Shown here: piece by piece, positions 1 to 64,000 of the stretch
Numbering within the stretch: position 1 is the first letter of the stretch
How the letters are laid out: every line of letters starts with the position of its first letter
Assembly (NCBI RefSeq): GCF_000376825.1
Contig: NZ_AQXW01000003.1
Span: 186,001 to 250,000 of the forward strand
Direction: 5' to 3'
DNA from: Demetria terragena DSM 11295
Lineage (GTDB): Bacteria > Actinomycetota > Actinomycetes > Actinomycetales > Dermatophilaceae
DNA: 64,000 nt
Program-made: the position numbers and the translations under genes
Notes under the pieces: generated by a model
What the model was told of the DNA's origin: nothing
What the model saw: only the letters and a program-made list of their open reading frames with translations
Database searches by the model: none

Positions 1-732
1 CTCAAGTCGTTCAGCGCGCTGGGGGCATACGGCTGCGCGGCATTGACCGCCCTGACCGCCCAGAGCACGCAAGGAGTCACCGGCGTGCATGCGGTGCCCC
101 CAGATTTCGTCCGTGAGCAGGTGACAACTCTGGTCAGTGACGTACGCCTTGATGCCGCCAAGCTTGGCATGTTGGCGAACGCTCCAATCGTCGAAGTGGT
201 GACCGAGGTCGTACGCGACGTGCTCACCTGCCCGGTCGTTCTGGACCCCGTCATGGTCTCTACCAGCGGAAGCCGCCTTCTCGATGATGACGCCGTCTCG
301 GCGATGCGCCGACTAGCGCCGTACGCCGATCTGGTCACGCCCAACCTGCACGAGGCGGCTGTCCTGTTGAACTCTGAGGTCGCCCTGACGGTGGATGACC
401 AGCAACGACAGGCGAACTCACTCCTGGAGCTGGGCATACCTCGCGTTCTGGTCAAGGGCGGACACCGGGTCGGTGACGACGCCATCGACATCTATGCCGA
501 CGCCAAAGGCATGCACGTGCTGGAGCAGCCGCGCGTGAACACTCCGAACACGCACGGCACCGGTTGCTCGCTATCAGCGGCAATCGCGGCGTTGCTGCCA
601 CAGCTCGACGCCAACTGGCTCACCGCGATCAGCGATGCGAAGGACTGGCTGACCACCGCCGTAGCAGCTGGGCACGTCCTCCAGATCGGCTCCGGGTCCG
701 GCCCGGTCCACCACTTCCACGAGTGGTGGTGA
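1..732 (+). CDS. thiD: Hydroxymethylpyrimidine kinase / phosphomethylpyrimidine kinase, 5'-truncated
   Basis: This ribokinase-family enzyme phosphorylates HMP and HMP-P in the thiamine pyrimidine branch. The frame is open from base 1, so the start lies outside the window. The first visible residues (LKSFSALGAYGCAALTALTA) match the ThiD segment after the N-terminal substrate-binding motif. DPVMVSTSG and LVTPNLHEAAVL are typical ThiD strands, VKGGH is present, and NTHGTGCSLSAAIAA near the end carries the GTGC anion hole and catalytic Cys/Asp region of the family. The C-terminus is complete (TGA at 730-732). No thiamine neighbour is visible downstream, so the rest of any operon would be upstream. 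Confident on family. Confidence 0.93.
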   Translation, partial: LKSFSALGAYGCAALTALTAQSTQGVTGVHAVPPDFVREQVTTLVSDVRLDAAKLGMLANAPIVEVVTEVVRDVLTCPVVLDPVMVSTSGSRLLDDDAVSAMRRLAPYADLVTPNLHEAAVLLNSEVALTVDDQQRQANSLLELGIPRVLVKGGHRVGDDAIDIYADAKGMHVLEQPRVNTPNTHGTGCSLSAAIAALLPQLDANWLTAISDAKDWLTTAVAAGHVLQIGSGSGPVHHFHEWW

Positions 733-742
733 CACCAGCGCG

Positions 743-1159
743 GGTCGAGCCACCAACGTTGGTCGAGCCACCAACGCTGGTCGAGCCACCAACGCTGGTC
801 GAGCAGGTGGAGGCGTTAGCCGAGGCCGTGTGGACCCTGGTGGGTGGTCTCGATTCGGCGGTCACTTCGTTCCCGCCTACTCGACCGGCGTAGGTGGAGC
901 CACCAACGTTGGTCGAGCAGGTCGAGGCGTTAGCCGAGGCCGTGTCGAGGCCGTGTGGACCCTGGTGGGTGGTCTCGATACGGCGGTCACTTCGTTCCGG
1001 CCTACTCGACCGGCGTTGGTGGAGCCACCAACGTTGGTCGAGCAGGTCGAGGCGTTAGTCGAGGCCGTGTGGAGACCCTGGTGGGTGGTCTCGATACGGC
1101 GGTCACTTCGTTCCCGCCTACTCGACCGGCGTTGGGCTCGACCGGCGTTGGGCTCGACC
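743..1159. repeat. Array of GGTCGAG-type repeats, with three longer ~115-125-bp units
   Basis: Directly after the thiD stop lie three 18-bp direct copies of GGTCGAGCCACCAACGYT (743, 761, 779). They are followed by three longer units starting near 829, 954 and 1068. Each longer unit contains GTGTGGA..CCCTGGTGGG, then GGTCTCGATACGGCGGTCAC, TTCGTTCCCGCCTACTCGAC and usually GGTCGAGCAGGTCGAGGCG. The array ends with two 16-bp copies of the short unit in inverted orientation (GGCGTTGGGCTCGACC at 1128 and 1144). Open frames across it are low-complexity and I reject them as genes. The arrangement resembles dispersed, partly palindromic intergenic elements known from many actinobacterial genomes. It ends four bases before the stop of the permease gene that converges on it. 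Confidence 0.85.
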
Positions 1160-1162
1160 GAC

Positions 1163-2014
1163 CTACTTCATCGTTCCCTGCGACAGCGAACCTTGCAGCT
1201 GTCGTTGGAAGACGACGTAGACGATCAGCACCGGAACGACGGTGATGACCACGGCGGCGAACAGCGCGCCGAAGTCAACGGCGTAGCCAGCGGATGAGGC
1301 GAAGGACTCCATCCCCTGGGACAGAACGTAGTTGGACTCATTGGTGTTCAGCGCGACAGGCAGCAAGAACTGGTTCCACAGCCCCAGAAAGTTGAAGATG
1401 GCGACCGCCGCGATCCCCGGGCGCGCCATCGGCAGCATCACTTGCAGGAAGGTCCGCCAGTCACCAGCCCCGTCCATTTCAGCGGCCTCAGCGATCTCGC
1501 TGGGCAGGCCTTTGAAGAACGGGTAGAGGAAGAAGACCGTAAAGGGAAAGGCAAAGGCGACGTACGCCAGGATCAGGCCCGGCAGCGTGTTGAGTAGTCC
1601 GAGGTTCCGTAAGACGAAGAACAGCGGCACGATTGCCAGGAAGATCGGGAAGGTATTTCCCGCCAGAATCAGGTAGTAGATCGTCCGGTTCCCGCGGAAG
1701 TCGAAGCGCGCCAGTGAGTAGGCCGCCATCGAGCCAAGGATCATCACGATGATGAGTGAGATGCTCACCACCACAACGGAATTGAGCAAGTAGCGCCCGA
1801 TGTTGGAGTCGTTCCATGCCCTGACGTAATTGTCGAAGGACAGGGTGCGCGGCAGTGACAAGGGGGAATCGAAGATCTCGCCGGTGGTCTTCCACGATGA
1901 CAAGAAAACCCAGAGCAGCGGAAAGATGACGATGATCGACCAGATCGTCAGGACCACATGTGAGGTCACGACGACCGCGCGGTCCTGGCCCGTGGTCTGT
2001 GGCGTTTCACTCAT
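1163..2014 (-). CDS. Sugar ABC transporter permease (MalG/NgcG type)
   Basis: This inner-membrane subunit of a CUT1-type carbohydrate importer is about 283 aa. I chose ATG at 2014 (MSETPQTTGQDRA) because it overlaps the stop of the upstream permease as ATGA; the frame stays open further upstream but that part reads as a shadow. Five to six hydrophobic segments are visible. The EAA loop EIAEAAEMDGAGDWRTF, which docks the ATPase, lies around residue 200. It is the third gene of a binding protein-permease-permease operon. No ATP-binding subunit is present, as expected where a shared MsiK-type ATPase serves many CUT1 systems. The GlcNAc/chitobiose assignment rests on the binding protein. Confidence 0.9.
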   Translation of the reverse strand: MSETPQTTGQDRAVVVTSHVVLTIWSIIVIFPLLWVFLSSWKTTGEIFDSPLSLPRTLSFDNYVRAWNDSNIGRYLLNSVVVVSISLIIVMILGSMAAYSLARFDFRGNRTIYYLILAGNTFPIFLAIVPLFFVLRNLGLLNTLPGLILAYVAFAFPFTVFFLYPFFKGLPSEIAEAAEMDGAGDWRTFLQVMLPMARPGIAAVAIFNFLGLWNQFLLPVALNTNESNYVLSQGMESFASSAGYAVDFGALFAAVVITVVPVLIVYVVFQRQLQGSLSQGTMK

Positions 2015-2994
2015 CGCGGGTCCTTTCCACGGGTCAGTCGGAATGCCAGGATCACTAGGACGGCGAAGAACAGCGTCAGGAGCGCGAGGACGACACCCAT
2101 GGCGCTGGCGAGCCCGAACTGGTTCTTCCTGAACGCGGTCTCGTACAGCACCTGTGGCATCACCAGAGTGCTGTTCTGCGGGCCGCCACCGGGGTTGAGC
2201 GCCTGCATGTAGACGAAGGCGTCGAGGGCGAAAATCCCGAGATAGATGTAGGCCGTTTGCACGTTGTCGCGAATCATCGGCACCGTGATCGTGAAGGTCA
2301 TCCGGATTCGGCCCGCGCCGTCGACGCGGGCCGCGTCGTACAACTCGGCCGGAATCCCCTTGATTGCTGCGACGAACAGCACCATGTAGAAGCCGACAAA
2401 GGCCCAAATGATGACAAACATCGAGACGGGCATCGCCGTCCTGGCGTCGCCGAGCCACGGGTAGGACTCGAAGCCAGACAGACCGATCGAGGTGAGGGCG
2501 CCGTTGATCAGGCCGTTCGAGGGGTCAAAGTTCTGAGCCCAGATCAGGCCAATGACGATGGCCGGGATGGTGTAGGGAAAGAAAGACACCACGCGATAGA
2601 AGGATGACCGGCTCAGGCCGCGTACGGCACCTGAACTGGCGCCACCGACCGTCAGCATCGTCGCCAGCGCAAGCGCCAAGGTGATGGTCACTAAGGGCAC
2701 GACGGTGACCAGCAGGATGTTGTTGATCACCGCCCTGCGGAAGACTTCGTCGTTCCACAGCGTGACGTAATTGTCCAGGCCGATGACGTCGAAGTTGCCG
2801 GAGAACCCTGTCCAGTTGGTCAGCGAGTAGCCGAAGGCCTGAATGAATGGCCAGACGACCAGGCCGAGATAGAACGCCAGCGGTAGGCCCAAGGTCACCA
2901 GCAGGAAGCCGACCCGCCCGGGACGCATTCGGCGCCGTGAGGGGGCAATCGATCCTTGCCCGGTCGCCACGGGCGGAACGAGCGCCCCGCTCAC
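2011..2994 (-). CDS. Sugar ABC transporter permease (MalF/NgcF type)
   Basis: This is the second membrane subunit of the importer, about 327 aa. The chosen start is GTG at 2994, which overlaps the TGA of the binding-protein gene (GTGA); the longer frame upstream lies inside that gene. A basic N-terminus (SRRRMRPGR) precedes the first membrane segment. The EAA loop (ELYDAARVDGAGRIRMTF) sits in the C-terminal third, and several further transmembrane stretches follow. The stop overlaps the next permease start by four bases, so the three genes look translationally coupled. The family is clear; the substrate is inferred from the neighbouring lipoprotein. Confidence 0.9.
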   Translation of the reverse strand: MSGALVPPVATGQGSIAPSRRRMRPGRVGFLLVTLGLPLAFYLGLVVWPFIQAFGYSLTNWTGFSGNFDVIGLDNYVTLWNDEVFRRAVINNILLVTVVPLVTITLALALATMLTVGGASSGAVRGLSRSSFYRVVSFFPYTIPAIVIGLIWAQNFDPSNGLINGALTSIGLSGFESYPWLGDARTAMPVSMFVIIWAFVGFYMVLFVAAIKGIPAELYDAARVDGAGRIRMTFTITVPMIRDNVQTAYIYLGIFALDAFVYMQALNPGGGPQNSTLVMPQVLYETAFRKNQFGLASAMGVVLALLTLFFAVLVILAFRLTRGKDPR

Positions 2995-4412
2995 GTGACC
3001 TTGGCCTTCTTCACCGAGGAGTCGTTGCGGACCTTGTCCGAGATGGCCTGCAGGCTCTTGGTCAAGCCTGCAGCGTCGATCTTCCCGGAGAGGAAGGAGT
3101 TCCACGGGACAAGCTGATCCTGGTTGGTGCCATACAGATTGACGAAGTTGAAGGTGAAGACATCCTTGCCGGCATCCTCCAACAACTTCGTCTGGGACTG
3201 AAGCGCGGTCGAGCCAAAGCCGTCGGTGGGGACAGTGTCTTTGACGATGGTCGGCGTGAGCTTCGTCTTGGCGAAGTTGGCGGCAGCCTCCTTGGACAGC
3301 ATGATCCGCAGAACCTCTTTGGCCGATGCTGGGTTCTTGCCGTCACTCGGAACGATGAACGCTTCGTCTGCGGCGGCGTGCAGCGCCGTCAGCGGCATCT
3401 TCGAGGAGCCCGTCTCGGTCATTTCTGGAGCGCCGGTCATTTTGAAGCCACTTTTGGTTTGCTTCTTCATTTCGTTCTCGATCCACGAGCCCGAGGGGTA
3501 GAGCAGCGCCTCCTGACTCCGGCTCCACTGCGCTTGTGCCTGGGTGAACTGGGTGCCTGCCCCGCCCGGCTTCATGTAGCCAGCTTTGATGATTTTCTCC
3601 AGGCCCTTGATGGCGCCCTGGACGGCCGGGTGGGACCAGCCATCCTTGTCGAGGTTTTCCAGGGCCAGACGAACGTCGTCGCCGCCCTCCTTGATCGCCG
3701 ACCCGATCACGAGCGTCTGGTAATAGGTCGCGGCCTCCTTGCCCCACAGGAAAAGGAACTTGCCCTTGCTCTTGGCCTTGCCGCCGAGCTCGTAGGCCTC
3801 ATCCCAGGTCTTCGGTGGGGTCCAGTCGTTCTCCTGGAACAGGCTTGCCGAGTACCAGATCGCAAAGACGGTCTGCACGTAATTGATCGCGATGAGCTTG
3901 CCGTCGATCGTGCCGGGGCTCTTGGCACCGGGGTACAACGTGTCCTTGATCGGCTTGCCTTCAAGGTTGTTCGCGTCCAACACGTCGTTCAGATCTTCGA
4001 GCTGATCGACGATGGCGTTGAGGCCGATCTTGTTCGCGCCCGAGTTGTCGATGAGGTCGGGCGGGTTCTTCCCCACGAAGCGTGGCTGCAGTTGCTGGGA
4101 GATCTGCGTCGAGGGTTTGACCTCGAACTTGCCACCGTGGGTCTTCTCGAACATCTTCGCGGCGAAGGTGACGTAGTCAATTCCCCATCCGCCATTGAAA
4201 ATCACCGAGGTGCCGGTCGCGCCGTCCTTGATGCCGAACGGATTCTTGGCGTCAGCCTTAGCGCCGCCGCCGGTTGCCTTACCCCCGGTATCCTCATCGC
4301 CACCGCTCGTCGCGCACGAGGTGAGCGCCGAGGAGGCCGACAGCCCCACGCCAGCAGCAAACGCGAGGCGAAGGACATTTCGGCGGTTTGGCATGCTTCG
4401 CGAATCGGTCAT
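2991..4412 (-). CDS. Extracellular sugar-binding lipoprotein, NgcE-like (GlcNAc/diacetylchitobiose)
   Basis: This solute-binding protein would deliver sugar to the two downstream permeases; it is 473 aa. The N-terminus has a twin-arginine-like motif (NRRNVLRLAFAAG) and a lipobox ALTSC with Cys33, so it is probably a Tat-exported lipoprotein. A Gly/Ala/Lys linker precedes NPFGIKDGA. The stretches QQLQPRFVGKNPPDLIDNSG, YPSGSWIENEM and LRIMLSKEAAANFAKT recall the NgcE family of Streptomyces, which binds N-acetylglucosamine and chitobiose. ATG at 4412 follows AGGAG at good spacing. It is divergent from the DUF5107-deoR pair, with a palindrome at 4481-4499 between them. Binding-protein class is certain; ligand specificity is inferred from recalled similarity. 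Confidence 0.87.
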   Translation of the reverse strand: MTDSRSMPNRRNVLRLAFAAGVGLSASSALTSCATSGGDEDTGGKATGGGAKADAKNPFGIKDGATGTSVIFNGGWGIDYVTFAAKMFEKTHGGKFEVKPSTQISQQLQPRFVGKNPPDLIDNSGANKIGLNAIVDQLEDLNDVLDANNLEGKPIKDTLYPGAKSPGTIDGKLIAINYVQTVFAIWYSASLFQENDWTPPKTWDEAYELGGKAKSKGKFLFLWGKEAATYYQTLVIGSAIKEGGDDVRLALENLDKDGWSHPAVQGAIKGLEKIIKAGYMKPGGAGTQFTQAQAQWSRSQEALLYPSGSWIENEMKKQTKSGFKMTGAPEMTETGSSKMPLTALHAAADEAFIVPSDGKNPASAKEVLRIMLSKEAAANFAKTKLTPTIVKDTVPTDGFGSTALQSQTKLLEDAGKDVFTFNFVNLYGTNQDQLVPWNSFLSGKIDAAGLTKSLQAISDKVRNDSSVKKAKVT

Positions 4413-4480
4413 CGGGCACTCCTAGCGTGGTGTGTGAGCCATGTCATGACTGAGTTTCATGCTGGTCCGCGTGATCAATG

Positions 4481-4499
4481 TTGTCAATCAGATTGACAA
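4481..4499. promoter_or_regulatory. 19-bp near-perfect palindrome between divergent ABC and DUF5107-deoR operons
   Basis: TTGTCAATC-A-GATTGACAA has 9-bp perfect arms around a single base. It lies 69 bp upstream of the binding-protein ATG and 18 bp upstream of the DUF5107 ATG. This is a likely operator for the DeoR-type regulator encoded at 6460-7245, controlling both directions. The palindrome is seen directly; the binding partner is inferred. Confidence 0.65.
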
Positions 4500-4516
4500 A
4501 ATGAGCACAAAAGATC

Positions 4517-6463
4517 ATGTTTCTCGGTATGAACCGGACACTGGTGACTGTCACCACCGCGCAGGTTCGGGGATCCGAATTAGGACCAGAAAGTCGGCTT
4601 CCCGCCTACGCACCGGTCCGTTCGGCGAGTGCCCCGGCGGTCGAAGATGGCGCCCCGCCGGACATGGTGGAGCGCGTTGCGCGCGGGCGGCTTCGGACGC
4701 CTCTGCCATACGGTCTGATGAGTGATTACGACCGGGGGAGTCACCAACTCGCCTTACCTGCAATCGAATTGGCAAACGAGCAGGCACGAGTCACGATTTT
4801 GCCGACGCTGGGCGGTCGGGTGTGGTCTTTCGTCGATGTGCGGCGCGATCGCGAGTTGCTCTACTCCCCGCCACGCCTGCGGTACGCCGCCTTTGGGCTG
4901 TCTGATGCGTGGTTCGCCGGAGGCATCGAGTGGAACCTGGGGTCGTTCGGGCACACGACGATGACCACGCGGCCGATGCACGCCGCACGGATTGCCTCGC
5001 CCAACGGTGATGGCGAGGGCGTGCGTCTGTGGGAATGGGAGCGCACTCGCGACATCCCGTTCGCGATCGACCTGTGGCTCGATGGTGCGTGCCTGATGGC
5101 CTCGACCCGGCTGGTCAACCTCGACGCAGAGGACAAGCCGCTCTACTGGTGGACCAATATCGCCGTGCCAGAGACAGACGAGACGCGAGTCCTGGTTCCC
5201 GCGACGCACGCCTGGCAGACTGACTACCGCGGCGTCCTGACCCGCGTTGCGGTGCCACGACCCGACCCGAACGGCGTGGACGTCAGCCGACCGGCGGCTT
5301 CGACGTTCGCAGCGGACTACTTCTTTGAGGTCTCTGATTCGCCCGCGAGGATGGTGTCCGCTTTCGAGCCGGATGGTCGGGGCTTTGCTCAGACCTCCAC
5401 GGCGGCGTTGCGTGGCCGCAAGTTGTTCCTGTGGGGGCGCGGCCCAGGTGGTCGCCGATGGCAAGAGCACCTCGGTGACGGTGGTCGCTATGCCGAGATT
5501 CAGGCGGGTGTATGCCCCACCCAACTTGAGCATGACCTCCTCCCCGCGAACAGCATGCTCACGTGGACTGAGTGCTTCACTGGCGTCGACATGACTGCGG
5601 CCGAGGTGGCCGGGGACTACCAGGCGGCGAGCGCCGCCGCGGCGCGTGCTGCCTATCGCGAGATGCCTCCGGAGCGCATTAACGCACTTCACCAGCAGTG
5701 GCTTGAGACGACCGCCGAGGCCGACCCGGGCGAGCAGTTGGCGCTCGGATCCGGCTGGGGCCACGTCGAACTCGCGCTTCGATCCACCTCCTCGCCGGAT
5801 GGCATGACCTTTCCTGAGGTGGCCGACGATAGTCTCGAAATGTTGCCCCTTGTCCGAGGTGGCCAGGTCGTCGCGCAGCCGTCGTCGGCGCCACTTCCTG
5901 GGGTATCGCCGCGATGGCGTCGAGCTATCGCCGAAGCAGCCGCCCGGCCCGACGCGACGTGGTGGGCGTTTTACGCACGAGCGGTCTTGGCTCACCTCGA
6001 CGGCGAACACGACGCCGCCCGAGCCGATTACGAGGGCAGTGTGCAACGTGAGGCCAGCGCGGCAGCCTTGCGTGGATTGGCTCAGCTCAGTTCCGACATA
6101 GATCTGGTGGACCGAATGTTGGCGCAGGCGCATGAGATTGCCCCACACGAGCGGCGATTGGTCACCGAGCGACTGAGCCGGCTGCTGGAGGCGGGGCGAC
6201 CACAGCGGGTCCTTGACGTGCTCGACGAGGTGCCGGACGACATACGCCAGCATGGGCGCACACAATTGTTGGCGGCCCAGGCCCTGGCCGACCTGGGCGA
6301 GACCAGCCGGGCGCTGGACATCCTGCGCGCACTCGAGGTCCCTGACCTTGCCGAAGGAGACAAGACCATGGCACTCCTATGGCAACGACTATGTCCCACC
6401 GAGCCAGTCCCAGAGCATCTTGACTATCGGATGATGCGAGACACCGAAGCGACCACGTCGTGA
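4517..6463 (+). CDS. DUF5107 domain protein with C-terminal TPR-like repeats
   Basis: This 648-aa protein is of uncertain biochemical role. The region from about residue 80 to 370 has the DUF5107 signature: RVTILPTLGGRVWSFVD, DAWFAGGIEWNLGSFGH and YWWTNIAVPE. It is a galactose-mutarotase-like beta-sandwich found beside sugar-uptake and glycoside genes. The C-terminal 170 residues are helical and Ala/Leu-rich with TPR-like spacing (HLDGEHDAARADYEG, ALADLGETSRALDILRAL). ATG 4517 and ATG 4529 are both possible starts; no strong ribosome-binding site decides. The stop overlaps the deoR start (GTGA). The context suggests handling of the sugar imported by the divergent ABC system. I cannot name a reaction. 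Confidence 0.85.
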   Translation: MFLGMNRTLVTVTTAQVRGSELGPESRLPAYAPVRSASAPAVEDGAPPDMVERVARGRLRTPLPYGLMSDYDRGSHQLALPAIELANEQARVTILPTLGGRVWSFVDVRRDRELLYSPPRLRYAAFGLSDAWFAGGIEWNLGSFGHTTMTTRPMHAARIASPNGDGEGVRLWEWERTRDIPFAIDLWLDGACLMASTRLVNLDAEDKPLYWWTNIAVPETDETRVLVPATHAWQTDYRGVLTRVAVPRPDPNGVDVSRPAASTFAADYFFEVSDSPARMVSAFEPDGRGFAQTSTAALRGRKLFLWGRGPGGRRWQEHLGDGGRYAEIQAGVCPTQLEHDLLPANSMLTWTECFTGVDMTAAEVAGDYQAASAAAARAAYREMPPERINALHQQWLETTAEADPGEQLALGSGWGHVELALRSTSSPDGMTFPEVADDSLEMLPLVRGGQVVAQPSSAPLPGVSPRWRRAIAEAAARPDATWWAFYARAVLAHLDGEHDAARADYEGSVQREASAAALRGLAQLSSDIDLVDRMLAQAHEIAPHERRLVTERLSRLLEAGRPQRVLDVLDEVPDDIRQHGRTQLLAAQALADLGETSRALDILRALEVPDLAEGDKTMALLWQRLCPTEPVPEHLDYRMMRDTEATTS

Positions 6464-7245
6464 CGGGCGCAGAGGTCGACCAGCAGTCACGGTGGCGCAG
6501 GCTCCTCGACTTGCTGTCGACTCGGGAGCGGCTGACGGTGAGTCAGGGTGCCGAATTGCTCGGCGTCTCACCGGCGACCGTACGCCGAGACTTCAGCGAA
6601 TTGGCAGCCCGCCAACTCGCCACGCGAGTTCACGGCGGCGTGGTGGCGACCTCGGTGGCTTATGAGTTGCCAGCGCGATATCGCTTGGCAGAGAACGACC
6701 CTCGCGTTCGGATCGCCAGGGCTGCTGCCGCCGGGGTGAGTCCAGGTGCCGTGATTGGCTTCAATGGTGGCACCACAACGACTGCCGTCGCCCGTCACGT
6801 CGCGCAACGTCCGGACCTCCGCGACAGCGGAGTCACCGCGGTGACCAACTCCCTCAATATCGCGACCGAATTGGTGCTTCGCCCATACATCCGCACGATC
6901 TGCATCGGCGGCGAGGCTCGACCGGAGTCCTACGAGTTGCATGGGCCTTATGCGGCCGTCCTACTCAAGGAACTGCGCGTCGAATGCCTGTTCCTTGGTA
7001 TCGATGCCATCAACGCGGAGGCGGGTGTGACGTGTGGACACCTGGGAGAGGCAACCGTGAACGCCGAGATGGTTCGTGCCGCGCAGCGGGTCGTCGTGGT
7101 GGCCCACGGGGCAAAGGTCGGCGGGTACGCGCTAGCTCGGATCTGTGGAAGCTCGGACGTCGATGAACTCATCACCGATGACTCTGCCGACGCGTCGGAG
7201 ATTGACCGACTTCGAGACGCCGGTGTCACCGTCACGTTGGTCTGA
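6460..7245 (+). CDS. DeoR/GlpR-family transcriptional regulator
   Basis: This 261-aa repressor-type protein has an N-terminal winged helix (RLTVSQGAELLGVSPATVRR, residues about 25-45). The C-terminal DeoR sugar-phosphate sensor carries GFNGGTTTTAVA and the VTNSLNIATEL strand expected of the ISOCOT fold. The GTG start overlaps the DUF5107 stop, so the two are co-transcribed. It is the best candidate to bind the palindrome at 4481-4499 and respond to a phosphorylated sugar derived from the ABC substrate. The family is clear; target and effector are inferred. Confidence 0.92.
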   Translation: MTGAEVDQQSRWRRLLDLLSTRERLTVSQGAELLGVSPATVRRDFSELAARQLATRVHGGVVATSVAYELPARYRLAENDPRVRIARAAAAGVSPGAVIGFNGGTTTTAVARHVAQRPDLRDSGVTAVTNSLNIATELVLRPYIRTICIGGEARPESYELHGPYAAVLLKELRVECLFLGIDAINAEAGVTCGHLGEATVNAEMVRAAQRVVVVAHGAKVGGYALARICGSSDVDELITDDSADASEIDRLRDAGVTVTLV

Positions 7246-7255
7246 GTGATGGAGG

Positions 7256-8380
7256 CTAGTCCACCTCGTGGTGGATCGGGCCGCCGCGAGCGGCGAGCGG
7301 CATACCCTGACCGCCCCACCGCCGACTGATGATTTCGGCGGCGATTGACACGGCCGTCTCCTCCGGCGTGCGCGCCCCGAGATCCAGGCCGATAGGGCTC
7401 TGCAGATTCGCCAGTTCCTGTTCGGTCAAACCACTTTCGCGTAGCCGTGCCACCCGGTCGTCGTGAGTGCGCCTCGATCCCATTGCCCCGATATAGCCCA
7501 CGTCCGAGAGCCGGAGCGCGACCTCCAGGAGCGGTACGTCGAACTTGGGATCGTGGGTGAGGACGGTCAGGACCGTGCGTCCATCGACTCGACCGGCCTC
7601 GACCTCGGCCGAGAGGTAGCGGTGGGGCCATTCCACGACGACCTCGTCGGCATCGGGGAAACGGGAGTTGGTGGCAAACACCGGTCGCGCATCGCAGACC
7701 GTGACGTGATAGCCGAGGAACGCGCCCATACGGGCCGCGGCGGCCGCAAAATCGATGGCTCCGAAGACGATCATTCGGGGGCGCGGGGCGTACGAGCTCA
7801 CGAAGACCCGCATGCCCTCGCCGCGACGCTCGCCGTCGGAGCCATAGGTCAAGGTCGCGTTCCGTCCGGACTCCAGCAACCCCCTGGTGTCATCGGTCAC
7901 CGCGTCATCGCGCCGCGGCGATCCGAGGGTGCCCACCACGTCGTGTGGTTGAACGACCAATCGGCGGCCGACGAGGCGGGGGTCGGGGTGCTCGATGACC
8001 GCGGCGACGGCGACTGGCTGCTCCTGCTCAATGAGGCGCGCAACCTCCTCGAGTTCAGGGAATGTGGTCCGCGAAATGGGCTCTATCTGGACGTCCAAGA
8101 TCCCACCGCAGGTGAGGCCTACCGCGAACGCGTCGTCATCACTGACGCCATAGCGATGCAGTTGCGGGGACCCGGATCTCAGGACCTCCTGGGCGGTCTC
8201 ATAGACCGCACCTTCGACGCACCCGCCCGAGATCGACCCGACGGCTGCGCCGTCAGGTCCGAGCAGCATGGCGGCTCCGGGCGGACGCGGAGCCGAGCGC
8301 CAGGCGCCGACCACCGTGGCCATACCGACAGTCTCGCCGGCGCGCCACCACGTCAGTAGGTCCGGGAGCACCTCACGCAT
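7256..8380 (-). CDS. XdhC/CoxI family protein (molybdoenzyme maturation)
   Basis: This 374-aa protein contains an N-terminal XdhC_CoxI domain (VATVVGAW-like strand, GSISGGCVEGAVYE, residues about 48-62). Its C-terminal NAD-binding-like domain carries LTHDPKFDVPLLEVAL, YIGAMGSRRTHDDR and the GLDLGARTPEETAVSIAAEI tail typical of XdhC. These proteins assist insertion of sulfurated molybdenum cofactor into xanthine dehydrogenase-type enzymes. The usual glycine-rich loop of the second domain reads VFGAIDFAAAAA, somewhat divergent. The next gene is a MobA-like nucleotidyltransferase on the same strand, a common pairing, but no molybdenum hydroxylase is present in the window. Confidence 0.88.
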   Translation of the reverse strand: MREVLPDLLTWWRAGETVGMATVVGAWRSAPRPPGAAMLLGPDGAAVGSISGGCVEGAVYETAQEVLRSGSPQLHRYGVSDDDAFAVGLTCGGILDVQIEPISRTTFPELEEVARLIEQEQPVAVAAVIEHPDPRLVGRRLVVQPHDVVGTLGSPRRDDAVTDDTRGLLESGRNATLTYGSDGERRGEGMRVFVSSYAPRPRMIVFGAIDFAAAAARMGAFLGYHVTVCDARPVFATNSRFPDADEVVVEWPHRYLSAEVEAGRVDGRTVLTVLTHDPKFDVPLLEVALRLSDVGYIGAMGSRRTHDDRVARLRESGLTEQELANLQSPIGLDLGARTPEETAVSIAAEIISRRWGGQGMPLAARGGPIHHEVD

Positions 8381-8453
8381 GACTGTTCACCACACCTCTT
8401 CTTGAATGCACCTGTGCAGTATGCCTATCCGACCCGGGTGCTGGGTGAAACGG

Positions 8454-9029
8454 TCAGGTCGGAAGGTCGCCCTCGTAGTCAATATCCCGCCCAGTCGCCA
8501 GGTCGCCGCACTCCACGAGGACCGGTTGGTGGCGCCGGAAGTAGTTTCGTGCGCCTTGGTCGCCGGTCGCCCCGTCAGCGACCCCTGCCCAATGCTCCCG
8601 GCCGATGAGAACGGGATGGCCGGGGACGCCGCCGTATGCCGCACGGGCCAGAGCCGCCCGCGAGTCACCCCCGTCAGCGACCAAACGCGCCACCACCTCC
8701 GGGCCTACGTCGGGCAGGTCCACGAGGGACACCACCAGACGGTTCGTGCTGAGCCCGCTGGCCGCGGCAAGTCCCGCACGGAGCGAGGCGCCCATCCCGT
8801 CAGCCCAATCGGCGACGGCCACCACGATCTCGTCGGTGAGCAGAGCCGTCACCGTGTCGGCTTCGGCGCCGACCGCGACGAGGACCGGGTCGCAACCGCC
8901 CGTCTTCAGAGCCTCGACGCTGCGCTGGACCCACGGCGTCCCATCCGGCGTTCTCACGAGTGCTTTAGGCCGGCCCATACGAGTGCCGGAGCCAGCCGCT
9001 AGGAGCAGTGCCGCTACTGGAGTGGTCAT
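8454..9029 (-). CDS. MobA-like nucleotidyltransferase (MocA/molybdenum cofactor cytidylyl- or guanylyltransferase type)
   Basis: This 191-aa NTP-transferase fold protein has the nucleotide-binding loop [17 protein letters not shown] at its N-terminus, the metal-binding LVDLPDVG aspartate, and [14 protein letters not shown] as in the MocA family that adds CMP or GMP to molybdopterin. I chose the ATG at 9029 ([10 protein letters not shown]) rather than an upstream in-frame Met because it starts right before the first beta strand. It lies head-to-head with prfB, 32 bp apart. With XdhC it suggests a maturation pair for a molybdenum hydroxylase encoded elsewhere; exact nucleotide specificity cannot be read. 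Confidence 0.85.
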
Positions 9030-9061
9030 GTGGTCCATCCTGGCGCGTACCCTGTCGTCTC

Positions 9062-10174
9062 GTGGCTGTTGACTTCGCACAAGAGATCAAAGACCTGCGC
9101 ACGACGATGGAATCCGTGCGCCAGGTGACTGACCTTGGCGCGCTGCGTTCCCAGATTCGCGAGCTGGAAGAACAATCCGGCGCACCAGACCTATGGGATG
9201 ACCCCGAGCATGCGCAGCAGGTGACGAGCCGCCTGTCGCGAGCCAATTCCGAGCTGGAGCGCATCGAGGGCATGGACTCCCGCGTCGAGGACCTCGAAGT
9301 TCTCGTGGAGATGGCGCAGGAGGAAAGCGACGCGGACACGCTGGCCGAGGCACAGCGCGAACTCGAGTCGCTGACCAAGGCGGTGAAAGAACTTGAGGTA
9401 CGCACCCTGCTCGCTGGCGAATATGACGAGCGCGCCGCGGTCGTGACGATCCGAGCGGGAGCCGGTGGCGTTGATGCGGCCGACTTTGCCGAGATGCTGA
9501 TGCGGATGTACCTGCGGTGGGCCGAGCGACACGGCTATCCGACCAAGGTGATGGACACCTCCTACGCCGAGGAAGCGGGCCTGAAGTCGGCGACCTTCGA
9601 GATCGACGTGCCCTATGCCTACGGCAACCTCTCGGTCGAGGCGGGAACGCACCGCTTGGTGCGCATCAGCCCCTTTGACAACCAGGGCCGCCGACAGACC
9701 AGTTTTGCTGCCGTGGAGGTCGTTCCACTGATTGAGCAGACCGATTCGATCGACATCCCCGAAAACGAGTTGAAGATCGACGTTTTCCGGTCGTCAGGGC
9801 CTGGCGGACAGTCGGTCAACACCACAGACTCAGCGGTACGTATGACGCACCTTCCGACCGGCACCGTCGTGTCGATGCAGAACGAGAAGAGCCAGATCCA
9901 GAACCGTGCCGCGGCACTTCGCGTCATGCAGTCGCGCCTGTTGGTGCTCCAGCGGCAGCTGGAAGCCGCGGAGAAGAAAGAGCTTGCGGGGGACATCAAG
10001 GCTTCCTGGGGTGACCAGATGCGTTCCTATGTCCTGCATCCGTATCAAATGGTCAAGGACCTGCGTACCGAGTACGAAGTCGGCAAAACCGATGCCGTAC
10101 TCGATGGTGACATCGACGGCTTCATCGAAGCCGGGGTGCGCTGGAAGCGTGGCCAGGAGCGCCAGGACAGCTAA
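9062..10174 (+). CDS. prfB: Peptide chain release factor 2
   Basis: The protein terminates translation at UGA and UAA codons. It is 370 aa from GTG 9062 ([16 protein letters not shown]). The stop-codon recognition motif SPF is seen in [15 protein letters not shown], and the GGQ peptidyl-hydrolysis motif in [18 protein letters not shown], about residue 250. The coding frame is continuous, with no in-frame UGA near codon 26, so the autoregulatory frameshift known in E. coli is absent here. It heads the prfB-ftsEX-M23-smpB block typical of Actinobacteria, with a lipoprotein gene inserted after it. Confidence 0.97.
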
Positions 10175-10192
10175 CCATTCAAGGGAGAAGCG

Positions 10193-11335
10193 ATGCGTTC
10201 TAGAGCGATCCGCGCAACCGTCGGTGTCCTGGCGACAGCTGCCGTTGTGGCGCTCACTGGCTGTCAGGAAGCCACCGCACCGGCGAGTCCCTCGAGGCAG
10301 GAATCGCCGAGTGGCGCGAGCACGTCGGGCCCGGCCTCGGCCTTTGTCCCGGCGGAGGGTGCGCGCGCGAACGGGTACACCGCCGTCGTACGTGAGCCGG
10401 ACGCCGCCCGCGACACCGTGGCCGAGCTGATGCTGGTCGGGCCGGACGGGCGCAGCAAGTCGCTGGGGGACGTATCAGCCGAGGAAATGGTTTGGGACAT
10501 CAGCCCAGACGCCAGGACGGTGCTGACGGCCCGGAAAGTCGAGGAAAAGCGGATCCTGACGGTGTGGGACACGGCGTCGGGAAAGCCGACGAAGTTGGAC
10601 GCACCTGCAGCCCAGGATGCCGTCTTGGTGAAAGACGGGATTTTGGTGCTCCGAAAGGGACCTGGGAAGTCCGCCGCCGCGCGAACGGCGGTCTACAGCG
10701 TGTCTGGCAAGCGGCTGCGCAGCCTCGGCAACGTCCCTTTGGTGTACCCAGTGGCGTCCGCCGATGGTCGGCTCGTGGCTGCCAACGAAGGCGACATCAT
10801 CACGGTTCGCGACACCAAGACGGGGGCGCTGAAACGCGCGATCGACAAGCCCAAGGGGAAGGGCGATTGCTATCCCGGATTGCAGTATGGCGCTTCCGAT
10901 TTCGCGATCCACTGCACGGCCAGGGAAGAAGCACGTGAAAAGGGTTCGGTTATCTATGTCACTTCGTACGAGGGCGACAGCGCGCTGCGGCGGGCGCTGG
11001 CGGACGACGAGGGAATTCAGATAATCCGCAAGGTTGCCGGTGGCGCCGCGTACGGCCGTGGGGTGAACGCTGAGTGTGCCGCGGCGATGTGGGCTCACGA
11101 CGGCCGTGTCGAGCAGGCATACCCTGCTGGCTCGAAAGTCGAGTCAGCGCGGAACGACCTGCGGTTCATCGGGGCATACGGGGCGACCATGGTCCTGGCG
11201 GGAAGCAGTGACTGCCGACAGCCAGGCGGGCTGCTGCGGGTCGACCTCAAGACCGGAAAATCAACCCACTTGATTGGCGAGCAAGCGAAGATCAAGGGCT
11301 ACGTCACCAGCGCGAGGACCGTCGACGGCACCTGA
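10193..11335 (+). CDS. Predicted lipoprotein with beta-propeller-like repeats, function unknown
   Basis: The 380-aa product begins with a signal peptide ending in the lipobox LTGC (Cys about residue 24). A Ser/Pro/Ala-rich linker follows. The body contains weak repeating motifs such as ISPDARTVLTARKV, LTVWDTASGKPTKL, PVASADGRLVAAN and ITVRDTKTGALKRA, reminiscent of WD40 or PQQ-type beta-propeller blades. Several cysteines in the second half could form disulfides outside the membrane. The gene starts 18 bp after prfB with a good ribosome-binding site (AGGGAGAAGCG), so it may be co-transcribed. It sits where most relatives go directly from prfB to ftsE. I do not recognise a named family. Confidence 0.8.
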   Translation: MRSRAIRATVGVLATAAVVALTGCQEATAPASPSRQESPSGASTSGPASAFVPAEGARANGYTAVVREPDAARDTVAELMLVGPDGRSKSLGDVSAEEMVWDISPDARTVLTARKVEEKRILTVWDTASGKPTKLDAPAAQDAVLVKDGILVLRKGPGKSAAARTAVYSVSGKRLRSLGNVPLVYPVASADGRLVAANEGDIITVRDTKTGALKRAIDKPKGKGDCYPGLQYGASDFAIHCTAREEAREKGSVIYVTSYEGDSALRRALADDEGIQIIRKVAGGAAYGRGVNAECAAAMWAHDGRVEQAYPAGSKVESARNDLRFIGAYGATMVLAGSSDCRQPGGLLRVDLKTGKSTHLIGEQAKIKGYVTSARTVDGT

Positions 11336-11491
11336 GACTAGTCACGGCGGACCGAACCTGTGAGTACGCCTGGAAGTGTGGGGTATTGCGGCGCGTCTAC
11401 CGGATGGATCACCTCCCGCGCCCTAGCGTGAGCCTCGCCTGTTTCGGGGCAGGTTGTCCACCGCTGCCAACGCTGAGGTTTCGCTTCCACG

Positions 11492-12199
11492 ATGATCCGC
11501 TTCGATCAGGTCACGATGCGGTACGACAAGGAGCCCGACGCTGCCCTTGACGACCTGTCCTTGGAGATTGAGCGCGGCGATTTCGTCTTCGTGGTCGGCG
11601 CCTCCGGCTCCGGAAAGTCGACCCTCCTGAAGTTAATGACCCGCGAGCTCATCGCGACCGATGGTGAACTGCTGGTCGCTGGGCGTGACTTGCGGCGACT
11701 CCCGGACCGCAAAGTGCCTCAACTCCGGCGTGAGATCGGCGCGGTGTTCCAGGACTTTCGACTGCTGGAGGACAAGACCGTCTCGCAGAATGTCGCCTTC
11801 GCCCTCCAGGTCCTCGGCCGCAAGCGGCACCAGATCAAGCAATTGGTACCGGAGGCACTTGAGGTTGTCGGGCTTAATGGCAAGGGTGCCCGCACGCCGC
11901 GCCAGCTCTCCGGCGGTGAACAGCAGCGCGTCGCCATCGCCCGGGCCATCGTGAACAAGCCCACGATTCTGTTGGCTGACGAGCCCACCGGAAACCTCGA
12001 CCCAGACACCAGTACCGAGATCGTCGAGGTACTCGAACGGGTCAACAAGGCCGGGACCACCGTGGTGATGGCCACCCACGACCACCACATCGTCGACGAC
12101 TTCCGTAAGCGGGTGATTGAGCTCGCAGGCGGCGTCGTCGTGCGCGACGACCTCATGAGCGGATACGTCGCTGAGCCAAAGCGGGGGATCCGCCGATGA
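11492..12199 (+). CDS. ftsE: Cell division ATP-binding protein FtsE
   Basis: This ABC-type ATPase (235 aa) works with FtsX to regulate septal peptidoglycan hydrolases. Walker A is GASGSGKSTLLKL (residues about 36-48), the signature motif is LSGGEQQRVAIARA, and Walker B is ILLADEPTGNLD, followed by the H-loop MATHDHHIVD. Length and motif order are standard for FtsE. The stop overlaps ftsX (ATGA). The 156-bp upstream gap separates it from the lipoprotein gene and may hold its own promoter; I see only a short GC hairpin in it (CCTG..CAGG near 11440). Confidence 0.97.
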   Translation: MIRFDQVTMRYDKEPDAALDDLSLEIERGDFVFVVGASGSGKSTLLKLMTRELIATDGELLVAGRDLRRLPDRKVPQLRREIGAVFQDFRLLEDKTVSQNVAFALQVLGRKRHQIKQLVPEALEVVGLNGKGARTPRQLSGGEQQRVAIARAIVNKPTILLADEPTGNLDPDTSTEIVEVLERVNKAGTTVVMATHDHHIVDDFRKRVIELAGGVVVRDDLMSGYVAEPKRGIRR

Positions 12200-13110
12200 G
12201 GCTGCAATTCCTGCTGAGTGAGATCGTCGGGGGGCTGCGGCGCAACACCTCGATGATCATCTCGGTGGTCATCGTGTCGATGGTCTCGATGTTCTTCCTC
12301 GGGGCGGGGCTCCTTGCGCAGCGCCAGGTCGATGTGGCCAAGGGCTTCTGGTACGACAAGGTCCAGGTTTCGGTGTTTCTGTGTACGGCCCAGTCGACGG
12401 GCACGCCCTCCTGCGCCGATGGGAAAGTGACCGACGCCCAGCGCACGCAGATCCGAAGCGACCTGCTCAGCCTGCGGCCGCTGGTGCAGGAGGTGCACCA
12501 CGAGAGCGCGAGCGAGGCGTACAAGAGGTTCACCGAACAGTTCAAGAACAGCCCCGAACTCTCCAGCGTTGACCGGGACGCGATCCCGGAGTCCTTCCGC
12601 ATCAAGTTGTCCGACCCACAACGTGTCGGTGAAATCATCGCGGCGATCGATGGCGCGCCTGGCGTCGAAGCCGTGAGTGACCAGCGCAAGGTGCTCGACA
12701 CCTTCTTCCGGCTCCTCAATGTGGTGTCGATCGGTGCGGTCGCGCTCGCGGGGTTGATGACGGTCTGCGCGGTGCTGCTGATCACGACGACCATTCAGCA
12801 GGTGGCACGCACCCGCCGCCGTGCGGTCGAGATCATGAGATCGGTGGGCGCTTCGGCCTTGGTGGTCAGGCTTCCGTTCCTGGTAGAGACGGTCGTCGCG
12901 GTGTTGATTGGCGCGGGCCTGGCCATTGCGGGCCTGTGGGCCACCGTCCGATACGGCACCGCCCAATTCTTGGACGACGGTGGTGGCGGACTCGTGAGCC
13001 TGATCGGAACAGAAGACGTGTGGATGGTGGCGCCGTGGCTCGGCGTCGGGGGTTTGGTGGTAGCCAGCGCAACAGCCTGGCTAACCCTTCGACGGCACCT
13101 GCGGGTGTGA
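12196..13110 (+). CDS. ftsX: Cell division protein FtsX
   Basis: This 304-aa membrane partner of FtsE has a short cytoplasmic N-terminus and TM1 (about residues 20-42). A periplasmic domain of roughly 130 residues contains two cysteines (FLCTAQSTGTPSCADG). Three further membrane helices carry the FtsX/MacB domain, including VARTRRRAVEIMRSVGAS. FtsX transmits ATP hydrolysis by FtsE to an extracellular hydrolase; in this organism the M23 protein encoded next, with coiled coil, is the obvious client. It starts within the ftsE stop and ends 8 bp before the peptidase. Confidence 0.96.
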   Translation: MRLQFLLSEIVGGLRRNTSMIISVVIVSMVSMFFLGAGLLAQRQVDVAKGFWYDKVQVSVFLCTAQSTGTPSCADGKVTDAQRTQIRSDLLSLRPLVQEVHHESASEAYKRFTEQFKNSPELSSVDRDAIPESFRIKLSDPQRVGEIIAAIDGAPGVEAVSDQRKVLDTFFRLLNVVSIGAVALAGLMTVCAVLLITTTIQQVARTRRRAVEIMRSVGASALVVRLPFLVETVVAVLIGAGLAIAGLWATVRYGTAQFLDDGGGGLVSLIGTEDVWMVAPWLGVGGLVVASATAWLTLRRHLRV

Positions 13111-13118
13111 GGAGCACG

Positions 13119-14429
13119 ATGTCAACGACGAGGACGCGCAACCTTAAGGGCGCCAGTGGCGCTGTGGCCGGAGCCTTGGTGCTGTCGCTGACCTTCGGGG
13201 TCGCGGGCGGTGCGCTCGCGGACGACCCCGATGAGCAGAAGAAGTCCGTCGACAAACAGTTGGTCAAGTCGAAGAACGATCTTGACGGGATCTCTCAGGA
13301 ACTCTCCGCTGCCGTCGCGACGATGAACTCGACCTCAAAAAAGGTGGGGCTCGCGCGCAAGGACCTTGATCGTGCCCAGCGAGCCTTGAACACGGCCAAC
13401 CGGGAGAACCGGGACATCAGCGGACGTCTCAAGGTCGCCCAGGCCAACGAGAAAAAGTCGCTCAAGGTGTTGGCCGCCAACAAGCAGGCCCAGCAGAAGT
13501 CGAAGGTCGCCGTCGGGGGGCTCGCGCGCCGTAGTTACATGAAGGGTGGGCTTGGCGGCTTCGAGCAGACCCTGAACGTGCTGTCGTCTCCGGGGGGCGG
13601 CGCCTCGGATGGCTTGACCCTTGCAGATGTTCTCGCCCGCCAGCAGGGCGGAGTCCTGAACTCGTTGTCCGGTCAGCAGGCGACGGCGCGATCAGAGAAT
13701 GCCCGGTTGGGCGGCATACGCCGCCAGATCAGCAGTTTGAAGATTAAGGCGCAGGCCGCAGTCAAGCGAGCGGGCAAGGCACGCACGGACGCGCAGTCCG
13801 CCAAGTCGGCGCTGGATGGTCTGCTCAAGAAGCAGACCAGGGCGGCTGCCGACCTTGGCAAGCGGAAGAAGGCCGAACAGGCCGACATTAAGAAGTTGAC
13901 GGCGCGCTCTAAGCAACTCGGCACGCTTTTGCGCAAGCGCGCGGCTGCTCGGGCCAAGGCTCGTGCCGCTGCCGCGGCACAGAAGAAGCAGGCGGCCGTG
14001 CCCGACCAGGTCAAGGCGCCGCCCGCCGACGGGCATTTTCTGACGGGGCCTGCGCCGAAGGCGCAGATTTCATCGCCGTACGGCTACCGGATGCACCCCA
14101 TCCTGCGGGTGCGCCGGTTGCATGGAGGCGCCGACTTTTCCTTCAACTGTGGCACCCCGGTCTATGCGGCCGCGGCCGGTCAGGTCGTCCAATCAGGCTT
14201 CAACGGCGTCTCGGGAAATCACGTCATCGTCGATCATGGTGAGGTCGGTGGAACGAGCCTGGCCACGCAGTACGACCACCTCAGCGCCATCACCGTGCGC
14301 AGCGGATCGGTCAAGAAGGGCCAACTGATCGGTCGGGTCGGTACGACCGGACGGTCGACCGGATGTCACCTGCACTTCGTGGTCCTGGCTAACGGCAATT
14401 ACGTCGATCCGGTGAACTGGATCGGCTGA
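13119..14429 (+). CDS. Secreted coiled-coil M23 peptidase (FtsX-linked peptidoglycan hydrolase)
   Basis: The 436-aa protein has a signal peptide (residues about 1-37, cleavage near GALADD). A long Lys/Ala-rich coiled coil (about 40-300) resembles EnvC and the FtsX-activated hydrolases. The C-terminal LytM/M23 domain carries zinc-ligand motifs HGGADFSFNCGTPVYAAAAG and, near the end, GCHLHFVVLANG (HxH). The first LytM motif, usually HxxxD, is present as HGGAD. I chose ATG 13119 because GTGAGGAGCACG precedes it; the frame continues upstream inside ftsX. The position directly after ftsEX argues that it is the hydrolase they control at the septum. Confidence 0.93.
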   Translation: MSTTRTRNLKGASGAVAGALVLSLTFGVAGGALADDPDEQKKSVDKQLVKSKNDLDGISQELSAAVATMNSTSKKVGLARKDLDRAQRALNTANRENRDISGRLKVAQANEKKSLKVLAANKQAQQKSKVAVGGLARRSYMKGGLGGFEQTLNVLSSPGGGASDGLTLADVLARQQGGVLNSLSGQQATARSENARLGGIRRQISSLKIKAQAAVKRAGKARTDAQSAKSALDGLLKKQTRAAADLGKRKKAEQADIKKLTARSKQLGTLLRKRAAARAKARAAAAAQKKQAAVPDQVKAPPADGHFLTGPAPKAQISSPYGYRMHPILRVRRLHGGADFSFNCGTPVYAAAAGQVVQSGFNGVSGNHVIVDHGEVGGTSLATQYDHLSAITVRSGSVKKGQLIGRVGTTGRSTGCHLHFVVLANGNYVDPVNWIG

Positions 14430-14520
14430 ACCCCATCCTCCGCTCGGGAATGTCGTTCGAACACAGGCGTTAACGCAGGTACGCTGAACCGCCGCTGAGC
14501 AACGATCGAGAGGAGGAGCC

Positions 14521-15018
14521 GTGGCCAAGGCAAAGAAGCCCAAGGAGCAGGACCAACGCAATCGGGTGATTGCCAACAACCGCAAGGCACGCCACGACTA
14601 CCTCATCGAGGACACCGTCGAGGCCGGTCTGGCGCTGATGGGAACCGAGGTGAAGTCCCTCCGGATGGGGCGGGCCACGATCACCGAGGGCTGGGCCAGT
14701 GAGAAAAACGGAGAACTGTGGCTCGAGGGAGTGAACATCCCCGAGTACCTCAATGGCAGTTGGACGAATCACTCAGCCCGCCGTCGTCGCAAGCTCCTGA
14801 TGCATCGCCACGAGATGGACAAGTTCATTCGTAAGAGCGAAGAGGCCGGACACACCCTGGTCCCGCTGTCGATGTATTTCAAGAACGGCCGCGTCAAGGT
14901 CGAGATCGCGCTGGCCAAGGGCAAGAGAGAATTCGACAAGCGGGAAACGCTGCGCCGTCGCACCGATGACCGTGAAGCTCAGCGAGCGATTCAGGTCCAC
15001 CTCAAACGCGGTCGTTGA
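14521..15018 (+). CDS. smpB: SsrA-binding protein SmpB
   Basis: This 165-aa small basic protein binds tmRNA and delivers it to stalled ribosomes. Typical segments are NRKARHDYLIEDTVEAGL, GTEVKSLR near the N-terminus, the central EGVNIPEY and the basic tail KREFDKRETLRRRTDDREA. The GTG start follows AGAGGAGGAGCC. The partner RNA gene ssrA lies about 1.9 kb downstream. The last codons overlap the 3' end of the converging biotinyl-domain gene by 17 bases. Confidence 0.97.
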   Translation: MAKAKKPKEQDQRNRVIANNRKARHDYLIEDTVEAGLALMGTEVKSLRMGRATITEGWASEKNGELWLEGVNIPEYLNGSWTNHSARRRRKLLMHRHEMDKFIRKSEEAGHTLVPLSMYFKNGRVKVEIALAKGKREFDKRETLRRRTDDREAQRAIQVHLKRGR

Positions 15019-15229
15019 CGACCCATAGCAAGGTTTGGCCGCCTTCGACCTGACCGTGCGGGTCGGGCATCGCCACCCGAACGTGTCCGCTGGTGGGGGA
15101 GCGGATGGCCGCCTCCAACTTGACCGCTTCGACGACGGCGAGCTGGTCGCCAGCAGTGACCTGATCACCCGCGCGCACCGCGAGCGTGGCGTATCCCGCG
15201 AATGGTGCGCGCACGACTTCTTCGGACAT
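15002..15229 (-). CDS. Small biotinyl/lipoyl attachment-domain protein
   Basis: This 75-aa single-domain protein starts at ATG 15229 (MSEEVVRAPFAG). The beta-rich fold signature VRAGDQVTAGDQLAVVEAVKLEAAIRSP is visible in two overlapping parts: DQVTAGDQLAVVEAVKLEA and SPTSGHVRVAM. The acceptor lysine sits in EAVKLEA, a variant of the usual EAMKME. Such free-standing BCCP-like proteins accompany acyl-CoA carboxylases, but no carboxylase gene is nearby. It could be a carrier for a distant complex. It converges on smpB with a 17-bp overlap. Confidence 0.78.
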   Translation of the reverse strand: MSEEVVRAPFAGYATLAVRAGDQVTAGDQLAVVEAVKLEAAIRSPTSGHVRVAMPDPHGQVEGGQTLLWVVNDRV

Positions 15230-15279
15230 CACGCACCTCCGGTCTGGGACCACTGAACGGCGCCGAGCCTAGCGCGGGA

Positions 15280-16095
15280 TCATCCGAACCGCGCGGCGAA
15301 CCGCCCAGGGGTCAGCCCGGTGGCCGACCGGAAGTCCCGCGTCAGGTGCGCCTGGTCGGTATAACCGAGGTCGGCCGCCAGCCCGGCTAGATCAGTCTCG
15401 GATCGTTGCAGCCTGCTGACCGCATCGTGCAGTCGGCGGCGCCGGATGAGCCACTTCGGGCTCAGCCCGAGGCGACGCCGGGTCAGCCGCTGGAGACTGC
15501 GCTCGGTGATCTCAAAGCGCTCGCAGAGGTCGTTCACCCGCAGCACATGCTGGTCGATCTCGACGCGATCGACGATGTCGTTGACGAGACGGCCCTCGTC
15601 GTCAACAGGGCCGTACGCGCGCACCTGTGCCTCGATGCGCTCGCGCGCAGACTTATGTGCTTCCGCTGCGGTCGGGTCTGGCGCCATCGCGGCGCGTACG
15701 TCCTCAACCACGGTGGGCGTGAACCCGGGGATGGTGGTCAGGCCGACGTATGTGTCGCGCAACTCGGCGACACTGCGTCCGGTGACGAGCCGCCCCGCCG
15801 CGGGCTGCAGCATGAGGCCGACCGCCCACCCGTCGCCGCGCAAGATCGTCTCGGAGAGGCCAGAGGTGACTCCATAGAAGCGGGCGTAGTCATCCGCAAT
15901 CACGATGAGGCAGACGGGGTATTGCAGGACGTGCTGAGGGGCCTCCTGGCCAGGTGGTACCGACCAAGTCGGGATCCAGAATCGGCGAGCGAGAGCATCG
16001 AGGTCGGTACTGACCGGGTAGCGCGCGATGGTGTGCGATCGGTCCGTCGGATCGCGTAGGTGCGCACGATCAACAGGGTCCTCGCCAGGGCTCAT
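15280..16095 (-). CDS. AraC-family transcriptional regulator
   Basis: The 271-aa protein starts at ATG 16095 (MSPGEDPVDRAH). Its N-terminal half resembles the DUF6597-type sensor domain of many actinobacterial AraC proteins (WSVPPGQEAPQHVLQYPVCL, VGLMLQPAAGRLVTGRSVAE). The C-terminal AraC domain has two helix-turn-helix motifs: the first around LCERFEITERSLQRLTRRRL and the second in LAADLGYTDQAHLTRDFRS, followed by the usual GLTPGRF. It is divergent from the DinB-like gene at 16259, its most likely target. Effector unknown. Confidence 0.9.
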   Translation of the reverse strand: MSPGEDPVDRAHLRDPTDRSHTIARYPVSTDLDALARRFWIPTWSVPPGQEAPQHVLQYPVCLIVIADDYARFYGVTSGLSETILRGDGWAVGLMLQPAAGRLVTGRSVAELRDTYVGLTTIPGFTPTVVEDVRAAMAPDPTAAEAHKSARERIEAQVRAYGPVDDEGRLVNDIVDRVEIDQHVLRVNDLCERFEITERSLQRLTRRRLGLSPKWLIRRRRLHDAVSRLQRSETDLAGLAADLGYTDQAHLTRDFRSATGLTPGRFAARFG

Positions 16096-16258
16096 GCCCG
16101 CACGGTACTGGTGGATTGTTGCGCAGGATGTGGGTTGTGGCGGGTTCGGCGCGAAGTAACACATCCGTGCCGCAACAACTCACCACCGCGTCGGGAAACG
16201 ACAAGACCGGGCTGGGGGATCCGCCTAGCGTTCGGGGAACACCGACCGAAGGAGTTCC

Positions 16259-16822
16259 ATGGACACCGCAACCAGTGAGTACGCCTGTCACGCTGACGCT
16301 TTCGACGCCACCGTGCGATCCGTCATCGAGTGGGACGCCGCGTCCCCCTGCGAAGGGTGGGACGCTCGTGATGTCCTGCAGCACATCGTCGAAACCCAGC
16401 GTGATTTTCTTATCGCCCAGGAGGTTGACCTGGGAGCCGCGCCAGAACTCTGCGATCCGACGGTGGCATGGTCTGAGCACGATGCAAGGGTTCGTGAAGC
16501 ACTCGCCGACCCCAACATCGCCGGACGCGAATTCGACGGCGCATTCGGGCCGACCACGGTCGGCGAGACCATGGCACGGTTCTACGGGTTCGATCTGGTC
16601 GTGCACCGCTGGGATGTGGCGCAGTCGGCGGGCCAGGACGAACGATTCAGCGATGCCGAGCTCGACTTGCTCGAGCGGTCGGTCGAGGGGTTCGGCGAGC
16701 ACCTGTATGGAGCTGGGATCTGTAAGCCAGCGCGTGAGGTGGGCCCGACCGCGGACCGCCAGGAGCGCATCCTGGCAAAGCTGGGTCGCGCTGCGGTCGA
16801 GCACCAGACCCCGCCCAACTGA
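16259..16822 (+). CDS. DinB-like / TIGR03086-type metal-binding protein
   Basis: The 187-aa product belongs to the mycothiol-dependent maleylpyruvate isomerase-like/DinB superfamily. The pattern CEGWDARDVLQHIVETQRDF holds the first conserved histidine, and GFDLVVHRWDVAQSAG holds the VHRWDVA motif common to TIGR03086 proteins. The fold is a four-helix bundle binding a divalent metal, often linked to mycothiol-dependent chemistry. The reaction is unknown. It follows a purine-rich stretch (GAAGGAGTTCC) at good spacing and is divergent from an AraC regulator, suggesting inducible expression. Confidence 0.82.
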   Translation: MDTATSEYACHADAFDATVRSVIEWDAASPCEGWDARDVLQHIVETQRDFLIAQEVDLGAAPELCDPTVAWSEHDARVREALADPNIAGREFDGAFGPTTVGETMARFYGFDLVVHRWDVAQSAGQDERFSDAELDLLERSVEGFGEHLYGAGICKPAREVGPTADRQERILAKLGRAAVEHQTPPN

Positions 16823-16904
16823 AATACGATGGCGCGTTTGAGCGTTATGCCCCGTAGACTGCGCTGCAGTTCAACTAAATAGTGTGACGCGCCCGTACCA
16901 GCAT

Positions 16905-17273
16905 GGGGGTGATCGGTTTCGACGCTGATTGCCGATGCAGGGGAAGCGGGTCGAGGACGCACGGTCATCTCGCGAACGATCCGTGCAAAACCAATAGGTG
17001 CCGACTCTTCAAAGCGCACCGACTTCGCTCTCGCCGCCTGAGGCGATCGAAGTCCGTCAGTCTGAGCTAGCTTCCGGCTCAGTTCCTGGCGTCATCTAGG
17101 AAGCTTGCTGCGATGCCATGTCGAGGGGTATCGCGGGACTCTTACTCGACTGGGCCTGTCGAAGAACGTGTGCGCGCGAGCTTCGGGGCCGAGAAAAGCC
17201 ATAGCGCACTGCACCCGGAGAAGCCCTTTATCGCCGTCAACGGACGCGGGTTCGATTCCCGCCACCTCCACCA
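16905..17273 (+). ncRNA. ssrA: Transfer-messenger RNA
   Basis: The 5' end GGGGGTGATCGGTTTCGAC and the 3' end GGTTCGATTCCC..CACCTCCACCA form the tRNA-like half; GGGGGTG pairs with CACCTCC, and CCA is encoded. By analogy with mycobacterial tmRNA (AATA(A)G then GCC), the resume codon is GCC at 17000. This gives the tag ADSSKRTDFALAA followed by TGA at 17039-17041. It rescues stalled ribosomes together with SmpB. Several pseudoknot-like stems follow the tag region (for example GAGCTAGCTTCCGGCTC). An in-frame GCA further upstream would give a longer tag, but I favour GCC. Confidence 0.95.
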
Positions 17274-17365
17274 ATTCGGGCGCGTCACACTGTTTTTGCG
17301 TTCCTGCCCGGCGAAACGCCGCGAGGCGGGGCCGAGTTCAGCACTCGCGCTGACACAATCGATTC

Positions 17366-17599
17366 GTGACTTTAGATCCCGCCGGATGGACCGAACGCGG
17401 CGACCGACGTGCCCGCGGCGACGGTGTCCTCTGGTTCCTTCTTGGCTTGGCCCTTGCCCTCCTGGGATGGATCGCCGGATGGTCATTTGCCGTCCTCCTG
17501 GGCGGGTTCGTCGCCATACCTGCTCTACTTGTCCTACTCCTCCTGCGCCGCGACCGAGTTCGTCGAGGAGTTACCGTCCCGAAGAGTTCGAGAGAATGA
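17366..17599 (+). CDS. Small predicted membrane protein, function unknown
   Basis: The 77-aa product starts at GTG 17366. After a charged N-terminus (RGDRRARGDG) two hydrophobic segments of about 20 residues each occupy residues 20-62, and a basic tail follows (RRDRVRRG). Its stop overlaps the start of the malic enzyme gene (ATGA at 17596-17599), which supports it being translated. I do not recognise a family. Confidence 0.6.
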   Translation: MTLDPAGWTERGDRRARGDGVLWFLLGLALALLGWIAGWSFAVLLGGFVAIPALLVLLLLRRDRVRRGVTVPKSSRE

Positions 17600-19032
17600 A
17601 GGTTATGAGCAACCCGTCGATTTCCAGCTCGATCACTGTCCGCCTCGAGTTGCCCGCCCGTCCCACGGCCGTCAGCGAACTCTCCAGTGCAGTTGAACGT
17701 GCAGGCGGTGTGCTCACCGCACTTGACATCACGTCATCCTCGGCCGAGCGGATGCAGGTCGACGTCACGTTGAGCACCCGGGACAGTGACCACGGGGACG
17801 AGATCGTCGAAGCCATGCGCTCGGTTGAAGGGGTCGAGATCGGCAAAGTCTCCGACCGGGTCTTCCTGTCCCACCTCGGTGGCAAACTTGAAGTCAACTC
17901 CAAGGTTCCGATCAAGAACCGTGACGATCTCAGCCTCGTCTACACGCCCGGTGTCGCACGTGTCTGTATGGCTATCGCGAAGAACCCGGCGGACGCCCGC
18001 AGCCTGACGATCAAGCGCAATACCGTGGCTGTCCTGACCGACGGAACGGCAGTGCTGGGTCTCGGCGACATCGGTCCGCTCGCAGCGTTGCCCGTCATGG
18101 AAGGCAAGGCAGCGCTGTTCAAGCGGTTCGCCGGCATCGACGCCTTCCCCATCTGCTTGGACACCAAGGACACCGAGGAGATCATTGCGACCGCGAAAGC
18201 GATCGCCCCCGTCTTCGCCGGCATCAACTTGGAAGACATCTCTGCTCCGCGCTGCTTTGAGATTGAGGAGCGGCTTCGCGATGAACTCGCGATCCCCGTC
18301 TTCCACGACGACCAGCACGGCACGGCAATCGTCGTCCTGGCCGCCCTGCGCAACGCCCTACGCGTCGTCGGCAAGGACCTAGGCGAGGTCCGCATCACCA
18401 TGAGCGGAGCGGGAGCCGCCGGAACCGCCATCTTGAAGTTGCTGATGTTGGCAGGTGCGCAGCATGTCCTCGTGTCGGACATCAACGGCATCATCCACAG
18501 CGGACGCGAGGATGTGTCCTCCGACAACGTGCACTTGCAGTGGATTGCTGAGCACACCAACACCGATGGGGTAAGTGGCAACCTTCAGGACGCCATCCGC
18601 GACGCTGATGTGTTCATTGGTGTCTCTGCCCCAAACTTGTTGAATGGCAACGATATTCAGACCATGAACAAGGATGCGATCGTGTTCGCGCTCGCCAACC
18701 CGACACCCGAAGTCGACCCGGGCGAGGCGGCCAAGTACGCAGCAGTTGTCGCGACCGGTCGCAGCGATTTCGCCAATCAAATCAACAACGTCTTGGTCTT
18801 CCCCGGTGTGTTCCGCGGGCTGATTGACGCAGCGGCGAGCGGCGTCTCGGATGAGGTCATGTTGGCCGCGGCCAAGGCCGTGTCTGATTCGGTACCCGAT
18901 GACGAACTCAATGCCGCCTACATCATCCCGAGCGTCTTCCATCGCAATCTGTCGCAGGACGTCGCGGCCGCGGTCGAGGCGGCGGCGAGAGCCGACATGA
19001 CCGCCTCCGAAAGTTCGGGGTCGACCAGCTGA
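17596..19032 (+). CDS. NAD(P)-dependent malic enzyme with N-terminal ACT domain
   Basis: This 478-aa enzyme decarboxylates malate to pyruvate. Residues about 12-85 form an ACT-like regulatory domain (VRLELPARPTAVSELSSAVE, VDVTLSTRDSDHGDEIVEAM). The malic domain has LSLVYTPGVARVCMAIA with the catalytic Tyr, IKRNTVAVLTDGTAVLGLGD, and the metal-binding VFHDDQHGTAIVVLAAL. The NAD-binding domain has ISGAGAAG-type glycines (MSGAGAAGTAILK). Length and order match the ACT-malic enzymes common in Actinobacteria. I chose ATG 17596 because it overlaps the preceding stop; ATG 17605 is an alternative. A terminator follows at 19057. Confidence 0.94.
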   Translation: MKVMSNPSISSSITVRLELPARPTAVSELSSAVERAGGVLTALDITSSSAERMQVDVTLSTRDSDHGDEIVEAMRSVEGVEIGKVSDRVFLSHLGGKLEVNSKVPIKNRDDLSLVYTPGVARVCMAIAKNPADARSLTIKRNTVAVLTDGTAVLGLGDIGPLAALPVMEGKAALFKRFAGIDAFPICLDTKDTEEIIATAKAIAPVFAGINLEDISAPRCFEIEERLRDELAIPVFHDDQHGTAIVVLAALRNALRVVGKDLGEVRITMSGAGAAGTAILKLLMLAGAQHVLVSDINGIIHSGREDVSSDNVHLQWIAEHTNTDGVSGNLQDAIRDADVFIGVSAPNLLNGNDIQTMNKDAIVFALANPTPEVDPGEAAKYAAVVATGRSDFANQINNVLVFPGVFRGLIDAAASGVSDEVMLAAAKAVSDSVPDDELNAAYIIPSVFHRNLSQDVAAAVEAAARADMTASESSGSTS

Positions 19033-19056
19033 GCCGTCACGTATGTGACGAACGTC

Positions 19057-19084
19057 CCGCCCGCTGGATTCTTCCAGCGGGCGG
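19057..19084 (+). terminator. Hairpin terminator after the malic enzyme gene
   Basis: CCGCCCGCTGGA and TCCAGCGGGCGG form a 12-bp perfect stem with a four-base loop. Only a short T pair follows, so the U-tract is weak, as is usual in high-GC actinobacteria. Confidence 0.75.
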
Positions 19085-19240
19085 TTCCGCAGTTAGAATG
19101 TAGAAACCGACCATCTGATCTTGCGTTCTTTCGTCATGTCTTCCGTAGTGAGCGCCGAGATCCACGCCGCCTGATTGCGCTGCACTTCCGTAGCGACACC
19201 GCGGCCGGTACGCACCGCGAGACGAAACGAGAACTGCATC

Positions 19241-21301
19241 ATGAAGTCAGCCCGTACTGGGAACAGTGCTGCCCCGAAGAAGGCGCGCTGGACCCGAGCC
19301 CAGAAACTCGAAGCACAGCGCGCCAAAGTGCGCAAGCAGGTCAAGCCCCGCCGAGGTCCCTCCGCCGCGTCGGGTTCCGATGACCGCCGCCGGGACGACC
19401 GTGGCCGTGATGAACGTAGGCAGGACAACCGCAGGCCGGATCGCACTGAGCGTCGTGAGGATCAGCCGCGGGGGGCACGCCGCTGGGAGAACAGCCAAGT
19501 CCGCGACAACCGTCGCGATGACCGCCGTAGCGATGATCGTCGTGACGACCGTCGTAGCGACGACCGCCGCAATGATCGTGGTGACCGTCCGGTTCGTGCG
19601 GATCGGTTTGAGCGTCCGCGTCGCGACGACCGCCGTGACGATCGTGGTGACCGTCCGGTTCGTGCGGATCGGTTTGAGCGTCCGCGCCGCGATGACCGCC
19701 GTGATGACCGTCGCGACGAGCGTCGCAATGATCGTGGTGACCGTCCGGTTCGTGCGGATCGGTTTGAGCGTCCGCGCCGCGACGACCGTCGTGATGAGCG
19801 TCGCAGCGACGACCGCCGTGAAGAACGTAGCGAGCGTCCCGCAACCACGACGCCAGTGGTCAAGCCCGTTGAGCAGGCCCCAGTTGACCTGAGTGCGAAC
19901 GGCTTTGCCGACCTCGGGCTCCCCGACGTCATGGTCGAGCGGCTTGCTCGAGATGGCATCACGGCGCCGTTCCCGATCCAGGTCGCGACCATTCCCGACG
20001 CCCTCGCTGGCCGCGACGTCCTCGGCCGTGGGCGCACAGGTTCCGGAAAGACTCTGTCCTTCGGACTGCCCACGTTGGCGTTGCTGGCCGCGGGGGGCAA
20101 GGCGCGTCCGCACCAACCTCGGGCGATTGTGCTGTGCCCGACACGCGAACTTGCGATGCAGGTCAGCGATGCCCTCATGCCGCTGGTGCACGTCATCGGC
20201 CTGCGACACAAACTCGTCGCGGGTGGTATGCCGTACGAGCCTCAATTGCAGTCACTTTCCCGTGGCGTCGACCTCCTGGTCGCCACCCCGGGGCGTCTCA
20301 TCGACCTCATGGAGCGCGGCGCGGCCGACCTGTCCCGGGTTGAGATCGCCATCCTCGACGAGGCCGACCACATGGCGGAGATGGGCTTCCTTGAGGCCAT
20401 CACCGAGATCCTCGACGCCATCCCCGAGGGCGGCCAGCGTCTCTTGTTCTCCGCCACCCTCGACCGCGGCATCGACACCGTCGTTGATCGCTATCTCGTT
20501 GACCCCGTGACGCATTCGACCGATGACGGCACTGCCAGCATCGCCACGATGGCGCACCACGCGCTGCTCATCGAGCCCCAGCACAAGAAGGTCGTGACGG
20601 CCGAAGTCGTCAACCGCGAGGGGCGCACCGTCGTGTTCTGCCGAACCAAGCTCGGTGCAGACCGGGTCGCGGGCGAACTTCGCGAGCAGGGCGTTGTCGC
20701 TGCCGCACTCCATGGTGGGCTTAACCAGAGCCAGCGCAACCGGGTGCTGACTGCCTTCAAGGAGGGTAAGGTCCCCGTTCTGGTCGCGACGGATGTCGCG
20801 GCGCGCGGGATCCACGTCGACGACGTGGGCGTCGTGCTGCAGATCGACCCGCCAGCAGACCACAAGGACTACCTGCACCGTGCGGGTCGGACCGCGCGCG
20901 CCGGAGAGAGCGGCACCGTGGTGACCCTGGCCCTGCCGCACCAGCGTCGCACCGTGCAGCGGTTGCTCGATGACGCAGGAACCGGCGCGACGCTGCGCAA
21001 GGCTCGGCCCGGCGATGAGGTCATCGCCGAGGCTGGCGGTAGTACGCCCACGGCTGGCCCGATCAGCGATGCGGATCTAGAGCAACTCATCAACCCGCGT
21101 CGTGGGCGTGGTGGCCCTCGCGGTGGCGGCGGCTACCGAGGTGGCAGCGGTGGTGGACCTCGCGGCGGAGGCGGCGGTGGACATCGTGGTGGTGGCTATC
21201 GCGGTGGCCGTCAGGGTGGCGGACGCCCCTCTGGCAGCCGTGGTGGAAGTTATGGCGATCGTCGCCGTGGCGAAGACCGCGGTCCCCGTACACCACGGTA
21301 G
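19241..21301 (+). CDS. DEAD-box RNA helicase with long Arg/Asp-rich N-terminal extension and RGG tail
   Basis: This 686-aa RNA helicase likely acts in RNA unfolding or ribosome assembly, often under cold stress. The ATPase core (about residues 215-600) has FPIQVATIPDAL (Q motif), GRTGSGKT, PTRELAMQ, ILDEADHMAEMGF, LFSATL and HRAGRTARAG. The N-terminal 200 residues are almost wholly Arg/Asp/Asn, with three copies of GDRPVRADRFERPRR. The C-terminal 60 residues are glycine/arginine-rich (RGGGGYRGG type). ATG 19241 (MKSARTGNSAAPKKARW) is preceded by a roughly 150-bp leader between the terminator and the start that holds no gene and could be a regulatory 5' UTR. The extensions are probably RNA-binding and disordered. 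Confidence 0.93.
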   Translation: MKSARTGNSAAPKKARWTRAQKLEAQRAKVRKQVKPRRGPSAASGSDDRRRDDRGRDERRQDNRRPDRTERREDQPRGARRWENSQVRDNRRDDRRSDDRRDDRRSDDRRNDRGDRPVRADRFERPRRDDRRDDRGDRPVRADRFERPRRDDRRDDRRDERRNDRGDRPVRADRFERPRRDDRRDERRSDDRREERSERPATTTPVVKPVEQAPVDLSANGFADLGLPDVMVERLARDGITAPFPIQVATIPDALAGRDVLGRGRTGSGKTLSFGLPTLALLAAGGKARPHQPRAIVLCPTRELAMQVSDALMPLVHVIGLRHKLVAGGMPYEPQLQSLSRGVDLLVATPGRLIDLMERGAADLSRVEIAILDEADHMAEMGFLEAITEILDAIPEGGQRLLFSATLDRGIDTVVDRYLVDPVTHSTDDGTASIATMAHHALLIEPQHKKVVTAEVVNREGRTVVFCRTKLGADRVAGELREQGVVAAALHGGLNQSQRNRVLTAFKEGKVPVLVATDVAARGIHVDDVGVVLQIDPPADHKDYLHRAGRTARAGESGTVVTLALPHQRRTVQRLLDDAGTGATLRKARPGDEVIAEAGGSTPTAGPISDADLEQLINPRRGRGGPRGGGGYRGGSGGGPRGGGGGGHRGGGYRGGRQGGGRPSGSRGGSYGDRRRGEDRGPRTPR
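19579..19776 (+). repeat. In-frame DNA repeats in the helicase N-terminal extension
   Basis: A roughly 42-bp block beginning GTGACCGTCCGGTTCGTGCG recurs at 19581, 19647 and 19737 with near identity. The offsets of 66 and 90 bp keep the reading frame, so repeat number can change without frameshift. The identity at DNA level (not only protein level) indicates recent duplication or gene conversion. Confidence 0.8.
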
Positions 21302-21345
21302 GCCCGTTCCTGGACCTCAGTGGCTCGGCGGGTAAGGATGGTCCC

Positions 21346-21912
21346 GTGGACGATCTGACTGGACAGCTGCTCATAGCCGTCCCTCGGCCGGATGACCAGG
21401 TCGACGAGGATGATGTTTTCGCGCGCAGTGTCATTCTCGTCCTGCACCACGATGACGAGGGCGCGCACGGGTTGGTGTTGAACCGGCCCCTGCGCGCCGA
21501 CGTCGACGTGGTGCTTCCGGGCTGGCGAAACCATGTCACCGCACCCCAAACCTTGTTTCAAGGTGGGCCGGTCCAGCTCGATTCAGCGCTGGCGCTCGCC
21601 GCTGTCCCCGGGGACGATTCGTCATTGGGGATCAAGCGACTGTTTGGGGCAGTCGGCCTGGTCGACCTCGACGCCCCACCTGTCGTGGTGATGCCTGAGG
21701 TGAATGCACTGCGCATCTTCGCGGGCTACTCCGGCTGGGGCTCGGATCAGCTCGAGGGCGAGATCCGCCGTGGCATGTGGTTCGTCGTCGAAGCCGAGGC
21801 GGCCGACGCCTTCACCCACGATCCAGACGGGCTCTGGGCTGGCGTATTGCGCCGACAGCACAGCAGTCTCGCGCTGGTGTCGACCTTCCCGGCCGATCCG
21901 TCGATGAACTGA
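21346..21912 (+). CDS. YqgE/AlgH family protein (UPF0301)
   Basis: The 188-aa protein starts at GTG 21346. Conserved features are LTGQLLIAVPRPDD, FARSVILVLHHDDEGAHGLVLNRPL, FQGGPVQLDSALAL and FAGYSGWGSDQLEGEI with the invariant GYxGWGxxQLExE motif. The family is widespread but its biochemical role is unsettled. It stands between the DEAD-box helicase and a converging GH15-like gene, 44 bp after the helicase stop. Confidence 0.93.
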   Translation: MDDLTGQLLIAVPRPDDQVDEDDVFARSVILVLHHDDEGAHGLVLNRPLRADVDVVLPGWRNHVTAPQTLFQGGPVQLDSALALAAVPGDDSSLGIKRLFGAVGLVDLDAPPVVVMPEVNALRIFAGYSGWGSDQLEGEIRRGMWFVVEAEAADAFTHDPDGLWAGVLRRQHSSLALVSTFPADPSMN

Positions 21913-21917
21913 TGTGG

Positions 21918-23195
21918 CTACGACCGTGCCAACACATCCAGGGTGAGTAGGACGTTGGCGTCACTCCACACCAGTGGCGCCTCCGCTGCGGGTGAACCGT
22001 CGTAGACGACTTTCTCGGGTATCGACCCGCACTCGGTGCGATGGTCGTCAATCCAGTCGAGGATTTCGCGCGCACCCTGATGGTCGCCAGCGCGGGCCAT
22101 GGCCAACCCGAGGAGAGACGTCGCTGGGGTCCAACTGATCCCATCGCGCTTCCACGACGCGCCCGGCGAGATGCCGCCAGCCGGTTTGAGCAGAGCGCGC
22201 CGGACCGACCGGAGTTGCCCGGAAGTCATCAGCCCTCGTACTCCCAGAGCGTCGAAGAATGCCGACCCACCATCGGGTCCTCCGTGCGATGTGTAGCGCT
22301 GAAAACCGTTGGCGCCGAAGGAACCTCGAATAACCGACGCCAATCGCTGGCCGGGCTCCGGCTGACCGAGCAACTCGCCTCCAGCCACCAGCCCGCCGAG
22401 AGTGCACGCCGCCACCCCGATGGTGGTGCGAGTTTCTGGCACCTCCCAGAAGTCGGGCGAAGCTGCCGGAAGCGCGCGGCCACCATCGGTCGCCTTGCTC
22501 AGTGCTTGGAAGGACCGATTCAGTAGGGGTTGAAGTTGGTCATCGATGTCGCGCTTGTAGCGCCTGGCGGAGCGTCGTACGTCGGCGATGGCCCAGGTCA
22601 CCAGTCCCGTGCCGTCGAACTGCCGTTCGCGTCCGTCCGGTGGATCGGCGGTCCCTGGTACGTACCTGGCCTCGAACCATCCATCGGAGAGCTGCACCTG
22701 CTGCAGATAGCGCAGTTGGCCCACTGCCAAGTCAAGGTGTCCCACCCGCGCGAGCGCTGCGGCGCAGAAGGACGCATCGCGCGGCCAGACATAACGCCAC
22801 GGCGGAGACCAACCAGCGACTGCGGCTGGCAAATCATCGCTCAGGATCCACAGGTCCAGCAGGGCATTGCGCGCGAGGTCCACGTATCGTCCGGGGACGG
22901 TGTCCAGCCAGGGCTCCGCGGCCTTAAGAAAGGCCGTCATTCGCTCACGCGGGCGCTCGGTTGTTGGACCCTCCGCTACCCGTGAATCTGCTTCTAGCAG
23001 AGCCGGATCGGTGACGAGGACACGCTTGTCCTCAGTGGCATAAGCCACGGTGTGCGCGTGCAAGTCGACTTCGGTCCGGCTGCGTTGGCGAAGCCACGTG
23101 CCGCCTGCCGCGCTCGCCGCAAGCCCGACGCCTGCCGCGCCGAAAACCAGCACCTCGCGGCGATTCACCGAATGACCTACGCCTGATGGCAACAC
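21918..23195 (-). CDS. Exported (alpha/alpha)6-barrel protein, GH15 glucoamylase-like
   Basis: The 425-aa product has an N-terminal twin-arginine-type signal (NRREVLVFGAAGVGLAASAA). The catalytic-type region shows WRYVWPRDASFCAAALARVG, the WPRDA motif of GH15-like enzymes, and further helices with YLQQVQLSDGWFEARY and FDGTGLVTWAI. The family hydrolyses alpha-glucans or trehalose-type substrates outside or at the membrane, but the general acid/base glutamates are not obvious to me, so it could be a non-catalytic relative. Start uncertain: GTG 23195 or GTG 23168, the latter directly before NRREV. Confidence 0.8.
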   Translation of the reverse strand: MLPSGVGHSVNRREVLVFGAAGVGLAASAAGGTWLRQRSRTEVDLHAHTVAYATEDKRVLVTDPALLEADSRVAEGPTTERPRERMTAFLKAAEPWLDTVPGRYVDLARNALLDLWILSDDLPAAVAGWSPPWRYVWPRDASFCAAALARVGHLDLAVGQLRYLQQVQLSDGWFEARYVPGTADPPDGRERQFDGTGLVTWAIADVRRSARRYKRDIDDQLQPLLNRSFQALSKATDGGRALPAASPDFWEVPETRTTIGVAACTLGGLVAGGELLGQPEPGQRLASVIRGSFGANGFQRYTSHGGPDGGSAFFDALGVRGLMTSGQLRSVRRALLKPAGGISPGASWKRDGISWTPATSLLGLAMARAGDHQGAREILDWIDDHRTECGSIPEKVVYDGSPAAEAPLVWSDANVLLTLDVLARS

Positions 23196-23208
23196 AACAT
23201 CCGGACGT

Positions 23209-23517
23209 TCAGTCGCCGCCGTCTTGTGGGGCTCGAAGGCCCTCGTAGATCTCCTGGCAAATCGGGCATACCGGGAACTTCTTCGGATCGCGACCCGGCA
23301 CCCAGATCTTGCCGCAGAGGGCGGTCACCGGATCTCCCGACAATGCGCTCTCCAGGATCTTCTCTTTACGGACGTAGTGGGAAAATCGCTCGTGGTCGCC
23401 CGGTTCCTGGGTCTTCTCCTCGACCTGCTCCCGCTCCAAGACTGCCGTGGTGGTCTCTCGGCCCGGGTCGGAGAGCGGGGATCCGGGCTGACTAGGGTCA
23501 TCGGCCGAAGACATCAT
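23209..23517 (-). CDS. DUF3039 domain protein
   Basis: This 102-aa actinobacterial protein of unknown function starts at ATG 23517 (MMSSADDPSQ). The second half holds the conserved core ERFSHYVRKEKILESALSG and a zinc-ribbon-like set of cysteines: VTALCGKIWVPGRDPKKF and PVCPICQEIYEGL. It is divergent from the SF2 helicase at 23627, a neighbourhood that recurs in Actinobacteria. The role is unknown; a nucleic-acid-linked zinc protein is plausible. Confidence 0.85.
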   Translation of the reverse strand: MMSSADDPSQPGSPLSDPGRETTTAVLEREQVEEKTQEPGDHERFSHYVRKEKILESALSGDPVTALCGKIWVPGRDPKKFPVCPICQEIYEGLRAPQDGGD

Positions 23518-23626
23518 GAGGCAGGAGTCTAGTTCGCGTTTCCCACACACATTCCCGGTCCAGGTCAATCCACCAGGGTGAGGTGGATTCTTGGGTCGTC
23601 GGTCCTGCTGGCTAAGGTGGCCCGCG

Positions 23627-25384
23627 ATGTCTACCTCGGCCGCTTCGCACCTTCCTCCGGCATTCCCAGGTCGTGCTGCGTGGGGCACCGCAAGCAAGTT
23701 GCGCGCGTGGCAGGCACAGGCTCTGGAGATCTATAGCCGAGAAGCGCCCCGTGACTTCCTGGCGGTGGCCACACCGGGAGCCGGCAAGACGACCTTCGCT
23801 CTGCGGGTGGCCGCCGAACTCCTGCGCTCCGAGGTGGTCGAGCAGATCACCATCGTCGCGCCCACTGAGCATCTCAAGACACAGTGGGCCGATGCCGCGG
23901 CCCGGGTCGGGATCCATATCGATCCGAAATTCACGAATGCACAAGAGCAGCATGCCGCCGATTACGACGGCGTTGCCCTGACCTATGCCGGTGTCGCGAG
24001 TCGCCCGGCGCTGCATCGAGCGCGGACTCAGGCACGACGCACCCTGGTGATCTTGGACGAAATCCACCACGGCGGCGACAGTCGGTCGTGGGGCGACGGC
24101 CTGCGGGAGGCGTTCGATACGGCGACCCGGCGACTCTCGCTGACCGGCACGCCCTTCCGCTCAGACACCAACCCGATTCCTTTCGTGCGGTACGACGAGG
24201 GGCCGGACGGCATCCGCCGTTCCGCGAGTGACTACACCTATGGCTACTCCGAGGCGCTCCAGGACGGCGTCGTGCGACCGGTGCTCTTCATGGCCTACGG
24301 CGGCAGTATGCGATGGCGCACCCGGGCCGGCGACGAGATCGCGGCCAGGCTGGGCGAGCCCATGACCAAAGACGCGACCGCCGCTGCTTGGCGTACCGCC
24401 TTGGATCCCAAGGGGGAGTGGATTCCCTCGGTGTTGCGGGCCGCTGATCAACGGCTCTCCGAAGTGCGTCGTCACGTCGATGACGCCGGCGGCTTGGTGA
24501 TCGCGTCCAATCAGACGGCAGCTCGTGCGTACGCCCGAACCCTCGAGGCGCTGAGCGGTGAGAAGCCCACCGTGGTGCTGTCCGACGACGCCGGATCGTC
24601 TTCTCGCATTGAGGAATTCGCTCAATCGACTGCCAGGTGGATGGTGGCCGTACGCATGGTCTCCGAAGGCGTCGACATCCCGCGACTCGCGGTCGGGGTC
24701 TATGCGACGTCCACGCAGACGCCCTTGTTCTTTGCGCAGGCAGTCGGTCGGTTTGTTCGCGCCCGCAAGCGGGGCGAGACGGCCTCGGTGTTCCTCCCGA
24801 GTGTGCCCCAAATTCTGGAGCATGCCGCGACCCTCGAGAAGGAACGCGACCACGCCTTGGATCGCCCCGGACCGACGGGGGAGGACGCCATTTGGGCCGA
24901 GGAAGAGACATTGCTTGCCGAGGCCAATCGTGCTGAGAGCGCCTCTGCCGATCAGGACAGCCTGCCGTTTGAGGCGCTGGAGTCAGCTGCCGAATTCGAT
25001 CACGTGCTGTTCGATTCGCAGCAATTCGGTCTGGGCGCCGAGGTCGGCAGCGAGGACGAGAAGGACTATCTCGGGCTGCCCGGACTTCTTGAACCCGACC
25101 AGGTGAGTCACCTGCTGCGAGAGCGGCAGACCAAGCAGGCTGACAGCGGCAAGCGGCGGCGCAACGACGACGTTCCGATGGCTGCGCATCGAGCGCTCGC
25201 CGCACAGCGCAAGGAGCTCAACGCGCTGGTGGCCGCCTATGCCCGCAAGTCGGGCCGATCGCATGCCACGATCCATCACGACCTGCGCACCACGTGCGGC
25301 GGGCCTACCCTCGATCGGGCGAGCACCGACCAGGTCACCGCTCGGATCGAGAAGATCCGGAAGTGGTTCGTCGGCCGCAAGTAG
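23627..25384 (+). CDS. SF2 DEAD/DEAH-type helicase of the actinobacterial DUF3039-linked family
   Basis: The 585-aa protein starts at ATG 23627 (MSTSAASHLPPAFPG). Visible motifs are LRAWQAQALEIY (Q-like), VATPGAGKTTFALRVA (Walker A), LVILDEIHHGGDS (DEIH, Walker B), LTGTPFRSD (motif III), and in domain 2 AVRMVSEGVDIPRLAVGVYA and QAVGRFVRARKRGE (motifs V and VI). The C-terminal 200 residues are acidic then basic and end in a helical region (AAQRKELNALVAAYARKSG). It is probably a DNA helicase/translocase in repair or recombination; specificity unknown. The UvrB/RecQ-like restriction subunit fold is an alternative reading. Confidence 0.88.
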   Translation: MSTSAASHLPPAFPGRAAWGTASKLRAWQAQALEIYSREAPRDFLAVATPGAGKTTFALRVAAELLRSEVVEQITIVAPTEHLKTQWADAAARVGIHIDPKFTNAQEQHAADYDGVALTYAGVASRPALHRARTQARRTLVILDEIHHGGDSRSWGDGLREAFDTATRRLSLTGTPFRSDTNPIPFVRYDEGPDGIRRSASDYTYGYSEALQDGVVRPVLFMAYGGSMRWRTRAGDEIAARLGEPMTKDATAAAWRTALDPKGEWIPSVLRAADQRLSEVRRHVDDAGGLVIASNQTAARAYARTLEALSGEKPTVVLSDDAGSSSRIEEFAQSTARWMVAVRMVSEGVDIPRLAVGVYATSTQTPLFFAQAVGRFVRARKRGETASVFLPSVPQILEHAATLEKERDHALDRPGPTGEDAIWAEEETLLAEANRAESASADQDSLPFEALESAAEFDHVLFDSQQFGLGAEVGSEDEKDYLGLPGLLEPDQVSHLLRERQTKQADSGKRRRNDDVPMAAHRALAAQRKELNALVAAYARKSGRSHATIHHDLRTTCGGPTLDRASTDQVTARIEKIRKWFVGRK

Positions 25385-25402
25385 GCCTGGGAGAATAGCG
25401 GC

Positions 25403-26455
25403 GTGGCTATCTTCGGCAGACGCAAGAACGACACCGGCGCGGACGTGCCCCCAGATCAGGCCGTGGTGGCTTTCTGGGAGTGGTGGAACCGGGAAGGCGC
25501 CCACCAGTGGGCCCAGGTCGCCGGGCAAGGAATCCCTGACGGTGAGGTGCTCGACGGGTTGCGCTCGCGGGTGGAGGCGATGGGCGATGGTCTGATGTGG
25601 GAGACCGCTGCAGGATCAGAGTCAGTGCATCAGTTGATCGTCACGGCCGAGGGAAACCCTGAGTTGCGGGCCACGGCCCGCCGCTGGTTGCTTGCTGCAC
25701 CTGAGACCGATCCCATTTGGTCCTATGGCGACTCGCGGCCCGCGCGCGGCGCCATCGAGGACATCGGAGTGGTCTTGGGAGACCTGAACATTGACGGTGC
25801 CCAGGCGCAGGTTGGTGTCCGCCGCTCTGGCTCCCGCGTCGATGTGACCCTCTACCATCCTGGCCTCGCCGAGGTCTCTGCTGACGACCGAGCCTTGACG
25901 CTGTTCGTCCTGCTGGATCAAACGCTGGGCGAGAAGCAGACCGAGACCTGGATCGGGGAACTCACGCCTAGTGAAGTACCACCGCTGGACGGATTCGGCT
26001 TGTCCGGTCTGCGGGCAGTGGTCCGTGATCTCGCGGCCGAGTTCACCTCTCCTGACGGTGAACCGCTGTGGGCGCAGTTCAGCGGCGAGAGTCCGTTAGG
26101 CCCGGTGACGGCGGCGGCTCAGATACCGCTGGCCGCGGCCCAGTGGCCGCTGCTCGATCGGTATGCCCGGGTGGAAGCGCAGTACTCCGATCAGGAACCG
26201 AACGGCCTGCCGAACGCCAAGGGCCAGGCCACTTTGGAACGTCTCCAGGGTGACCTAGACGAGGCCGTCGGCGAGCAGGGTCGCGTGGTGGGTCACGAAA
26301 CCACGGGTGGCCTGCGCGCACTGCATGTCTATGTCGACTCTCGCTCCGGGGCGTTAGCGGCCGTGCGCGAGGTGGCGAAGCGCTGGGACGGCAAGGCCCG
26401 CGTCACGGACGAATATGACCCGGGCTGGTCGGCTGTTCAGCATCTGCGCGGCTAA
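25403..26455 (+). CDS. DUF695-like hypothetical protein
   Basis: The 350-aa cytoplasmic product starts at GTG 25403 (MAIFGRRKND), 18 bp after the helicase stop. The N-terminal half is Trp-rich and acidic (VVAFWEWWNREGAHQW, ARRWLLAAPETDPIWSYGDS). The C-terminal part (about 250-350) resembles DUF695/RraB-type domains (HVYVDSRSGALAAVREVAKR, YDPGWSAVQHLRG). No catalytic motif is recognisable. It overlaps the 3' end of the converging P1 peptidase gene by 53 bp. Confidence 0.75.
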   Translation: MAIFGRRKNDTGADVPPDQAVVAFWEWWNREGAHQWAQVAGQGIPDGEVLDGLRSRVEAMGDGLMWETAAGSESVHQLIVTAEGNPELRATARRWLLAAPETDPIWSYGDSRPARGAIEDIGVVLGDLNIDGAQAQVGVRRSGSRVDVTLYHPGLAEVSADDRALTLFVLLDQTLGEKQTETWIGELTPSEVPPLDGFGLSGLRAVVRDLAAEFTSPDGEPLWAQFSGESPLGPVTAAAQIPLAAAQWPLLDRYARVEAQYSDQEPNGLPNAKGQATLERLQGDLDEAVGEQGRVVGHETTGGLRALHVYVDSRSGALAAVREVAKRWDGKARVTDEYDPGWSAVQHLRG

Positions 26456-27491
26456 GGACATCGCGCGGGAGGCCATGGGCAGTACGCCCAGCCTTGCCCG
26501 GTGTGGTCTCTGCGGCCAGGAGTGAGGACACCAGCGCGGCCTCGGCAGCCTCCAGCGCTGCGGTGAGCAACGGGTCTAGTAGGTGATCGGCGAGAGCAGG
26601 TGCTGGTTCGGCGGTGGAAACGGCGATGCCATAGTCGCCGCTCCCATGGGAGTACGACGCGCCCACTCGACCTAACGCAAACACTCCGCGGCGCGCGATC
26701 CGTGCGAGTTGGCGTGCGTCAATGGGTGCGTCGGTGACGAGCAGGACGATGCACGAATTGCCCTGTGTATGAGGCGCATTGCTCGCCGGACGGTCCCCGT
26801 GCGCGTCGTTTGGCCCACCCGGCCCGAGGACCTGCGCCGCTTTGAAGTCCTGGGTTCCTACGCGTAATGACCCGGAAAAATTGGTCAGAACGAGCGCACC
26901 AACGGTGGCGGGGGAGCCGGCCATCTCGGTGGTGCGGGAGGCCGTACCGATACCACCTTTGTAGCCCATACAGACCATGCCGCTGCCTGCGCCAATGGCG
27001 CCTTCGGCTGGCCGTTCCGCAGTTGCGGATTCGAGCGCCTGCTCGACATGTGCCGTGGTCACGGCGCGGGCGCGGATGTCGGACAACCAGGAGTCATTGC
27101 ATTCAGCAACAAGGGGATTGAGCGTGACGGTGTCCTCGTATCCAGGCTGGCGCAAAACCCATCCGGTGAGTGCGTCGGCCGCCAAGAACGTCGACAGGGT
27201 GGCCGTGAGAACGATCGGCGTCTCAAGACATCCGAGTTCGGCCACTTGGGTCGCGCCTATGAGTTTGCCGTGGCCGTTGCCCACCGCGATAGCTGCCGGA
27301 AGCGTGCGTCGGTCCGCGCCGAGTTGGTCGAACCGCACCGCGGTGACGCCCGAGACGACGTCGGGGCTGGTGCGTACGTCCTGGTGGCCTACGCGGACAC
27401 CGGGCACGTCAGTCACCCCATCGGTGGGGCCTAGAGCGGTCCGATGGCGAAGGGCCGAGGCGAGGTCCGACCGGTCTCCTGCAAAGTTCAC
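26403..27491 (-). CDS. P1 family peptidase (DmpA-like aminopeptidase)
   Basis: This 362-aa enzyme belongs to the N-terminal nucleophile P1/DmpA family that removes D- or L-residues or beta-peptides. Family signatures are GVTDVPGVRVGHQDV, NGHGKLIG, GAIGAGSGMVCMGYKGG, and the predicted autocleavage site before Ser in HTQGNSCIVLLVTDAP. Cleavage there would release an alpha and a beta chain. No signal peptide is visible, so it is probably cytoplasmic. The IclR-type regulator at 27528 is divergent and could control it. Confidence 0.9.
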   Translation of the reverse strand: MNFAGDRSDLASALRHRTALGPTDGVTDVPGVRVGHQDVRTSPDVVSGVTAVRFDQLGADRRTLPAAIAVGNGHGKLIGATQVAELGCLETPIVLTATLSTFLAADALTGWVLRQPGYEDTVTLNPLVAECNDSWLSDIRARAVTTAHVEQALESATAERPAEGAIGAGSGMVCMGYKGGIGTASRTTEMAGSPATVGALVLTNFSGSLRVGTQDFKAAQVLGPGGPNDAHGDRPASNAPHTQGNSCIVLLVTDAPIDARQLARIARRGVFALGRVGASYSHGSGDYGIAVSTAEPAPALADHLLDPLLTAALEAAEAALVSSLLAAETTPGKAGRTAHGLPRDVLSRADAEQPTSPGHIRP

Positions 27492-27527
27492 GTAGTCACG
27501 GTAGTAGGCCCGGCTACCGTGGCGTCC

Positions 27528-28220
27528 ATGAGCGACCCCAGTGCCTCACCAAGTTCGCCTGACTTGGGCGGCGAGACCTCACAGACGATGGATCGTGGGC
27601 TGGCCCTCCTGAGCGTGCTTACCTCGGGGTCTCGACCAGCTGGCGCAACGATTACCGAACTCGCGGCAGACCTGAACGTCGGTCGACCCGTCATCTATCG
27701 CCTGCTCGCGTCGTTGGCACGGCATGACCTCGTGGCGCGCCGCGCTGATGGGCGAGTTGGGCCGGGCCTGGGATTGCTGCGTTGGGGTAGCGCGGCGCGA
27801 CCACTGGTGGTGGAAGCTGCGATTCCGGTGCTGCGGGTGTTGGCTGACACGGTCAACGCCACCGCGCACCTCGCGATCGCCGAGCAGGGTGAAGCGTTGG
27901 CGGTCGCCGTCGTCGAACCCACGTTGGGTGATCTGCACGTCTCCTACCGGGTCGGCGCACGCCATCCGTTGGATGCGGGAGCTGCCGGTCGGGCGATCTT
28001 GTTAGGTCGCGATGATCCACCGCACGCGGCGGAGCGCTACGTCGTGACCGACGGTGAACTTCAGGCGGGCGCCCACGGCTTGGCCGCACCCGTAGTGGGC
28101 ATACCCGGGCTCGAGGCATCGGTCGGCGTGGTGTCTCTGCAGGCCCTCGACGCTGACCGGGTTGGGCCGCGAGTCGTTGCGGCGGCCCACGCAGTGTCAG
28201 CGGCGCTCGGCGCGGGCTGA
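27528..28220 (+). CDS. IclR-like transcriptional regulator
   Basis: The 230-aa protein starts at ATG 27528 (MSDPSASPSSPD). The winged helix is seen in TITELAADLNVGRPVIYRLL (about residues 45-64). The C-terminal half is an IclR effector-like domain (ATAHLAIAEQGEALAVAVVE, GARHPLDAGAAGRAIL, LAAPVVGIPGLEASVGVVSL). It is 36 bp from the start of the divergent P1 peptidase, its most likely target. Its 3' end overlaps the converging lrp-like gene by 24 bp. Confidence 0.86.
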   Translation: MSDPSASPSSPDLGGETSQTMDRGLALLSVLTSGSRPAGATITELAADLNVGRPVIYRLLASLARHDLVARRADGRVGPGLGLLRWGSAARPLVVEAAIPVLRVLADTVNATAHLAIAEQGEALAVAVVEPTLGDLHVSYRVGARHPLDAGAAGRAILLGRDDPPHAAERYVVTDGELQAGAHGLAAPVVGIPGLEASVGVVSLQALDADRVGPRVVAAAHAVSAALGAG

Positions 28221-28679
28221 CTCCTGCACGAGTGGACCAGTTCTGCGCGGGAGGATCTCGGCCAACGCAATCACAGTATTCGTCCGGGTCACAGTCCCGC
28301 GGCGCACGATCAGGTCAATCACGCGCTGCAGGTCAGGGTTGTCACGGGCGACAACGCGAACCATCAGGTCCCCGTCGCCGGTAATCGTATGGACCTCGAG
28401 CACTTCGGGGATACCGCGCAGGTGCTCCAAGATCGCGTCGTGGCCGTCATGCTGCTGGATCGCGAGGGTGGCAAATGCGGTAACCGGGTAGCCGAGCGCG
28501 GCGGGGTCGATGGACGGCGCCTGCGACCTGATGACCCCACGATGCATGAGTCGATCGAGTCGCGCCTGCACCGTGCCGCGGGCCACTCCGAGCTCACGGG
28601 ACGCGCCGAGGACGCCGACCTGTGGGCGCTCAGCCAGAAGGGTGAGGAGGCGCGCATCGAGTGAATCCACCGCAGACAT
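28197..28679 (-). CDS. Lrp/AsnC-family regulator
   Basis: This 160-aa feast/famine regulator starts at ATG 28679 (MSAVDSLDARLLTLL). The helix-turn-helix (ASRELGVARGTVQARLDRL, residues about 24-42) precedes the RAM ligand-binding domain (PVTAFATLAIQQHDG, VLEVHTITGDGDLMVRVVAR). It is divergent from hpd, 107 bp apart, and is the natural candidate to regulate tyrosine or phenylalanine catabolism. A palindrome GCACAATGTGC lies between them. Confidence 0.92.
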   Translation of the reverse strand: MSAVDSLDARLLTLLAERPQVGVLGASRELGVARGTVQARLDRLMHRGVIRSQAPSIDPAALGYPVTAFATLAIQQHDGHDAILEHLRGIPEVLEVHTITGDGDLMVRVVARDNPDLQRVIDLIVRRGTVTRTNTVIALAEILPRRTGPLVQESARAERR

Positions 28680-28714
28680 GGACAAAGTGTATGCGCCTAG
28701 CCGACTAAGGCCAG

Positions 28715-28725
28715 GCACAATGTGC
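28715..28725. promoter_or_regulatory. Palindrome between lrp-like gene and hpd, possible Lrp operator
   Basis: GCACA-A-TGTGC is a perfect 11-bp inverted repeat with a similar half-site downstream (GTGCAATGTG at 28736). The spacing and position between a divergent Lrp/AsnC gene and its presumed target are typical of Lrp-type operators. Binding is inferred. Confidence 0.45.
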
Positions 28726-28765
28726 AGGATGTGTAGTGCAATGTGATCGTCTTGCTTGGTCATGA

Positions 28766-29992
<1,227 letters not shown>

Positions 29993-30011
29993 CTCCCGCC
30001 TAACTGCGACC

Positions 30012-30059
30012 TTCGGTCAGACCATCCGTGAGCACGAGCGCACGGATGGTCTGACCGAA
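30012..30059 (+). terminator. Long hairpin downstream of hpd
   Basis: TTCGGTCAGACCATCCGTG and its exact 19-base complement CACGGATGGTCTGACCGAA are separated by a 10-base loop, 20 bp after the hpd stop. There is no real T-tract. This is probably the terminator of hpd and insulates the downstream symporter. Confidence 0.75.
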
Positions 30060-30177
30060 CGCTTTGTCCGCTTCCGGGCTCTTGCGACACGCCGCCGGGT
30101 TGCAGTCCAGGGTGTGATCCGGGAACAGTGGATGACCGCGAAGGTGGGACAGGAGAGTGATGTCCCGCTACTGTGTC

Positions 30178-30193
30178 TGATTGTCGACAATCA
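30178..30193. promoter_or_regulatory. Operator copy 1 upstream of the MHS symporter gene
   Basis: TGATTGTCGACAATCA is a perfect 16-bp palindrome 34 bp before the symporter ATG. It shares the core ATTGTCGACAAT with the site at 32948 and, with one change, 41952. The form is typical of GntR/FadR-type operators; the FCD regulator at 36031 is the presumed binder. Confidence 0.75.
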
Positions 30194-30227
30194 CTATGAG
30201 CGAGCACCCGTCAGGGGAGGCCAGCAG

Positions 30228-31607
30228 ATGAGCACGAGTCCGACGACGACTTCGACTGGGGAACCAGAAGTTCCCAAGAGTGTCCTACACCGAGCAATCG
30301 GCGCGTCCGCGATCGGAAACGCGGTCGAGTGGTTCGACTACGGCGTGTATGCCGTCACTGCGGTGTACATCGCCGGGGCGCTCTTCGAGAGTGACAACGC
30401 CGCCACGTTGACGCTGCTGGGCTACGCGGTGTCCTTCCTCTTCCGCCCGCTCGGTGGCGCGATCTGGGGGCCGCTGGGTGACAAGATCGGCCGCAAGCGC
30501 GTGCTGGCGATGACGATTCTGCTGATGTCAGGCGCCACGCTCGCTGTTGGTCTCATCCCCTCGTACGCCCAGATCGGCATCTGGGCAGGTGTGTTGCTGT
30601 TCGTCTGCCGCACCGTGCAGGGCTTCTCGGCCGGTGGTGAATATGGCGGCGCAGCAACCTTCATGGCTGAGTACGCGCCTCGGAACAAGCGCGGCTTCTA
30701 TGGCTCGTTCCTCGAGGTCGGAACGCTCGCAGGTTTTGCCGGCGGGGCGGCGTTCGTGCTCGCGCTGCTGCAGTTCTTGAGCGAATCGCAGATGCAGGAT
30801 TGGGGTTGGCGGATACCGTTCTTCGTCGCTGCACCCCTGGGCCTGATCGGGATGTACTTGCGCTCGCGCATGGAAGACACCCCGATTTTCCGCGAACTCG
30901 AAGCGAAGGAAGAGGAGCAGGAGGAGATCAGCGGGATCTACAAGATCCTGTTCGGCAAGTATCTGCGGCCCATGGCAATCATGTTCTGCATGGTGATCTC
31001 AGTGAACGTGGTCAACTACACGCTGCTGAGTTACAGCCCGACGTACTTCGAGACCGAGCTCGACATGTCGACGAACGACGCACTGATCGCGATATTGATC
31101 GGACAGGTCGCCATGGCGATCGTCCTTCCGTTCATCGGTGCGTTGTCCGACAAGACTGGCCGAAGGCCGATGTGGCTGTTTTCCTGCGCTGCGACGGCCT
31201 TCGCTGCGATCCCGATGTATCACCTGATGGGAGCCAGCTCGACCGGTGCCATCATTGGCTTCCTCGTCATCGGGCTGCTGTACGCGCCGCAGCTCGCCAC
31301 GATCTCGGCAACCTTCCCAGCGATGTACCCCACGGTCGTGCGCTTTGCGGGAGTGGCCCTGGCCTACAACGTGTCTACCGCGGCCTTTGGCGGAACATCG
31401 CCCTTGGTTAACGACAGGATGATCGAAGCAACGGGCGACAACATCTTCCCGGCCTACTACACGGTGGCCGCATGCGTCATCGGCTTCATCGCTTCCTGGT
31501 TCCTCATCGAAACCAAGGGAGAGTCGTTGCGGGGCACCGAGATTCCCGGAACCCCTGAGGCGCACGCCGAGCAGACGCAACTCAATGCTGAGCGCGGAAA
31601 CGCCTGA
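30228..31607 (+). CDS. MFS metabolite:H+ symporter (MHS family, ProP-like)
   Basis: The 459-aa membrane protein starts at ATG 30228 after AGGGGAGG. The MHS hallmark GNAVEWFDYGVYAVTAVYIA opens TM1. The loop 2-3 MFS signature is seen in GPLGDKIGRKRVLAMTI, and CRTVQGFSAGGEYGGAATFM matches the RxxQGxxxGGEYG motif of ProP, ShiA and KgtP. Twelve membrane segments are expected. Relatives carry betaine, proline, ectoine, shikimate or dicarboxylates with protons. A shared operator links it to the aminotransferase/dehydrogenase pair and the divergent catabolic locus, so it probably imports their substrate. Confidence 0.93.
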   Translation: MSTSPTTTSTGEPEVPKSVLHRAIGASAIGNAVEWFDYGVYAVTAVYIAGALFESDNAATLTLLGYAVSFLFRPLGGAIWGPLGDKIGRKRVLAMTILLMSGATLAVGLIPSYAQIGIWAGVLLFVCRTVQGFSAGGEYGGAATFMAEYAPRNKRGFYGSFLEVGTLAGFAGGAAFVLALLQFLSESQMQDWGWRIPFFVAAPLGLIGMYLRSRMEDTPIFRELEAKEEEQEEISGIYKILFGKYLRPMAIMFCMVISVNVVNYTLLSYSPTYFETELDMSTNDALIAILIGQVAMAIVLPFIGALSDKTGRRPMWLFSCAATAFAAIPMYHLMGASSTGAIIGFLVIGLLYAPQLATISATFPAMYPTVVRFAGVALAYNVSTAAFGGTSPLVNDRMIEATGDNIFPAYYTVAACVIGFIASWFLIETKGESLRGTEIPGTPEAHAEQTQLNAERGNA

Positions 31608-31617
31608 CCAACACCGA

Positions 31618-31662
31618 CAGGCGAAGGGCCGCCACCCCAACGGGGTGGCGGCCCTTCGCCTG
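31618..31662. terminator. Bidirectional terminator between convergent symporter and aminotransferase genes
   Basis: A perfect 21-bp stem (CAGGCGAAGGGCCGCCACCCC and complement) with loop AAC lies between the stops at 31607 and 31677. Its symmetry and position suit termination from both sides. Confidence 0.85.
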
Positions 31663-31676
31663 TGCCGGGTGCGGGG

Positions 31677-32927
31677 TCAGAGCGTGGACGCCACGACCTT
31701 CTCCCAGATGCCGACTGCTTCGTCGACCAGTGGCTCGTCGACCACGAGGGCCGGGATGAAGCGCACGACCTGGCCCCAGGGTCCGCAGGTGAGGAGCAGG
31801 AGGCCCTGCTCGGCGGCGGCCTGTTGTGCCCGCGCTGCGGCGGCACCGTCCGGGTTGCCGTCTGCGTCGCGGAACTCGTTGCCAATCATGAGGCCGAGGC
31901 CGCGCACGTCGGTGATCGCGTCGTACTTGTCGGCCACCCCTTGCAATCCGGCCTTCAGCTGAGCACCACGAGCGGCGGAGTTCTCGACCAGCTTCTCCTC
32001 CTGGATCACCTCCAGAGTGGCTAGCGCAGCCGCGCAGGCCACGGCGTTGGCGCCGTATGTGCCGCCCTGCGAGCCTGGCCAGGCCTTCTCCATGAGCGCG
32101 CTGGAGGCGGCGATACCCGAGATGGGGAAACCGGAGGCGATGCCCTTGGCGGTCACCAGGATGTCGGGTTGCACGCCGAAGTGGTCCAGCCCCCAAAACT
32201 TGCCAGTGCGACCCCAACCGGTCTGCACTTCATCAAGCACCAGCAGGATGCCGTGCTTGTCGGCACGCTCCCGCAGGCCCTGCAGGAATGCCGTGTTCGC
32301 CGGGACGTAGCCGCCTTCGCCGAGGACTGGCTCGATGAAGAACGCGGCCGTTTCGTTCGGTGCGCTCATGGTTTGCAGGGTGTAGTCGAGTTGCTTGAGT
32401 GCGAAGGCGGTGCACTCTTCCTCACTCCACCCGAAGAATCCCGGGTCCGGGAACGGCGTGGTGTAGACGCCGCCCATCAGTGGCGAGATGCCGGCGCGGA
32501 ACTTCGTGCCAGACGTCGTCATGGTCGCGGTGGCGACCGTACGTCCGTGAAACCCGCCATGGAAGGTGATGATGTTGGGGCGACCCGTGGCCTGACGCGA
32601 CAAGCGCAGCGCGGCCTCGATGGCCTCCGAGCCGGAGTTGGCGAAGAAGGTCCGATCCAAGCCGGCCGGGAGTACCTCGCTCAGTCGCTCAGTGAGCTTG
32701 AGTAGCGGCTCGTGCATGATCGTCGTGTATTGCCCGTGGATGAGCTTGCCGACCTGCTCCTGCGCGGCGGCGACGACCTTGGGGTGGCAGTGCCCGGTAC
32801 TCGTCACTCCGATGCCCGCCGTAAAGTCCAAGTATCGACGCTCTTGGGCGTCGAAAAGCAACGCTCCTTCGCCGCGAGTCGCGACAACGGGAGTTGCTTG
32901 CTTCAGTACGGGAGACAGCTCGGCCAT
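31677..32927 (-). CDS. Class III (GabT/DoeD-type) omega-aminotransferase
   Basis: This 416-aa PLP enzyme transfers a terminal amino group, typically from 4-aminobutyrate, diaminobutyrate or a related diamine acid, to 2-oxoglutarate or pyruvate. The start is ATG 32927 after GGAGGTCAACG. Conserved parts are FFANSGSEAIEAALRLSRQ, FHGGFHGRT, LVLDEVQTGWGRTGKF with the PLP-contacting Asp, and the Schiff-base lysine in DILVTAKGIASGFPISG. It is divergent from the aldehyde dehydrogenase, with the operator between. Together they would convert an omega-amino acid to a semialdehyde and then to an acid. GABA and 2,4-diaminobutyrate are the leading candidates. Confidence 0.9.
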   Translation of the reverse strand: MAELSPVLKQATPVVATRGEGALLFDAQERRYLDFTAGIGVTSTGHCHPKVVAAAQEQVGKLIHGQYTTIMHEPLLKLTERLSEVLPAGLDRTFFANSGSEAIEAALRLSRQATGRPNIITFHGGFHGRTVATATMTTSGTKFRAGISPLMGGVYTTPFPDPGFFGWSEEECTAFALKQLDYTLQTMSAPNETAAFFIEPVLGEGGYVPANTAFLQGLRERADKHGILLVLDEVQTGWGRTGKFWGLDHFGVQPDILVTAKGIASGFPISGIAASSALMEKAWPGSQGGTYGANAVACAAALATLEVIQEEKLVENSAARGAQLKAGLQGVADKYDAITDVRGLGLMIGNEFRDADGNPDGAAAARAQQAAAEQGLLLLTCGPWGQVVRFIPALVVDEPLVDEAVGIWEKVVASTL

Positions 32928-32947
32928 CGTTGACCTCCAAGTTGATA

Positions 32948-32961
32948 GATTGTCGACAATC
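32948..32961. promoter_or_regulatory. Operator copy 2 between aminotransferase and aldehyde dehydrogenase genes
   Basis: GATTGTCGACAATC is a perfect 14-bp palindrome lying 20 bp upstream of the aminotransferase ATG and 43 bp upstream of the dehydrogenase ATG. It is identical in core to the site at 30178. One bound dimer could control both directions. Confidence 0.75.
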
Positions 32962-33004
32962 ACTCTAGAGCACAGAACCAACTCCGTCGAAGGGCACTTC
33001 ACTC

Positions 33005-34501
33005 ATGACAACGTCCTCCCAGACCTCGGGAAGCTCGACTCGTTCAGAAGCGGAACAACGAGTGCTTCAGCGCGTCGAATCGCGCATGCTGATCGGCGGC
33101 GAATGGGTCTCCGCTGAGGGCAATGCCACCTTCGACGTCGACGACCCAGCCAACGGTGAAGTGATCGCGCAGGTCGCCGATGCCACGCCGGCTGATGGAC
33201 GCCGGGCACTCGACGCGGCGGTGGCCGCGCAGGCCGACTTCGCCAAGACCACACCGCAGGAACGACATGACCTGCTGATGAAGGCGTACGACGCGCTCAT
33301 CGCAAACCAGGACGACCTCGCGCTCCTCATGACCTTGGAGATGGGCAAGCCCGTCGCCGAGGCGAAGGGCGAAATCACCTATGCCGCAGCCTTTTTCCGC
33401 CACTTCGCCCATGAGGCGCTGCGCATTGCAGGAGAGTTCCAGACCGCGCCCGCCGGAAACGCCCGGTTCATGATCACGAAGCAACCGGTCGGCCCGTGCC
33501 TGCTCATCACTCCGTGGAATTTCCCGCTCGCGATGGGCACCCGCAAGATCGGACCGGCCCTGGCGGCCGGGTGTACGAGCGTCATCAAGCCTGCGCACCA
33601 GACCCCACTGTCGATGCTCGCGTTGGGCCAGATTCTGGTCGACGTCGGTGTCCCACCCGGTGTCGTCAACATCGTGACCTGCACCGGGGCGGGCGAGGTG
33701 ATGGAACCGCTGATCCGGTCAGGAGATGCGCGAAAGCTCTCGTTCACAGGTTCGACCAAAATCGGCAAGGTGCTCCTGGAGCAGTGCGCGGAAAAGGTGC
33801 TCAGGACGTCGATGGAGCTTGGCGGCAATGCTCCGTTCATCGTCTTCGAGGACGCGGACCTCGACGAGGCGGTCACCGGAGCGATGCAGGCCAAGATGCG
33901 CAACATGGGCGAGGCGTGCACGGCTGCTAACCGAATCTACGTGCACGAGAGCGTGATTGAAGAGTTCGGTCAACGCCTCAGTGCAACAATGGCTGAACTG
34001 AAGGTCGGTCCTGGTACCGCCGAAGGCACTCAGGTTGGACCGCTGGTCGACCAGGCCGGACGCCAGAAAGTGAGTGATTTGGTCGCGGACGCCAAGGACA
34101 AGGGCGCTTCGGTGCTCACGGGTGGCGAAGCCCCGGACGGTCCGGGCTACTTCTACCCGCCGACGGTGCTGACCGGAGTGCCTGAGGACGCCCGCATGGT
34201 CCGGGAAGAGATCTTTGGACCGGTCGCGCCGCTCACTCCTTTCACTTCCGAAGATGAGGTCATTGCGGCAGCGAACAGTACCGAGTTCGGCCTCGTGTCC
34301 TATGTGTTCACCAATGACCTGCGACGCGCGCTGCGGGTCGCAGAGCGTATTGAGTCCGGAATGGTCGGGCTCAATCAGGGCGTGGTGTCCAACCCGGCCG
34401 CTCCCTTTGGTGGCATCAAGGAGTCGGGCTTGGGCCGCGAGGGCGGCAGCGTCGGCATTGATGAGTTCCTGGAGGTCAAGTACATCGGTGTCGCGATGTA
34501 G
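33005..34501 (+). CDS. NAD(P)-dependent aldehyde dehydrogenase, succinate-semialdehyde dehydrogenase-like
   Basis: This 498-aa enzyme oxidises an aldehyde to the acid. The catalytic general base is in MELGGNAPFIVFEDAD and the nucleophilic cysteine in MGEACTAANRIYVHES, where GabD-type enzymes read GQTC or GEAC. The cofactor-binding strand LSFTGSTKIGKVLLE precedes them, and the C-terminal SGMVGLNQGVVSNPAAPFGG closes the site. It is divergent from the class III aminotransferase and shares its operator, so the likely substrate is the semialdehyde that enzyme makes (succinate or aspartate semialdehyde). The stop lies inside the first copy of a 25-bp tandem duplication. Confidence 0.92.
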   Translation: MTTSSQTSGSSTRSEAEQRVLQRVESRMLIGGEWVSAEGNATFDVDDPANGEVIAQVADATPADGRRALDAAVAAQADFAKTTPQERHDLLMKAYDALIANQDDLALLMTLEMGKPVAEAKGEITYAAAFFRHFAHEALRIAGEFQTAPAGNARFMITKQPVGPCLLITPWNFPLAMGTRKIGPALAAGCTSVIKPAHQTPLSMLALGQILVDVGVPPGVVNIVTCTGAGEVMEPLIRSGDARKLSFTGSTKIGKVLLEQCAEKVLRTSMELGGNAPFIVFEDADLDEAVTGAMQAKMRNMGEACTAANRIYVHESVIEEFGQRLSATMAELKVGPGTAEGTQVGPLVDQAGRQKVSDLVADAKDKGASVLTGGEAPDGPGYFYPPTVLTGVPEDARMVREEIFGPVAPLTPFTSEDEVIAAANSTEFGLVSYVFTNDLRRALRVAERIESGMVGLNQGVVSNPAAPFGGIKESGLGREGGSVGIDEFLEVKYIGVAM

Positions 34502-34545
34502 GACCGTGGAGTCCATGCAGATGTAGGACCGTGGAGTCCATGCAT
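34496..34545 (+). repeat. 25-bp tandem duplication spanning the aldehyde dehydrogenase stop codon
   Basis: ATGTAGGACCGTGGAGTCCA followed by TGCAG occurs twice in a row (34496-34520 and 34521-34545), differing only in the last base. The first copy includes the TAG stop. The duplication leaves the protein unchanged and just adds 25 bp before the terminator. Confidence 0.85.
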
Positions 34546-34578
34546 AGGGGCCGGTCGAGATACTCGACCGGCCCCTAT
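34544..34578. terminator. Bidirectional terminator between aldehyde dehydrogenase and secreted protease genes
   Basis: ATAGGGGCCGGTCGAG and its exact complement flank the loop ATA. The inner bases GGTCGAGATACTCGACC resemble the short repeat elements at 743-1159 and 50571-50640. Confidence 0.82.
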
Positions 34579-34592
34579 CGCTGCCCTGCGAA

Positions 34593-35777
34593 CTACTGGG
34601 TTTCGAGCGTGACGCCGTAGTTCTTCGCGGCATCCCAGACTGGCTGCACATAACTCGTGCTGTTCTTGATGTTGCCCCCGTTAAAGGCGCAACGCTGGGT
34701 GGTGGGTCCGCCGGAGGTCATGCCCTGGGCCTGATCGCCCCAGATGTAGGCGCCGCCACTGTCCCCGGGCGCACTACACACTGTCGTGCGAGCGAGGCCG
34801 CTCACCGGTGTGCGCACGCCGGCTTGGTTCGTGTAGGTCACCCGGTTGTTGTAACTCTTGACATTGCCGCAGGTCCATCCCGAGGTGTTTCCGGCCTTAC
34901 ACACGGCGGCATTAATCGGGGCCTTCTGCATTCCTCGAACGGGGAGCGTGACTCCTGCGCGAGTGTCGACGTAGGGCTGTCCGGTGTCTTCGTTGTCAAT
35001 GTCCATGATTCCCATGTCGACGCTCGCTCGGCCTTCAGTAAAGCGCGTCGCGAAGGTGTATCCGAGCTTAGTTCCGGCCGCGTTGTAGACATTGGGGTAT
35101 TTCGCTAGGACGCAGTGTCCTGCCGTCAGAAGTACCGTGTGGCCGCCAGCAAGGCGCCCCGGAAATCCCAAGGAGCAGTATTTGTTGGGGTCGTTTGGGT
35201 CAAATCGCATCGCTTGGCCGGGGATGACGTCGGCATAGGTACTCAAGTCGTCGCCGCGCTTGACCGTCCCATCGGTCGTCGACTTGATCTGCGTGATCAC
35301 TGAACTCGGCGCGCTGTCCGTCACGGTGACGTTCAGCGTGCCCGTGGTGACGTCGGGCTCAATGGACTGGATGTGCGTCGACCGCTTGCCGAGGTCGGCG
35401 ACGAGTGCATCTGCTCGCTTGCCCAGCGTAGATTCGCCTCCTCCCACTCGGGCGGAGAGGCCAGCGGACCGAACCTTGGCCGCAGCCTTTTGCGAGGTGA
35501 CGACGACGACCAGTTTGTCGCCCTTGAAGTAGGACCCGTCGGCGGTGACGGTGCGCTCCACTGTCCGCAACGTTTTGCGCTGACGTTCTTGCGTGGAGAT
35601 GACGGCGCGAGCGGCCGTCGTGGAAATCCCTCGGTCTTTGGCGACAAACGAAGCGGCGGCATCCTTGAATGTGCCCGACGTGTCCGACGGTGGTGCGGGC
35701 GCGGCGGTGGCGCCAGAGGACAGTGCGACGGCGGCGAGGCCGACACCGCACACAGATGAAATGACTCGAGACTTCAT
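34593..35777 (-). CDS. Secreted S1-family serine protease (streptogrisin/alpha-lytic type)
   Basis: The 394-aa preproprotein starts at ATG 35777 after TCAGGAGAATTC. A signal peptide (to about residue 26, SSGATAAPA) is followed by a pro-region of roughly 150 residues (FKGDKLVVVVTSQKAAAKV, LGKRSTHIQSIEPDV) and the chymotrypsin-fold protease. Triad residues are His in VLLTAGHCVLAKY, Asp in VDMGIMDID and Ser in CSAPGDSGGAYIWGD. Six or more cysteines suggest disulfides. It would be exported and self-processed. Between its start and the GntR gene stop lies a 253-bp, comparatively AT-rich gap with no gene, presumably its promoter region. It has no evident link to the catabolic regulon and interrupts it. 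Confidence 0.93.
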   Translation of the reverse strand: MKSRVISSVCGVGLAAVALSSGATAAPAPPSDTSGTFKDAAASFVAKDRGISTTAARAVISTQERQRKTLRTVERTVTADGSYFKGDKLVVVVTSQKAAAKVRSAGLSARVGGGESTLGKRADALVADLGKRSTHIQSIEPDVTTGTLNVTVTDSAPSSVITQIKSTTDGTVKRGDDLSTYADVIPGQAMRFDPNDPNKYCSLGFPGRLAGGHTVLLTAGHCVLAKYPNVYNAAGTKLGYTFATRFTEGRASVDMGIMDIDNEDTGQPYVDTRAGVTLPVRGMQKAPINAAVCKAGNTSGWTCGNVKSYNNRVTYTNQAGVRTPVSGLARTTVCSAPGDSGGAYIWGDQAQGMTSGGPTTQRCAFNGGNIKNSTSYVQPVWDAAKNYGVTLETQ

Positions 35778-36030
35778 GAATTCTCCTGACCGAGATTCGA
35801 CGAGAAAATGGGCACCGCGCACGTCATCGCCAGTTCAGCGTCAATGTTGGGCTGGATGGGTGAAGTGTCGGGTTCTGCTATGCCGCCCCCGGCAACAAGG
35901 CGATCGTCACCTGATGCGACGCGACTCGTCAAGAATGAACGCTAAACCTTTACTCATTCCATAAGAATCCGGCAAGAATAGCGGCAGAAACGTGGAGAAA
36001 TGTGCTTCTGGAGGGTCGAAGATTCTCGAG

Positions 36031-36690
36031 TCAGGGAAGCAGGCGATCTACGCCGTCGCGCATGTGAGCCACGAGCAACCGATCGGTTTGCACCAGGTCG
36101 CCAGCGGCGAACGCGTCGGCGATGGCACGGTGTTCGGTGACGCGGGCTGCATTGCTCGCGTAGGTCGGTACCAGCGCGTTGAGGCACATGCGGGTTTCGG
36201 TGATGAGCGTGCGGTGCATCCAGATCAGCCGGCTGCTGTGGCTGCGCTCCACGAGAAGTTCGTGGAATGCCAGGTCGGCGTCGGTCACTTGCTGGTCGTC
36301 GGTGCCTTGGGTGGCTCGCTCCATCTGCTCCACAACCGAGAGCAGTGCGCTGCCGGTTGACCTGGCATCGCCGCGCGCGTGAACCTCGTCGGCTGCGCCA
36401 CGCTCCACCGCCTGGCGTGCGGTATAGACATCGCGCACGCGTTCTGGGGTCATGTCGATCACGAACAACCCACGGTTTCGTCGGGCGATCAGAATGCCTT
36501 CCTGGGTCAACCTCTGGAGCCCCTCCCGCAACGGTCCGCGGCTCACGCCAAGCTGTCGTGCGAGCTCGACCTCGCCCAGCTGTTGACCAGGAGCAATGTG
36601 TCCCAGCGCAATAGCCTCGCGCACGGTGCTCGCAACTCGGCTGGCCGTGGTCTCCTGGGCCAACGGTTGCAGTTCGGCGGCGGGTGTCAT
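36031..36690 (-). CDS. GntR-family regulator with FCD domain
   Basis: The 219-aa regulator starts at ATG 36690 after AAGGAGGAGG; the longer upstream frame overlaps the previous gene. The winged helix (LGEVELARQLGVSRGPLREG, residues 38-57) is typical GntR. The FCD sensor keeps the metal-binding pattern Asp139, His143, His187 and His209 (DLAFH, TEHRAI, LLVAHM). It is the last gene of the six-gene minus-strand operon. FadR/VanR-type proteins bind short palindromes like the three GATTGTCGACAATC-type sites in this region. I infer that it represses the locus and is released by a carboxylate intermediate. Confidence 0.92.
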   Translation of the reverse strand: MTPAAELQPLAQETTASRVASTVREAIALGHIAPGQQLGEVELARQLGVSRGPLREGLQRLTQEGILIARRNRGLFVIDMTPERVRDVYTARQAVERGAADEVHARGDARSTGSALLSVVEQMERATQGTDDQQVTDADLAFHELLVERSHSSRLIWMHRTLITETRMCLNALVPTYASNAARVTEHRAIADAFAAGDLVQTDRLLVAHMRDGVDRLLP

Positions 36691-36709
36691 GGCGTCAGCC
36701 TCCTCCTTC

Positions 36710-37447
36710 TCAGGATTGTCGGGCAAAAAGTCGCCCGGCGTGGGGAATGAGCGGGGTGTGCCCGAGCAGGTCGAGTCCCTTCCAGGTGGTCACCTGATTC
36801 GCGGTCAGCACCGTACGCCCGGCGGCCCGTTCGAGGTCATCCAGCCACGCGAGGGTGTGCATGGCAGTATCCGGAACCAGCACTGCCTGAACGTGAGCGG
36901 ATAGGTCGGCACCCGTGACGACCTGTTCGACTTGGTCTCGGCCTAAGGTCCCCACCTCAGCGGCCGTGATGATGCCGTGGCTGCCCATTCCGACCACCTC
37001 AATGTCGGCCGCGCGCAAGAAGGCGACGAACCTCTCCGCGATGTCCTGAGGATAGGAGGCCGCCACTGCGACTCGTTCGATGTTGAGTGCTCGGCACGCA
37101 TCGACAAAGGCGAATGACGTTGAGGATGCTGGCCGCTCGCATGCCTGCGAGAGTTGCTCGACCTGGTCGGCAGCACCTTTCCATCCGAAGACGAATGAAC
37201 CCGAGGTACACGCCCACATGACGCTCTGAGCACCCAAAGCCACCAGTTCGCGAGCCCCGTCAGCGAGGTAGTCGGCATTCCCGATGTCCAGGAGAGGCCC
37301 GACTTCGTGGGCGTCGATGTCCATGCGGGTGTGGATGAGCGGTAGATCGATGGGGATGCCAGCGTCGCGAACACGCGCGGCAAAAGCGGGGTAGTCGTCT
37401 TCGGCGCTGTATCCGGGGTACAGCATGCCGACCGTGGGTGTGGTCAT
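36710..37447 (-). CDS. Asp/Glu racemase-fold protein (maleate isomerase/EutA-like), second catalytic Cys missing
   Basis: The 245-aa product starts at ATG 37447, overlapping the M20 deacylase stop (ATGA) and preceded by GAAGGA. It resembles maleate cis-trans isomerase and arylmalonate decarboxylase relatives: VGMLYPGYSAEDDYPAF, then VMWACTSGSFVFGW with the first catalytic cysteine (Cys80). In the position where the second cysteine normally sits in an SCTN motif, this protein reads VLVPDTAMHTLAW (Asp193). It may therefore be a decarboxylase- or hydrolase-like variant, or non-catalytic. The C-terminal LTANQVTTWKGLDLLG is as in the family. Its paralogue at 41089 keeps both cysteines. Confidence 0.85.
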   Translation of the reverse strand: MTTPTVGMLYPGYSAEDDYPAFAARVRDAGIPIDLPLIHTRMDIDAHEVGPLLDIGNADYLADGARELVALGAQSVMWACTSGSFVFGWKGAADQVEQLSQACERPASSTSFAFVDACRALNIERVAVAASYPQDIAERFVAFLRAADIEVVGMGSHGIITAAEVGTLGRDQVEQVVTGADLSAHVQAVLVPDTAMHTLAWLDDLERAAGRTVLTANQVTTWKGLDLLGHTPLIPHAGRLFARQS

Positions 37448-38673
37448 GGTGCTTCCTTCGTGGGGGTGGACACGAGTAGCCGCCACGCGGTGAGCGCATA
37501 GGCCCGGGCAGCGGTAACGACTTCGTCTACCCCGACAGACTCATCGGGCCGATGGGCTTGGTCGTTGACCGATCCTGGGCCTAGCACGACCACCGGAACA
37601 TCCCAGTCGCGGGCGACGAAACCGCCGTCGCAGGCGGCAGTCCACCCGCCGAGTGGATGGCCGGGCCCGCCCGCCGCGGTCAGTGCTTCGTCGAGCGCGC
37701 ACACGAAGGGGTTGCTCGGTGCCGTTTCGAAGCCGGGCATGCTCATCGGCAAACTGAGTTCAACGGTGAGACCGTCCTGGTCAAGGTGGAGTGTGTCGAT
37801 ACGCGCCTGCGCATCTTTCTCGACCTGCGCCGGATCCTCGTGGGGCAGGAGACGTCGGTCGACCTGAATGTGGCACTTTGCAGGCACGATGGAGGTGCCC
37901 TGACCGCCGTCGATCATGCCGACATTGAACGTTGCGGGGCCGGCCAGTTCATGGGGTGTTGCGGCGAGTTCGCCGTGCCAGGCGCGTAGTTCCGCCACGA
38001 TCCGGGCAGCGCCGTAGATCGCATTGCGACCGTCGTCAGGGCGCCCCGAGTGGGCAGCCACTCCGGTGACGACGATGTCGAGGTAGGCGTCACCGCGCGC
38101 AGCGATGACCGTTTGGAGGTCGGTTGGCTCAGCAGTGATGCATCCCTGGTAGCGCGCGGGAGGGGGAGAGTCGATGAGCGCGCGAATGCCGATCCCGGCC
38201 TCCTCCTCGTCCACGGTGGCCAGGAGATCGATCGGTCCGGTGAGTTCGGCTCCGAGTTCGCTCGCGAGCTGTCGGACTACGGCCATCGCCTCGAGGCACG
38301 CCGCGAGGCCACCTTTCATGTCGGTGCTACCTCGCCCGAAGATGCGTCCATCGCGCACCTCGGCACCAAACGGGTCGGTGCTCCATCCGTCCCCAATGGG
38401 GACAACGTCGGTATGCCCGAGGAGAAGCAATCCGGGACCCGCGGTGTCGCCGTCCGCGCGGACGGCGACGTTCTCGCGGCCCGGGGCGACCTCGGTCTGC
38501 GTCACCGTCAGTCCGCGCTCGGAGGCAAGCTCGCTGAGGACAGCGACCGTCTCTGCTTCTTCGCCGGGTGGATTCTGGCCGCGCGCCTGGACAAGTCGTT
38601 GGGTGGCCTGAATCAACCAGGTCTTGTCGATGCGATCGAGGAGAGTCTGCTCCGCCGTGGTCAGGTCAGTCAC
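37444..38673 (-). CDS. M20-family deacylase/peptidase (ArgE/DapE type)
   Basis: This 409-aa dinuclear zinc hydrolase cleaves an N-acyl group from an amino acid or splits a dipeptide. The metal motifs are complete: LLLGHTDVVPIGDGW, GRGSTDMKGGLAACL with the bridging Asp, the catalytic TVDEEEAG glutamates, and the C-terminal QAHRPDESVGVDEV histidine. The dimerisation domain lies in between (VVTGVAAHSGRPDDGRNAI). The start overlaps the aminotransferase stop by ATGA and the stop overlaps the next start. In context it is the best candidate to deacylate the product of the ectoine-hydrolase-like enzyme, a job done by the unrelated DoeB/EutE in known ectoine pathways. Confidence 0.9.
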   Translation of the reverse strand: MTDLTTAEQTLLDRIDKTWLIQATQRLVQARGQNPPGEEAETVAVLSELASERGLTVTQTEVAPGRENVAVRADGDTAGPGLLLLGHTDVVPIGDGWSTDPFGAEVRDGRIFGRGSTDMKGGLAACLEAMAVVRQLASELGAELTGPIDLLATVDEEEAGIGIRALIDSPPPARYQGCITAEPTDLQTVIAARGDAYLDIVVTGVAAHSGRPDDGRNAIYGAARIVAELRAWHGELAATPHELAGPATFNVGMIDGGQGTSIVPAKCHIQVDRRLLPHEDPAQVEKDAQARIDTLHLDQDGLTVELSLPMSMPGFETAPSNPFVCALDEALTAAGGPGHPLGGWTAACDGGFVARDWDVPVVVLGPGSVNDQAHRPDESVGVDEVVTAARAYALTAWRLLVSTPTKEAP

Positions 38674-39872
38674 TCCGATTCCACCTTCTCAATGGCTCGG
38701 GCGAGGCGGGTCACGCCTTCGTGGATTCGGGCCGGCGGCATCGATGCGAAACACAGGCGCAGGTCGTGCGGGAACCGGCGGCTGGGGGAGAAGGCGTTGC
38801 CAGGAATGAACGCGACACCTTCTGCCAATGCGACCTCGAACAGTCTTTCGGTGTCGACTGATTCGCCGAGTTTCACCCAGAGAAAGAAGCCGCCTTCGGG
38901 GTCGGTCCACCGCGCCTTATCGCCGAGTTGCTCGGTGAGCGCAGTCTGCATCGCATCCTTGCGGTCACGGTATGAGACGCGCTGCGTTGCAAGGTGATCC
39001 GCGAGATGTCCTTCGCGTAGGAAGCCTGCGACGAGCCGCTGGAGTGGCAAGTTCGTGCACGTGTCCATGGCCTGCTTGGCACTGATGAGGAGCGGCTGCA
39101 GACTCGGGTCGGCACTCACCCATCCCACCCGCAGCCCGGGAGCGATGATCTTGGAGAAGGTCCGCACCGAGAAGACAAGCGGTTCACCGTTTGCGACCTC
39201 CTGCAGTGAGGGCACGGGTTCGCCTGCGAAACGGAGCATGCCGTATGGGTCGTCGTCGATGATGACGCTGCCCCAGCGCTGGGCGAGTTCAAGCAGCCGC
39301 TCGCGTCGCTCGAGCGACATCGAGGCACCCGACGGGTTCTGGAATGTGGGGATCGCGTAGATGACTTTGGGCGTCCGGCCCGCCCGCACCACCAACTCCT
39401 CGAGTTGCTCGACGTCAAGACCGTTCTCGTCGACCGGCGCCTCAAGAAGCTCCGCCTGATAGGACAGGGCAGTTGCGGATCCATTGGTGTAAGTAGGGGA
39501 TTCGACGACGACGAGGTCACCGGGATCAACGAACAACTTGAACGCCAGGTCGAGGCCTTGCATGCCCCCGGAGGTGATCGTCAGGCGGTCAGGAGTCGTG
39601 GCGTCGGTTGTGCCGGCCAACTCGGCGAGCAAGGCTTCACGCAAAGCGCTGTCACCCTCGGTCGCGGCGTAGTCAAACGCGTCGGCCGCTCCAGCGCCCA
39701 TCGTCTGGACGGCCACATGAGCCAGCGTGTGCGTGGGTACGGCGTCCGCGGCAGGGGAGCCCATCGCGAACTTCACGATGTCGTGAGTCTGCTGAGCCAA
39801 CAACGATGTACTCGAGTCGATGACCGACCCCACAAGGTAGTCGGCGCGGCTGGCTAGGGGCAGGTCGGTCAT
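38670..39872 (-). CDS. Class I PLP aminotransferase (2-aminoadipate/LysN-MocR-like)
   Basis: The 400-aa enzyme starts at ATG 39872 (MTDLPLASRADYLVG) after GAAGGAG, 5 bp beyond the previous stop; the annotated frame extends upstream without support. Typical motifs are DYAATEGDSALREAL, YAIPTFQNPSGASMSLERR, DDDPYGMLRF, and the Schiff-base lysine in FSVRTFSKIIAPGLRVGW. The fold is that of MocR aminotransferase domains without the DNA-binding part. Substrates in this family are diverse (2-aminoadipate, aromatic or branched amino acids). In this operon it probably removes the alpha-amino group of a released amino acid. Confidence 0.88.
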   Translation of the reverse strand: MTDLPLASRADYLVGSVIDSSTSLLAQQTHDIVKFAMGSPAADAVPTHTLAHVAVQTMGAGAADAFDYAATEGDSALREALLAELAGTTDATTPDRLTITSGGMQGLDLAFKLFVDPGDLVVVESPTYTNGSATALSYQAELLEAPVDENGLDVEQLEELVVRAGRTPKVIYAIPTFQNPSGASMSLERRERLLELAQRWGSVIIDDDPYGMLRFAGEPVPSLQEVANGEPLVFSVRTFSKIIAPGLRVGWVSADPSLQPLLISAKQAMDTCTNLPLQRLVAGFLREGHLADHLATQRVSYRDRKDAMQTALTEQLGDKARWTDPEGGFFLWVKLGESVDTERLFEVALAEGVAFIPGNAFSPSRRFPHDLRLCFASMPPARIHEGVTRLARAIEKVESE

Positions 39873-39877
39873 TCTGC

Positions 39878-41092
39878 TCACTCCTTCACAGTCAGGCCAC
39901 GAGGGACCTGTGTTAGTAGTTCTGGGCCGTCGTCGCCGATGATGAGCGATTCGGATGTCTCGTATCCCCACCCGTCCATCCACATACCGAGGATGACGTG
40001 AAAGGCCATGCCGGCGCGTACCTCCGTCTCCTCCTCGGCGCGGAGGCTGACGGTGCGCTCACCCCAGTCGGGCGGATAGCCGATGCCGATGGAGTATCCA
40101 ATGCGGGACTCCTTCGAGAGTCCTTGGCGGGCAATGGTGGTCGTGAATGCACGATGGGCGTCGCGACAGGCGTTGCCGGGCCGCAATTGTTCCAAGGCGG
40201 CGGCCATCCCGTCGCTCACGGCTGCCGAGCAATAACTCAGGCGGTCCGGTGGTCGGCCGAGCACGACCGTTCGCGCCAGGGGTGCGTGATAGCGGTGGTG
40301 CACGCCAGCCAACTCAATGGTTGTCGCTTCACCCGCGATGAGAGGTAGGTCGGACCAGGTGAGGTGGGGGGTGCCAGCGGTCTCGCCAGTGGGGAGCATG
40401 GGAACGATAGCGGGGTAGTCGCCGCCCAACTTGCGGGCACCCAAGGTCTGCGTGCGCTGGATCTCCGCCACGACATCGCACTGTCGCCGTCCCACTTCGA
40501 TCTTCTCGATGGCCCGCTTCATGACCCGAGTCGCGACACGTCCGGCTTGGCGCATCTTCTCCTGCTCCAAGGGAGATTTGATGACGCGGACCCAGTTGAC
40601 CAGTTCATGGCTGTCGATCAGCGCGGCATTGCGCAGGTGGGCATGGAGGGCAAAGAACCCGCGGGGTGAGAAGTAGTGCGCGTCCGTCTCGGCAGCGACA
40701 TAGGTTCCGGGAGCGTCGCTGAGTACGCCTGTCTCCAAGGCGCGTTCGGCGATCCAGTCGAACGGGTGAACGTCAGTCCGGTGCACGAGCCACTCGGGGT
40801 AGCCGTGAATGTGGTCACGGGCCAGGGAGGCGGTGTAGTGCGCTCCTTGGGCATCCATGGCCCGGGCGAAGAGGTGTGGGGCACCTTCGACCGGAACGAT
40901 CAGGCACTGAGGCATGTAGAACGACCACGCGTTGTAGCCGGTGAGGTAGTAGAGGTTGGCTGGATCGACCACGACGAGCGAGGAGATCTGCCGCTCAACC
41001 ATGCGAGCCTGGACTGCGTGGAGCCGGCTGGCGTACTCGGTCAGGGGGAACGGCCGGGAGCGCAGTTCGTCGTCCGGGTTTGGGATGGTCAT
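39878..41092 (-). CDS. M24/creatinase-fold hydrolase, ectoine hydrolase (DoeA/EutD)-like
   Basis: The 404-aa protein starts at ATG 41092, overlapping the upstream stop (ATGA). It closely recalls DoeA/EutD ectoine hydrolases over its whole length: LYYLTGYNAWSFYMPQCLIV (residues 47-66), NWVRVIKSPLEQEKMRQAG, GGDYPAIVPMLPTG, TPHLTW, YPPDWGERTVSLRAEEETEV and the terminal QVPRGLTVKE. Where M24 metallopeptidases carry metal-binding aspartates it reads TIELAGVHHRYHAPLARTVV with Glu260, so it is probably metal-independent like DoeA. Characterised relatives open the ectoine ring to N-acetyl-2,4-diaminobutyrate. A related cyclic amidine or an acyl-amino acid is possible. The pathway around it is not the canonical one. 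Confidence 0.86.
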   Translation of the reverse strand: MTIPNPDDELRSRPFPLTEYASRLHAVQARMVERQISSLVVVDPANLYYLTGYNAWSFYMPQCLIVPVEGAPHLFARAMDAQGAHYTASLARDHIHGYPEWLVHRTDVHPFDWIAERALETGVLSDAPGTYVAAETDAHYFSPRGFFALHAHLRNAALIDSHELVNWVRVIKSPLEQEKMRQAGRVATRVMKRAIEKIEVGRRQCDVVAEIQRTQTLGARKLGGDYPAIVPMLPTGETAGTPHLTWSDLPLIAGEATTIELAGVHHRYHAPLARTVVLGRPPDRLSYCSAAVSDGMAAALEQLRPGNACRDAHRAFTTTIARQGLSKESRIGYSIGIGYPPDWGERTVSLRAEEETEVRAGMAFHVILGMWMDGWGYETSESLIIGDDGPELLTQVPRGLTVKE

Positions 41093-41943
41093 GCTGCGTC
41101 CTCTGCCGTACGGGTGATGAGGGACTGCCCGGTACCCACCGTGGCAACGCCAGCGAGTTGGAGAGCGGCCCAGATGGTGACCTGGTTGGCGGTCAGGACG
41201 GGGATGCCGAGCTCACGTTCAAGTGGCGCGATGAGGTCGTACGTCGGGACGTTGGTGCAAGAGATGAAGACGGCGTCGCAGCCAGCTGACTGATCGACCG
41301 CCTGGCGCACGAGCTCCACCGTCGCCGCGTAGGGGATGCGCCAGATCAAACCGTGCAAGCCGAGGTGGGCACTAGCGGCGACGCCGATGCCAGATTCGGC
41401 CAGGAAGTCAACCAAGAGTTGGGTGATCTCGGTGTCGTAGGGGGTCGCAACAGCCACCCGCTTGATGCCGAGGTGGTTCATCGCCATGACCATTGCCCCG
41501 CTGGTCGTCATGGCGGCTGGAGCTCCGGAGCCGAGCATCGCGTCGACCAACGCGGACTCCCCGGCGCGGCCGTGCACGAAGGAGCCTGAGGTGCACATGT
41601 AGGTGACGACGCGCGGTTGCGTGGCAATCAAGCTGGTGGTGCAGGAGGCCACGACGTCGGTGTCCCCGACGGCAAGTGCCTGATCAACACTCACGGGCAG
41701 GGCCGCATACGGCGTGCGAGTCGTGAGAAGGGCGACGTCCTCGGGCGCCCACCGCCACAGTTCTCGGTCCAGGGCAAAGTCGTACGGCGCGACGATGCCA
41801 ATGCCGACGCCGCCAATGGGCGCAATGGCTGGCAAACCCAGGGGATTCGGTGGCGCGGTGACTTGACCCTCAACCTGATCAGAGAGCGCGGGGTGCTCCG
41901 GTAGTGCGGAGCCGTGATCGGACGACACCGCACCATGGTGCAC
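41089..41943 (-). CDS. Asp/Glu racemase-fold protein (maleate isomerase/EutA-like), both catalytic Cys present
   Basis: The 284-aa product (GTG 41943; GTG 41928 is equally possible) keeps the two-cysteine active site. Cys117 is in VVTYMCTSGSFVHG and Cys229 in VFISCTNVPTYDLIAPLE. IGIVAPYDFALDRELWRW and the LTANQVTIW tail match maleate isomerase and the EutA proteins of ectoine clusters. It is the first gene of the minus-strand operon and begins only about 8 bp from the operator at 41952, with no ribosome-binding site, suggesting a leaderless or near-leaderless mRNA. The long open frame further upstream crosses the operator and the divergent gene and is not used. The reaction is unknown; isomerisation of an unsaturated dicarboxylate is plausible. 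Confidence 0.84.
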   Translation of the reverse strand: MHHGAVSSDHGSALPEHPALSDQVEGQVTAPPNPLGLPAIAPIGGVGIGIVAPYDFALDRELWRWAPEDVALLTTRTPYAALPVSVDQALAVGDTDVVASCTTSLIATQPRVVTYMCTSGSFVHGRAGESALVDAMLGSGAPAAMTTSGAMVMAMNHLGIKRVAVATPYDTEITQLLVDFLAESGIGVAASAHLGLHGLIWRIPYAATVELVRQAVDQSAGCDAVFISCTNVPTYDLIAPLERELGIPVLTANQVTIWAALQLAGVATVGTGQSLITRTAEDAA

Positions 41944-41951
41944 GCCATTGT

Positions 41952-41967
41952 GGATTGTTGACAATCC
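41952..41967. promoter_or_regulatory. Operator copy 3 in the divergent promoter of the nine-gene locus
   Basis: GGATTGT-TG-ACAATCC has 7-bp perfect arms and differs by one central base from the ATTGTCGACAAT core at 30178 and 32948. It lies 8 bp from the racemase-fold start and 18 bp from the hydroxyacid dehydrogenase start, so a bound regulator would block both promoters. Confidence 0.72.
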
Positions 41968-41985
41968 GCCGCGCGGGTTCCTAGC

Positions 41986-42981
41986 GTGCAGCCTGTGACT
42001 GCCACTCTGCCCGTCCTCGTGGTTCTTTCGGCTCCGGGCGAGGATGCCCCTCCTCAGGTGGCCGCATTGCGGGATCGGATGGAGATCCGTGTCGTGGATG
42101 CGGATCACCTGGCCGAGGCGCTGCCAGGCGCTGACGCGCTGTTTGTGTGGGACTTCTTCAATCCTGCGCTCGCGGCGGCCTGGAAGCATCAGGACCGGTT
42201 GAGGTGGATGCACGTTGCCTCGGCGGGCGTCGACGCGGTTTTGTTTGACGAACTCCGCGCGTCGTCGGTGGTCCTGACCAACGCGCACGGAATTTTTGAT
42301 CGGCCGATTGCGGAGTTTGTGCTGGCGAGCGTCCTTGCCGAGGCGAAACTCCTCCATCAGTCCGCTGACTTTCAGCGCGCCCGCGAGTGGGTTCACCGCG
42401 AGCCTCGAAGTGTCGAAGGTGCCCGGGCCATGATCGTGGGAACCGGGGGAATCGGTCGGGCGACGGCTCGACTCCTTTCTGCTGTCGGGATGCAGGTCGT
42501 CGGCGCCGGGCGCACGCCGCGCTCGGGCGACCCAGACTTCGGGGAGGTGGTGGCCAGCGATCGACTTGCCGAGCACATCGCGGATGTCGACTTCTTGATC
42601 AACGCCGCGCCGCTGACACCGAGCACCACCGGGCTGCTCAACGCTGAGGTGTTCCAGGCATTGCCTTCCCACGCGCACGTGGTCAACATCGGCCGTGGGC
42701 CGAGCTTGGTAGAGGCCGATCTCGGGAAGGCCATACGCGAAGGGGCGATTGCAGGCGCTTCATTGGACGTCTTCGAGGTCGAGCCGCTGCCGAACGAGTC
42801 GCCGCTGTGGGATCTTCCTGGGGTGCGGATCTCGGCCCACATGTCAGGTGATGTCGCGGGCTGGCGAGACCGACTGGCCGAACAGTTCGTGGACCTCGCC
42901 GAGCGCTGGCTTGAAGGCGCGCCCATGCCGCACGAGATCGACAAACAGAATGGCTTCGTGACTTCAAGGAGTGGTTCATGA
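41986..42981 (+). CDS. D-2-hydroxyacid dehydrogenase family oxidoreductase
   Basis: This 331-aa NAD(P)-dependent enzyme has the Rossmann loop MIVGTGGIGRATARLLSAVG (about residues 145-164). The catalytic Arg is in VVNIGRGPSLVEADLG, Glu in ASLDVFEVEPLPNES and His in VRISAHMSGDVAG, the usual R-E-H set. It would oxidise a D-2-hydroxy acid or reduce a 2-oxo acid. GTG 41986 and GTG 41995 are possible starts; neither has a ribosome-binding site, and the operator is only 18 bp upstream, hinting at leaderless translation. The stop overlaps the amidase start (ATGA). It probably interconverts the 2-oxo acid left by a transaminase of the locus. Confidence 0.9.
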   Translation: MQPVTATLPVLVVLSAPGEDAPPQVAALRDRMEIRVVDADHLAEALPGADALFVWDFFNPALAAAWKHQDRLRWMHVASAGVDAVLFDELRASSVVLTNAHGIFDRPIAEFVLASVLAEAKLLHQSADFQRAREWVHREPRSVEGARAMIVGTGGIGRATARLLSAVGMQVVGAGRTPRSGDPDFGEVVASDRLAEHIADVDFLINAAPLTPSTTGLLNAEVFQALPSHAHVVNIGRGPSLVEADLGKAIREGAIAGASLDVFEVEPLPNESPLWDLPGVRISAHMSGDVAGWRDRLAEQFVDLAERWLEGAPMPHEIDKQNGFVTSRSGS

Positions 42982-44402
42982 CCGATCTATCCATGGTGAG
43001 CGCAACTGAGCTAACCGACGGATTCCGTTCGGGCGAATGGACGCCCGTGGACGCCTTGGAAGCGGCCATGGGCGCTGTCGAGAAGTACGACAGCGCAGTC
43101 AACGCGATCACCATGGTCGATGAGCAGTACGCCCGGGCGCGCGCCGAGGACTCGGCGGCGCGGTGGTCGTCCGGCGACCCGATAAGCGCTACGGACGGCA
43201 TCCCGTTGACGGTGAAAGACATGATGCCCACTCAGGGTTGGCCGACTTATCGCGGAAGCAACCTCATCGGAGACGAGGGCCCGTGGGATCTGGACGCCCC
43301 GTTCGCGGCTCGGTTGCGCGAGGCGGGTCAGGTGATCTTTGGCAAGAACACCACACCGGAGTTTGGGTGGAAGGGCGTGACCGACTCGCTCCGGCATGGT
43401 GTGACGCGCAATGCGTGGAATCCGGACCGTACCTCTGGCGGCTCTAGTGGCGGCGCCGCCTCGGCGACGGCGCTCGGTATGGGCACCTGGTCGGTGGGTA
43501 CCGACGGTGGCGGATCAGTCCGAATACCAGGCGCATTCAGTGGAATCGTCGCACTTAAGCCGACCTACGGGCAGGTGCCGGTGTTTCCGGCAAGCCCTTA
43601 CGGCACCCTGTCGCACATTGGTCCGATGACCAGGTCAGTGCGTGATTGTGCGCTGCTCCTCGACGTGATTTCCGGCCCTGACTCACGCGACTGGTCGGCG
43701 ATGCCCACGAGGCGCTCGTCCTGGACGGATGGCCTCGGCCAAGGTGTCGCCGGTATGAGACTTGCCTACTCAGCCAACCTTGGCTACGGACATAACGCTC
43801 CAGGGGTCGACGCTGCCTTCCACGCTGCACTCGACGTTTTACGTGGCCTTGGCGCCGAGATTGACGAGGTTGAGTTGGGACTCGACGATCCCGTCGAGGC
43901 GTTCCACACTCTGTGGTTCACTGGCGCCGCGAAGGTCGTCGATGCATACGGCGACGGGGCCCGCGAGCGCATTGACCCTGGATTGCGTTCTGCCATTGAG
44001 CAATTCGGCGATGGCGCCACCGCTCAGGACTACCTGGACGCCACTGCGGTCCGCGCGGAATGGGGTCGTCGCACCGGGGAGTTGCACGACACCTATGCAG
44101 CACTCCTCACGCCCACGATGCCCATCCCGGCATTTGCCGCGGGTCAACCAGCGCCGGACGGCTGGCACTCCCAACTTTGGACATCCTGGTGTCCCTATAC
44201 CTACCCGTTCAACATGACGCAGCAACCTGCGCTGACCGTCCCGTGCGGATTCACCGGCGAGGGTCTGCCTCTTGGACTGCAGGTCGTCGCGGCCCGGCAT
44301 CAGGACGCCACCACATTGCGCGTTGGCCATGCCTACGAATCCGGCACCAACTGGCATCACCTGATGCCGCCCCTGCTTTCGGAAAGGCGAGACCGCCCAT
44401 GA
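42978..44402 (+). CDS. Amidase signature family hydrolase
   Basis: This 474-aa hydrolase contains the Ser-cisSer-Lys triad. The lysine is in DGIPLTVKDMMPTQGWPT, the nucleophile region in NPDRTSGGSSGGAASATAL, and GTDGGGSVRIPGAFSGIVAL follows as in all AS enzymes. The C-terminal FNMTQQPALTVPCGF is typical too. ATG 42978 follows CAAGGAG and overlaps the dehydrogenase stop; the stop overlaps the DUF3830 start. The substrate is unknown; cleavage of an amide formed or taken up with the rest of the pathway is expected. Confidence 0.92.
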   Translation: MTDLSMVSATELTDGFRSGEWTPVDALEAAMGAVEKYDSAVNAITMVDEQYARARAEDSAARWSSGDPISATDGIPLTVKDMMPTQGWPTYRGSNLIGDEGPWDLDAPFAARLREAGQVIFGKNTTPEFGWKGVTDSLRHGVTRNAWNPDRTSGGSSGGAASATALGMGTWSVGTDGGGSVRIPGAFSGIVALKPTYGQVPVFPASPYGTLSHIGPMTRSVRDCALLLDVISGPDSRDWSAMPTRRSSWTDGLGQGVAGMRLAYSANLGYGHNAPGVDAAFHAALDVLRGLGAEIDEVELGLDDPVEAFHTLWFTGAAKVVDAYGDGARERIDPGLRSAIEQFGDGATAQDYLDATAVRAEWGRRTGELHDTYAALLTPTMPIPAFAAGQPAPDGWHSQLWTSWCPYTYPFNMTQQPALTVPCGFTGEGLPLGLQVVAARHQDATTLRVGHAYESGTNWHHLMPPLLSERRDRP

Positions 44403-44902
44403 CCCGCTACATCACGATCACCTTGGAGAGGCGCGCCGTGACCTGCCGAGCGCGGCTCCTCGACGACGTCGCACCGCGGACGTGCGCCGCGCTCTGGGAT
44501 GCGCTACCGGTGACCTCGCCGGCCTTCCATGGCAAGTACGCCCGCAATGAGGTCTACGGGCTGGTCACTGATTGGGACGCCGCGGAGCCGGGGCCGGAGA
44601 ACACTTCGATCACCCCGATTCCCCGTGACGTCATGTGGTTTTCGTTCAGCGGAGACCAACTCGGAAATCCCGCTTATGGGTACGAGGCTGAGTCGGATAA
44701 TCGAGGTGCGAACCGTATCGTTGACCTGGCGATCTTTTACGGCCGCAACAACTTGTTGATCAACGGGGACCAGGGCTGGGTCCCCGGCAATGTGTTCGCC
44801 GAGATCACTGATGGGTATGACGAGATGGTCGCCGCGTGCCACAGCGTCTGGATGGACGGGGCGCGCGGCGAGACCATCACGTTCGCCCGGGTTGCCGACT
44901 AA
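44399..44902 (+). CDS. DUF3830 family protein
   Basis: The 167-aa product starts at ATG 44399 (MTRYITITLERRAVTCRA), overlapping the amidase stop by ATGA; the frame continues upstream only as shadow. DUF3830 proteins have a cyclophilin-like beta-barrel. Visible landmarks are APRTCAALWDALPVTSPAFH near the N-terminus, DVMWFSFSGDQLGNPAYGYE and IFYGRNNLLINGDQGWVPGN. The first of these is like cyclophilin-like TM1367 folds (TC..LWDALP). The family's function is undefined. It is the last gene of the plus-strand arm. The 126 bp after it to the RDD gene hold no clear feature. Confidence 0.85.
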   Translation: MTRYITITLERRAVTCRARLLDDVAPRTCAALWDALPVTSPAFHGKYARNEVYGLVTDWDAAEPGPENTSITPIPRDVMWFSFSGDQLGNPAYGYEAESDNRGANRIVDLAIFYGRNNLLINGDQGWVPGNVFAEITDGYDEMVAACHSVWMDGARGETITFARVAD

Positions 44903-45028
44903 TGACGGCCGTGCGATTAACCTGAGCGGCACGAGCATTGACAGCCGTTACCGTGCCGGATACCGCGTCACCGGCTCTGAGTTTCGGTCACCCTCGCGGC
45001 GGGGTTGGGGCCATGAAACGCTGTGCCC

Positions 45029-45937
45029 ATGAGCGAACGCGCCTCCGGGTGGTACGACGATCCCGACGATCCGACCCAGTTGCGCTATTGGGACGGGATT
45101 TTGTGGTCCGACCGCCGGATGCCCAAGGTGAAGCCGGGGCTGGGTGAGTCCCGGATCGGCACGCCGAGTGCGTACCGGGATGAGTCCACAGGCCCGGCCG
45201 ATCAGCGCCCAGCGAGTTCGCCCGCACCGTCGGGATCTGCGCCGCCCGCGCCGGATTCACCGCCGGGGCAGAGCCAGCCGAACCCGTACGCCTACCAGGG
45301 CGGCGCACCGTCAAATGTTGGCTACGCGCCTGTTCCCGTAGGCCCGACCACCGCCGACGGTCAACGCCTGAGCGGATGGTGGCGGCGCTTCGCTGCGTGG
45401 GTTGTTGACCACATACTGCGGTCGCTGCTGACGGCAATCTTCGCTTTTCCCTGGCTCAGTGAATGGGTGGACGACGTCCAGCGTTACTTCGCCAGCTCGA
45501 TCCGAGCCGCAGAGCGGGGCGAGCCCACGCCGGACGTGCCGCAGTCGGTCGTGGAGATCCCGGCCGCCTTCCTCATTGCGGGCGTTCTCGTCTACGCAAT
45601 CTATGAGATTGGCTTCACCGCCTGGCGTGGGCGCACGCCAGGAAAGATGATCACGGGCATCAGCATTCGGATGGCTGCGGAGGCGCGCAAACCGACAGTT
45701 GACGAGGCGCTGCGTCGGTTTGGGATCAAGGCCTTGCGAACCATCGTGGCGCCGATTCAGGTTCTCCTCGGGTTCGCGATCATCTTCATGATCGTGGATA
45801 GCCTTTGGCCACTTCGAGACAAGCAGAATCAGTCGTTGCACGACAAGGTCGCCAAGACCGTCGTCGTCATTGGGCCGCCGACTGGCGCCGTGTCGCCGAC
45901 CGACACCTACCCGCCACAACCCCACTCGTTCAGCTGA
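45029..45937 (+). CDS. RDD-family membrane protein with N-terminal DUF2510
   Basis: The 302-aa product starts at ATG 45029. Residues 5-30 form a DUF2510 motif (SGWYDDPDDPTQLRYWDG). A 90-residue Pro/Ser/Ala linker follows. The RDD domain begins at LSGWWRRFAAWVVDHILR and contains three hydrophobic segments, with WRGRTPGKMITGISI as the conserved RDD middle. The function is unknown; RDD proteins may be transporters or stress-linked. The TGATG junction couples it to the LOG-type gene. Confidence 0.88.
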   Translation: MSERASGWYDDPDDPTQLRYWDGILWSDRRMPKVKPGLGESRIGTPSAYRDESTGPADQRPASSPAPSGSAPPAPDSPPGQSQPNPYAYQGGAPSNVGYAPVPVGPTTADGQRLSGWWRRFAAWVVDHILRSLLTAIFAFPWLSEWVDDVQRYFASSIRAAERGEPTPDVPQSVVEIPAAFLIAGVLVYAIYEIGFTAWRGRTPGKMITGISIRMAAEARKPTVDEALRRFGIKALRTIVAPIQVLLGFAIIFMIVDSLWPLRDKQNQSLHDKVAKTVVVIGPPTGAVSPTDTYPPQPHSFS

Positions 45938-46485
45938 TGCGCGTCGCGATCTTCACGGGGTCAGCGCCGGGGCACGATGCTCGATGGATCGACGCTGCAG
46001 TCGATCTCACCCGTTATCTCACCCGCCAAGGCGCTGGCATCGTCTATGGCGGTGCTGCCGTTGGGCTGATGGGTGCCGTCGCCGACACAGCCCTCGCTGA
46101 AGGGGCCGAAGTGATCGGCGTCATCCCACGCGACCTGTTTGACGCGGAGGTGCCCCACCAGGGCTTGACGGAATTCCACGAGGTCGACTCGATGCATGAT
46201 CGCAAGGCGCTCATGGCGGACCGTGCCGACGCCTTTGTCGCTCTCCCAGGAGGCATCGGCACTCTTGAGGAATTCTTCGAGGTCTGGACGTGGCGCACCC
46301 TCGGACTGCACCCCAAACCCGTTGCGCTGTATAACCCCTGGGATTTTTGGACGCCGCTCGTTTCGGCGCTCGATGCGATTACCGAGTCAGGTTTCATCCG
46401 TCCCGAGGTACGCGCTGGGCTGGTTGTCGAGTCGGACCCGCAATCGCTGTGGCGAGCGCTTAATCCTCCGGTCGCTGAGCAATGA
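45937..46485 (+). CDS. LOG-family protein (cytokinin riboside 5'-monophosphate phosphoribohydrolase type)
   Basis: This 182-aa Rossmann-like protein starts at ATG 45937 inside TGATG. The LOG signature PGGIGTLEEFFEVWTWRTLG (about residues 103-122) and GGAAVGLMGAVADTAL are present. LOG enzymes release bases from nucleoside 5'-monophosphates such as AMP or N6-modified AMP. The role in bacteria is often nucleotide salvage. Its 3' end overlaps the converging methyltransferase by 26 bp. Confidence 0.9.
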   Translation: MRVAIFTGSAPGHDARWIDAAVDLTRYLTRQGAGIVYGGAAVGLMGAVADTALAEGAEVIGVIPRDLFDAEVPHQGLTEFHEVDSMHDRKALMADRADAFVALPGGIGTLEEFFEVWTWRTLGLHPKPVALYNPWDFWTPLVSALDAITESGFIRPEVRAGLVVESDPQSLWRALNPPVAEQ

Positions 46486-47128
46486 CGTAGGCCCGCTCAC
46501 TGGGGAACTCGACCTGGGGGTGCGGCAGGCGCGTCATGATCGACACGATGTCGAGTCCATGCCGTGCGAGGTCGTTGAGCACAACCTCAGGTTCAAGGAA
46601 GTAGCCCTCAACATCGACGCTGTGCCCAAACCATGACGTCAGGTGGTTGACCTCGCCTGCTGCGAACTCCTCACTGCGTATGTGGAAGGCCAGCAAGGCA
46701 ATTCCCCCAGGCCGGAGTATCCGCCTGACCTCGCGGATTGCATAGTCGCGGTCAGCAGGGGACAGGTGGATGATGGAGTACATCAAGACGGCTGCTGCGA
46801 TGGAGGCATCTGACTGCTGTAGATCGGTCATGGAGCCGACCTCGAACTCCGCCTCGGGCTGCTCGGCGCGTGCGATCTCGATCATCGACGCCGAAATATC
46901 CACGCCGAGCACTTCGCCTCCGAGCGCGGCGAGATGCCCAGCGACCTGACCTGGGCCGCAGCCGATGTCGACGATCGGGCCGCCGCGCGCCATCTCGACG
47001 ACTGCTGAAAGCAGGGCGCGATCTAACGGTTTGTCGTCCAACTCGTCGCGCATCGCCGCCGCATAGTCGGTGGCGACGACGTCATACGCATCGCGGACCC
47101 GGTCGTGACCGGGGTGCTCAGAAGCCAT
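46460..47128 (-). CDS. Class I SAM-dependent methyltransferase
   Basis: The 222-aa enzyme has the SAM-binding loop IVDIGCGPGQVAGHLAALG (residues about 53-71), GVDISASMIEIARAEQP for the ribose-contacting acidic residue, and LRPGGIALLAFHI as post-motif III. It resembles ubiquinone/menaquinone-type small-molecule methyltransferases. The substrate cannot be inferred from neighbours: it is convergent with the LOG gene and 43 bp downstream of fahA. Confidence 0.88.
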   Translation of the reverse strand: MASEHPGHDRVRDAYDVVATDYAAAMRDELDDKPLDRALLSAVVEMARGGPIVDIGCGPGQVAGHLAALGGEVLGVDISASMIEIARAEQPEAEFEVGSMTDLQQSDASIAAAVLMYSIIHLSPADRDYAIREVRRILRPGGIALLAFHIRSEEFAAGEVNHLTSWFGHSVDVEGYFLEPEVVLNDLARHGLDIVSIMTRLPHPQVEFPSERAYVIAQRPED

Positions 47129-47141
47129 GGTCCACGTTAAC

Positions 47142-47160
47142 TCCCTGCGGGGTGCAGGGA
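47142..47160 (-). terminator. Short hairpin downstream of fahA
   Basis: TCCCTGC and GCAGGGA form a 7-bp stem with loop GGGGT, 12 bp after the fahA stop on the minus strand. The T-run is minimal, so termination is tentative. Confidence 0.45.
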
Positions 47161-47171
47161 TCAGGTGACCG

Positions 47172-48419
47172 TCAGTCGATGGGGACTGCCGGGAGGATGG
47201 TGCCGGTCACTTCGCCGAGGGCGATTCGGGAATCTCCCTGACCTGCCGCTGTGTAGGTCATGGTCACGGTGTCGCCGTCCTCCAAGAATTCTCGTGTCGT
47301 GCCGTCGGGGAGCGCCAGTGGCTCCTTCCCGCTCCAGGTCAGCTCGAGCAGACTTCCGCGCTGGTCGTCTTCGGGGCCAGAGACCGTGCCAGAGGCGAAC
47401 AAGTCACCTGACCGCAGACTCGCCCCGTTCACGGTCAGGTGAGCGAGCATCTGCGTGGGCGACCAGTACATCGACGCGTACGGCGGTCGGGACACTACGG
47501 TGCCGTTGAGCGACACCTCGATGTCAATGTCTAGTCCGTAGAGATCACGACCGAGAAGGTAGTCCAGTGGCTTCGGATCCTGTTGGGGCAGAGCGGTCTT
47601 CGCGTGCTCTAGCGCGGCGAGCGGCGTGATCCACGCGCCAATGGATGAGGCGAAGGACTTGCCGAGGAACGGGCCGAGCGGAACATACTCCCACGCCTGG
47701 ATGTCGCGAGCGCTCCAGTCATTGAATGGGACCACGCCAAACAGGTGCGCCCCGGCGTCGTCGACACTGACACGGGTGCCCAGTTGCGTCGCTCCACCCA
47801 CAACGAATCCCAACTCAGCCTCGATATCGAGACGCATGCTCGGGCCAAAGAGTGGCGCCGGCTCAGTCGGCGGCTTGCGCTGACCGATCGGGCGGACGAC
47901 GTCCGTGCCGCTGACCACGACCGTGCCAGCGCGCCCGTGGTACCCAATCGGCAAATGCTTCCAGTTGGGGGTGAGGGCCTCACTGTCCGGGCGGAAGATG
48001 CTTCCCACGTTGGTGGCGTGATGCTCGCTGGCATAGAAGTCGACGTAGTCGGCCACGACGATCGGCAGATGCAGGTCGACGTTGTTGATTGGGATGAGGT
48101 GCGGCGCGGTCCGCTCGCGGTGTACCGGATTGCTCAGGACCTCAGTGAGCCACTCGCGGGCGATAGCCCACACGGGTGCGCCAAGGTCGAGAAAGGCGTT
48201 CAGGGAGGGGGTGCGCCACGCCTTCGCGAGGTCGGGGCCGTCACCCGGGTCGCCATATGCTGCAACGGCGCTCGCGTCGAGCACGAAGTCGCCGATACGC
48301 ACACCCACACGAGGGTCCTCGTGCGGGAGGGAAAAGACGCCATAGGGGAGAGTGGCCAGGCCGTACGGGTGGTCGACCGGCAGGTCGAGCCAACTGGTCG
48401 ACGGAGTGGAAGTGGTCAT
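47172..48419 (-). CDS. fahA: Fumarylacetoacetase
   Basis: This enzyme cleaves fumarylacetoacetate to fumarate and acetoacetate, the last step of homogentisate catabolism; 415 aa. The N-terminal SH3-like part has HPYGLATLPYGVFSL. The catalytic domain has VVADYVDFYASEHHATNVG, HLPIGYHGRAGTVVVSG, DIEAELGFVVGG with the metal-binding Glu, and NDWSARDIQAWEYVPLGPFL with metal/substrate contacts. The start overlaps the end of the preceding unknown gene by ATGA, so the two form an operon. Confidence 0.97.
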   Translation of the reverse strand: MTTSTPSTSWLDLPVDHPYGLATLPYGVFSLPHEDPRVGVRIGDFVLDASAVAAYGDPGDGPDLAKAWRTPSLNAFLDLGAPVWAIAREWLTEVLSNPVHRERTAPHLIPINNVDLHLPIVVADYVDFYASEHHATNVGSIFRPDSEALTPNWKHLPIGYHGRAGTVVVSGTDVVRPIGQRKPPTEPAPLFGPSMRLDIEAELGFVVGGATQLGTRVSVDDAGAHLFGVVPFNDWSARDIQAWEYVPLGPFLGKSFASSIGAWITPLAALEHAKTALPQQDPKPLDYLLGRDLYGLDIDIEVSLNGTVVSRPPYASMYWSPTQMLAHLTVNGASLRSGDLFASGTVSGPEDDQRGSLLELTWSGKEPLALPDGTTREFLEDGDTVTMTYTAAGQGDSRIALGEVTGTILPAVPID

Positions 48420-49255
48420 GAAGTCTCCTCGATGAGGTATAGGTCGGACAGGTCCTGGATGGGGTCGAGGACATCGCAGCAGCCATAGGAGTGGAATGCG
48501 CTGCGCACTCGCTCCGCCCGAACACCGTCGAGTGCGGTGGAGAGCGCAGCGATCGCCCTGCGATCTCGTTGCCGAAGCAGGGCGCCCGCGGCCTCGAGAG
48601 ATCCACCGCTGAGCAACTCATCAGTCGCCAGGAGCACGTTAAGGGCGCCGAACTGGTCTTCGCTTCCCTCGGGGGTGGCGGCGCGGTGGGAGACCGCACG
48701 GTGCATCCCGCCGGTGAGCTTGAACGCGAGGTGACGGGTCGTGCTGCACTCGAGGAACTGGGCTAGTTGCTCGGGAGTGGGTACGGAGTTCGCGGGCGTG
48801 GAGCCGGTACGCAGTTTGGCCCGCACCTGCTCGAGTCTGTCCGCGGCGAGGTCGTCGAGCATGGCCTCGAAACCGGTATGTGGCACCTCGACTGCGATCG
48901 GGACTCCGAGTTCGAGCGCCGAACGCCACTCGCCCAAATAGCCGACTTCGATCCCGGCGAGGGAGTGGCCCGTGGCCTGGGCAACTGACTCTGCGCTCTG
49001 CAAGACCTCCCCAAGAGGAACATCGGGACGTCCGACCACTGCGATGGTCAGCGGAATCGTCGATTCCAATGCGTCGGCCACGAGACGAGGCGGAAGCAGG
49101 AGTGGGCCAACGAAGTCCTGGTAGGCATGCCCTCGCCTAGCGGTGCGGCGCGAGATCGCCTCGGCCAGCGAGAAATTGCCCGGAGGAAAGACTGCGGCGT
49201 CATCGATCAACCCTTCGAACAGGGTGCGTGGTGCAGGCGCGGTCACGGTTGACAT
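48416..49255 (-). CDS. Conserved protein of unknown function in the homogentisate cluster
   Basis: The 279-aa product starts at ATG 49255 (MSTVTAPAPRTLFEGL). The pattern of strands and helices looks TIM-barrel-like: FEGLIDDAAVFPPGNFSLAE at the N-terminus, then PLTIAVVGRPDVPLGEVL, IAVEVPHTGFEAML, VRAKLRTG and LAFKLTGGMHRAVSHR. LIDDAAVFPPG recurs in actinobacterial proteins I have seen only as hypothetical. It overlaps fahA by ATGA and is divergent from hmgA, so it belongs to the pathway operon. The cluster lacks a recognisable maleylacetoacetate isomerase. Whether this protein fills that step is open. Confidence 0.75.
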   Translation of the reverse strand: MSTVTAPAPRTLFEGLIDDAAVFPPGNFSLAEAISRRTARRGHAYQDFVGPLLLPPRLVADALESTIPLTIAVVGRPDVPLGEVLQSAESVAQATGHSLAGIEVGYLGEWRSALELGVPIAVEVPHTGFEAMLDDLAADRLEQVRAKLRTGSTPANSVPTPEQLAQFLECSTTRHLAFKLTGGMHRAVSHRAATPEGSEDQFGALNVLLATDELLSGGSLEAAGALLRQRDRRAIAALSTALDGVRAERVRSAFHSYGCCDVLDPIQDLSDLYLIEETS

Positions 49256-49300
49256 GCCCGTCAGGCTACTGGACCCTGGCGGCATTAGCGATACGTAAAC

Positions 49301-49315
49301 GTCCGATAAACGGAC
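49301..49315. promoter_or_regulatory. Inverted repeat in the divergent hmgA / fahA-operon promoter
   Basis: GTCCG-ATAAA-CGGAC lies 45 bp from the minus-strand start (49255) and 21 bp from the hmgA start. The position suggests an operator shared by both directions. The regulator is unknown. Confidence 0.4.
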
Positions 49316-49336
49316 AGATAGTCGAGAGGGCTAGCG

Positions 49337-50566
49337 ATGGCGTTTTACCAGTCCCAGGGCTCGGTGCCTCGGCATCGGCACACCCAACACCCGAACCCGG
49401 CCGGTGGCCTCTATTACGAAGAGTTGATGGGGGAGGAGGGGTTTTCCTCAGACTCTTCGCTGCTTTACCACCGCAATATCCCGTCGACGATCAGCGCAGC
49501 CCGAACGTGGGACCTCGCCGATTCGATGGCCACCACACCCAACCAGCCACTCACCCCACGACATCTCGCCTTGCACGAGCTTTTCACGCCGGACGACACC
49601 GGCATCGACGCGGTGACCGGACGTCGGTTGGTCCTTGGGAATGCTGACGTACGCCTGCTTTATGTCCGAGCAGATATACCAAGCCCCTGGTATCGCAACG
49701 GAATTGGTGATGAGTGCCTATTTGTTGAGCGCGGTGGCGCACGTGTCGAGACCGTTTTTGGGTCATTCGATCTCCGCGAAGGTGACTACCTCATTGTGCC
49801 GCGGGCGACGACTCACCGTTGGCTTCCACTCATCGAAGGCGACGCTGACTTCGTCGAGCCGCTTCGGGTCTACTGCATCGAGGCGAATTCGCACATCGCC
49901 CCGCCTAAGCGGTACCTCTCCCGGTTTGGGCAACTCCTGGAGCACGCGCCCTATTGCGAGCGCGATCTGCGTGTCCCCCAGGGGCCGCTGCTGGCCGAAG
50001 ATGCTGCGGCGGACCCCTCCGAGGCCACGGAGGTCTACATCAAGCATCGGGGGCAGGGGCCCGGCGGACTCGCCGGAACTATCTACACCTATCCCTTCCA
50101 CCCGCTCGATGTGGTCGGGTGGGATGGCTGCCTGTTCCCGTACGTCTTTAACGTGGCCGACTACATGCCGATTACCGGCAAAGTGCACCAGCCGCCGCCC
50201 GTGCACCAGGTGTTTGAGGGGCACAATTTTGTCGTGTGCAACTTTGTCCCGCGCAAGGTCGATTACCACGAGAAGTCGATCCCGGTGCCTTACTACCACT
50301 CCAACGTCGACAGCGACGAGATCATGTTCTACGTCGACGGCGACTACGAGGCGCGCAAGGGGTCAGGCATCGGTCGGGGCTCCGTCAGTGTCCACCCAGG
50401 CGGGCATGCGCACGGCCCGCAGCCGGGCGCATACGAGAAGTCGGTGGGTGTGCAGTACTTCGACGAGCTCGCGGTCATGGTCGATACCTTCCGCCCACTC
50501 GATCTCGGCGAGGCCGGAACAGCCGTGGACGACGGCAAGTACGCCTGGAGCTGGGCGAAGCACTAA
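49337..50566 (+). CDS. hmgA: Homogentisate 1,2-dioxygenase
   Basis: The Fe(II) enzyme opens the homogentisate ring to maleylacetoacetate; 409 aa. It starts at ATG 49337 (MAFYQSQGSVPRHRHTQ). The cupin-like core includes YLIVPRATTHRWLPLIEGD and, in the C-terminal half, the iron-ligand region: YYHSNVDSDEIMFYVDGDY with the conserved Glu, and SVHPGGHAHGPQPGAYEKS with histidines. VKVH-type FNVADYMPITGKVHQPPPVH is also as expected. It is divergent from the unknown gene and fahA. A repeat array follows its stop. Confidence 0.95.
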   Translation: MAFYQSQGSVPRHRHTQHPNPAGGLYYEELMGEEGFSSDSSLLYHRNIPSTISAARTWDLADSMATTPNQPLTPRHLALHELFTPDDTGIDAVTGRRLVLGNADVRLLYVRADIPSPWYRNGIGDECLFVERGGARVETVFGSFDLREGDYLIVPRATTHRWLPLIEGDADFVEPLRVYCIEANSHIAPPKRYLSRFGQLLEHAPYCERDLRVPQGPLLAEDAAADPSEATEVYIKHRGQGPGGLAGTIYTYPFHPLDVVGWDGCLFPYVFNVADYMPITGKVHQPPPVHQVFEGHNFVVCNFVPRKVDYHEKSIPVPYYHSNVDSDEIMFYVDGDYEARKGSGIGRGSVSVHPGGHAHGPQPGAYEKSVGVQYFDELAVMVDTFRPLDLGEAGTAVDDGKYAWSWAKH

Positions 50567-50570
50567 CGCC

Positions 50571-50640
50571 GGTCGAGCCCCAACGTCGGTCGAGCCCCAA
50601 CGTCGGTCGAGCCCCAACGTCGGTCGAGCTTGTCGAGGCC
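50571..50640 (+). repeat. 17-bp GGTCGAG repeat array downstream of hmgA
   Basis: GGTCGAGCCCCAACGTC occurs three times in tandem (50571, 50588, 50605), followed by GGTCGAGCTTGTCGAGGCC. It is the same family as the 16-18-bp units at 743-1159. It starts 4 bp after the hmgA stop. The remaining bases to 50730 contain nothing I can identify. Confidence 0.82.
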
Positions 50641-50730
50641 CCGCCCGTCGATTGGGCATCGAGTGGCGGCAAATGAGGGGTCCATACAGGCATGCACCCT
50701 GCATTTGCCCCTAGTCGATGTGTGGTGGGC

Positions 50731-50973
50731 TTACGCCCTTCCTCGGGCTCTTGGGCGAAGGCGGTCGCAAGCGGTGCGGTCGGCGGCGCTCACTCCGAGC
50801 CAGTACGCCCCGCCCATCCTGGCGATCGCCCCTCTGATCTGTCCGCGACCAACATGCGCATGCACCTTGGGATGGCCGCCTCCACCGAGGTCGGCGACCA
50901 CCTGGTCAGGAATCTCAAAATCAGTCGTGTTGCCGCCGGCGGATTGCAGATCGAATCGTAGCTTTGGGCTCAC
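50731..50973 (-). CDS. Small DUF1905-like protein, possibly C-terminally degraded
   Basis: The 80-aa frame starts at GTG 50973, overlapping the nicotinamidase stop (GTGA), so it would be coupled to it. LRFDLQSAGGNTTDFEIPDQ, VVADLGGGGHPKVHAHVG and IARMGGAYWLGVSAADRTA match the beta-barrel DUF1905 pattern, whose members usually continue with a few more residues or a YdeI-type domain. Here the end reads CDRLRPRARGRA and stops, and a frame shift would give another short tail. It is either a short functional protein or a decaying gene next to the repeat array. Confidence 0.5.
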   Translation of the reverse strand: MSPKLRFDLQSAGGNTTDFEIPDQVVADLGGGGHPKVHAHVGRGQIRGAIARMGGAYWLGVSAADRTACDRLRPRARGRA

Positions 50974-51542
50974 CCTGACCTCGCCAATTCGATTCCAGCA
51001 GAACGCATTTCGGTCTCTGCTGCGGCGATACCTTCCGGCGAGACTCCGGCGGTGAGGTCGAGCAGTACGCGCGTCGAGAGGCCCTCCTGGCTAGCGTGGA
51101 CGGCGGTCGCCCGTACGCAATGATCGGTGGCGATGCCGACGATGTCGACCGCGTCAATGTCATGGTCGCGTAGCCACGGCGCGAGGCGCTCACCTTCGTC
51201 GGTAGCTCCCTCGAACCCGGAGTAGGCGGCTTCGTACTGACCCTTGCGCACGATCACGTTGACGTGGGCTAACGCAGCTTCAAGTCCTGGGTGGAAGTCC
51301 GCTCCAGGGGTGCCGACTTCGCAATGTACGGGCCATGAATCGTGGAAGTCCGGTTGGTCTGACCAGTGGTCGCCGGGGTCGATATGCCAGTCGGCGGTCG
51401 CCACGATCTGGGCGTAGTCCCCGGCGCGTTTGGTCACGTAGTTGCTGACGGCTTGAGCAAGGGCGACTCCGCCAGGCACCCCCATGGATCCCCCTTCGCA
51501 GAAGTCATTCTGGACATCGACGATGATCAGCGCTCGACTCAT
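50970..51542 (-). CDS. pncA: Nicotinamidase / isochorismatase family
   Basis: This 190-aa hydrolase converts nicotinamide to nicotinate for NAD salvage. Catalytic residues are in place: Asp in LIIVDVQNDFCEGGS, Lys in VIVRKGQYEAAYSGFEG and the nucleophilic Cys in VGIATDHCVRATAVHA. The metal-binding DWHIDPGDHWS is also present. pncB, the next enzyme of the pathway, lies nearby on the same strand (52655-53968), separated by the GNAT gene. Start ATG 51542. Confidence 0.93.
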   Translation of the reverse strand: MSRALIIVDVQNDFCEGGSMGVPGGVALAQAVSNYVTKRAGDYAQIVATADWHIDPGDHWSDQPDFHDSWPVHCEVGTPGADFHPGLEAALAHVNVIVRKGQYEAAYSGFEGATDEGERLAPWLRDHDIDAVDIVGIATDHCVRATAVHASQEGLSTRVLLDLTAGVSPEGIAAAETEMRSAGIELARSG

Positions 51543-52555
51543 GGCGTCGAGGTTAGCCCTCGTCCGTCGAGGCGTACCTCCATTTCGTGCATTACCTCAA
51601 CGGGGCGGAAGCCGAAGCGTTCGTTGGTGCGATACATCGCCGTGTTGCCTGGAGCAGTCCAGGTGTGGACACTTTGGCGTTCAGGGTGACGCTTTCTCAG
51701 CGCCTCAAGAGTCGTGCGCTTGAGGGCCAATCCGAGGCCGTGGCCGCGGTGGCTTGGCATCACCAATGTGTCCTCCTGATGCACTAGCGTGGTCTGCTCT
51801 CGGGGTAGGTGCACCAAGGAGTAACCCACCAAATCGCCGGTCGCGCGCTCCCGAGCAGCTGCGACCAGGACGATGTTTGTCTGGCTCCACCGTTCCTCCT
51901 GAAGTCGCAGGCGGGTGTCGTCGAAAACCGCAGGGTCGAGGTCGATCTCGCCCACCGGCACGTCGCTGTTCATTTGGTTGCGCATGGCCAGGTACGCCGG
52001 TCGGAGCTCGTCAGGACAGGCGCCCTCCCAAGTGAGCGTCTCGTACGCCTCATCGGGCTCCGGCCGTGATGCGAACGCGTCTGATGGCCCCGGAAGGTTG
52101 AGCACAAGATGGTGCTCCAAGTGGACGGCGCGACAGCCCATTGCCTGAGCGAATGCTGTTGCTGCACTGGGTTTTTCGTTTCGCGACACGGCCTCGCCGT
52201 AGAGATGCGTACGCGACGCTTGGCGTGCCCGCCGCTCTGCCTCAGCGTAGAGCGCACGCCCCAGGCCGCGACGCCGGAACGCGGGAATCACGGCGACCTC
52301 GAGGAAGCCCAGGTGGGTGTTGTCCCGGGTCGGGAGTTGCAACTCGGCGACGCCAGCGATGGTCGTGCCGCAGGTCGCCGTTAGCCAAATCCGGTCGTAG
52401 TAGCTCGATGCAACAGTGGCCGACTGGACGAGGCTGGCGAATCCGCGCAGCGCTAGCTCGGCGCGGTCCGCCCGGTGGGCCGCTTGCTCGACCTCCCAGA
52501 ACGTGCGGATGGCCTCAGGGTCAGCGGTGTTGAGGTCGGTAATCAGAGCGTCCAC
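51539..52555 (-). CDS. Tandem GNAT N-acetyltransferase (mycothiol-synthase-like architecture)
   Basis: The 338-aa protein contains two GNAT domains. The first has VAVIPAFRRRGLGRALYAEA with the acetyl-CoA loop RRGLGRA. The second has TLVMPSHRGHGLGLALKRTT and a C-terminal NERFGFRPVEVMHEMEVRL. Two-domain GNATs of this size include mycothiol synthase MshD, but the surrounding sequence does not let me claim that identity. I chose GTG 52555 (VDALITDLNTADPEAIR) because GAGGTG precedes it; upstream starts are possible. The stop overlaps the pncA start (ATGA). Confidence 0.85.
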   Translation of the reverse strand: MDALITDLNTADPEAIRTFWEVEQAAHRADRAELALRGFASLVQSATVASSYYDRIWLTATCGTTIAGVAELQLPTRDNTHLGFLEVAVIPAFRRRGLGRALYAEAERRARQASRTHLYGEAVSRNEKPSAATAFAQAMGCRAVHLEHHLVLNLPGPSDAFASRPEPDEAYETLTWEGACPDELRPAYLAMRNQMNSDVPVGEIDLDPAVFDDTRLRLQEERWSQTNIVLVAAARERATGDLVGYSLVHLPREQTTLVHQEDTLVMPSHRGHGLGLALKRTTLEALRKRHPERQSVHTWTAPGNTAMYRTNERFGFRPVEVMHEMEVRLDGRGLTSTP

Positions 52556-52654
52556 AGGAAATGTCACCTCGAGAATCCATCGATGAGCGGAGAATGCGTG
52601 GTCGGCTAGGGCCAAGACCACTTATTTGGCGCCGGTCGGCGGGGTCCGGTGGGG

Positions 52655-53968
52655 CTAAGGCTGTTCGTCCAGATAGACCGTCGGGATGACGGCCTCGCCG
52701 CGGGAGAGTTGCTTGGCCTTCCGGGGGAGCTCCGCCACCGACGAACTGTGTCGGGTACGCGCGCTGTCCAGCGTCGGACGGTCGAGGATCTCTCCGCCGC
52801 GCACGAGGGGCACGAGCAACTCGCGGTCGTTGCCGTCGTTGGTCGGGCGTTCGCCAATGCCGATAACCTCCGCTTCGGCGCGGCCGTGTGAGTCAATACG
52901 GCGCAAGGCATATTTGCGGCCGCCAATGGAGGTCTTGTTCTTGCTCGCTTTGGCCACACCGACCATCGTGCCGTCGCCATCTTCGCGCGCCACGAGCTTG
53001 TAGACCATTCCCGCTGTCGGCGCTCCTGAACCCGTCACGAGTTGAGTGCCAACGCCGTAGGCATCGACGGGTCCGGCCTGCAGCGCGGCAATGGCGTATT
53101 CGTCCAAATCGCTGGTGACCACAATCTTGGTGTTCGTGGCGCCGAGTTCATCGAGCTGGGCACGCACTTCGCGGGCTTGAACCAACAGATCGCCCGAATC
53201 CAGTCGAACCCCGCCGAGGTCCGGGCCGGCCAATTCCACGGCCGTACGGACCGCCTCAGGCACGTCATAGGTGTCGACCAGAAGTGTCGTACCGACTCCA
53301 AGGCTGTCGATCTGGGCCTGAAATGCCGCTCGCTCGTCGTCGTGTAGCAGCGTGAACGAGTGCGCCGCGGTGCCGGTTGTCGGCACGCCATAGCGGCGTC
53401 CTGCTTCGAGATTCGAGGTCGTCGCGAACCCGGCGATGTATGCCGCGCGAGCACTCGCAACGGCCGACTCTTCGTGGGTCCGTCGGGAACCCATCTCAAT
53501 GCATGGTCGACCGTCGGCAACGCCGGTCATTCGGGATGCCGCCGAGGCAATGGCACTGTCGTGATTGAAGATTGACAACGCCACAGTTTCGAGCACGACC
53601 CCCTCGGCGAAGGTGGATTCCACGATGAGGAGCGGCGATCCGGGAAAGTAGGTCTCTCCCTCCGCGTATCCCCAGATGTCGCCAGCGAACCGGTAGTTGG
53701 CCAGCCAGTTGATCGTGGTGTCGTCGACGACGCCGCGGGACTTCAGTCCCTCCAACTCGGCGTCCGTGAAGCGGAACTTCTCTAGCGCATCCAGGAATCG
53801 GCCGGTGCCTGCGACGACACCGTATCTGCGTCCCTCAGGCAACCGTCGGGCAAACAATTCGAATACCGAACTGCGGTTTGCGGCACCACTTTGTAGTGCG
53901 GCCTGGATCATCGTCAACTCATAGTGGTCCGTCAGCAAAGCCGTGGACGCAGCACCTGGTGTGGTCAC
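52655..53968 (-). CDS. pncB: Nicotinate phosphoribosyltransferase
   Basis: The 437-aa enzyme makes nicotinate mononucleotide from nicotinate and PRPP. Conserved parts are LLTDHYELTMIQAALQSG at the N-terminus, FELFARRLPEGRRYGVVAG, EMGSRRTHEESAVASARAAY, the GTAAHSFTLLHDDE region, and GVRLDSGDLLVQAREVR with the PRPP-binding Asp. Length and order match actinobacterial PncB. It is divergent from clpS by 52 bp, the usual actinobacterial arrangement. Confidence 0.95.
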   Translation of the reverse strand: MTTPGAASTALLTDHYELTMIQAALQSGAANRSSVFELFARRLPEGRRYGVVAGTGRFLDALEKFRFTDAELEGLKSRGVVDDTTINWLANYRFAGDIWGYAEGETYFPGSPLLIVESTFAEGVVLETVALSIFNHDSAIASAASRMTGVADGRPCIEMGSRRTHEESAVASARAAYIAGFATTSNLEAGRRYGVPTTGTAAHSFTLLHDDERAAFQAQIDSLGVGTTLLVDTYDVPEAVRTAVELAGPDLGGVRLDSGDLLVQAREVRAQLDELGATNTKIVVTSDLDEYAIAALQAGPVDAYGVGTQLVTGSGAPTAGMVYKLVAREDGDGTMVGVAKASKNKTSIGGRKYALRRIDSHGRAEAEVIGIGERPTNDGNDRELLVPLVRGGEILDRPTLDSARTRHSSSVAELPRKAKQLSRGEAVIPTVYLDEQP

Positions 53969-54020
53969 GGGCCCACCCTAGAACGGGACGATGCTGGCCG
54001 GGCCTCATAGAGTGAGAACT

Positions 54021-54335
54021 GTGTCCGTCGCCCCGCCTGAGCAAGCCACCCCCGATGTTGTGACTGAGGTCCGCCCAGACCAGGACCTCGCATCCCAGCT
54101 CCAGCAACCCTGGGTGACCATCGTCTGGAATGACCCAGTCAATCTGATGTCCTACGTGTCCTGGGTGTTTCAGACGTACTTCGGCTACTCAAAGGGCAAA
54201 GCCGAGAAGCTCATGATGGCAGTGCACGAAGAGGGTCGCGCCGTCGTGTCACGGGGAACTCGGGAGAAGATGGAAACCGATACCGAGGCAATGCACGGCT
54301 ACAGCCTGTGGGCGACCTTTCAGAAGGACGAGTAG
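54021..54335 (+). CDS. clpS: ATP-dependent Clp protease adaptor ClpS
   Basis: This 104-aa adaptor brings N-degron substrates to ClpAP/ClpCP. The start is GTG 54021 ([14 protein letters not shown]). The binding pocket core [20 protein letters not shown] and [20 protein letters not shown] are typical. The N-terminal 30 residues are the flexible entry segment. The stop and the DUF2017 start overlap as TAGTG. Confidence 0.94.
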
Positions 54336-54931
54336 TGGCAACAGCGTTTCGTCGCAAAGGGTCGCGGGTCGTCGGAAAGCTCGACGGTCAAGAGCGCAGC
54401 CTGCTCATCGGCTTGATGGAGAGCACTCTTGAGTTGCTCGACGCCACGGACCTCGCCGACAAGGATCAGGCGCCGGACGATGATGACTTCGCGACGTTGA
54501 TGCGGCAGTTGGAAGCTCGTCAGATTTCCGCTGACGAGGTTGCTGGCCGCGATCCAGCGCTGCAGCGGCTGCTCCCCAGCGCTAGCCGGGATGATGACGA
54601 GCTTGCCCGCGACTTCCGCAGCATGACCGAGGACTCGTTGCGGCAGCGGAAGGCCGCGAACCTCAACACCACGATCGGTGCCCTCCATGCCGCGACAGCT
54701 GGCCGAGTAGAACTCGATCTGGGGCAGGCGCAAGCGATGATGATCGCGCTCACCGATGTCAGGCTCGTCCTGGCCGAGCGATTGGGGATCCACACCGAAG
54801 AGGACTCCGAGGAGATCCACGCGCTCGTTGAAGACGGACTTGATGAAGGCGACCCGAGGCTGATCGCCGCGTCGATCTACGACCTCCTGACCTGGATGCA
54901 GGAGACGATCGCGCAGGCGTTGCTGCGCTGA
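54335..54931 (+). CDS. DUF2017 family protein
   Basis: The 198-aa cytoplasmic helical protein has unknown function and almost always follows clpS in Actinobacteria. It starts at GTG 54335 ([16 protein letters not shown]). LDGQERSLLIGLMESTLELL near the N-terminus and MMIALTDVRLVLAERLGI near the C-terminus are the conserved parts. The link to ClpS suggests a role in proteolysis, but nothing in the sequence defines it. Confidence 0.88.
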   Translation: MATAFRRKGSRVVGKLDGQERSLLIGLMESTLELLDATDLADKDQAPDDDDFATLMRQLEARQISADEVAGRDPALQRLLPSASRDDDELARDFRSMTEDSLRQRKAANLNTTIGALHAATAGRVELDLGQAQAMMIALTDVRLVLAERLGIHTEEDSEEIHALVEDGLDEGDPRLIAASIYDLLTWMQETIAQALLR

Positions 54932-54951
54932 CCCTTAGGATCGGGGCCATC

Positions 54952-56487
54952 ATGACTGAGACTGCTGCTCCCGCTACCGATTCCACCGCGCCGCGTACCC
55001 GAGTGGCGCCGTCCCCCACGGGCGACCCCCACGTCGGCACCGCCTATATGGCGATGTTTGACCTGGCCTATGCCCGCCAGCATGGCGGCCAGTTTGTGTT
55101 GCGCATCGAAGACACCGACCGCAATCGGTTGGTTGAAGGCAGCGAGCAGCAGGTGTACGACACCCTTGCGTGGCTCGGTTTGGTGCATGACGAAGGTCCG
55201 GATGTGGGTGGCCCGTACGCGCCCTACCGGCAGTCTGAGCGCCTCGATACCTACCGCCCCTACGCGGACCGGTTGCTCGAAGAAGGCAAGGCCTACCACT
55301 GCTGGTGCAGCTCGGAGCGACTCAAAGAGATGCGCGAGAAGCAGCAGGCGCTCAAGCAGCCCACCGGCTACGACCGCCTTTGCTACGGCAAGACCGAGGA
55401 AGACCGCCGGGCGCTACCCGGTTTCAGTGAGAACCCGGTCGTACGCATGCTGATCCCGGACGACGTCGAGCTCGAGTTTGACGACCTGATCATGGGCCGG
55501 ACCAGTGCACCACGACCCGATGATCAGGTCATCCTCAAGGCGGACGGCTTCCCGACCTACCACCTGGCGGTGGTCGTGGACGACCACGAAATGGGCATCA
55601 CCCATGTGGTCCGCGGGCAGGAATGGATCTCCAGCACGCCAAAGCATGTGTTGTTGTACCGGTGGCTCGATCTGGAGCCGCCGGCCTTTGCGCACATGCC
55701 CCTCCTACGCGACGAGAAGCGCGCAAAAATCTCCAAGCGAAAGAACCCGTGGGCGCGGCTGACGTGGTTCCGGGAGGAGGGCTATCTGCCCGAGGCCCTG
55801 CTCAACTTCCTTGCGTTGCAGGGGTACCCGCCGATTATCGAGTCCGACGGGACCGAGCGCGAGGTGTTCGACTTCGCGGAGTTCACCGAGCGCTTCGACT
55901 GGTCGAAAATGAACAAGGCGGGCGCCGTCTTCAACCTCGACAAGCTGGACTGGCTCAACGGCCAGTACCTCCGCGAGCTTGAAGTTGGCGACCTTGCCGC
56001 GCGGATCCTGCCCTTCCTCCAGGCTGACGGTGTGCTCGGTGACAACCCGACGCTGCCCGAGCTCTCCCGGTTGAAGGCTGTCACCGAACTCATCCAGACC
56101 CGCATTGCCAAGCTGACCGAGGCGACCGCCCTGGTCCGTCCGTTCTACGTTGCCGATGACGAGCTGGAGATCGCCGACGACGCGCGCGCCGGACTCAAGG
56201 AATCGGCGGGCGAGGTGCTCGACGCGGCGCTCGCCGCCCTCGAGGACATTGACGGCACGCTGGGCCGCCCCGACGGCAGCGGTGTCGAGTGGACCGCCAC
56301 GCGGATCGAGGAGGCGCTGCGTAGTTCGCTGGTCGATGGGCTAGGGATCAAGCCTCGCCTGGCGTTCGGACCCGTTCGGACGGCCATCTCTGGTCAGAAG
56401 GTCTCACCGCCGCTGTTCGAATCGATGGAGATTCTGGGCAAGGACGCCTCCATGAAGAGACTGCGCTCGTTGCGCGCCACCGTGTAG
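54952..56487 (+). CDS. gltX: Glutamyl-tRNA synthetase
   Basis: The 511-aa class I synthetase shows the HIGH region as RVAPSPTGDPHVGTAYMAMF and the KMSKS region as KRAKISKRKNPWARL. The anticodon-binding helical domain follows. In Actinobacteria GluRS is usually non-discriminating and also charges tRNA-Gln, which GatCAB then amidates. The genes for tRNA-Gln and tRNA-Glu lie directly downstream, consistent with that relationship. Start ATG 54952. Confidence 0.96.
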   Translation: MTETAAPATDSTAPRTRVAPSPTGDPHVGTAYMAMFDLAYARQHGGQFVLRIEDTDRNRLVEGSEQQVYDTLAWLGLVHDEGPDVGGPYAPYRQSERLDTYRPYADRLLEEGKAYHCWCSSERLKEMREKQQALKQPTGYDRLCYGKTEEDRRALPGFSENPVVRMLIPDDVELEFDDLIMGRTSAPRPDDQVILKADGFPTYHLAVVVDDHEMGITHVVRGQEWISSTPKHVLLYRWLDLEPPAFAHMPLLRDEKRAKISKRKNPWARLTWFREEGYLPEALLNFLALQGYPPIIESDGTEREVFDFAEFTERFDWSKMNKAGAVFNLDKLDWLNGQYLRELEVGDLAARILPFLQADGVLGDNPTLPELSRLKAVTELIQTRIAKLTEATALVRPFYVADDELEIADDARAGLKESAGEVLDAALAALEDIDGTLGRPDGSGVEWTATRIEEALRSSLVDGLGIKPRLAFGPVRTAISGQKVSPPLFESMEILGKDASMKRLRSLRATV

Positions 56488-56607
56488 GGACAGGTGGTGT
56501 CCGATGTCACCTCGCCGCTGAACGGCGTCGATTTGGGATTGGCATGGAACGGCCGGTAATGTTCTGCCTCGGTTCACCTCGTAGAAAACGCGAGCGTGAT
56601 ACCCCCT

Positions 56608-56679
56608 TGGGGTATGGTGTAATTGGCAGCACGACTGATTCTGGTTCAGTTAGTCTAGGTTCGAGTCCTGGTACCCCAG
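56608..56679 (+). tRNA. tRNA-Gln (CTG)
   Basis: Acceptor TGGGGTA pairs with TACCCCA. The anticodon stem ACTGA/TCAGT encloses loop TTCTGGT with anticodon CTG, and the T arm reads AGG-TTCGAGTCCT. The molecule is 72 nt; CCA is not encoded. It lies 120 bp after gltX. Confidence 0.95.
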
Positions 56680-56753
56680 CGATCGCCGAAGTGTCTTCAG
56701 GCACAACGCGATTCGAAGGTTCCGCCCGTGGTGGGTAGGATTCTTCACTGTGC

Positions 56754-56826
56754 GGCCCCGTTGTGTAGTGGCCTAGCACGCCGCCCTCTCAAGGCGGTAG
56801 CGCGGGTTCGAATCCCGTCGGGGCTA
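56754..56826 (+). tRNA. tRNA-Glu (CTC)
   Basis: GGCCCCG pairs with CGGGGCT (one G-T). The anticodon stem CCGCC/GGCGG surrounds loop CTCTCAA with anticodon CTC. The T arm GCGGGTTCGAATCCCGT is standard. Length 73 nt; CCA is not encoded. It is 74 bp after tRNA-Gln, so the two may share a transcript. Confidence 0.95.
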
Positions 56827-56835
56827 CAGGGAAAA

Positions 56836-56870
56836 CCCCTGGTCAGAGAGTTTCTCTGGCCGGGGGTTTG
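56836..56870 (+). terminator. Hairpin after the tRNA pair
   Basis: CCCCTGGTCAGAGA and TCTCTGGCCGGGG form a long stem with minor mismatches, 9 bp after tRNA-Glu and followed by TTTG. It is the likely end of the tRNA transcript. Confidence 0.75.
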
Positions 56871-56919
56871 TCTTGTCCCGGCCACGGGCGACACTGGGCA
56901 TTCCCCTGGGAGGTAGACC

Positions 56920-58098
56920 ATGTATTCCGGAAACCCGGCAGTTCCCGATGACGTCTTCGACGACGTCCTGCACCAGATCGACGACTTCGTACGCACGCGG
57001 GTGGTGCCGCGCGAGATCGAGATCATGAATGCCGACGTCATCCCGGCCGACCTGCGCGCCCAGGTGGCCGACATGGGCCTCTTCGGGTTCGCTATCCCGC
57101 AGGAGTGGGGTGGTCTTGGGCTCGATCTTGTGCAGGACGTCGAGCTGGCGATGGTCCTCGGCTACACCTCACTCGCGGTCCGGTCGATGGTCGGCACCAA
57201 TAACGGCATCGCGGGTCAGGTGCTGGTCGGCTTCGGTACCGACGAGCAGAAGGCGCAATGGCTCCCCGGCATCGCCTCGGGCGATATCGTCGCGTCGTTT
57301 GCGCTGACCGAGCCGGGAGCCGGATCGAATCCTGCTGGGCTGCGTACGACCGCGACGCGGGATGGCGACGGCTGGGTCATCGACGGAAGCAAGCGGTTCA
57401 TCACCAATGCCACCGAGGCCGATCTCTTCATCGTCTTCGCTCGTGAACAGCCGGCTCCAGAATCCGGCCAGGGGATCGCGGTCTTCCTGGTACCAGGCGA
57501 CGCGCCGGGCATTCAGGTGGGCGCCAAGGACGCCAAGATGGGCCAGGAAGGGTCGCGTACCGCGGATGTCACCTTCTCCCAAGTGCGCGTTCGCGCGGAC
57601 GCGCTGGTGGGGGAGAGCGCCGACGTCGGTTATCGCGCTGCGATGACATCGTTGGCGCGCGGGCGGATTCACATGGCGGGGTTGGCTGTTGGCCAGGCGC
57701 AACGCGCGTTGGATGAATCAGTGGAGTACGCCGCGACATCCACCCAGGCCGGAACCGTGATCGGTGAGTTCCAGTTGGTCCAGTCGATGCTGGCTGACCA
57801 ACAGACGGGAGTTCTGGCCGGACGGGCCATGGTGCGCGAGGCAGCGCGTGCTTACGCCACCGGCGAGGACCGTCGCATCGCCCCCTCCGCGGCAAAGTTG
57901 TTCTGCACCGAAATGGTCGGCAAGGTCGCCGACCTCGCCGTGCAGATCCATGGCGGCACGGGCTACATGCGCGAGGTGCCCGTGGAGCGGATCTACCGCG
58001 ATGTGCGACTCATGCGGCTGTATGAAGGCACCAGTGAAATTCAACGCCTCATCATCGGCGGCGGACTGGTTCGGCAGGCCCAGCGCCGATCCCGGTGA
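56920..58098 (+). CDS. Acyl-CoA dehydrogenase
   Basis: This 392-aa FAD enzyme introduces the 2,3-double bond in an acyl-CoA, passing electrons to ETF. It starts at ATG 56920 after GGGAGG. The family patterns are SFALTEPGAGSNPAGLRTT (residues about 126-144, flavin/substrate loop) and the C-terminal VQIHGGTGYMREVPVERIYR. The catalytic base is the Glu in RLYEGTSEIQRLIIGGGL. The substrate is not defined by context; short- or branched-chain acyl-CoA is typical for this group. The stop overlaps the following GTG start. Confidence 0.93.
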   Translation: MYSGNPAVPDDVFDDVLHQIDDFVRTRVVPREIEIMNADVIPADLRAQVADMGLFGFAIPQEWGGLGLDLVQDVELAMVLGYTSLAVRSMVGTNNGIAGQVLVGFGTDEQKAQWLPGIASGDIVASFALTEPGAGSNPAGLRTTATRDGDGWVIDGSKRFITNATEADLFIVFAREQPAPESGQGIAVFLVPGDAPGIQVGAKDAKMGQEGSRTADVTFSQVRVRADALVGESADVGYRAAMTSLARGRIHMAGLAVGQAQRALDESVEYAATSTQAGTVIGEFQLVQSMLADQQTGVLAGRAMVREAARAYATGEDRRIAPSAAKLFCTEMVGKVADLAVQIHGGTGYMREVPVERIYRDVRLMRLYEGTSEIQRLIIGGGLVRQAQRRSR

Positions 58099-58724
58099 GC
58101 GACTACGTCTGGTACGCGTCCTATGGCTCGAATCTGTTCGAGTCACGGTTTGCGTGCTACCTGCAGGGCGGCCAGCCACCCGGCGCGAGTCGAATCTATC
58201 CCGGCGCACGGGACCGTACCCCTCCCACGGCAGTGCGGCCGCTGAGCCTGCGCGGGAACGTCTTCTTCGGATGGGCCTCGCCGACCTGGGGCGGGGGAGG
58301 CGTGGCCTTCCTCGATCCAGATCGACAAGGTCAGGCGCTGGCGCGCGCCTACCGCATCACGGCAGCACAGTTCGCCGACGTGCTGACCCAGGAGATGCAC
58401 CGAGAGCACCCAATCGACCTCGACCTCACACAGCTTCGAGATCGGCAGCGGTGGGAGCTTGGAGGAGGTCGGTACGAAACGGTGTGGGTGCCGACCCGAA
58501 TCGACGATGAGATCGTCGTCACCTTCACCTGTCCCGGTGATGAGCGGCGGCCGAACGTGAACCCGCCAACAGCCCCCTACCTGCGGATGATCGCTGCAGG
58601 TCTGCGTGAGTCGCACCAGATGGGGATGGCCGATGCAGTGGCCTATCTCGAACCACTGGAAGGCGTGCGCGGGTTCTGGAGTGCCGACAGCCTGGCTGCG
58701 GCGCTGCAGAACGACTCGGTTTAG
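58095..58724 (+). CDS. Gamma-glutamylcyclotransferase-like (GGCT-fold) protein
   Basis: The 209-aa product starts at GTG 58095, overlapping the dehydrogenase stop. WYASYGSNLFESRFACYLQG is the YxSYGSN motif at the base of the GGCT fold, where substrate carbonyls bind. FFGWASPTWGGGGVAFLDPD and LARAYRITAAQFADVL follow. The precise substrate is unknown; family members act on gamma-glutamyl-amines or are uncharacterised. It overlaps by 4 bp the converging regulator gene. Confidence 0.82.
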   Translation: MSDYVWYASYGSNLFESRFACYLQGGQPPGASRIYPGARDRTPPTAVRPLSLRGNVFFGWASPTWGGGGVAFLDPDRQGQALARAYRITAAQFADVLTQEMHREHPIDLDLTQLRDRQRWELGGGRYETVWVPTRIDDEIVVTFTCPGDERRPNVNPPTAPYLRMIAAGLRESHQMGMADAVAYLEPLEGVRGFWSADSLAAALQNDSV

Positions 58725-59464
58725 CCGGCCTCGCTGCGGATCACGGGCGCTTGCGAGCGAGCCAGAACCTCTGTGAGCTTGTTGGCGCCAGCGATAACGG
58801 TTCCGGCATGCAACCGTCCCGGCTGGCGAGAGACCCGCTCAAGAGGACCCGAGATGGACACTGCCGCAATGACCTTGCCCGCAGGGTTGCGGACGGGAGC
58901 CGACACTGATGCGACGCCAGCCTCCCGCTCACCGACACTCTGTGCCCAGCCACGGCGGCGTACAGCCGAGAGCATCGTTGCGGTGAACTTCGCACCTTGC
59001 AGGCCCTTATGCAGCCGCTCGGGCTCTTCCCAGGCCAACAGGATCTGGGCGGCGGATCCTGCATGCATCGTCAGGGTGGCGCCTACCGGGATCGAATCGC
59101 GCAAGCCCACTGGACGGTCTGCTGCCGCAACGCAAATACGCTGCTCGCCTTGCCGCCGGAAGAGCTGTGCACTCTCGTTGGTGTGATCCCGCAGCGCGCC
59201 GAGCACCGGGCCTGCGGCGGCGAGCAAGCGGTCCTCGCCAGCGGCCGATGAGAGCTCCACGAGACGGGGCCCCAGTACGAAACGACCCTGCATGTCACGC
59301 GCCACGAGTCGGTGGTGCTCGAGCGCCACCGCAAGGCGATGCGCGGTGGGCCTCGCCAGGCCTGTCGACGAGACGAGCTGAGCCAGCGTTGCTGGCCCGG
59401 CTTCGAGGGCAGAGAGAACGATTGCCGCCTTGTCGAGGACTCCGACGCCACTAGACTTGTCCAT
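58721..59464 (-). CDS. ndgR: IclR-family regulator, NdgR/LtbR type
   Basis: The 247-aa protein lies divergent to leuCD, the standard NdgR (Streptomyces)/LtbR (Corynebacterium) position. The winged helix includes [20 protein letters not shown] (about residues 28-47). The effector domain has [20 protein letters not shown] and [20 protein letters not shown]. These regulators control leucine and other amino-acid genes. A possible operator (GTCTC-AGCGGGC-GAGAC at 59479-59495) sits directly upstream of its own start. The symbol is based on context plus family. Confidence 0.9.
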
Positions 59465-59478
59465 GTGTTGATACTGCC

Positions 59479-59495
59479 GTCTCAGCGGGCGAGAC
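59479..59495. promoter_or_regulatory. Inverted repeat between ndgR-like gene and leuC
   Basis: GTCTC and GAGAC flank seven bases, extended on both sides by TGC/GCA. It lies 14 bp upstream of the regulator start and 77 bp upstream of leuC. It may be the binding site of the IclR-type regulator; this rests on position only. Confidence 0.35.
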
Positions 59496-59571
59496 GCAAC
59501 TTCGACGCAGTGTGAGACAGCGCACGATTCAAGGTAACTATCGAGTAAGTACGGAAGGGCGCGGAGACATC

Positions 59572-60981
59572 ATGGCGCAAACATTGGCGGAGAAGGTCTG
59601 GGAAGAGCACGTCGTTCGACGTGTCGAGGGTGAACCCGATCTTCTCTTCATCGACCTGCATCTCCTCCACGAGGTCACTAGCCCGCAGGCCTTCGATGGG
59701 CTTCGGCTGGCGGACCGTCCGGTGCGCCGCACCGACCTGACGCTCGCGACCGAAGACCACAACGTCCCGACCACCGTGGGTCCGATCTCTGATCCGGTCA
59801 GTCGGACCCAGGTTGAGACGCTGCGCAAGAACTGTGCGGAGTTTGGCGTACGCATCTTTCCGATGGGCGATGCCGAGCAGGGCATCGTGCACATCGTCGG
59901 TCCTCAATTGGGCTTGACCCAGCCCGGCACAACCGTCGTCTGCGGAGACAGTCACACCTCGACCCATGGCGCGTTTGGCGCGCTGGCCTTTGGCATCGGC
60001 ACCAGCGAGGTCGAGCACGTGCTCGCGACACAAACCCTGCCGTTGAAGCCATTCCGCACGATGGCGATCAATGTTGAAGGAGACCTGCCGCCAGGGGTGA
60101 CGGCCAAGGACATCATCCTGGCGGTGATCGCCGAGATCGGGACGGGAGGCGGTCAGGGTTTCGTGCTCGAATACCGCGGCAGCGCGATTGAGGCGCTGTC
60201 GATGGAAGCACGGATGACCGTCTGCAACATGTCGATCGAGGCTGGCGCCCGTGCAGGAATGATCGGCCCCGATGACGTCACCTTCGAGTACCTCAAAGGC
60301 CGGCCGCACGCGCCGCAGGGAGCAGATTGGGACGCAGCGGTCGAGTCCTGGCGCCAGTTGCGTACCGATGATGGCGCCGAGTTCGATCGCGAGGTGACGA
60401 TCGACGCGAGCACCTTGTCGCCGTATGTCACCTGGGGCACAAACCCCGGACAGGGGTTGCCGCTGTCAGCGACCGTGCCAGACCCAGACGACTTCGGCGA
60501 TGAGTCCGACAAGGCGGCAGCGCAGCGTGCCCTGACCTACATGGACCTGCGGCCAGGCATGCGGTTGAAGGACATTGCCGTCGACACGGTCTTCCTCGGC
60601 TCGTGCACCAATGGCCGCATCGAAGACCTGCGTGCCGCGGCCCAGGTGGTCGAAGGCCACCAGGTTGCCGACGGTGTGCGCATGCTTGTCGTGCCGGGGT
60701 CAGCCAAGGTGCGCCTGCAGGCTGAGAGCGAAGGCCTCCATGAGATCTTCACGCAGGCTGGTGCCGAGTGGCGTCTTGCCGGCTGCTCCATGTGCCTGGG
60801 GATGAACCCCGATCAGTTGGCGCCGGGTGAACGCTGCGCCTCGACCTCCAACCGCAACTTTGAGGGTCGCCAGGGCAAGGGTGGGCGTACGCACCTCGTG
60901 AGCCCGCTGGTCGCCGCCGCAACGGCCCTGCGCGGCACACTGTCAAGCCCCGAAGACCTCGACGCGAAGGAGACTCGGTGA
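59572..60981 (+). CDS. leuC: 3-isopropylmalate dehydratase large subunit
   Basis: This [4Fe-4S] enzyme interconverts 2- and 3-isopropylmalate in leucine synthesis; 469 aa. The start is ATG 59572 ([15 protein letters not shown]). Cluster cysteines are in [14 protein letters not shown] and in [15 protein letters not shown] (CxxC). [20 protein letters not shown] is the classic aconitase-family segment. The stop overlaps leuD, giving a leuCD operon. The regulator gene upstream is divergent. Confidence 0.97.
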
Positions 60982-61577
60982 TGGATAAATTCACCACGCA
61001 CACCGGTGTTGGAGTGCCGCTTCGTCGAAGCAATGTCGATACCGACCAGATCATCCCCGCCGTCTATCTCAAGCGCGTGACTCGAACTGGTTTTGAGGAT
61101 GGGCTGTTTTCCGCCTGGCGTCATGACGAGACGTTCGTGCTCAACCAGGAGGCCTACGCCGCAGGCTCGGTGCTCGTCGCTGGAGCCGACTTCGGAACTG
61201 GTTCATCGCGAGAGCATGCCGTGTGGGCGCTGATGGACTATGGCTTCCGGGTCGTCATCTCCTCGCGCTTCGCCGATATCTTCCGGGGCAACTCCGGCAA
61301 GTCGGGGCTGCTCACCGCCCAGGTCCAGCAAGAGGATGTCGAACTGCTCTGGAAGCTCCTGGAGAACCATCCGGGAACGCAGGTGACGGTCAACCTCGAA
61401 GGGCGCGTCATCACTGCGGGAGAGTTGACCATTCCGTTCGAGGTCGACGAATACACCCGTTGGAGACTGCTTGAAGGGCTCGACGATGTCAGCCTGACCC
61501 TGCGACACGCCGACACGATCACAGAGTTCGAGCAACAACGACCCACCTGGAAACCAGTCACCTCACCAGCCGGATAG
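60981..61577 (+). CDS. leuD: 3-isopropylmalate dehydratase small subunit
   Basis: This 198-aa swivelling subunit completes the isopropylmalate isomerase with LeuC. Conserved motifs are [19 protein letters not shown] near the N-terminus and [20 protein letters not shown], where Ser/Arg contact the substrate carboxylate. ATG 60981 follows GAAGGAG; GTG 60978 immediately before it is also possible and both overlap the leuC stop. A very regular hairpin follows 22 bp after the stop. Confidence 0.96.
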
Positions 61578-61599
61578 TCGTTTGCGCCAGGTCGCCATG

Positions 61600-61640
61600 A
61601 AGTCCCGGATTGTGTTGCACTGCAACACAATCCGGGACTT
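61600..61640 (+). terminator. Perfect 20-bp palindrome with 1-base centre after leuD
   Basis: AAGTCCCGGATTGTGTTGCA is followed by C and then its exact complement. It is 22 bp after the leuD stop and followed by TTTGG only. It is probably a terminator, though the very tight centre is unusual. The rest of the 266-bp gap to the HU gene holds no other feature I can name and presumably contains its promoter. Confidence 0.7.
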
Positions 61641-61843
61641 TGGTCGTTGAAGGGGCTAGTGGCACCAGGGCCGTATTGGCGTGCGCCCTGTGGCAAACCC
61701 GTTGGATCGCAACGAATTACCCTCCGCAAATGGTGGACGTGCGTACTCTCGCAGTCATACGGTCTGACCAGGCCGGGTAACCGCTCGGCACCCAGTCAGA
61801 CGCCGGTCTCGCCGGCCCGGGAAGTCTCCGCAGAGGGGAAGAC

Positions 61844-62566
61844 GTGAACAAGGCAGAACTCATCACGAGTCTCGAAAGCCGGCTCGGAAGCAAGAAGGCA
61901 GCCAACGACGCCGTCGAGGCCGTCCTCGACGTCATCATCCGCGAGGTCGCCAAGGGGAAGAAGGTCGGGATCACCGGCTTCGGCACCTTTGAGAAGGTTG
62001 GGCGCGCTGCGCGCACTGGCCGTAACCCTCGTACCGGCCAATCCGTGAAAATCAAGAAGACCTCGGTTCCGAAGTTCAAGCCGGGTACGAAGTTCAAGGA
62101 GGTTGTTTCCGACCCCCGCAAGTTGCCTAAGACCGGCAACGCTGGCGGTCGGGCATCGGCGGCGGCCGAGGCTCCGGCGAAGAAGACGGCTGCCAAGAAG
62201 ACGGCTGCTAAGAAGGCGACTCCGGCGAAGGCTGCGGCTAAGAAGACCACGGCTAAGAAGGCGACTCCGGCGAAGGCTGTGGCGAAGAAGTCGGCCGCTA
62301 AGAAGGCGACTCCGGCGAAGGCTGTGGCGAAGAAGACCACGGCGAAGAAGACGGCCGCTAAGAAGGCGACTCCGGCGAAGGCTGTGGCCAAGAAGACCAC
62401 GGCGAAGAAGACGGCTGCCAAGAAGGCGACTCCGGCGAAGGCTGTGGCGAAGAAGACCACGGCGAAGAAGACGGCCGCCAAGAAGGCGACTCCGGCGAAG
62501 GCTGTGGCCAAGAAGACCACGGCTAAGAAGACGGCCGCCAAGAAGACCACGGCACGCAAGCGCTAG
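61844..62566 (+). CDS. hup: HU-family nucleoid protein with long Lys/Ala/Pro-rich tail
   Basis: The 240-aa protein joins an HU domain (residues 1-90) to a basic tail of about 145 residues. The HU part begins [20 protein letters not shown], continues with [20 protein letters not shown] and [14 protein letters not shown], and includes the conserved Pro of the DNA-intercalating arm. The tail repeats [20 protein letters not shown], histone H1-like, as in mycobacterial HupB. It binds and compacts DNA, and the tail is a likely target of acetylation. ATG is GTG here (61844). A strong terminator follows. Confidence 0.95.
62210..62540 (+). repeat. 45/60-bp tandem coding repeats in the HU tail
   Basis: GCGACTCCGGCGAAGGCTG recurs at 62216, 62261, 62306, 62366, 62426 and 62486: two 45-bp steps, then three 60-bp steps. 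The units are almost identical in DNA, so copy number can vary by recombination or slippage in frame. Confidence 0.85.
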
Positions 62567-62584
62567 TTTCTGCCGTCCCCCACA

Positions 62585-62622
62585 TCGAGGGCGCCCCACC
62601 AGAGACGGTGGGGCGCCCTCGA
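62585..62622. terminator. Bidirectional terminator after the HU gene
   Basis: A perfect 16-bp stem (TCGAGGGCGCCCCACC and its complement) with loop AGAGAC lies between the HU stop and the converging small gene at 62637. Confidence 0.85.
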
Positions 62623-62636
62623 CGCGTCATGAGGCG

Positions 62637-62852
62637 TTAGTGAATGATCTGGCCGCCGCCGATCCCAATGATCCACAGCCGGTCGACGGATCCGTCCGAG
62701 CCGATCTCCAGACTGACGCGCTGCCCGGGCCGAAGATGCCGCAGTCCGCTCGCCGCATGTGCAGCACGACCGAACGGCACTTCACGGCCGTTGTCCATGA
62801 GTACCGAGCCGGTGCCTGTCTCGTGCGTGTAAATGTGAACCGTTCCTTGCAT
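62637..62852 (-). CDS. Small cold-shock-domain-like protein
   Basis: The 71-aa product has the OB-fold pattern of short cold-shock-like proteins: MQGTVHIYTHETGTGSVLMD, then VPFGRAAHAASGLRHLRPGQ and RVSLEIGSDGSVDRLWI. The RNP1/RNP2 aromatic motifs of true CspA are weak, so nucleic-acid binding is not certain. The ATG overlaps the cofC stop as TGATG, so they are co-transcribed. Confidence 0.7.
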   Translation of the reverse strand: MQGTVHIYTHETGTGSVLMDNGREVPFGRAAHAASGLRHLRPGQRVSLEIGSDGSVDRLWIIGIGGGQIIH

Positions 62853-63511
62853 CAGGCGCTCCCTGAGGCCCGGTCTCGTAGCGCTTCGGCGGTGAATCGG
62901 CCGACGCCGAGTTCGACTGCGCGCTCGAGCGACTCAAGGTCGTCGACGTCGTGCCGCAGAGTGGGTAGGTCGAGTTCCAAGACCGTGCAGCGCCGTGCGT
63001 GACGCGCAGCTGACCCGCGACCGAATCTGGGGGCAAGCGCGCTGGGGTCATGGTGGGTCATGAGCACAGAGCCATCACCGTCGTGGTCGGGGATGAGCGC
63101 ACTCTCGGTGGCCGCGCACGCACGCAAGCCCGCACTGAGATCGGCGGGCTGGAGGGCGGGAAGGTCGCCGAGGAGCACCGCCGTCGGAACCGTGGCGTCG
63201 CGGCGTACCGCTTCGGCCAGGCCCGCCTGGACGGCCGGGTTGAGCCCGCGTGCCGGGTCGGGGACGGTGCGGACGTCGTAGCGGGCCATCGCCGCCTCGA
63301 CCTCGTCATCCTCGGTCACGACAATCAGTCGCTCTGGCGGAATCACCTGGAGCACCGCTTCGAGAGTGTCCAACGCCAACGCCAACGCCAACCGGGGCTT
63401 GTCGATCTCGGGCGGGGGGAGCAGCCGTGCCTTGGCTCGGAATCGGCTCTTGACCGGCACGATGACATGCCAGGTCGTCGTCCGGGCGGGAGAACCAGGT
63501 GCGTTGCTCAC
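62852..63511 (-). CDS. cofC: 2-phospho-L-lactate guanylyltransferase (F420 biosynthesis)
   Basis: This 219-aa nucleotidyltransferase activates phospholactate or PEP with GTP in coenzyme F420 assembly. Motifs are WHVIVPVKSRFRAKARLLPP near the N-terminus, IVVTEDDEVEAAM, ARGLNPAVQAGLAEA, LLGDLPALQPADL with the metal-binding Asp, and LIPDHDGDGSVLMTHHD. GTG 63511 is the start. It is divergent from a PlsC-type gene, the usual actinobacterial neighbourhood. Confidence 0.92.
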   Translation of the reverse strand: MSNAPGSPARTTTWHVIVPVKSRFRAKARLLPPPEIDKPRLALALALDTLEAVLQVIPPERLIVVTEDDEVEAAMARYDVRTVPDPARGLNPAVQAGLAEAVRRDATVPTAVLLGDLPALQPADLSAGLRACAATESALIPDHDGDGSVLMTHHDPSALAPRFGRGSAARHARRCTVLELDLPTLRHDVDDLESLERAVELGVGRFTAEALRDRASGSA

Positions 63512-63629
63512 GCGTGCATCGTCTCAGAGGCCAGCCGGATTGGCTTCACGGACGCGCCAATGCTGATCCCCGGTCAAGGCTCGGCGGGCATGACACGATG
63601 ACTGAAACACCTGGAGGAGGATCGGCACT

Positions 63630-64000
63630 GTGGCACGTGAGCCCATGCGAGAGGACATCACCCCGATGTTTCGGCGAATCATCGCCGGCGTGCGCCCCGT
63701 ACTCCAGGGCCTGACCCGACAAGACTGGTCGGGTGGTGAATACCTCCCCCGCGAGGGAGGATTCGTCATCGCGGCCAATCACGTGTCCTACGTCGATCCG
63801 TTCGCGCTCGGACACTTCCTGGTCGACCACGGCCGTGCACCTCGCTTCCTCGCCAAGGACAGCCTCTTTGACATGCCCGGGCTGGGCGCGGTGGTGCGAG
63901 GCACCGGACAAATCCCGGTTAAACGCAACACCGCTCGTGCGGGCGATGCCTTCGCCGCGGCGGTCCAGGCCGTTCGCGACGGTGCCTGCGTGACGGTGAT
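63630..64000 (+). CDS. 1-acyl-sn-glycerol-3-phosphate acyltransferase-like (PlsC), 3'-truncated by the window
   Basis: The frame opens at GTG 63630 (MAREPMREDITPMFRR) after GGAGGAGG and stays open to the last base; about 123 codons are visible. FVIAANHVSYVDPFALGHFL carries the HX4D acyltransferase motif and FLAKDSLFDMPGLGAVVR the second block. Such proteins acylate lysophosphatidate in phospholipid synthesis. Divergent from cofC by about 118 bp. Confidence 0.92.
   Translation, partial: MAREPMREDITPMFRRIIAGVRPVLQGLTRQDWSGGEYLPREGGFVIAANHVSYVDPFALGHFLVDHGRAPRFLAKDSLFDMPGLGAVVRGTGQIPVKRNTARAGDAFAAAVQAVRDGACVTV

Follow-up and report, generated by a model that had tools for sequence, protein, structure and literature searches.

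Gene content and organisation of the locus

The window analysed is a stretch of 64,000 nt from Demetria terragena DSM 11295 (GCF_000376825.1; contig NZ_AQXW01000003.1, positions 186,001-250,000), within which the locus extends from position 30179 to 44902 and comprises 12 genes with three operator sites. Six of these genes lie side by side on the minus strand and encode a regulator with GntR and FCD domain families (36031-36690), Amdase2, a paralogue with the EutA/arylmalonate-decarboxylase fold (36710-37447), an M20 zinc deacylase (37444-38673), AT1, a class I aminotransferase related to MocR-type domains without the DNA-binding part (38670-39872), a EutD/DoeA-like protein of the M24 fold (39878-41092), and the EutA-like Amdase1 (41089-41928, start uncertain). 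Divergently, the plus strand encodes a D-2-hydroxyacid dehydrogenase family protein (41986-42981) that is kept in the locus core, an amidase of the PRK06169 family (42978-44402; 655 bits for a cut-off of 506), and a DUF3830 protein with a cyclophilin-like fold (44399-44902; 62% to PDB 3kop). An earlier note on this DNA had described a nine-gene locus at 36031-44902, and all nine genes were recovered there in the families it had assigned. It had also called a class III aminotransferase, an aldehyde dehydrogenase and a ProP-like symporter distant; these are instead members of the locus (30228-34501), with the operator in common. They correspond to a ProP-like metabolite:H+ symporter putatively involved in ectoine uptake (30228-31607, plus strand), a class III aminotransferase (31677-32927, minus strand) and an aldehyde dehydrogenase (33005-34501, plus strand). 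The sole interruption is a gene for a trypsin-like secreted protease (34593-35822, minus strand), which was not counted in the locus and is missing at the same place in the nearest relative, G136.

Genes in the high-GC related loci were called with a codon model, and comparison with relatives indicated likely starts at 39872 for AT1, 37447 for Amdase2, 36690 for the GntR/FCD gene, 32927 for the class III aminotransferase, 30228 for ProP, about 41928 (not 42678) for Amdase1 and 44399 (not 44060) for DUF3830. Judged from these sequence comparisons, the gene arrangement is far beyond chance, because G136 has the same 12 genes in identical order and a class I aminotransferase is also present in 43 of the 63 loci encoding a relative of the M24 protein.

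The M24 protein and the other predicted enzymes

The likeness of the M24 protein to DoeA/EutD, claimed earlier to run across its length, was borne out. Its best NCBIfam match was the EutD/DoeA model TIGR02993 (431 bits, full length), the next unrelated M24 family scoring 66 bits; it shared 45% identity with Halomonas DoeA over the full length (175 of 388 columns identical), and phmmer returned an E value of 4e-103 to 6twk. As 431 bits is below the curated NCBIfam equivalog cut-off of 613, the protein is named EutD-like and not an equivalog. All five metallo-M24 ligands, DDHEE in metallo-M24 proteins, are replaced (E260, P271, Y333, I367, S380). The Asp-to-Glu replacement reported in the ELAGVHHRY segment is real, and this Glu260 aligns with Glu255 of H. 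elongata DoeA, whose equivalent is invariant in 51 actinobacterial relatives. Across EutD-like proteins 55 positions are kept, including Glu255; at 25 positions where four known DoeA proteins are uniform, the actinobacterial clade differs. The earlier note had named, as one result that would refute it, a tree placing the protein among metallo Xaa-Pro peptidases; the tree that was run set it inside the EutD-like clade, support being 97/98 for its separation from the nearest non-EutD group and 100/100 for that from metallo-M24 proteins. On alignment and phylogeny, the M24 protein is a non-metallo relative of EutD/DoeA.

The M20 protein is a putative replacement for EutE/DoeB. It scored 226 bits with the ArgE/DapE family, over the curated cut-off of 217.6, and its zinc-ligand positions (H87, D89, D118, E156, E157, E182, H374) were invariant in 47 sequences. 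The substrate of ArgE, N-alpha-acetyl-ornithine, is the next higher homologue of N-alpha-acetyl-2,4-diaminobutyrate. No M20 gene was found within the fetched stretch of some relatives (L006, L012, L014). Minimal M24-M20-ProP operons occur in Pseudoclavibacter, Leucobacter and Gulosibacter, and parallel the EutD-EutE-transporter set. The best NCBIfam score of the symporter was to ProP (386 bits, below the cut-off of 544), with relatives at 68% in a Luteipulveratus locus and at about 40% in the M24-M20-ProP operons of Microbacteriaceae. The class III aminotransferase, a putative DoeD/Atf converting 2,4-diaminobutyrate to aspartate semialdehyde, showed 28% to the alphaproteobacterial (Leisingera) enzyme at the Atf position and 31% to the EctB of the same genome; its position next to the aldehyde dehydrogenase gene is conserved in related loci. 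The aldehyde dehydrogenase, a putative DoeC/Ssd, scored 566 bits with the SSADH subfamily, below the cut-off of 646, and showed 47% to the enzyme that Leisingera has at the Ssd position.

Two racemase-fold proteins had been reported for the locus; both are present, and one of them, Amdase1, can now be described as a EutA relative retaining the catalytic cysteine pair (C94 and C206, in the numbering of the 261-residue reading). Amdase2 keeps the first cysteine, and the second is an aspartate in each of the 24 aligned sequences that have no gap at this position; its AlphaFold model (pLDDT 90) was closest in fold to arylmalonate decarboxylase and maleate isomerase. Amdase1 and Amdase2 scored 105 and 63 bits with the NCBIfam EutA model, far under its cut-off of 318. 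The amidase accompanies Amdase1 in 25 of 25 complete loci, and AT1 is conserved at 65-86% identity in most related loci. The module formed by Amdase1, Amdase2, the amidase and DUF3830 is absent, with the core kept, from Flexivirga, Leekyejoonella and two Ornithinimicrobium loci, and in two Flexivirga loci without it a EutB-like dehydratase gene adjoins that of the hydroxyacid dehydrogenase. A search for DUF3830 in the PLSDB plasmids gave no match.

Canonical ectoine genes and the shared operator

The absence of EutB and EutC, pointed out earlier for the locus, extends by curated models to the whole genome, where none exceeded the cut-offs (best scores of 222 for 413 and 119 for 472 bits, respectively), nor did any EutB in 21 related genomes. 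EutB-like genes beside the core were seen only in Flexivirga and Actinomycetospora, with scores under the cut-off. EutE/DoeB was likewise absent over its cut-off from the whole genome (best 78 bits for 402.7) and from 21 related genomes, with 0 of 22 actinobacterial genomes above it and an alphaproteobacterial control genome scoring above it. In the place of the MocR-type EnuR, the locus has the GntR/FCD regulator, and AT1 has a MocR-type aminotransferase domain with no DNA-binding domain. Threo-3-hydroxyaspartate ammonia-lyase was rejected as a member of the route, the copy in the genome (487 bits, over 452) having no exact operator; in Segeticoccus, a gene for this enzyme also sits beside the locus. 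A search for EctD had no hit, nor did it have any in the control genomes, and it is therefore no sign that EctD is absent.

The palindrome GATTGTNNACAATC has exactly three exact matches in the 3.57-Mb genome (0.04 expected), one at each promoter of the locus, and the reversed palindrome, used as a control, had none. The sites lie ahead of the ProP gene, 36 bp before its start (30179-30192, GATTGTCGACAATC), between the genes for the class III aminotransferase and the aldehyde dehydrogenase (32948-32961, GATTGTCGACAATC), and in the divergent promoter (41953-41966, GATTGTTGACAATC), where a site occupies the same place in 42 related loci. About 40 related loci carry the palindrome at the equivalent promoters. 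Every exact site falls within the locus in several other genomes as well. Presence of the GntR/FCD gene tracks that of the operator across 73 loci, and its product is the putative repressor reading the palindrome.

The window has no Ehu transporter, and neither EhuABCD nor UehABC was found in its locus. In five related loci (L017, L021, L035, L049, L053), the operator fronts an EhuB-related transporter gene. Curated NCBIfam models were passed by the EhuB of L021 (264 bits, cut-off 191) and by EhuA (370, cut-off 345), EhuC (258, cut-off 197) and EhuD (257, cut-off 205) of L049; scoring covered this one EhuB and this one EhuA/C/D set, the other loci being matched by tblastn, and the EhuB of L017 shares only 34% identity with its L021 counterpart. 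EhuABCD-type transporter loci that appear to be co-regulated with the locus in related genomes point strongly to an ectoine-type substrate.

Proposed regulon, alternatives and known systems

The most probable reading, at roughly 0.8, is that of a 12-gene regulon by which soil actinobacteria would take up and break down the salt protectant ectoine, and perhaps also hydroxyectoine. In this model, whose enzymatic steps, repression and inducer are all predictions from genomic data, ProP would import ectoine, and the non-metal M24 enzyme would open its ring through Glu260 to give N-alpha-acetyl-2,4-diaminobutyrate. The M20 zinc enzyme would then remove the acetyl group as an ArgE-type deacetylase in the stead of EutE, the class III aminotransferase would yield aspartate semialdehyde (the DoeD step), and the aldehyde dehydrogenase would yield aspartate (the DoeC step). 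The GntR/FCD protein would act in the stead of EnuR, repressing all transcription units through GATTGTNNACAATC until an ectoine-derived inducer is present. The locus had earlier been said not to match the known pathway, which applies to the EutE step, putatively taken over by M20; the known ectoine route would otherwise be covered once the nearby aminotransferase and aldehyde dehydrogenase, with their putative roles, count as locus members.

Ectoine alone does not account for the roles of AT1, the hydroxyacid dehydrogenase, the amidase and DUF3830, a point against the model. The weaker part of the model is a hydroxylated branch, handled elsewhere by EutABC, in which the four-gene module may replace EutB/EutC for hydroxyectoine. 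That the module forms, with AT1 and the D-2-hydroxyacid dehydrogenase, a new 5-hydroxyectoine route, in which DUF3830 and Amdase2 would be enzymes of uncharacterised chemistry, is proposed only tentatively. It is possible, if rather doubtful, that the module instead acts on another substrate, unrelated to ectoine, and shares only its regulation with the ectoine core: it is dispensable in the Flexivirga, Leekyejoonella and Ornithinimicrobium loci, and the chemistry of the amidase and DUF3830 is unfit for ectoine itself, but Amdase1 is a EutA relative and the two module-less Flexivirga loci have a EutB-like dehydratase beside the hydroxyacid dehydrogenase. The amidase might also be the deacetylase, acting on alpha- or gamma-acetyl-diaminobutyrate, with M20 acting elsewhere. 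In its favour, the fetched stretches of core loci L006, L012 and L014 contain no M20, and the amidase is present in L006; however, L012 and L014 have neither, M20 sits in the M24 operon, and the minimal M24-M20-ProP operons retain M20 and not the amidase, which makes this assignment improbable.

The earlier note had also allowed for another cyclic amidine as substrate. A locus degrading such a compound or an N-acyl diamino acid, with a drifted M24 specificity, would suit the M24 score under the EutD cut-off, the 25 differing positions and the surplus amidase, DUF3830 and dehydrogenase. It retains only a small chance against the operator in front of EhuB-related genes, the Ehu proteins of two loci passing their cut-offs and the 55 kept positions, and the ectoine-type substrate is preferred. 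The M24 fold by itself would suit a metal-dependent Xaa-Pro dipeptidase in a peptide utilisation cluster; with five of five metal ligands replaced and the protein set outside the metallo-M24 proteins in the tree, the metallo-peptidase reading of the M24 protein is rejected and such a cluster is given next to no weight.

A 2018 review confined ectoine consumers to Proteobacteria (PMC5924519), and in R. pomeroyi EutABC are required for hydroxyectoine with unknown activities (PMC8739950). The dedicated operator, which is common to the gene of a EutD-like hydrolase and to EhuABCD-type transporter loci of relatives, makes a direct and testable case for actinobacterial ectoine catabolism; the locus also gives a comparative handle on EutABC, and puts DUF3830, of known structure but not function, into a pathway context. 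The earlier statement that no published pathway has this set needs qualifying, as provisional Gram-positive EutD clusters without eutE were described in 2026 (PMC13188858); the regulon, operator and four-gene module were not found in the literature searched, where queries on hydroxyectoine with hydroxyaspartate, on DUF3830 and on the operator word with GntR returned nothing relevant.

Like the proteobacterial ehuABCD-eutABCDE (enuR, asnC, ssd, atf) and Halomonas doeABCD systems, the locus has a EutD-type hydrolase, a EutA-like protein and an aminotransferase with an aldehyde dehydrogenase that putatively lead to aspartate, and EhuABCD-type transporter loci occur in related actinobacterial genomes. 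Unlike them, it has no EutE, EutB, EutC or EnuR, and possesses an M20 deacylase, a GntR/FCD regulator with its own operator, a second EutA-like paralogue, AT1, a D-2-hydroxyacid dehydrogenase, an amidase and DUF3830. The Priestia megaterium locus L071, of the cluster type in PMC13188858, shares a EutD-like M24 protein, the lack of EutE, an M20 family enzyme and an aldehyde dehydrogenase; PucR, EutB, a EutC-like cyclodeaminase, a cystathionine-gamma-synthase-like enzyme and homoserine dehydrogenase are found only in L071, whereas the operator and the four-gene module belong to the present locus. Haloarchaeal clusters (Haloprofundus L072, Haladaptatus L125) share the M24 EutD-like protein. Haladaptatus further resembles the locus in a maleate-isomerase-type protein, and Haloprofundus in a D-2-hydroxyacid dehydrogenase and a class III aminotransferase, alongside an FAD/Fe-S dehydrogenase and an amidohydrolase; Haloprofundus differs in its M28 peptidase, glutamate dehydrogenase and threonine ammonia-lyase.

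Gene content of the locus and affiliation of the M24 protein

The nine genes described in the earlier note were recovered at the same positions and in the same families by sequence and family searches. Comparison with relatives shifted several gene starts and assigned three further genes to the locus (30179-44902), encoding a class III aminotransferase, an aldehyde dehydrogenase and a ProP-like symporter. The order of the 12 genes was identical in G136, which was the closest genome recovered that has the locus and whose M24 protein was 81% identical. A trypsin-like secreted protease gene (34593-35822) interrupts the window's copy and is absent at that place in G136. Based on translations, genes resembling those for 4-hydroxyphenylpyruvate dioxygenase and fumarylacetoacetase (28787-29992 and 47172-48419) flank the locus; one resembling the latter also adjoins the related locus L010, and L007 and L013 possess a gene of the same cluster. 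In L111, from a genome of the same family, an M24 gene (64%) and similar flanking genes are kept and the remaining locus genes are missing.

Over its full length, the M24 protein (39878-41092, minus strand) scored best with the curated EutD/DoeA family, at 431 bits where the cut-off is 613; the closest unrelated M24 family gave 66 bits. The best solved structures were those of Halomonas elongata DoeA (6twj, 6twk), with identity in 175 of 388 shared columns of the multiple alignment. The proposed likeness to EutD/DoeA, including a glutamate at a metal position, was borne out; Glu260 aligned with DoeA Glu255 and was kept in 51/51 actinobacterial relatives. EutD reportedly acts by a covalent mechanism, a description attributed to Mais et al. 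(JBC, 2020). All five metallo-M24 ligand positions were substituted (E260, P271, Y333, I367 and S380), while DDHEE occupied them in distant M24 proteins of Erysipelotrichia and Butyrivibrio and in one other M24 protein of the same genome. In the IQ-TREE phylogeny, the protein fell inside the EutD-like clade, with support of 97/98 against a Pantoea/Agrobacterium M24 group and of 100/100 against metallo-M24; its actinobacterial subclade had support of 100/98. The ligand positions and the tree contradict a reading as a metallo Xaa-Pro peptidase.

The Pantoea and Agrobacterium plasmid genes (L122:2959-4128, L123:3001-4170) form a separate non-metal M24 group with EAYPS, accompanied by M20 and mandelate-racemase-type genes. 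Haloarchaeal L072 carries a EutD-like gene near genes for a D-2-hydroxyacid dehydrogenase and an FAD/Fe-S dehydrogenase, and a relative of the latter occurs in 20 actinobacterial loci.

A shared operator and the probable substrate

The promoters of all three transcription units shared GATTGTNNACAATC, which matched three times in the 3.57-Mb genome, always in the locus (about 0.04 matches expected from base composition); the reversed control had no match in that genome. A relaxed form, ATTGTNNACAAT, occupied the divergent promoter beside the D-2-hydroxyacid dehydrogenase gene (41986-42981, plus strand) in 42 related loci, and adjoined the aldehyde dehydrogenase in 21 and an FAD/Fe-S dehydrogenase in 15. 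Presence of the GntR/FCD regulator gene (36031-36690, minus strand) tracked that of the site in 73 loci: 34 had both, 27 had neither, 11 had the site alone and one had the gene alone. These counts ignore kinship and include several short contigs among the site-only loci. Exact sites all lay inside the locus in several other genomes. Two Kribbella genomes had 16 (G301) and 14 (G302), most outside the fetched locus, which may reflect either a broader regulon or another regulator that recognises this site. Four Kribbella loci (L026, L029, L038, L040) also contain further operator sites and, between the class I aminotransferase and M20 genes, two DUF1989 genes, a biotin carboxyltransferase-type gene, an amino acid permease and a second amidase.

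The operator also fronts an EhuB-related gene in L017, L021, L035, L049 and L053. EhuB of L021 and EhuA, EhuC and EhuD of L049, the genes covered by curated scoring, each exceeded the NCBIfam cut-off for the ectoine/hydroxyectoine transporter. The other Ehu genes are known by tblastn similarity to these only (EhuA, 94-95% in L035 and L053; EhuB, 66-67% in L035, L049 and L053, and 34% in L017). The own genome possesses EctC with an adjoining EctB-like gene, and the organism is therefore judged to make ectoine itself. Overall, the locus is best interpreted as a variant ectoine-utilisation regulon, with a probability of about 0.8.

Candidate replacements for EutE and EutB

The absence of EutB and EutC held at curated cut-offs in the own genome (best 222 bits against 413 and 119 against 472, respectively), as did that of EutE alongside an M20 gene (78 bits against 402.7). 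Across 22 actinobacterial genomes that encode the M24 protein, own genome included, neither EutE nor EutB exceeded its cut-off; an alphaproteobacterial control genome had both. Because the M20 protein (37444-38673, minus strand) scored above the ArgE/DapE cut-off and its zinc-ligand positions were kept in 47/47 sequences, it would be, from context and ArgE chemistry, the natural stand-in for EutE.

The accessory module comprises Amdase1 (41089-41928, minus strand), Amdase2 (36710-37447, minus strand), the amidase (42978-44402, plus strand) and DUF3830 (44399-44902, plus strand). Amdase1 kept both EutA cysteines; Amdase2 kept the first, the second position being Asp in 24/24 sequences that are not gapped there, and its predicted model (pLDDT 90) had arylmalonate decarboxylase and maleate isomerase as nearest structural matches. 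The DUF3830 protein, 62% identical to the uncharacterised 3kop, has a cyclophilin-like fold and weakly resembles the Pictet-Spenglerases KslB and McbB. Two Flexivirga loci lack the module and have a EutB-like dehydratase after the hydroxyacid dehydrogenase (in L056, the copy scanned, it reached 284 and 316 bits where the cut-offs are 413); a module-less Actinomycetospora locus likewise has a EutB-like gene (224 and 245 bits). These three loci suggest that the module replaces EutB. EutABC is required for hydroxyectoine use in R. pomeroyi, its activities being unknown (PMC8739950); a hydroxyectoine role of the module is a tentative proposal, less likely than not.

Distribution and comparison with known pathways

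Among the 63 loci from one scan of GTDB genomes, the core consisted of the hydroxyacid dehydrogenase, the M24 protein and the class I aminotransferase (38670-39872, minus strand; 43/63 loci), usually with M20, GntR, the aldehyde dehydrogenase and the class III aminotransferase. Of the 32 loci with enough flank, 25 carried Amdase1 together with the amidase and seven carried neither (Fisher p = 3e-7, which overstates independence because these loci share ancestry). Pseudoclavibacter, Leucobacter and most Gulosibacter loci had only M24, M20 and ProP of the set.

Ectoine consumers were held in 2018 to be restricted to Proteobacteria (PMC5924519), and 363/363 eutD/eutE pairs were proteobacterial (PMC8739950). 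In 2026, provisional Gram-positive clusters with eutD, abgB, thrA and adh were proposed; eutE is absent from them in the Bacillaceae examined, and Actinomycetota are also among the examples (PMC13188858).
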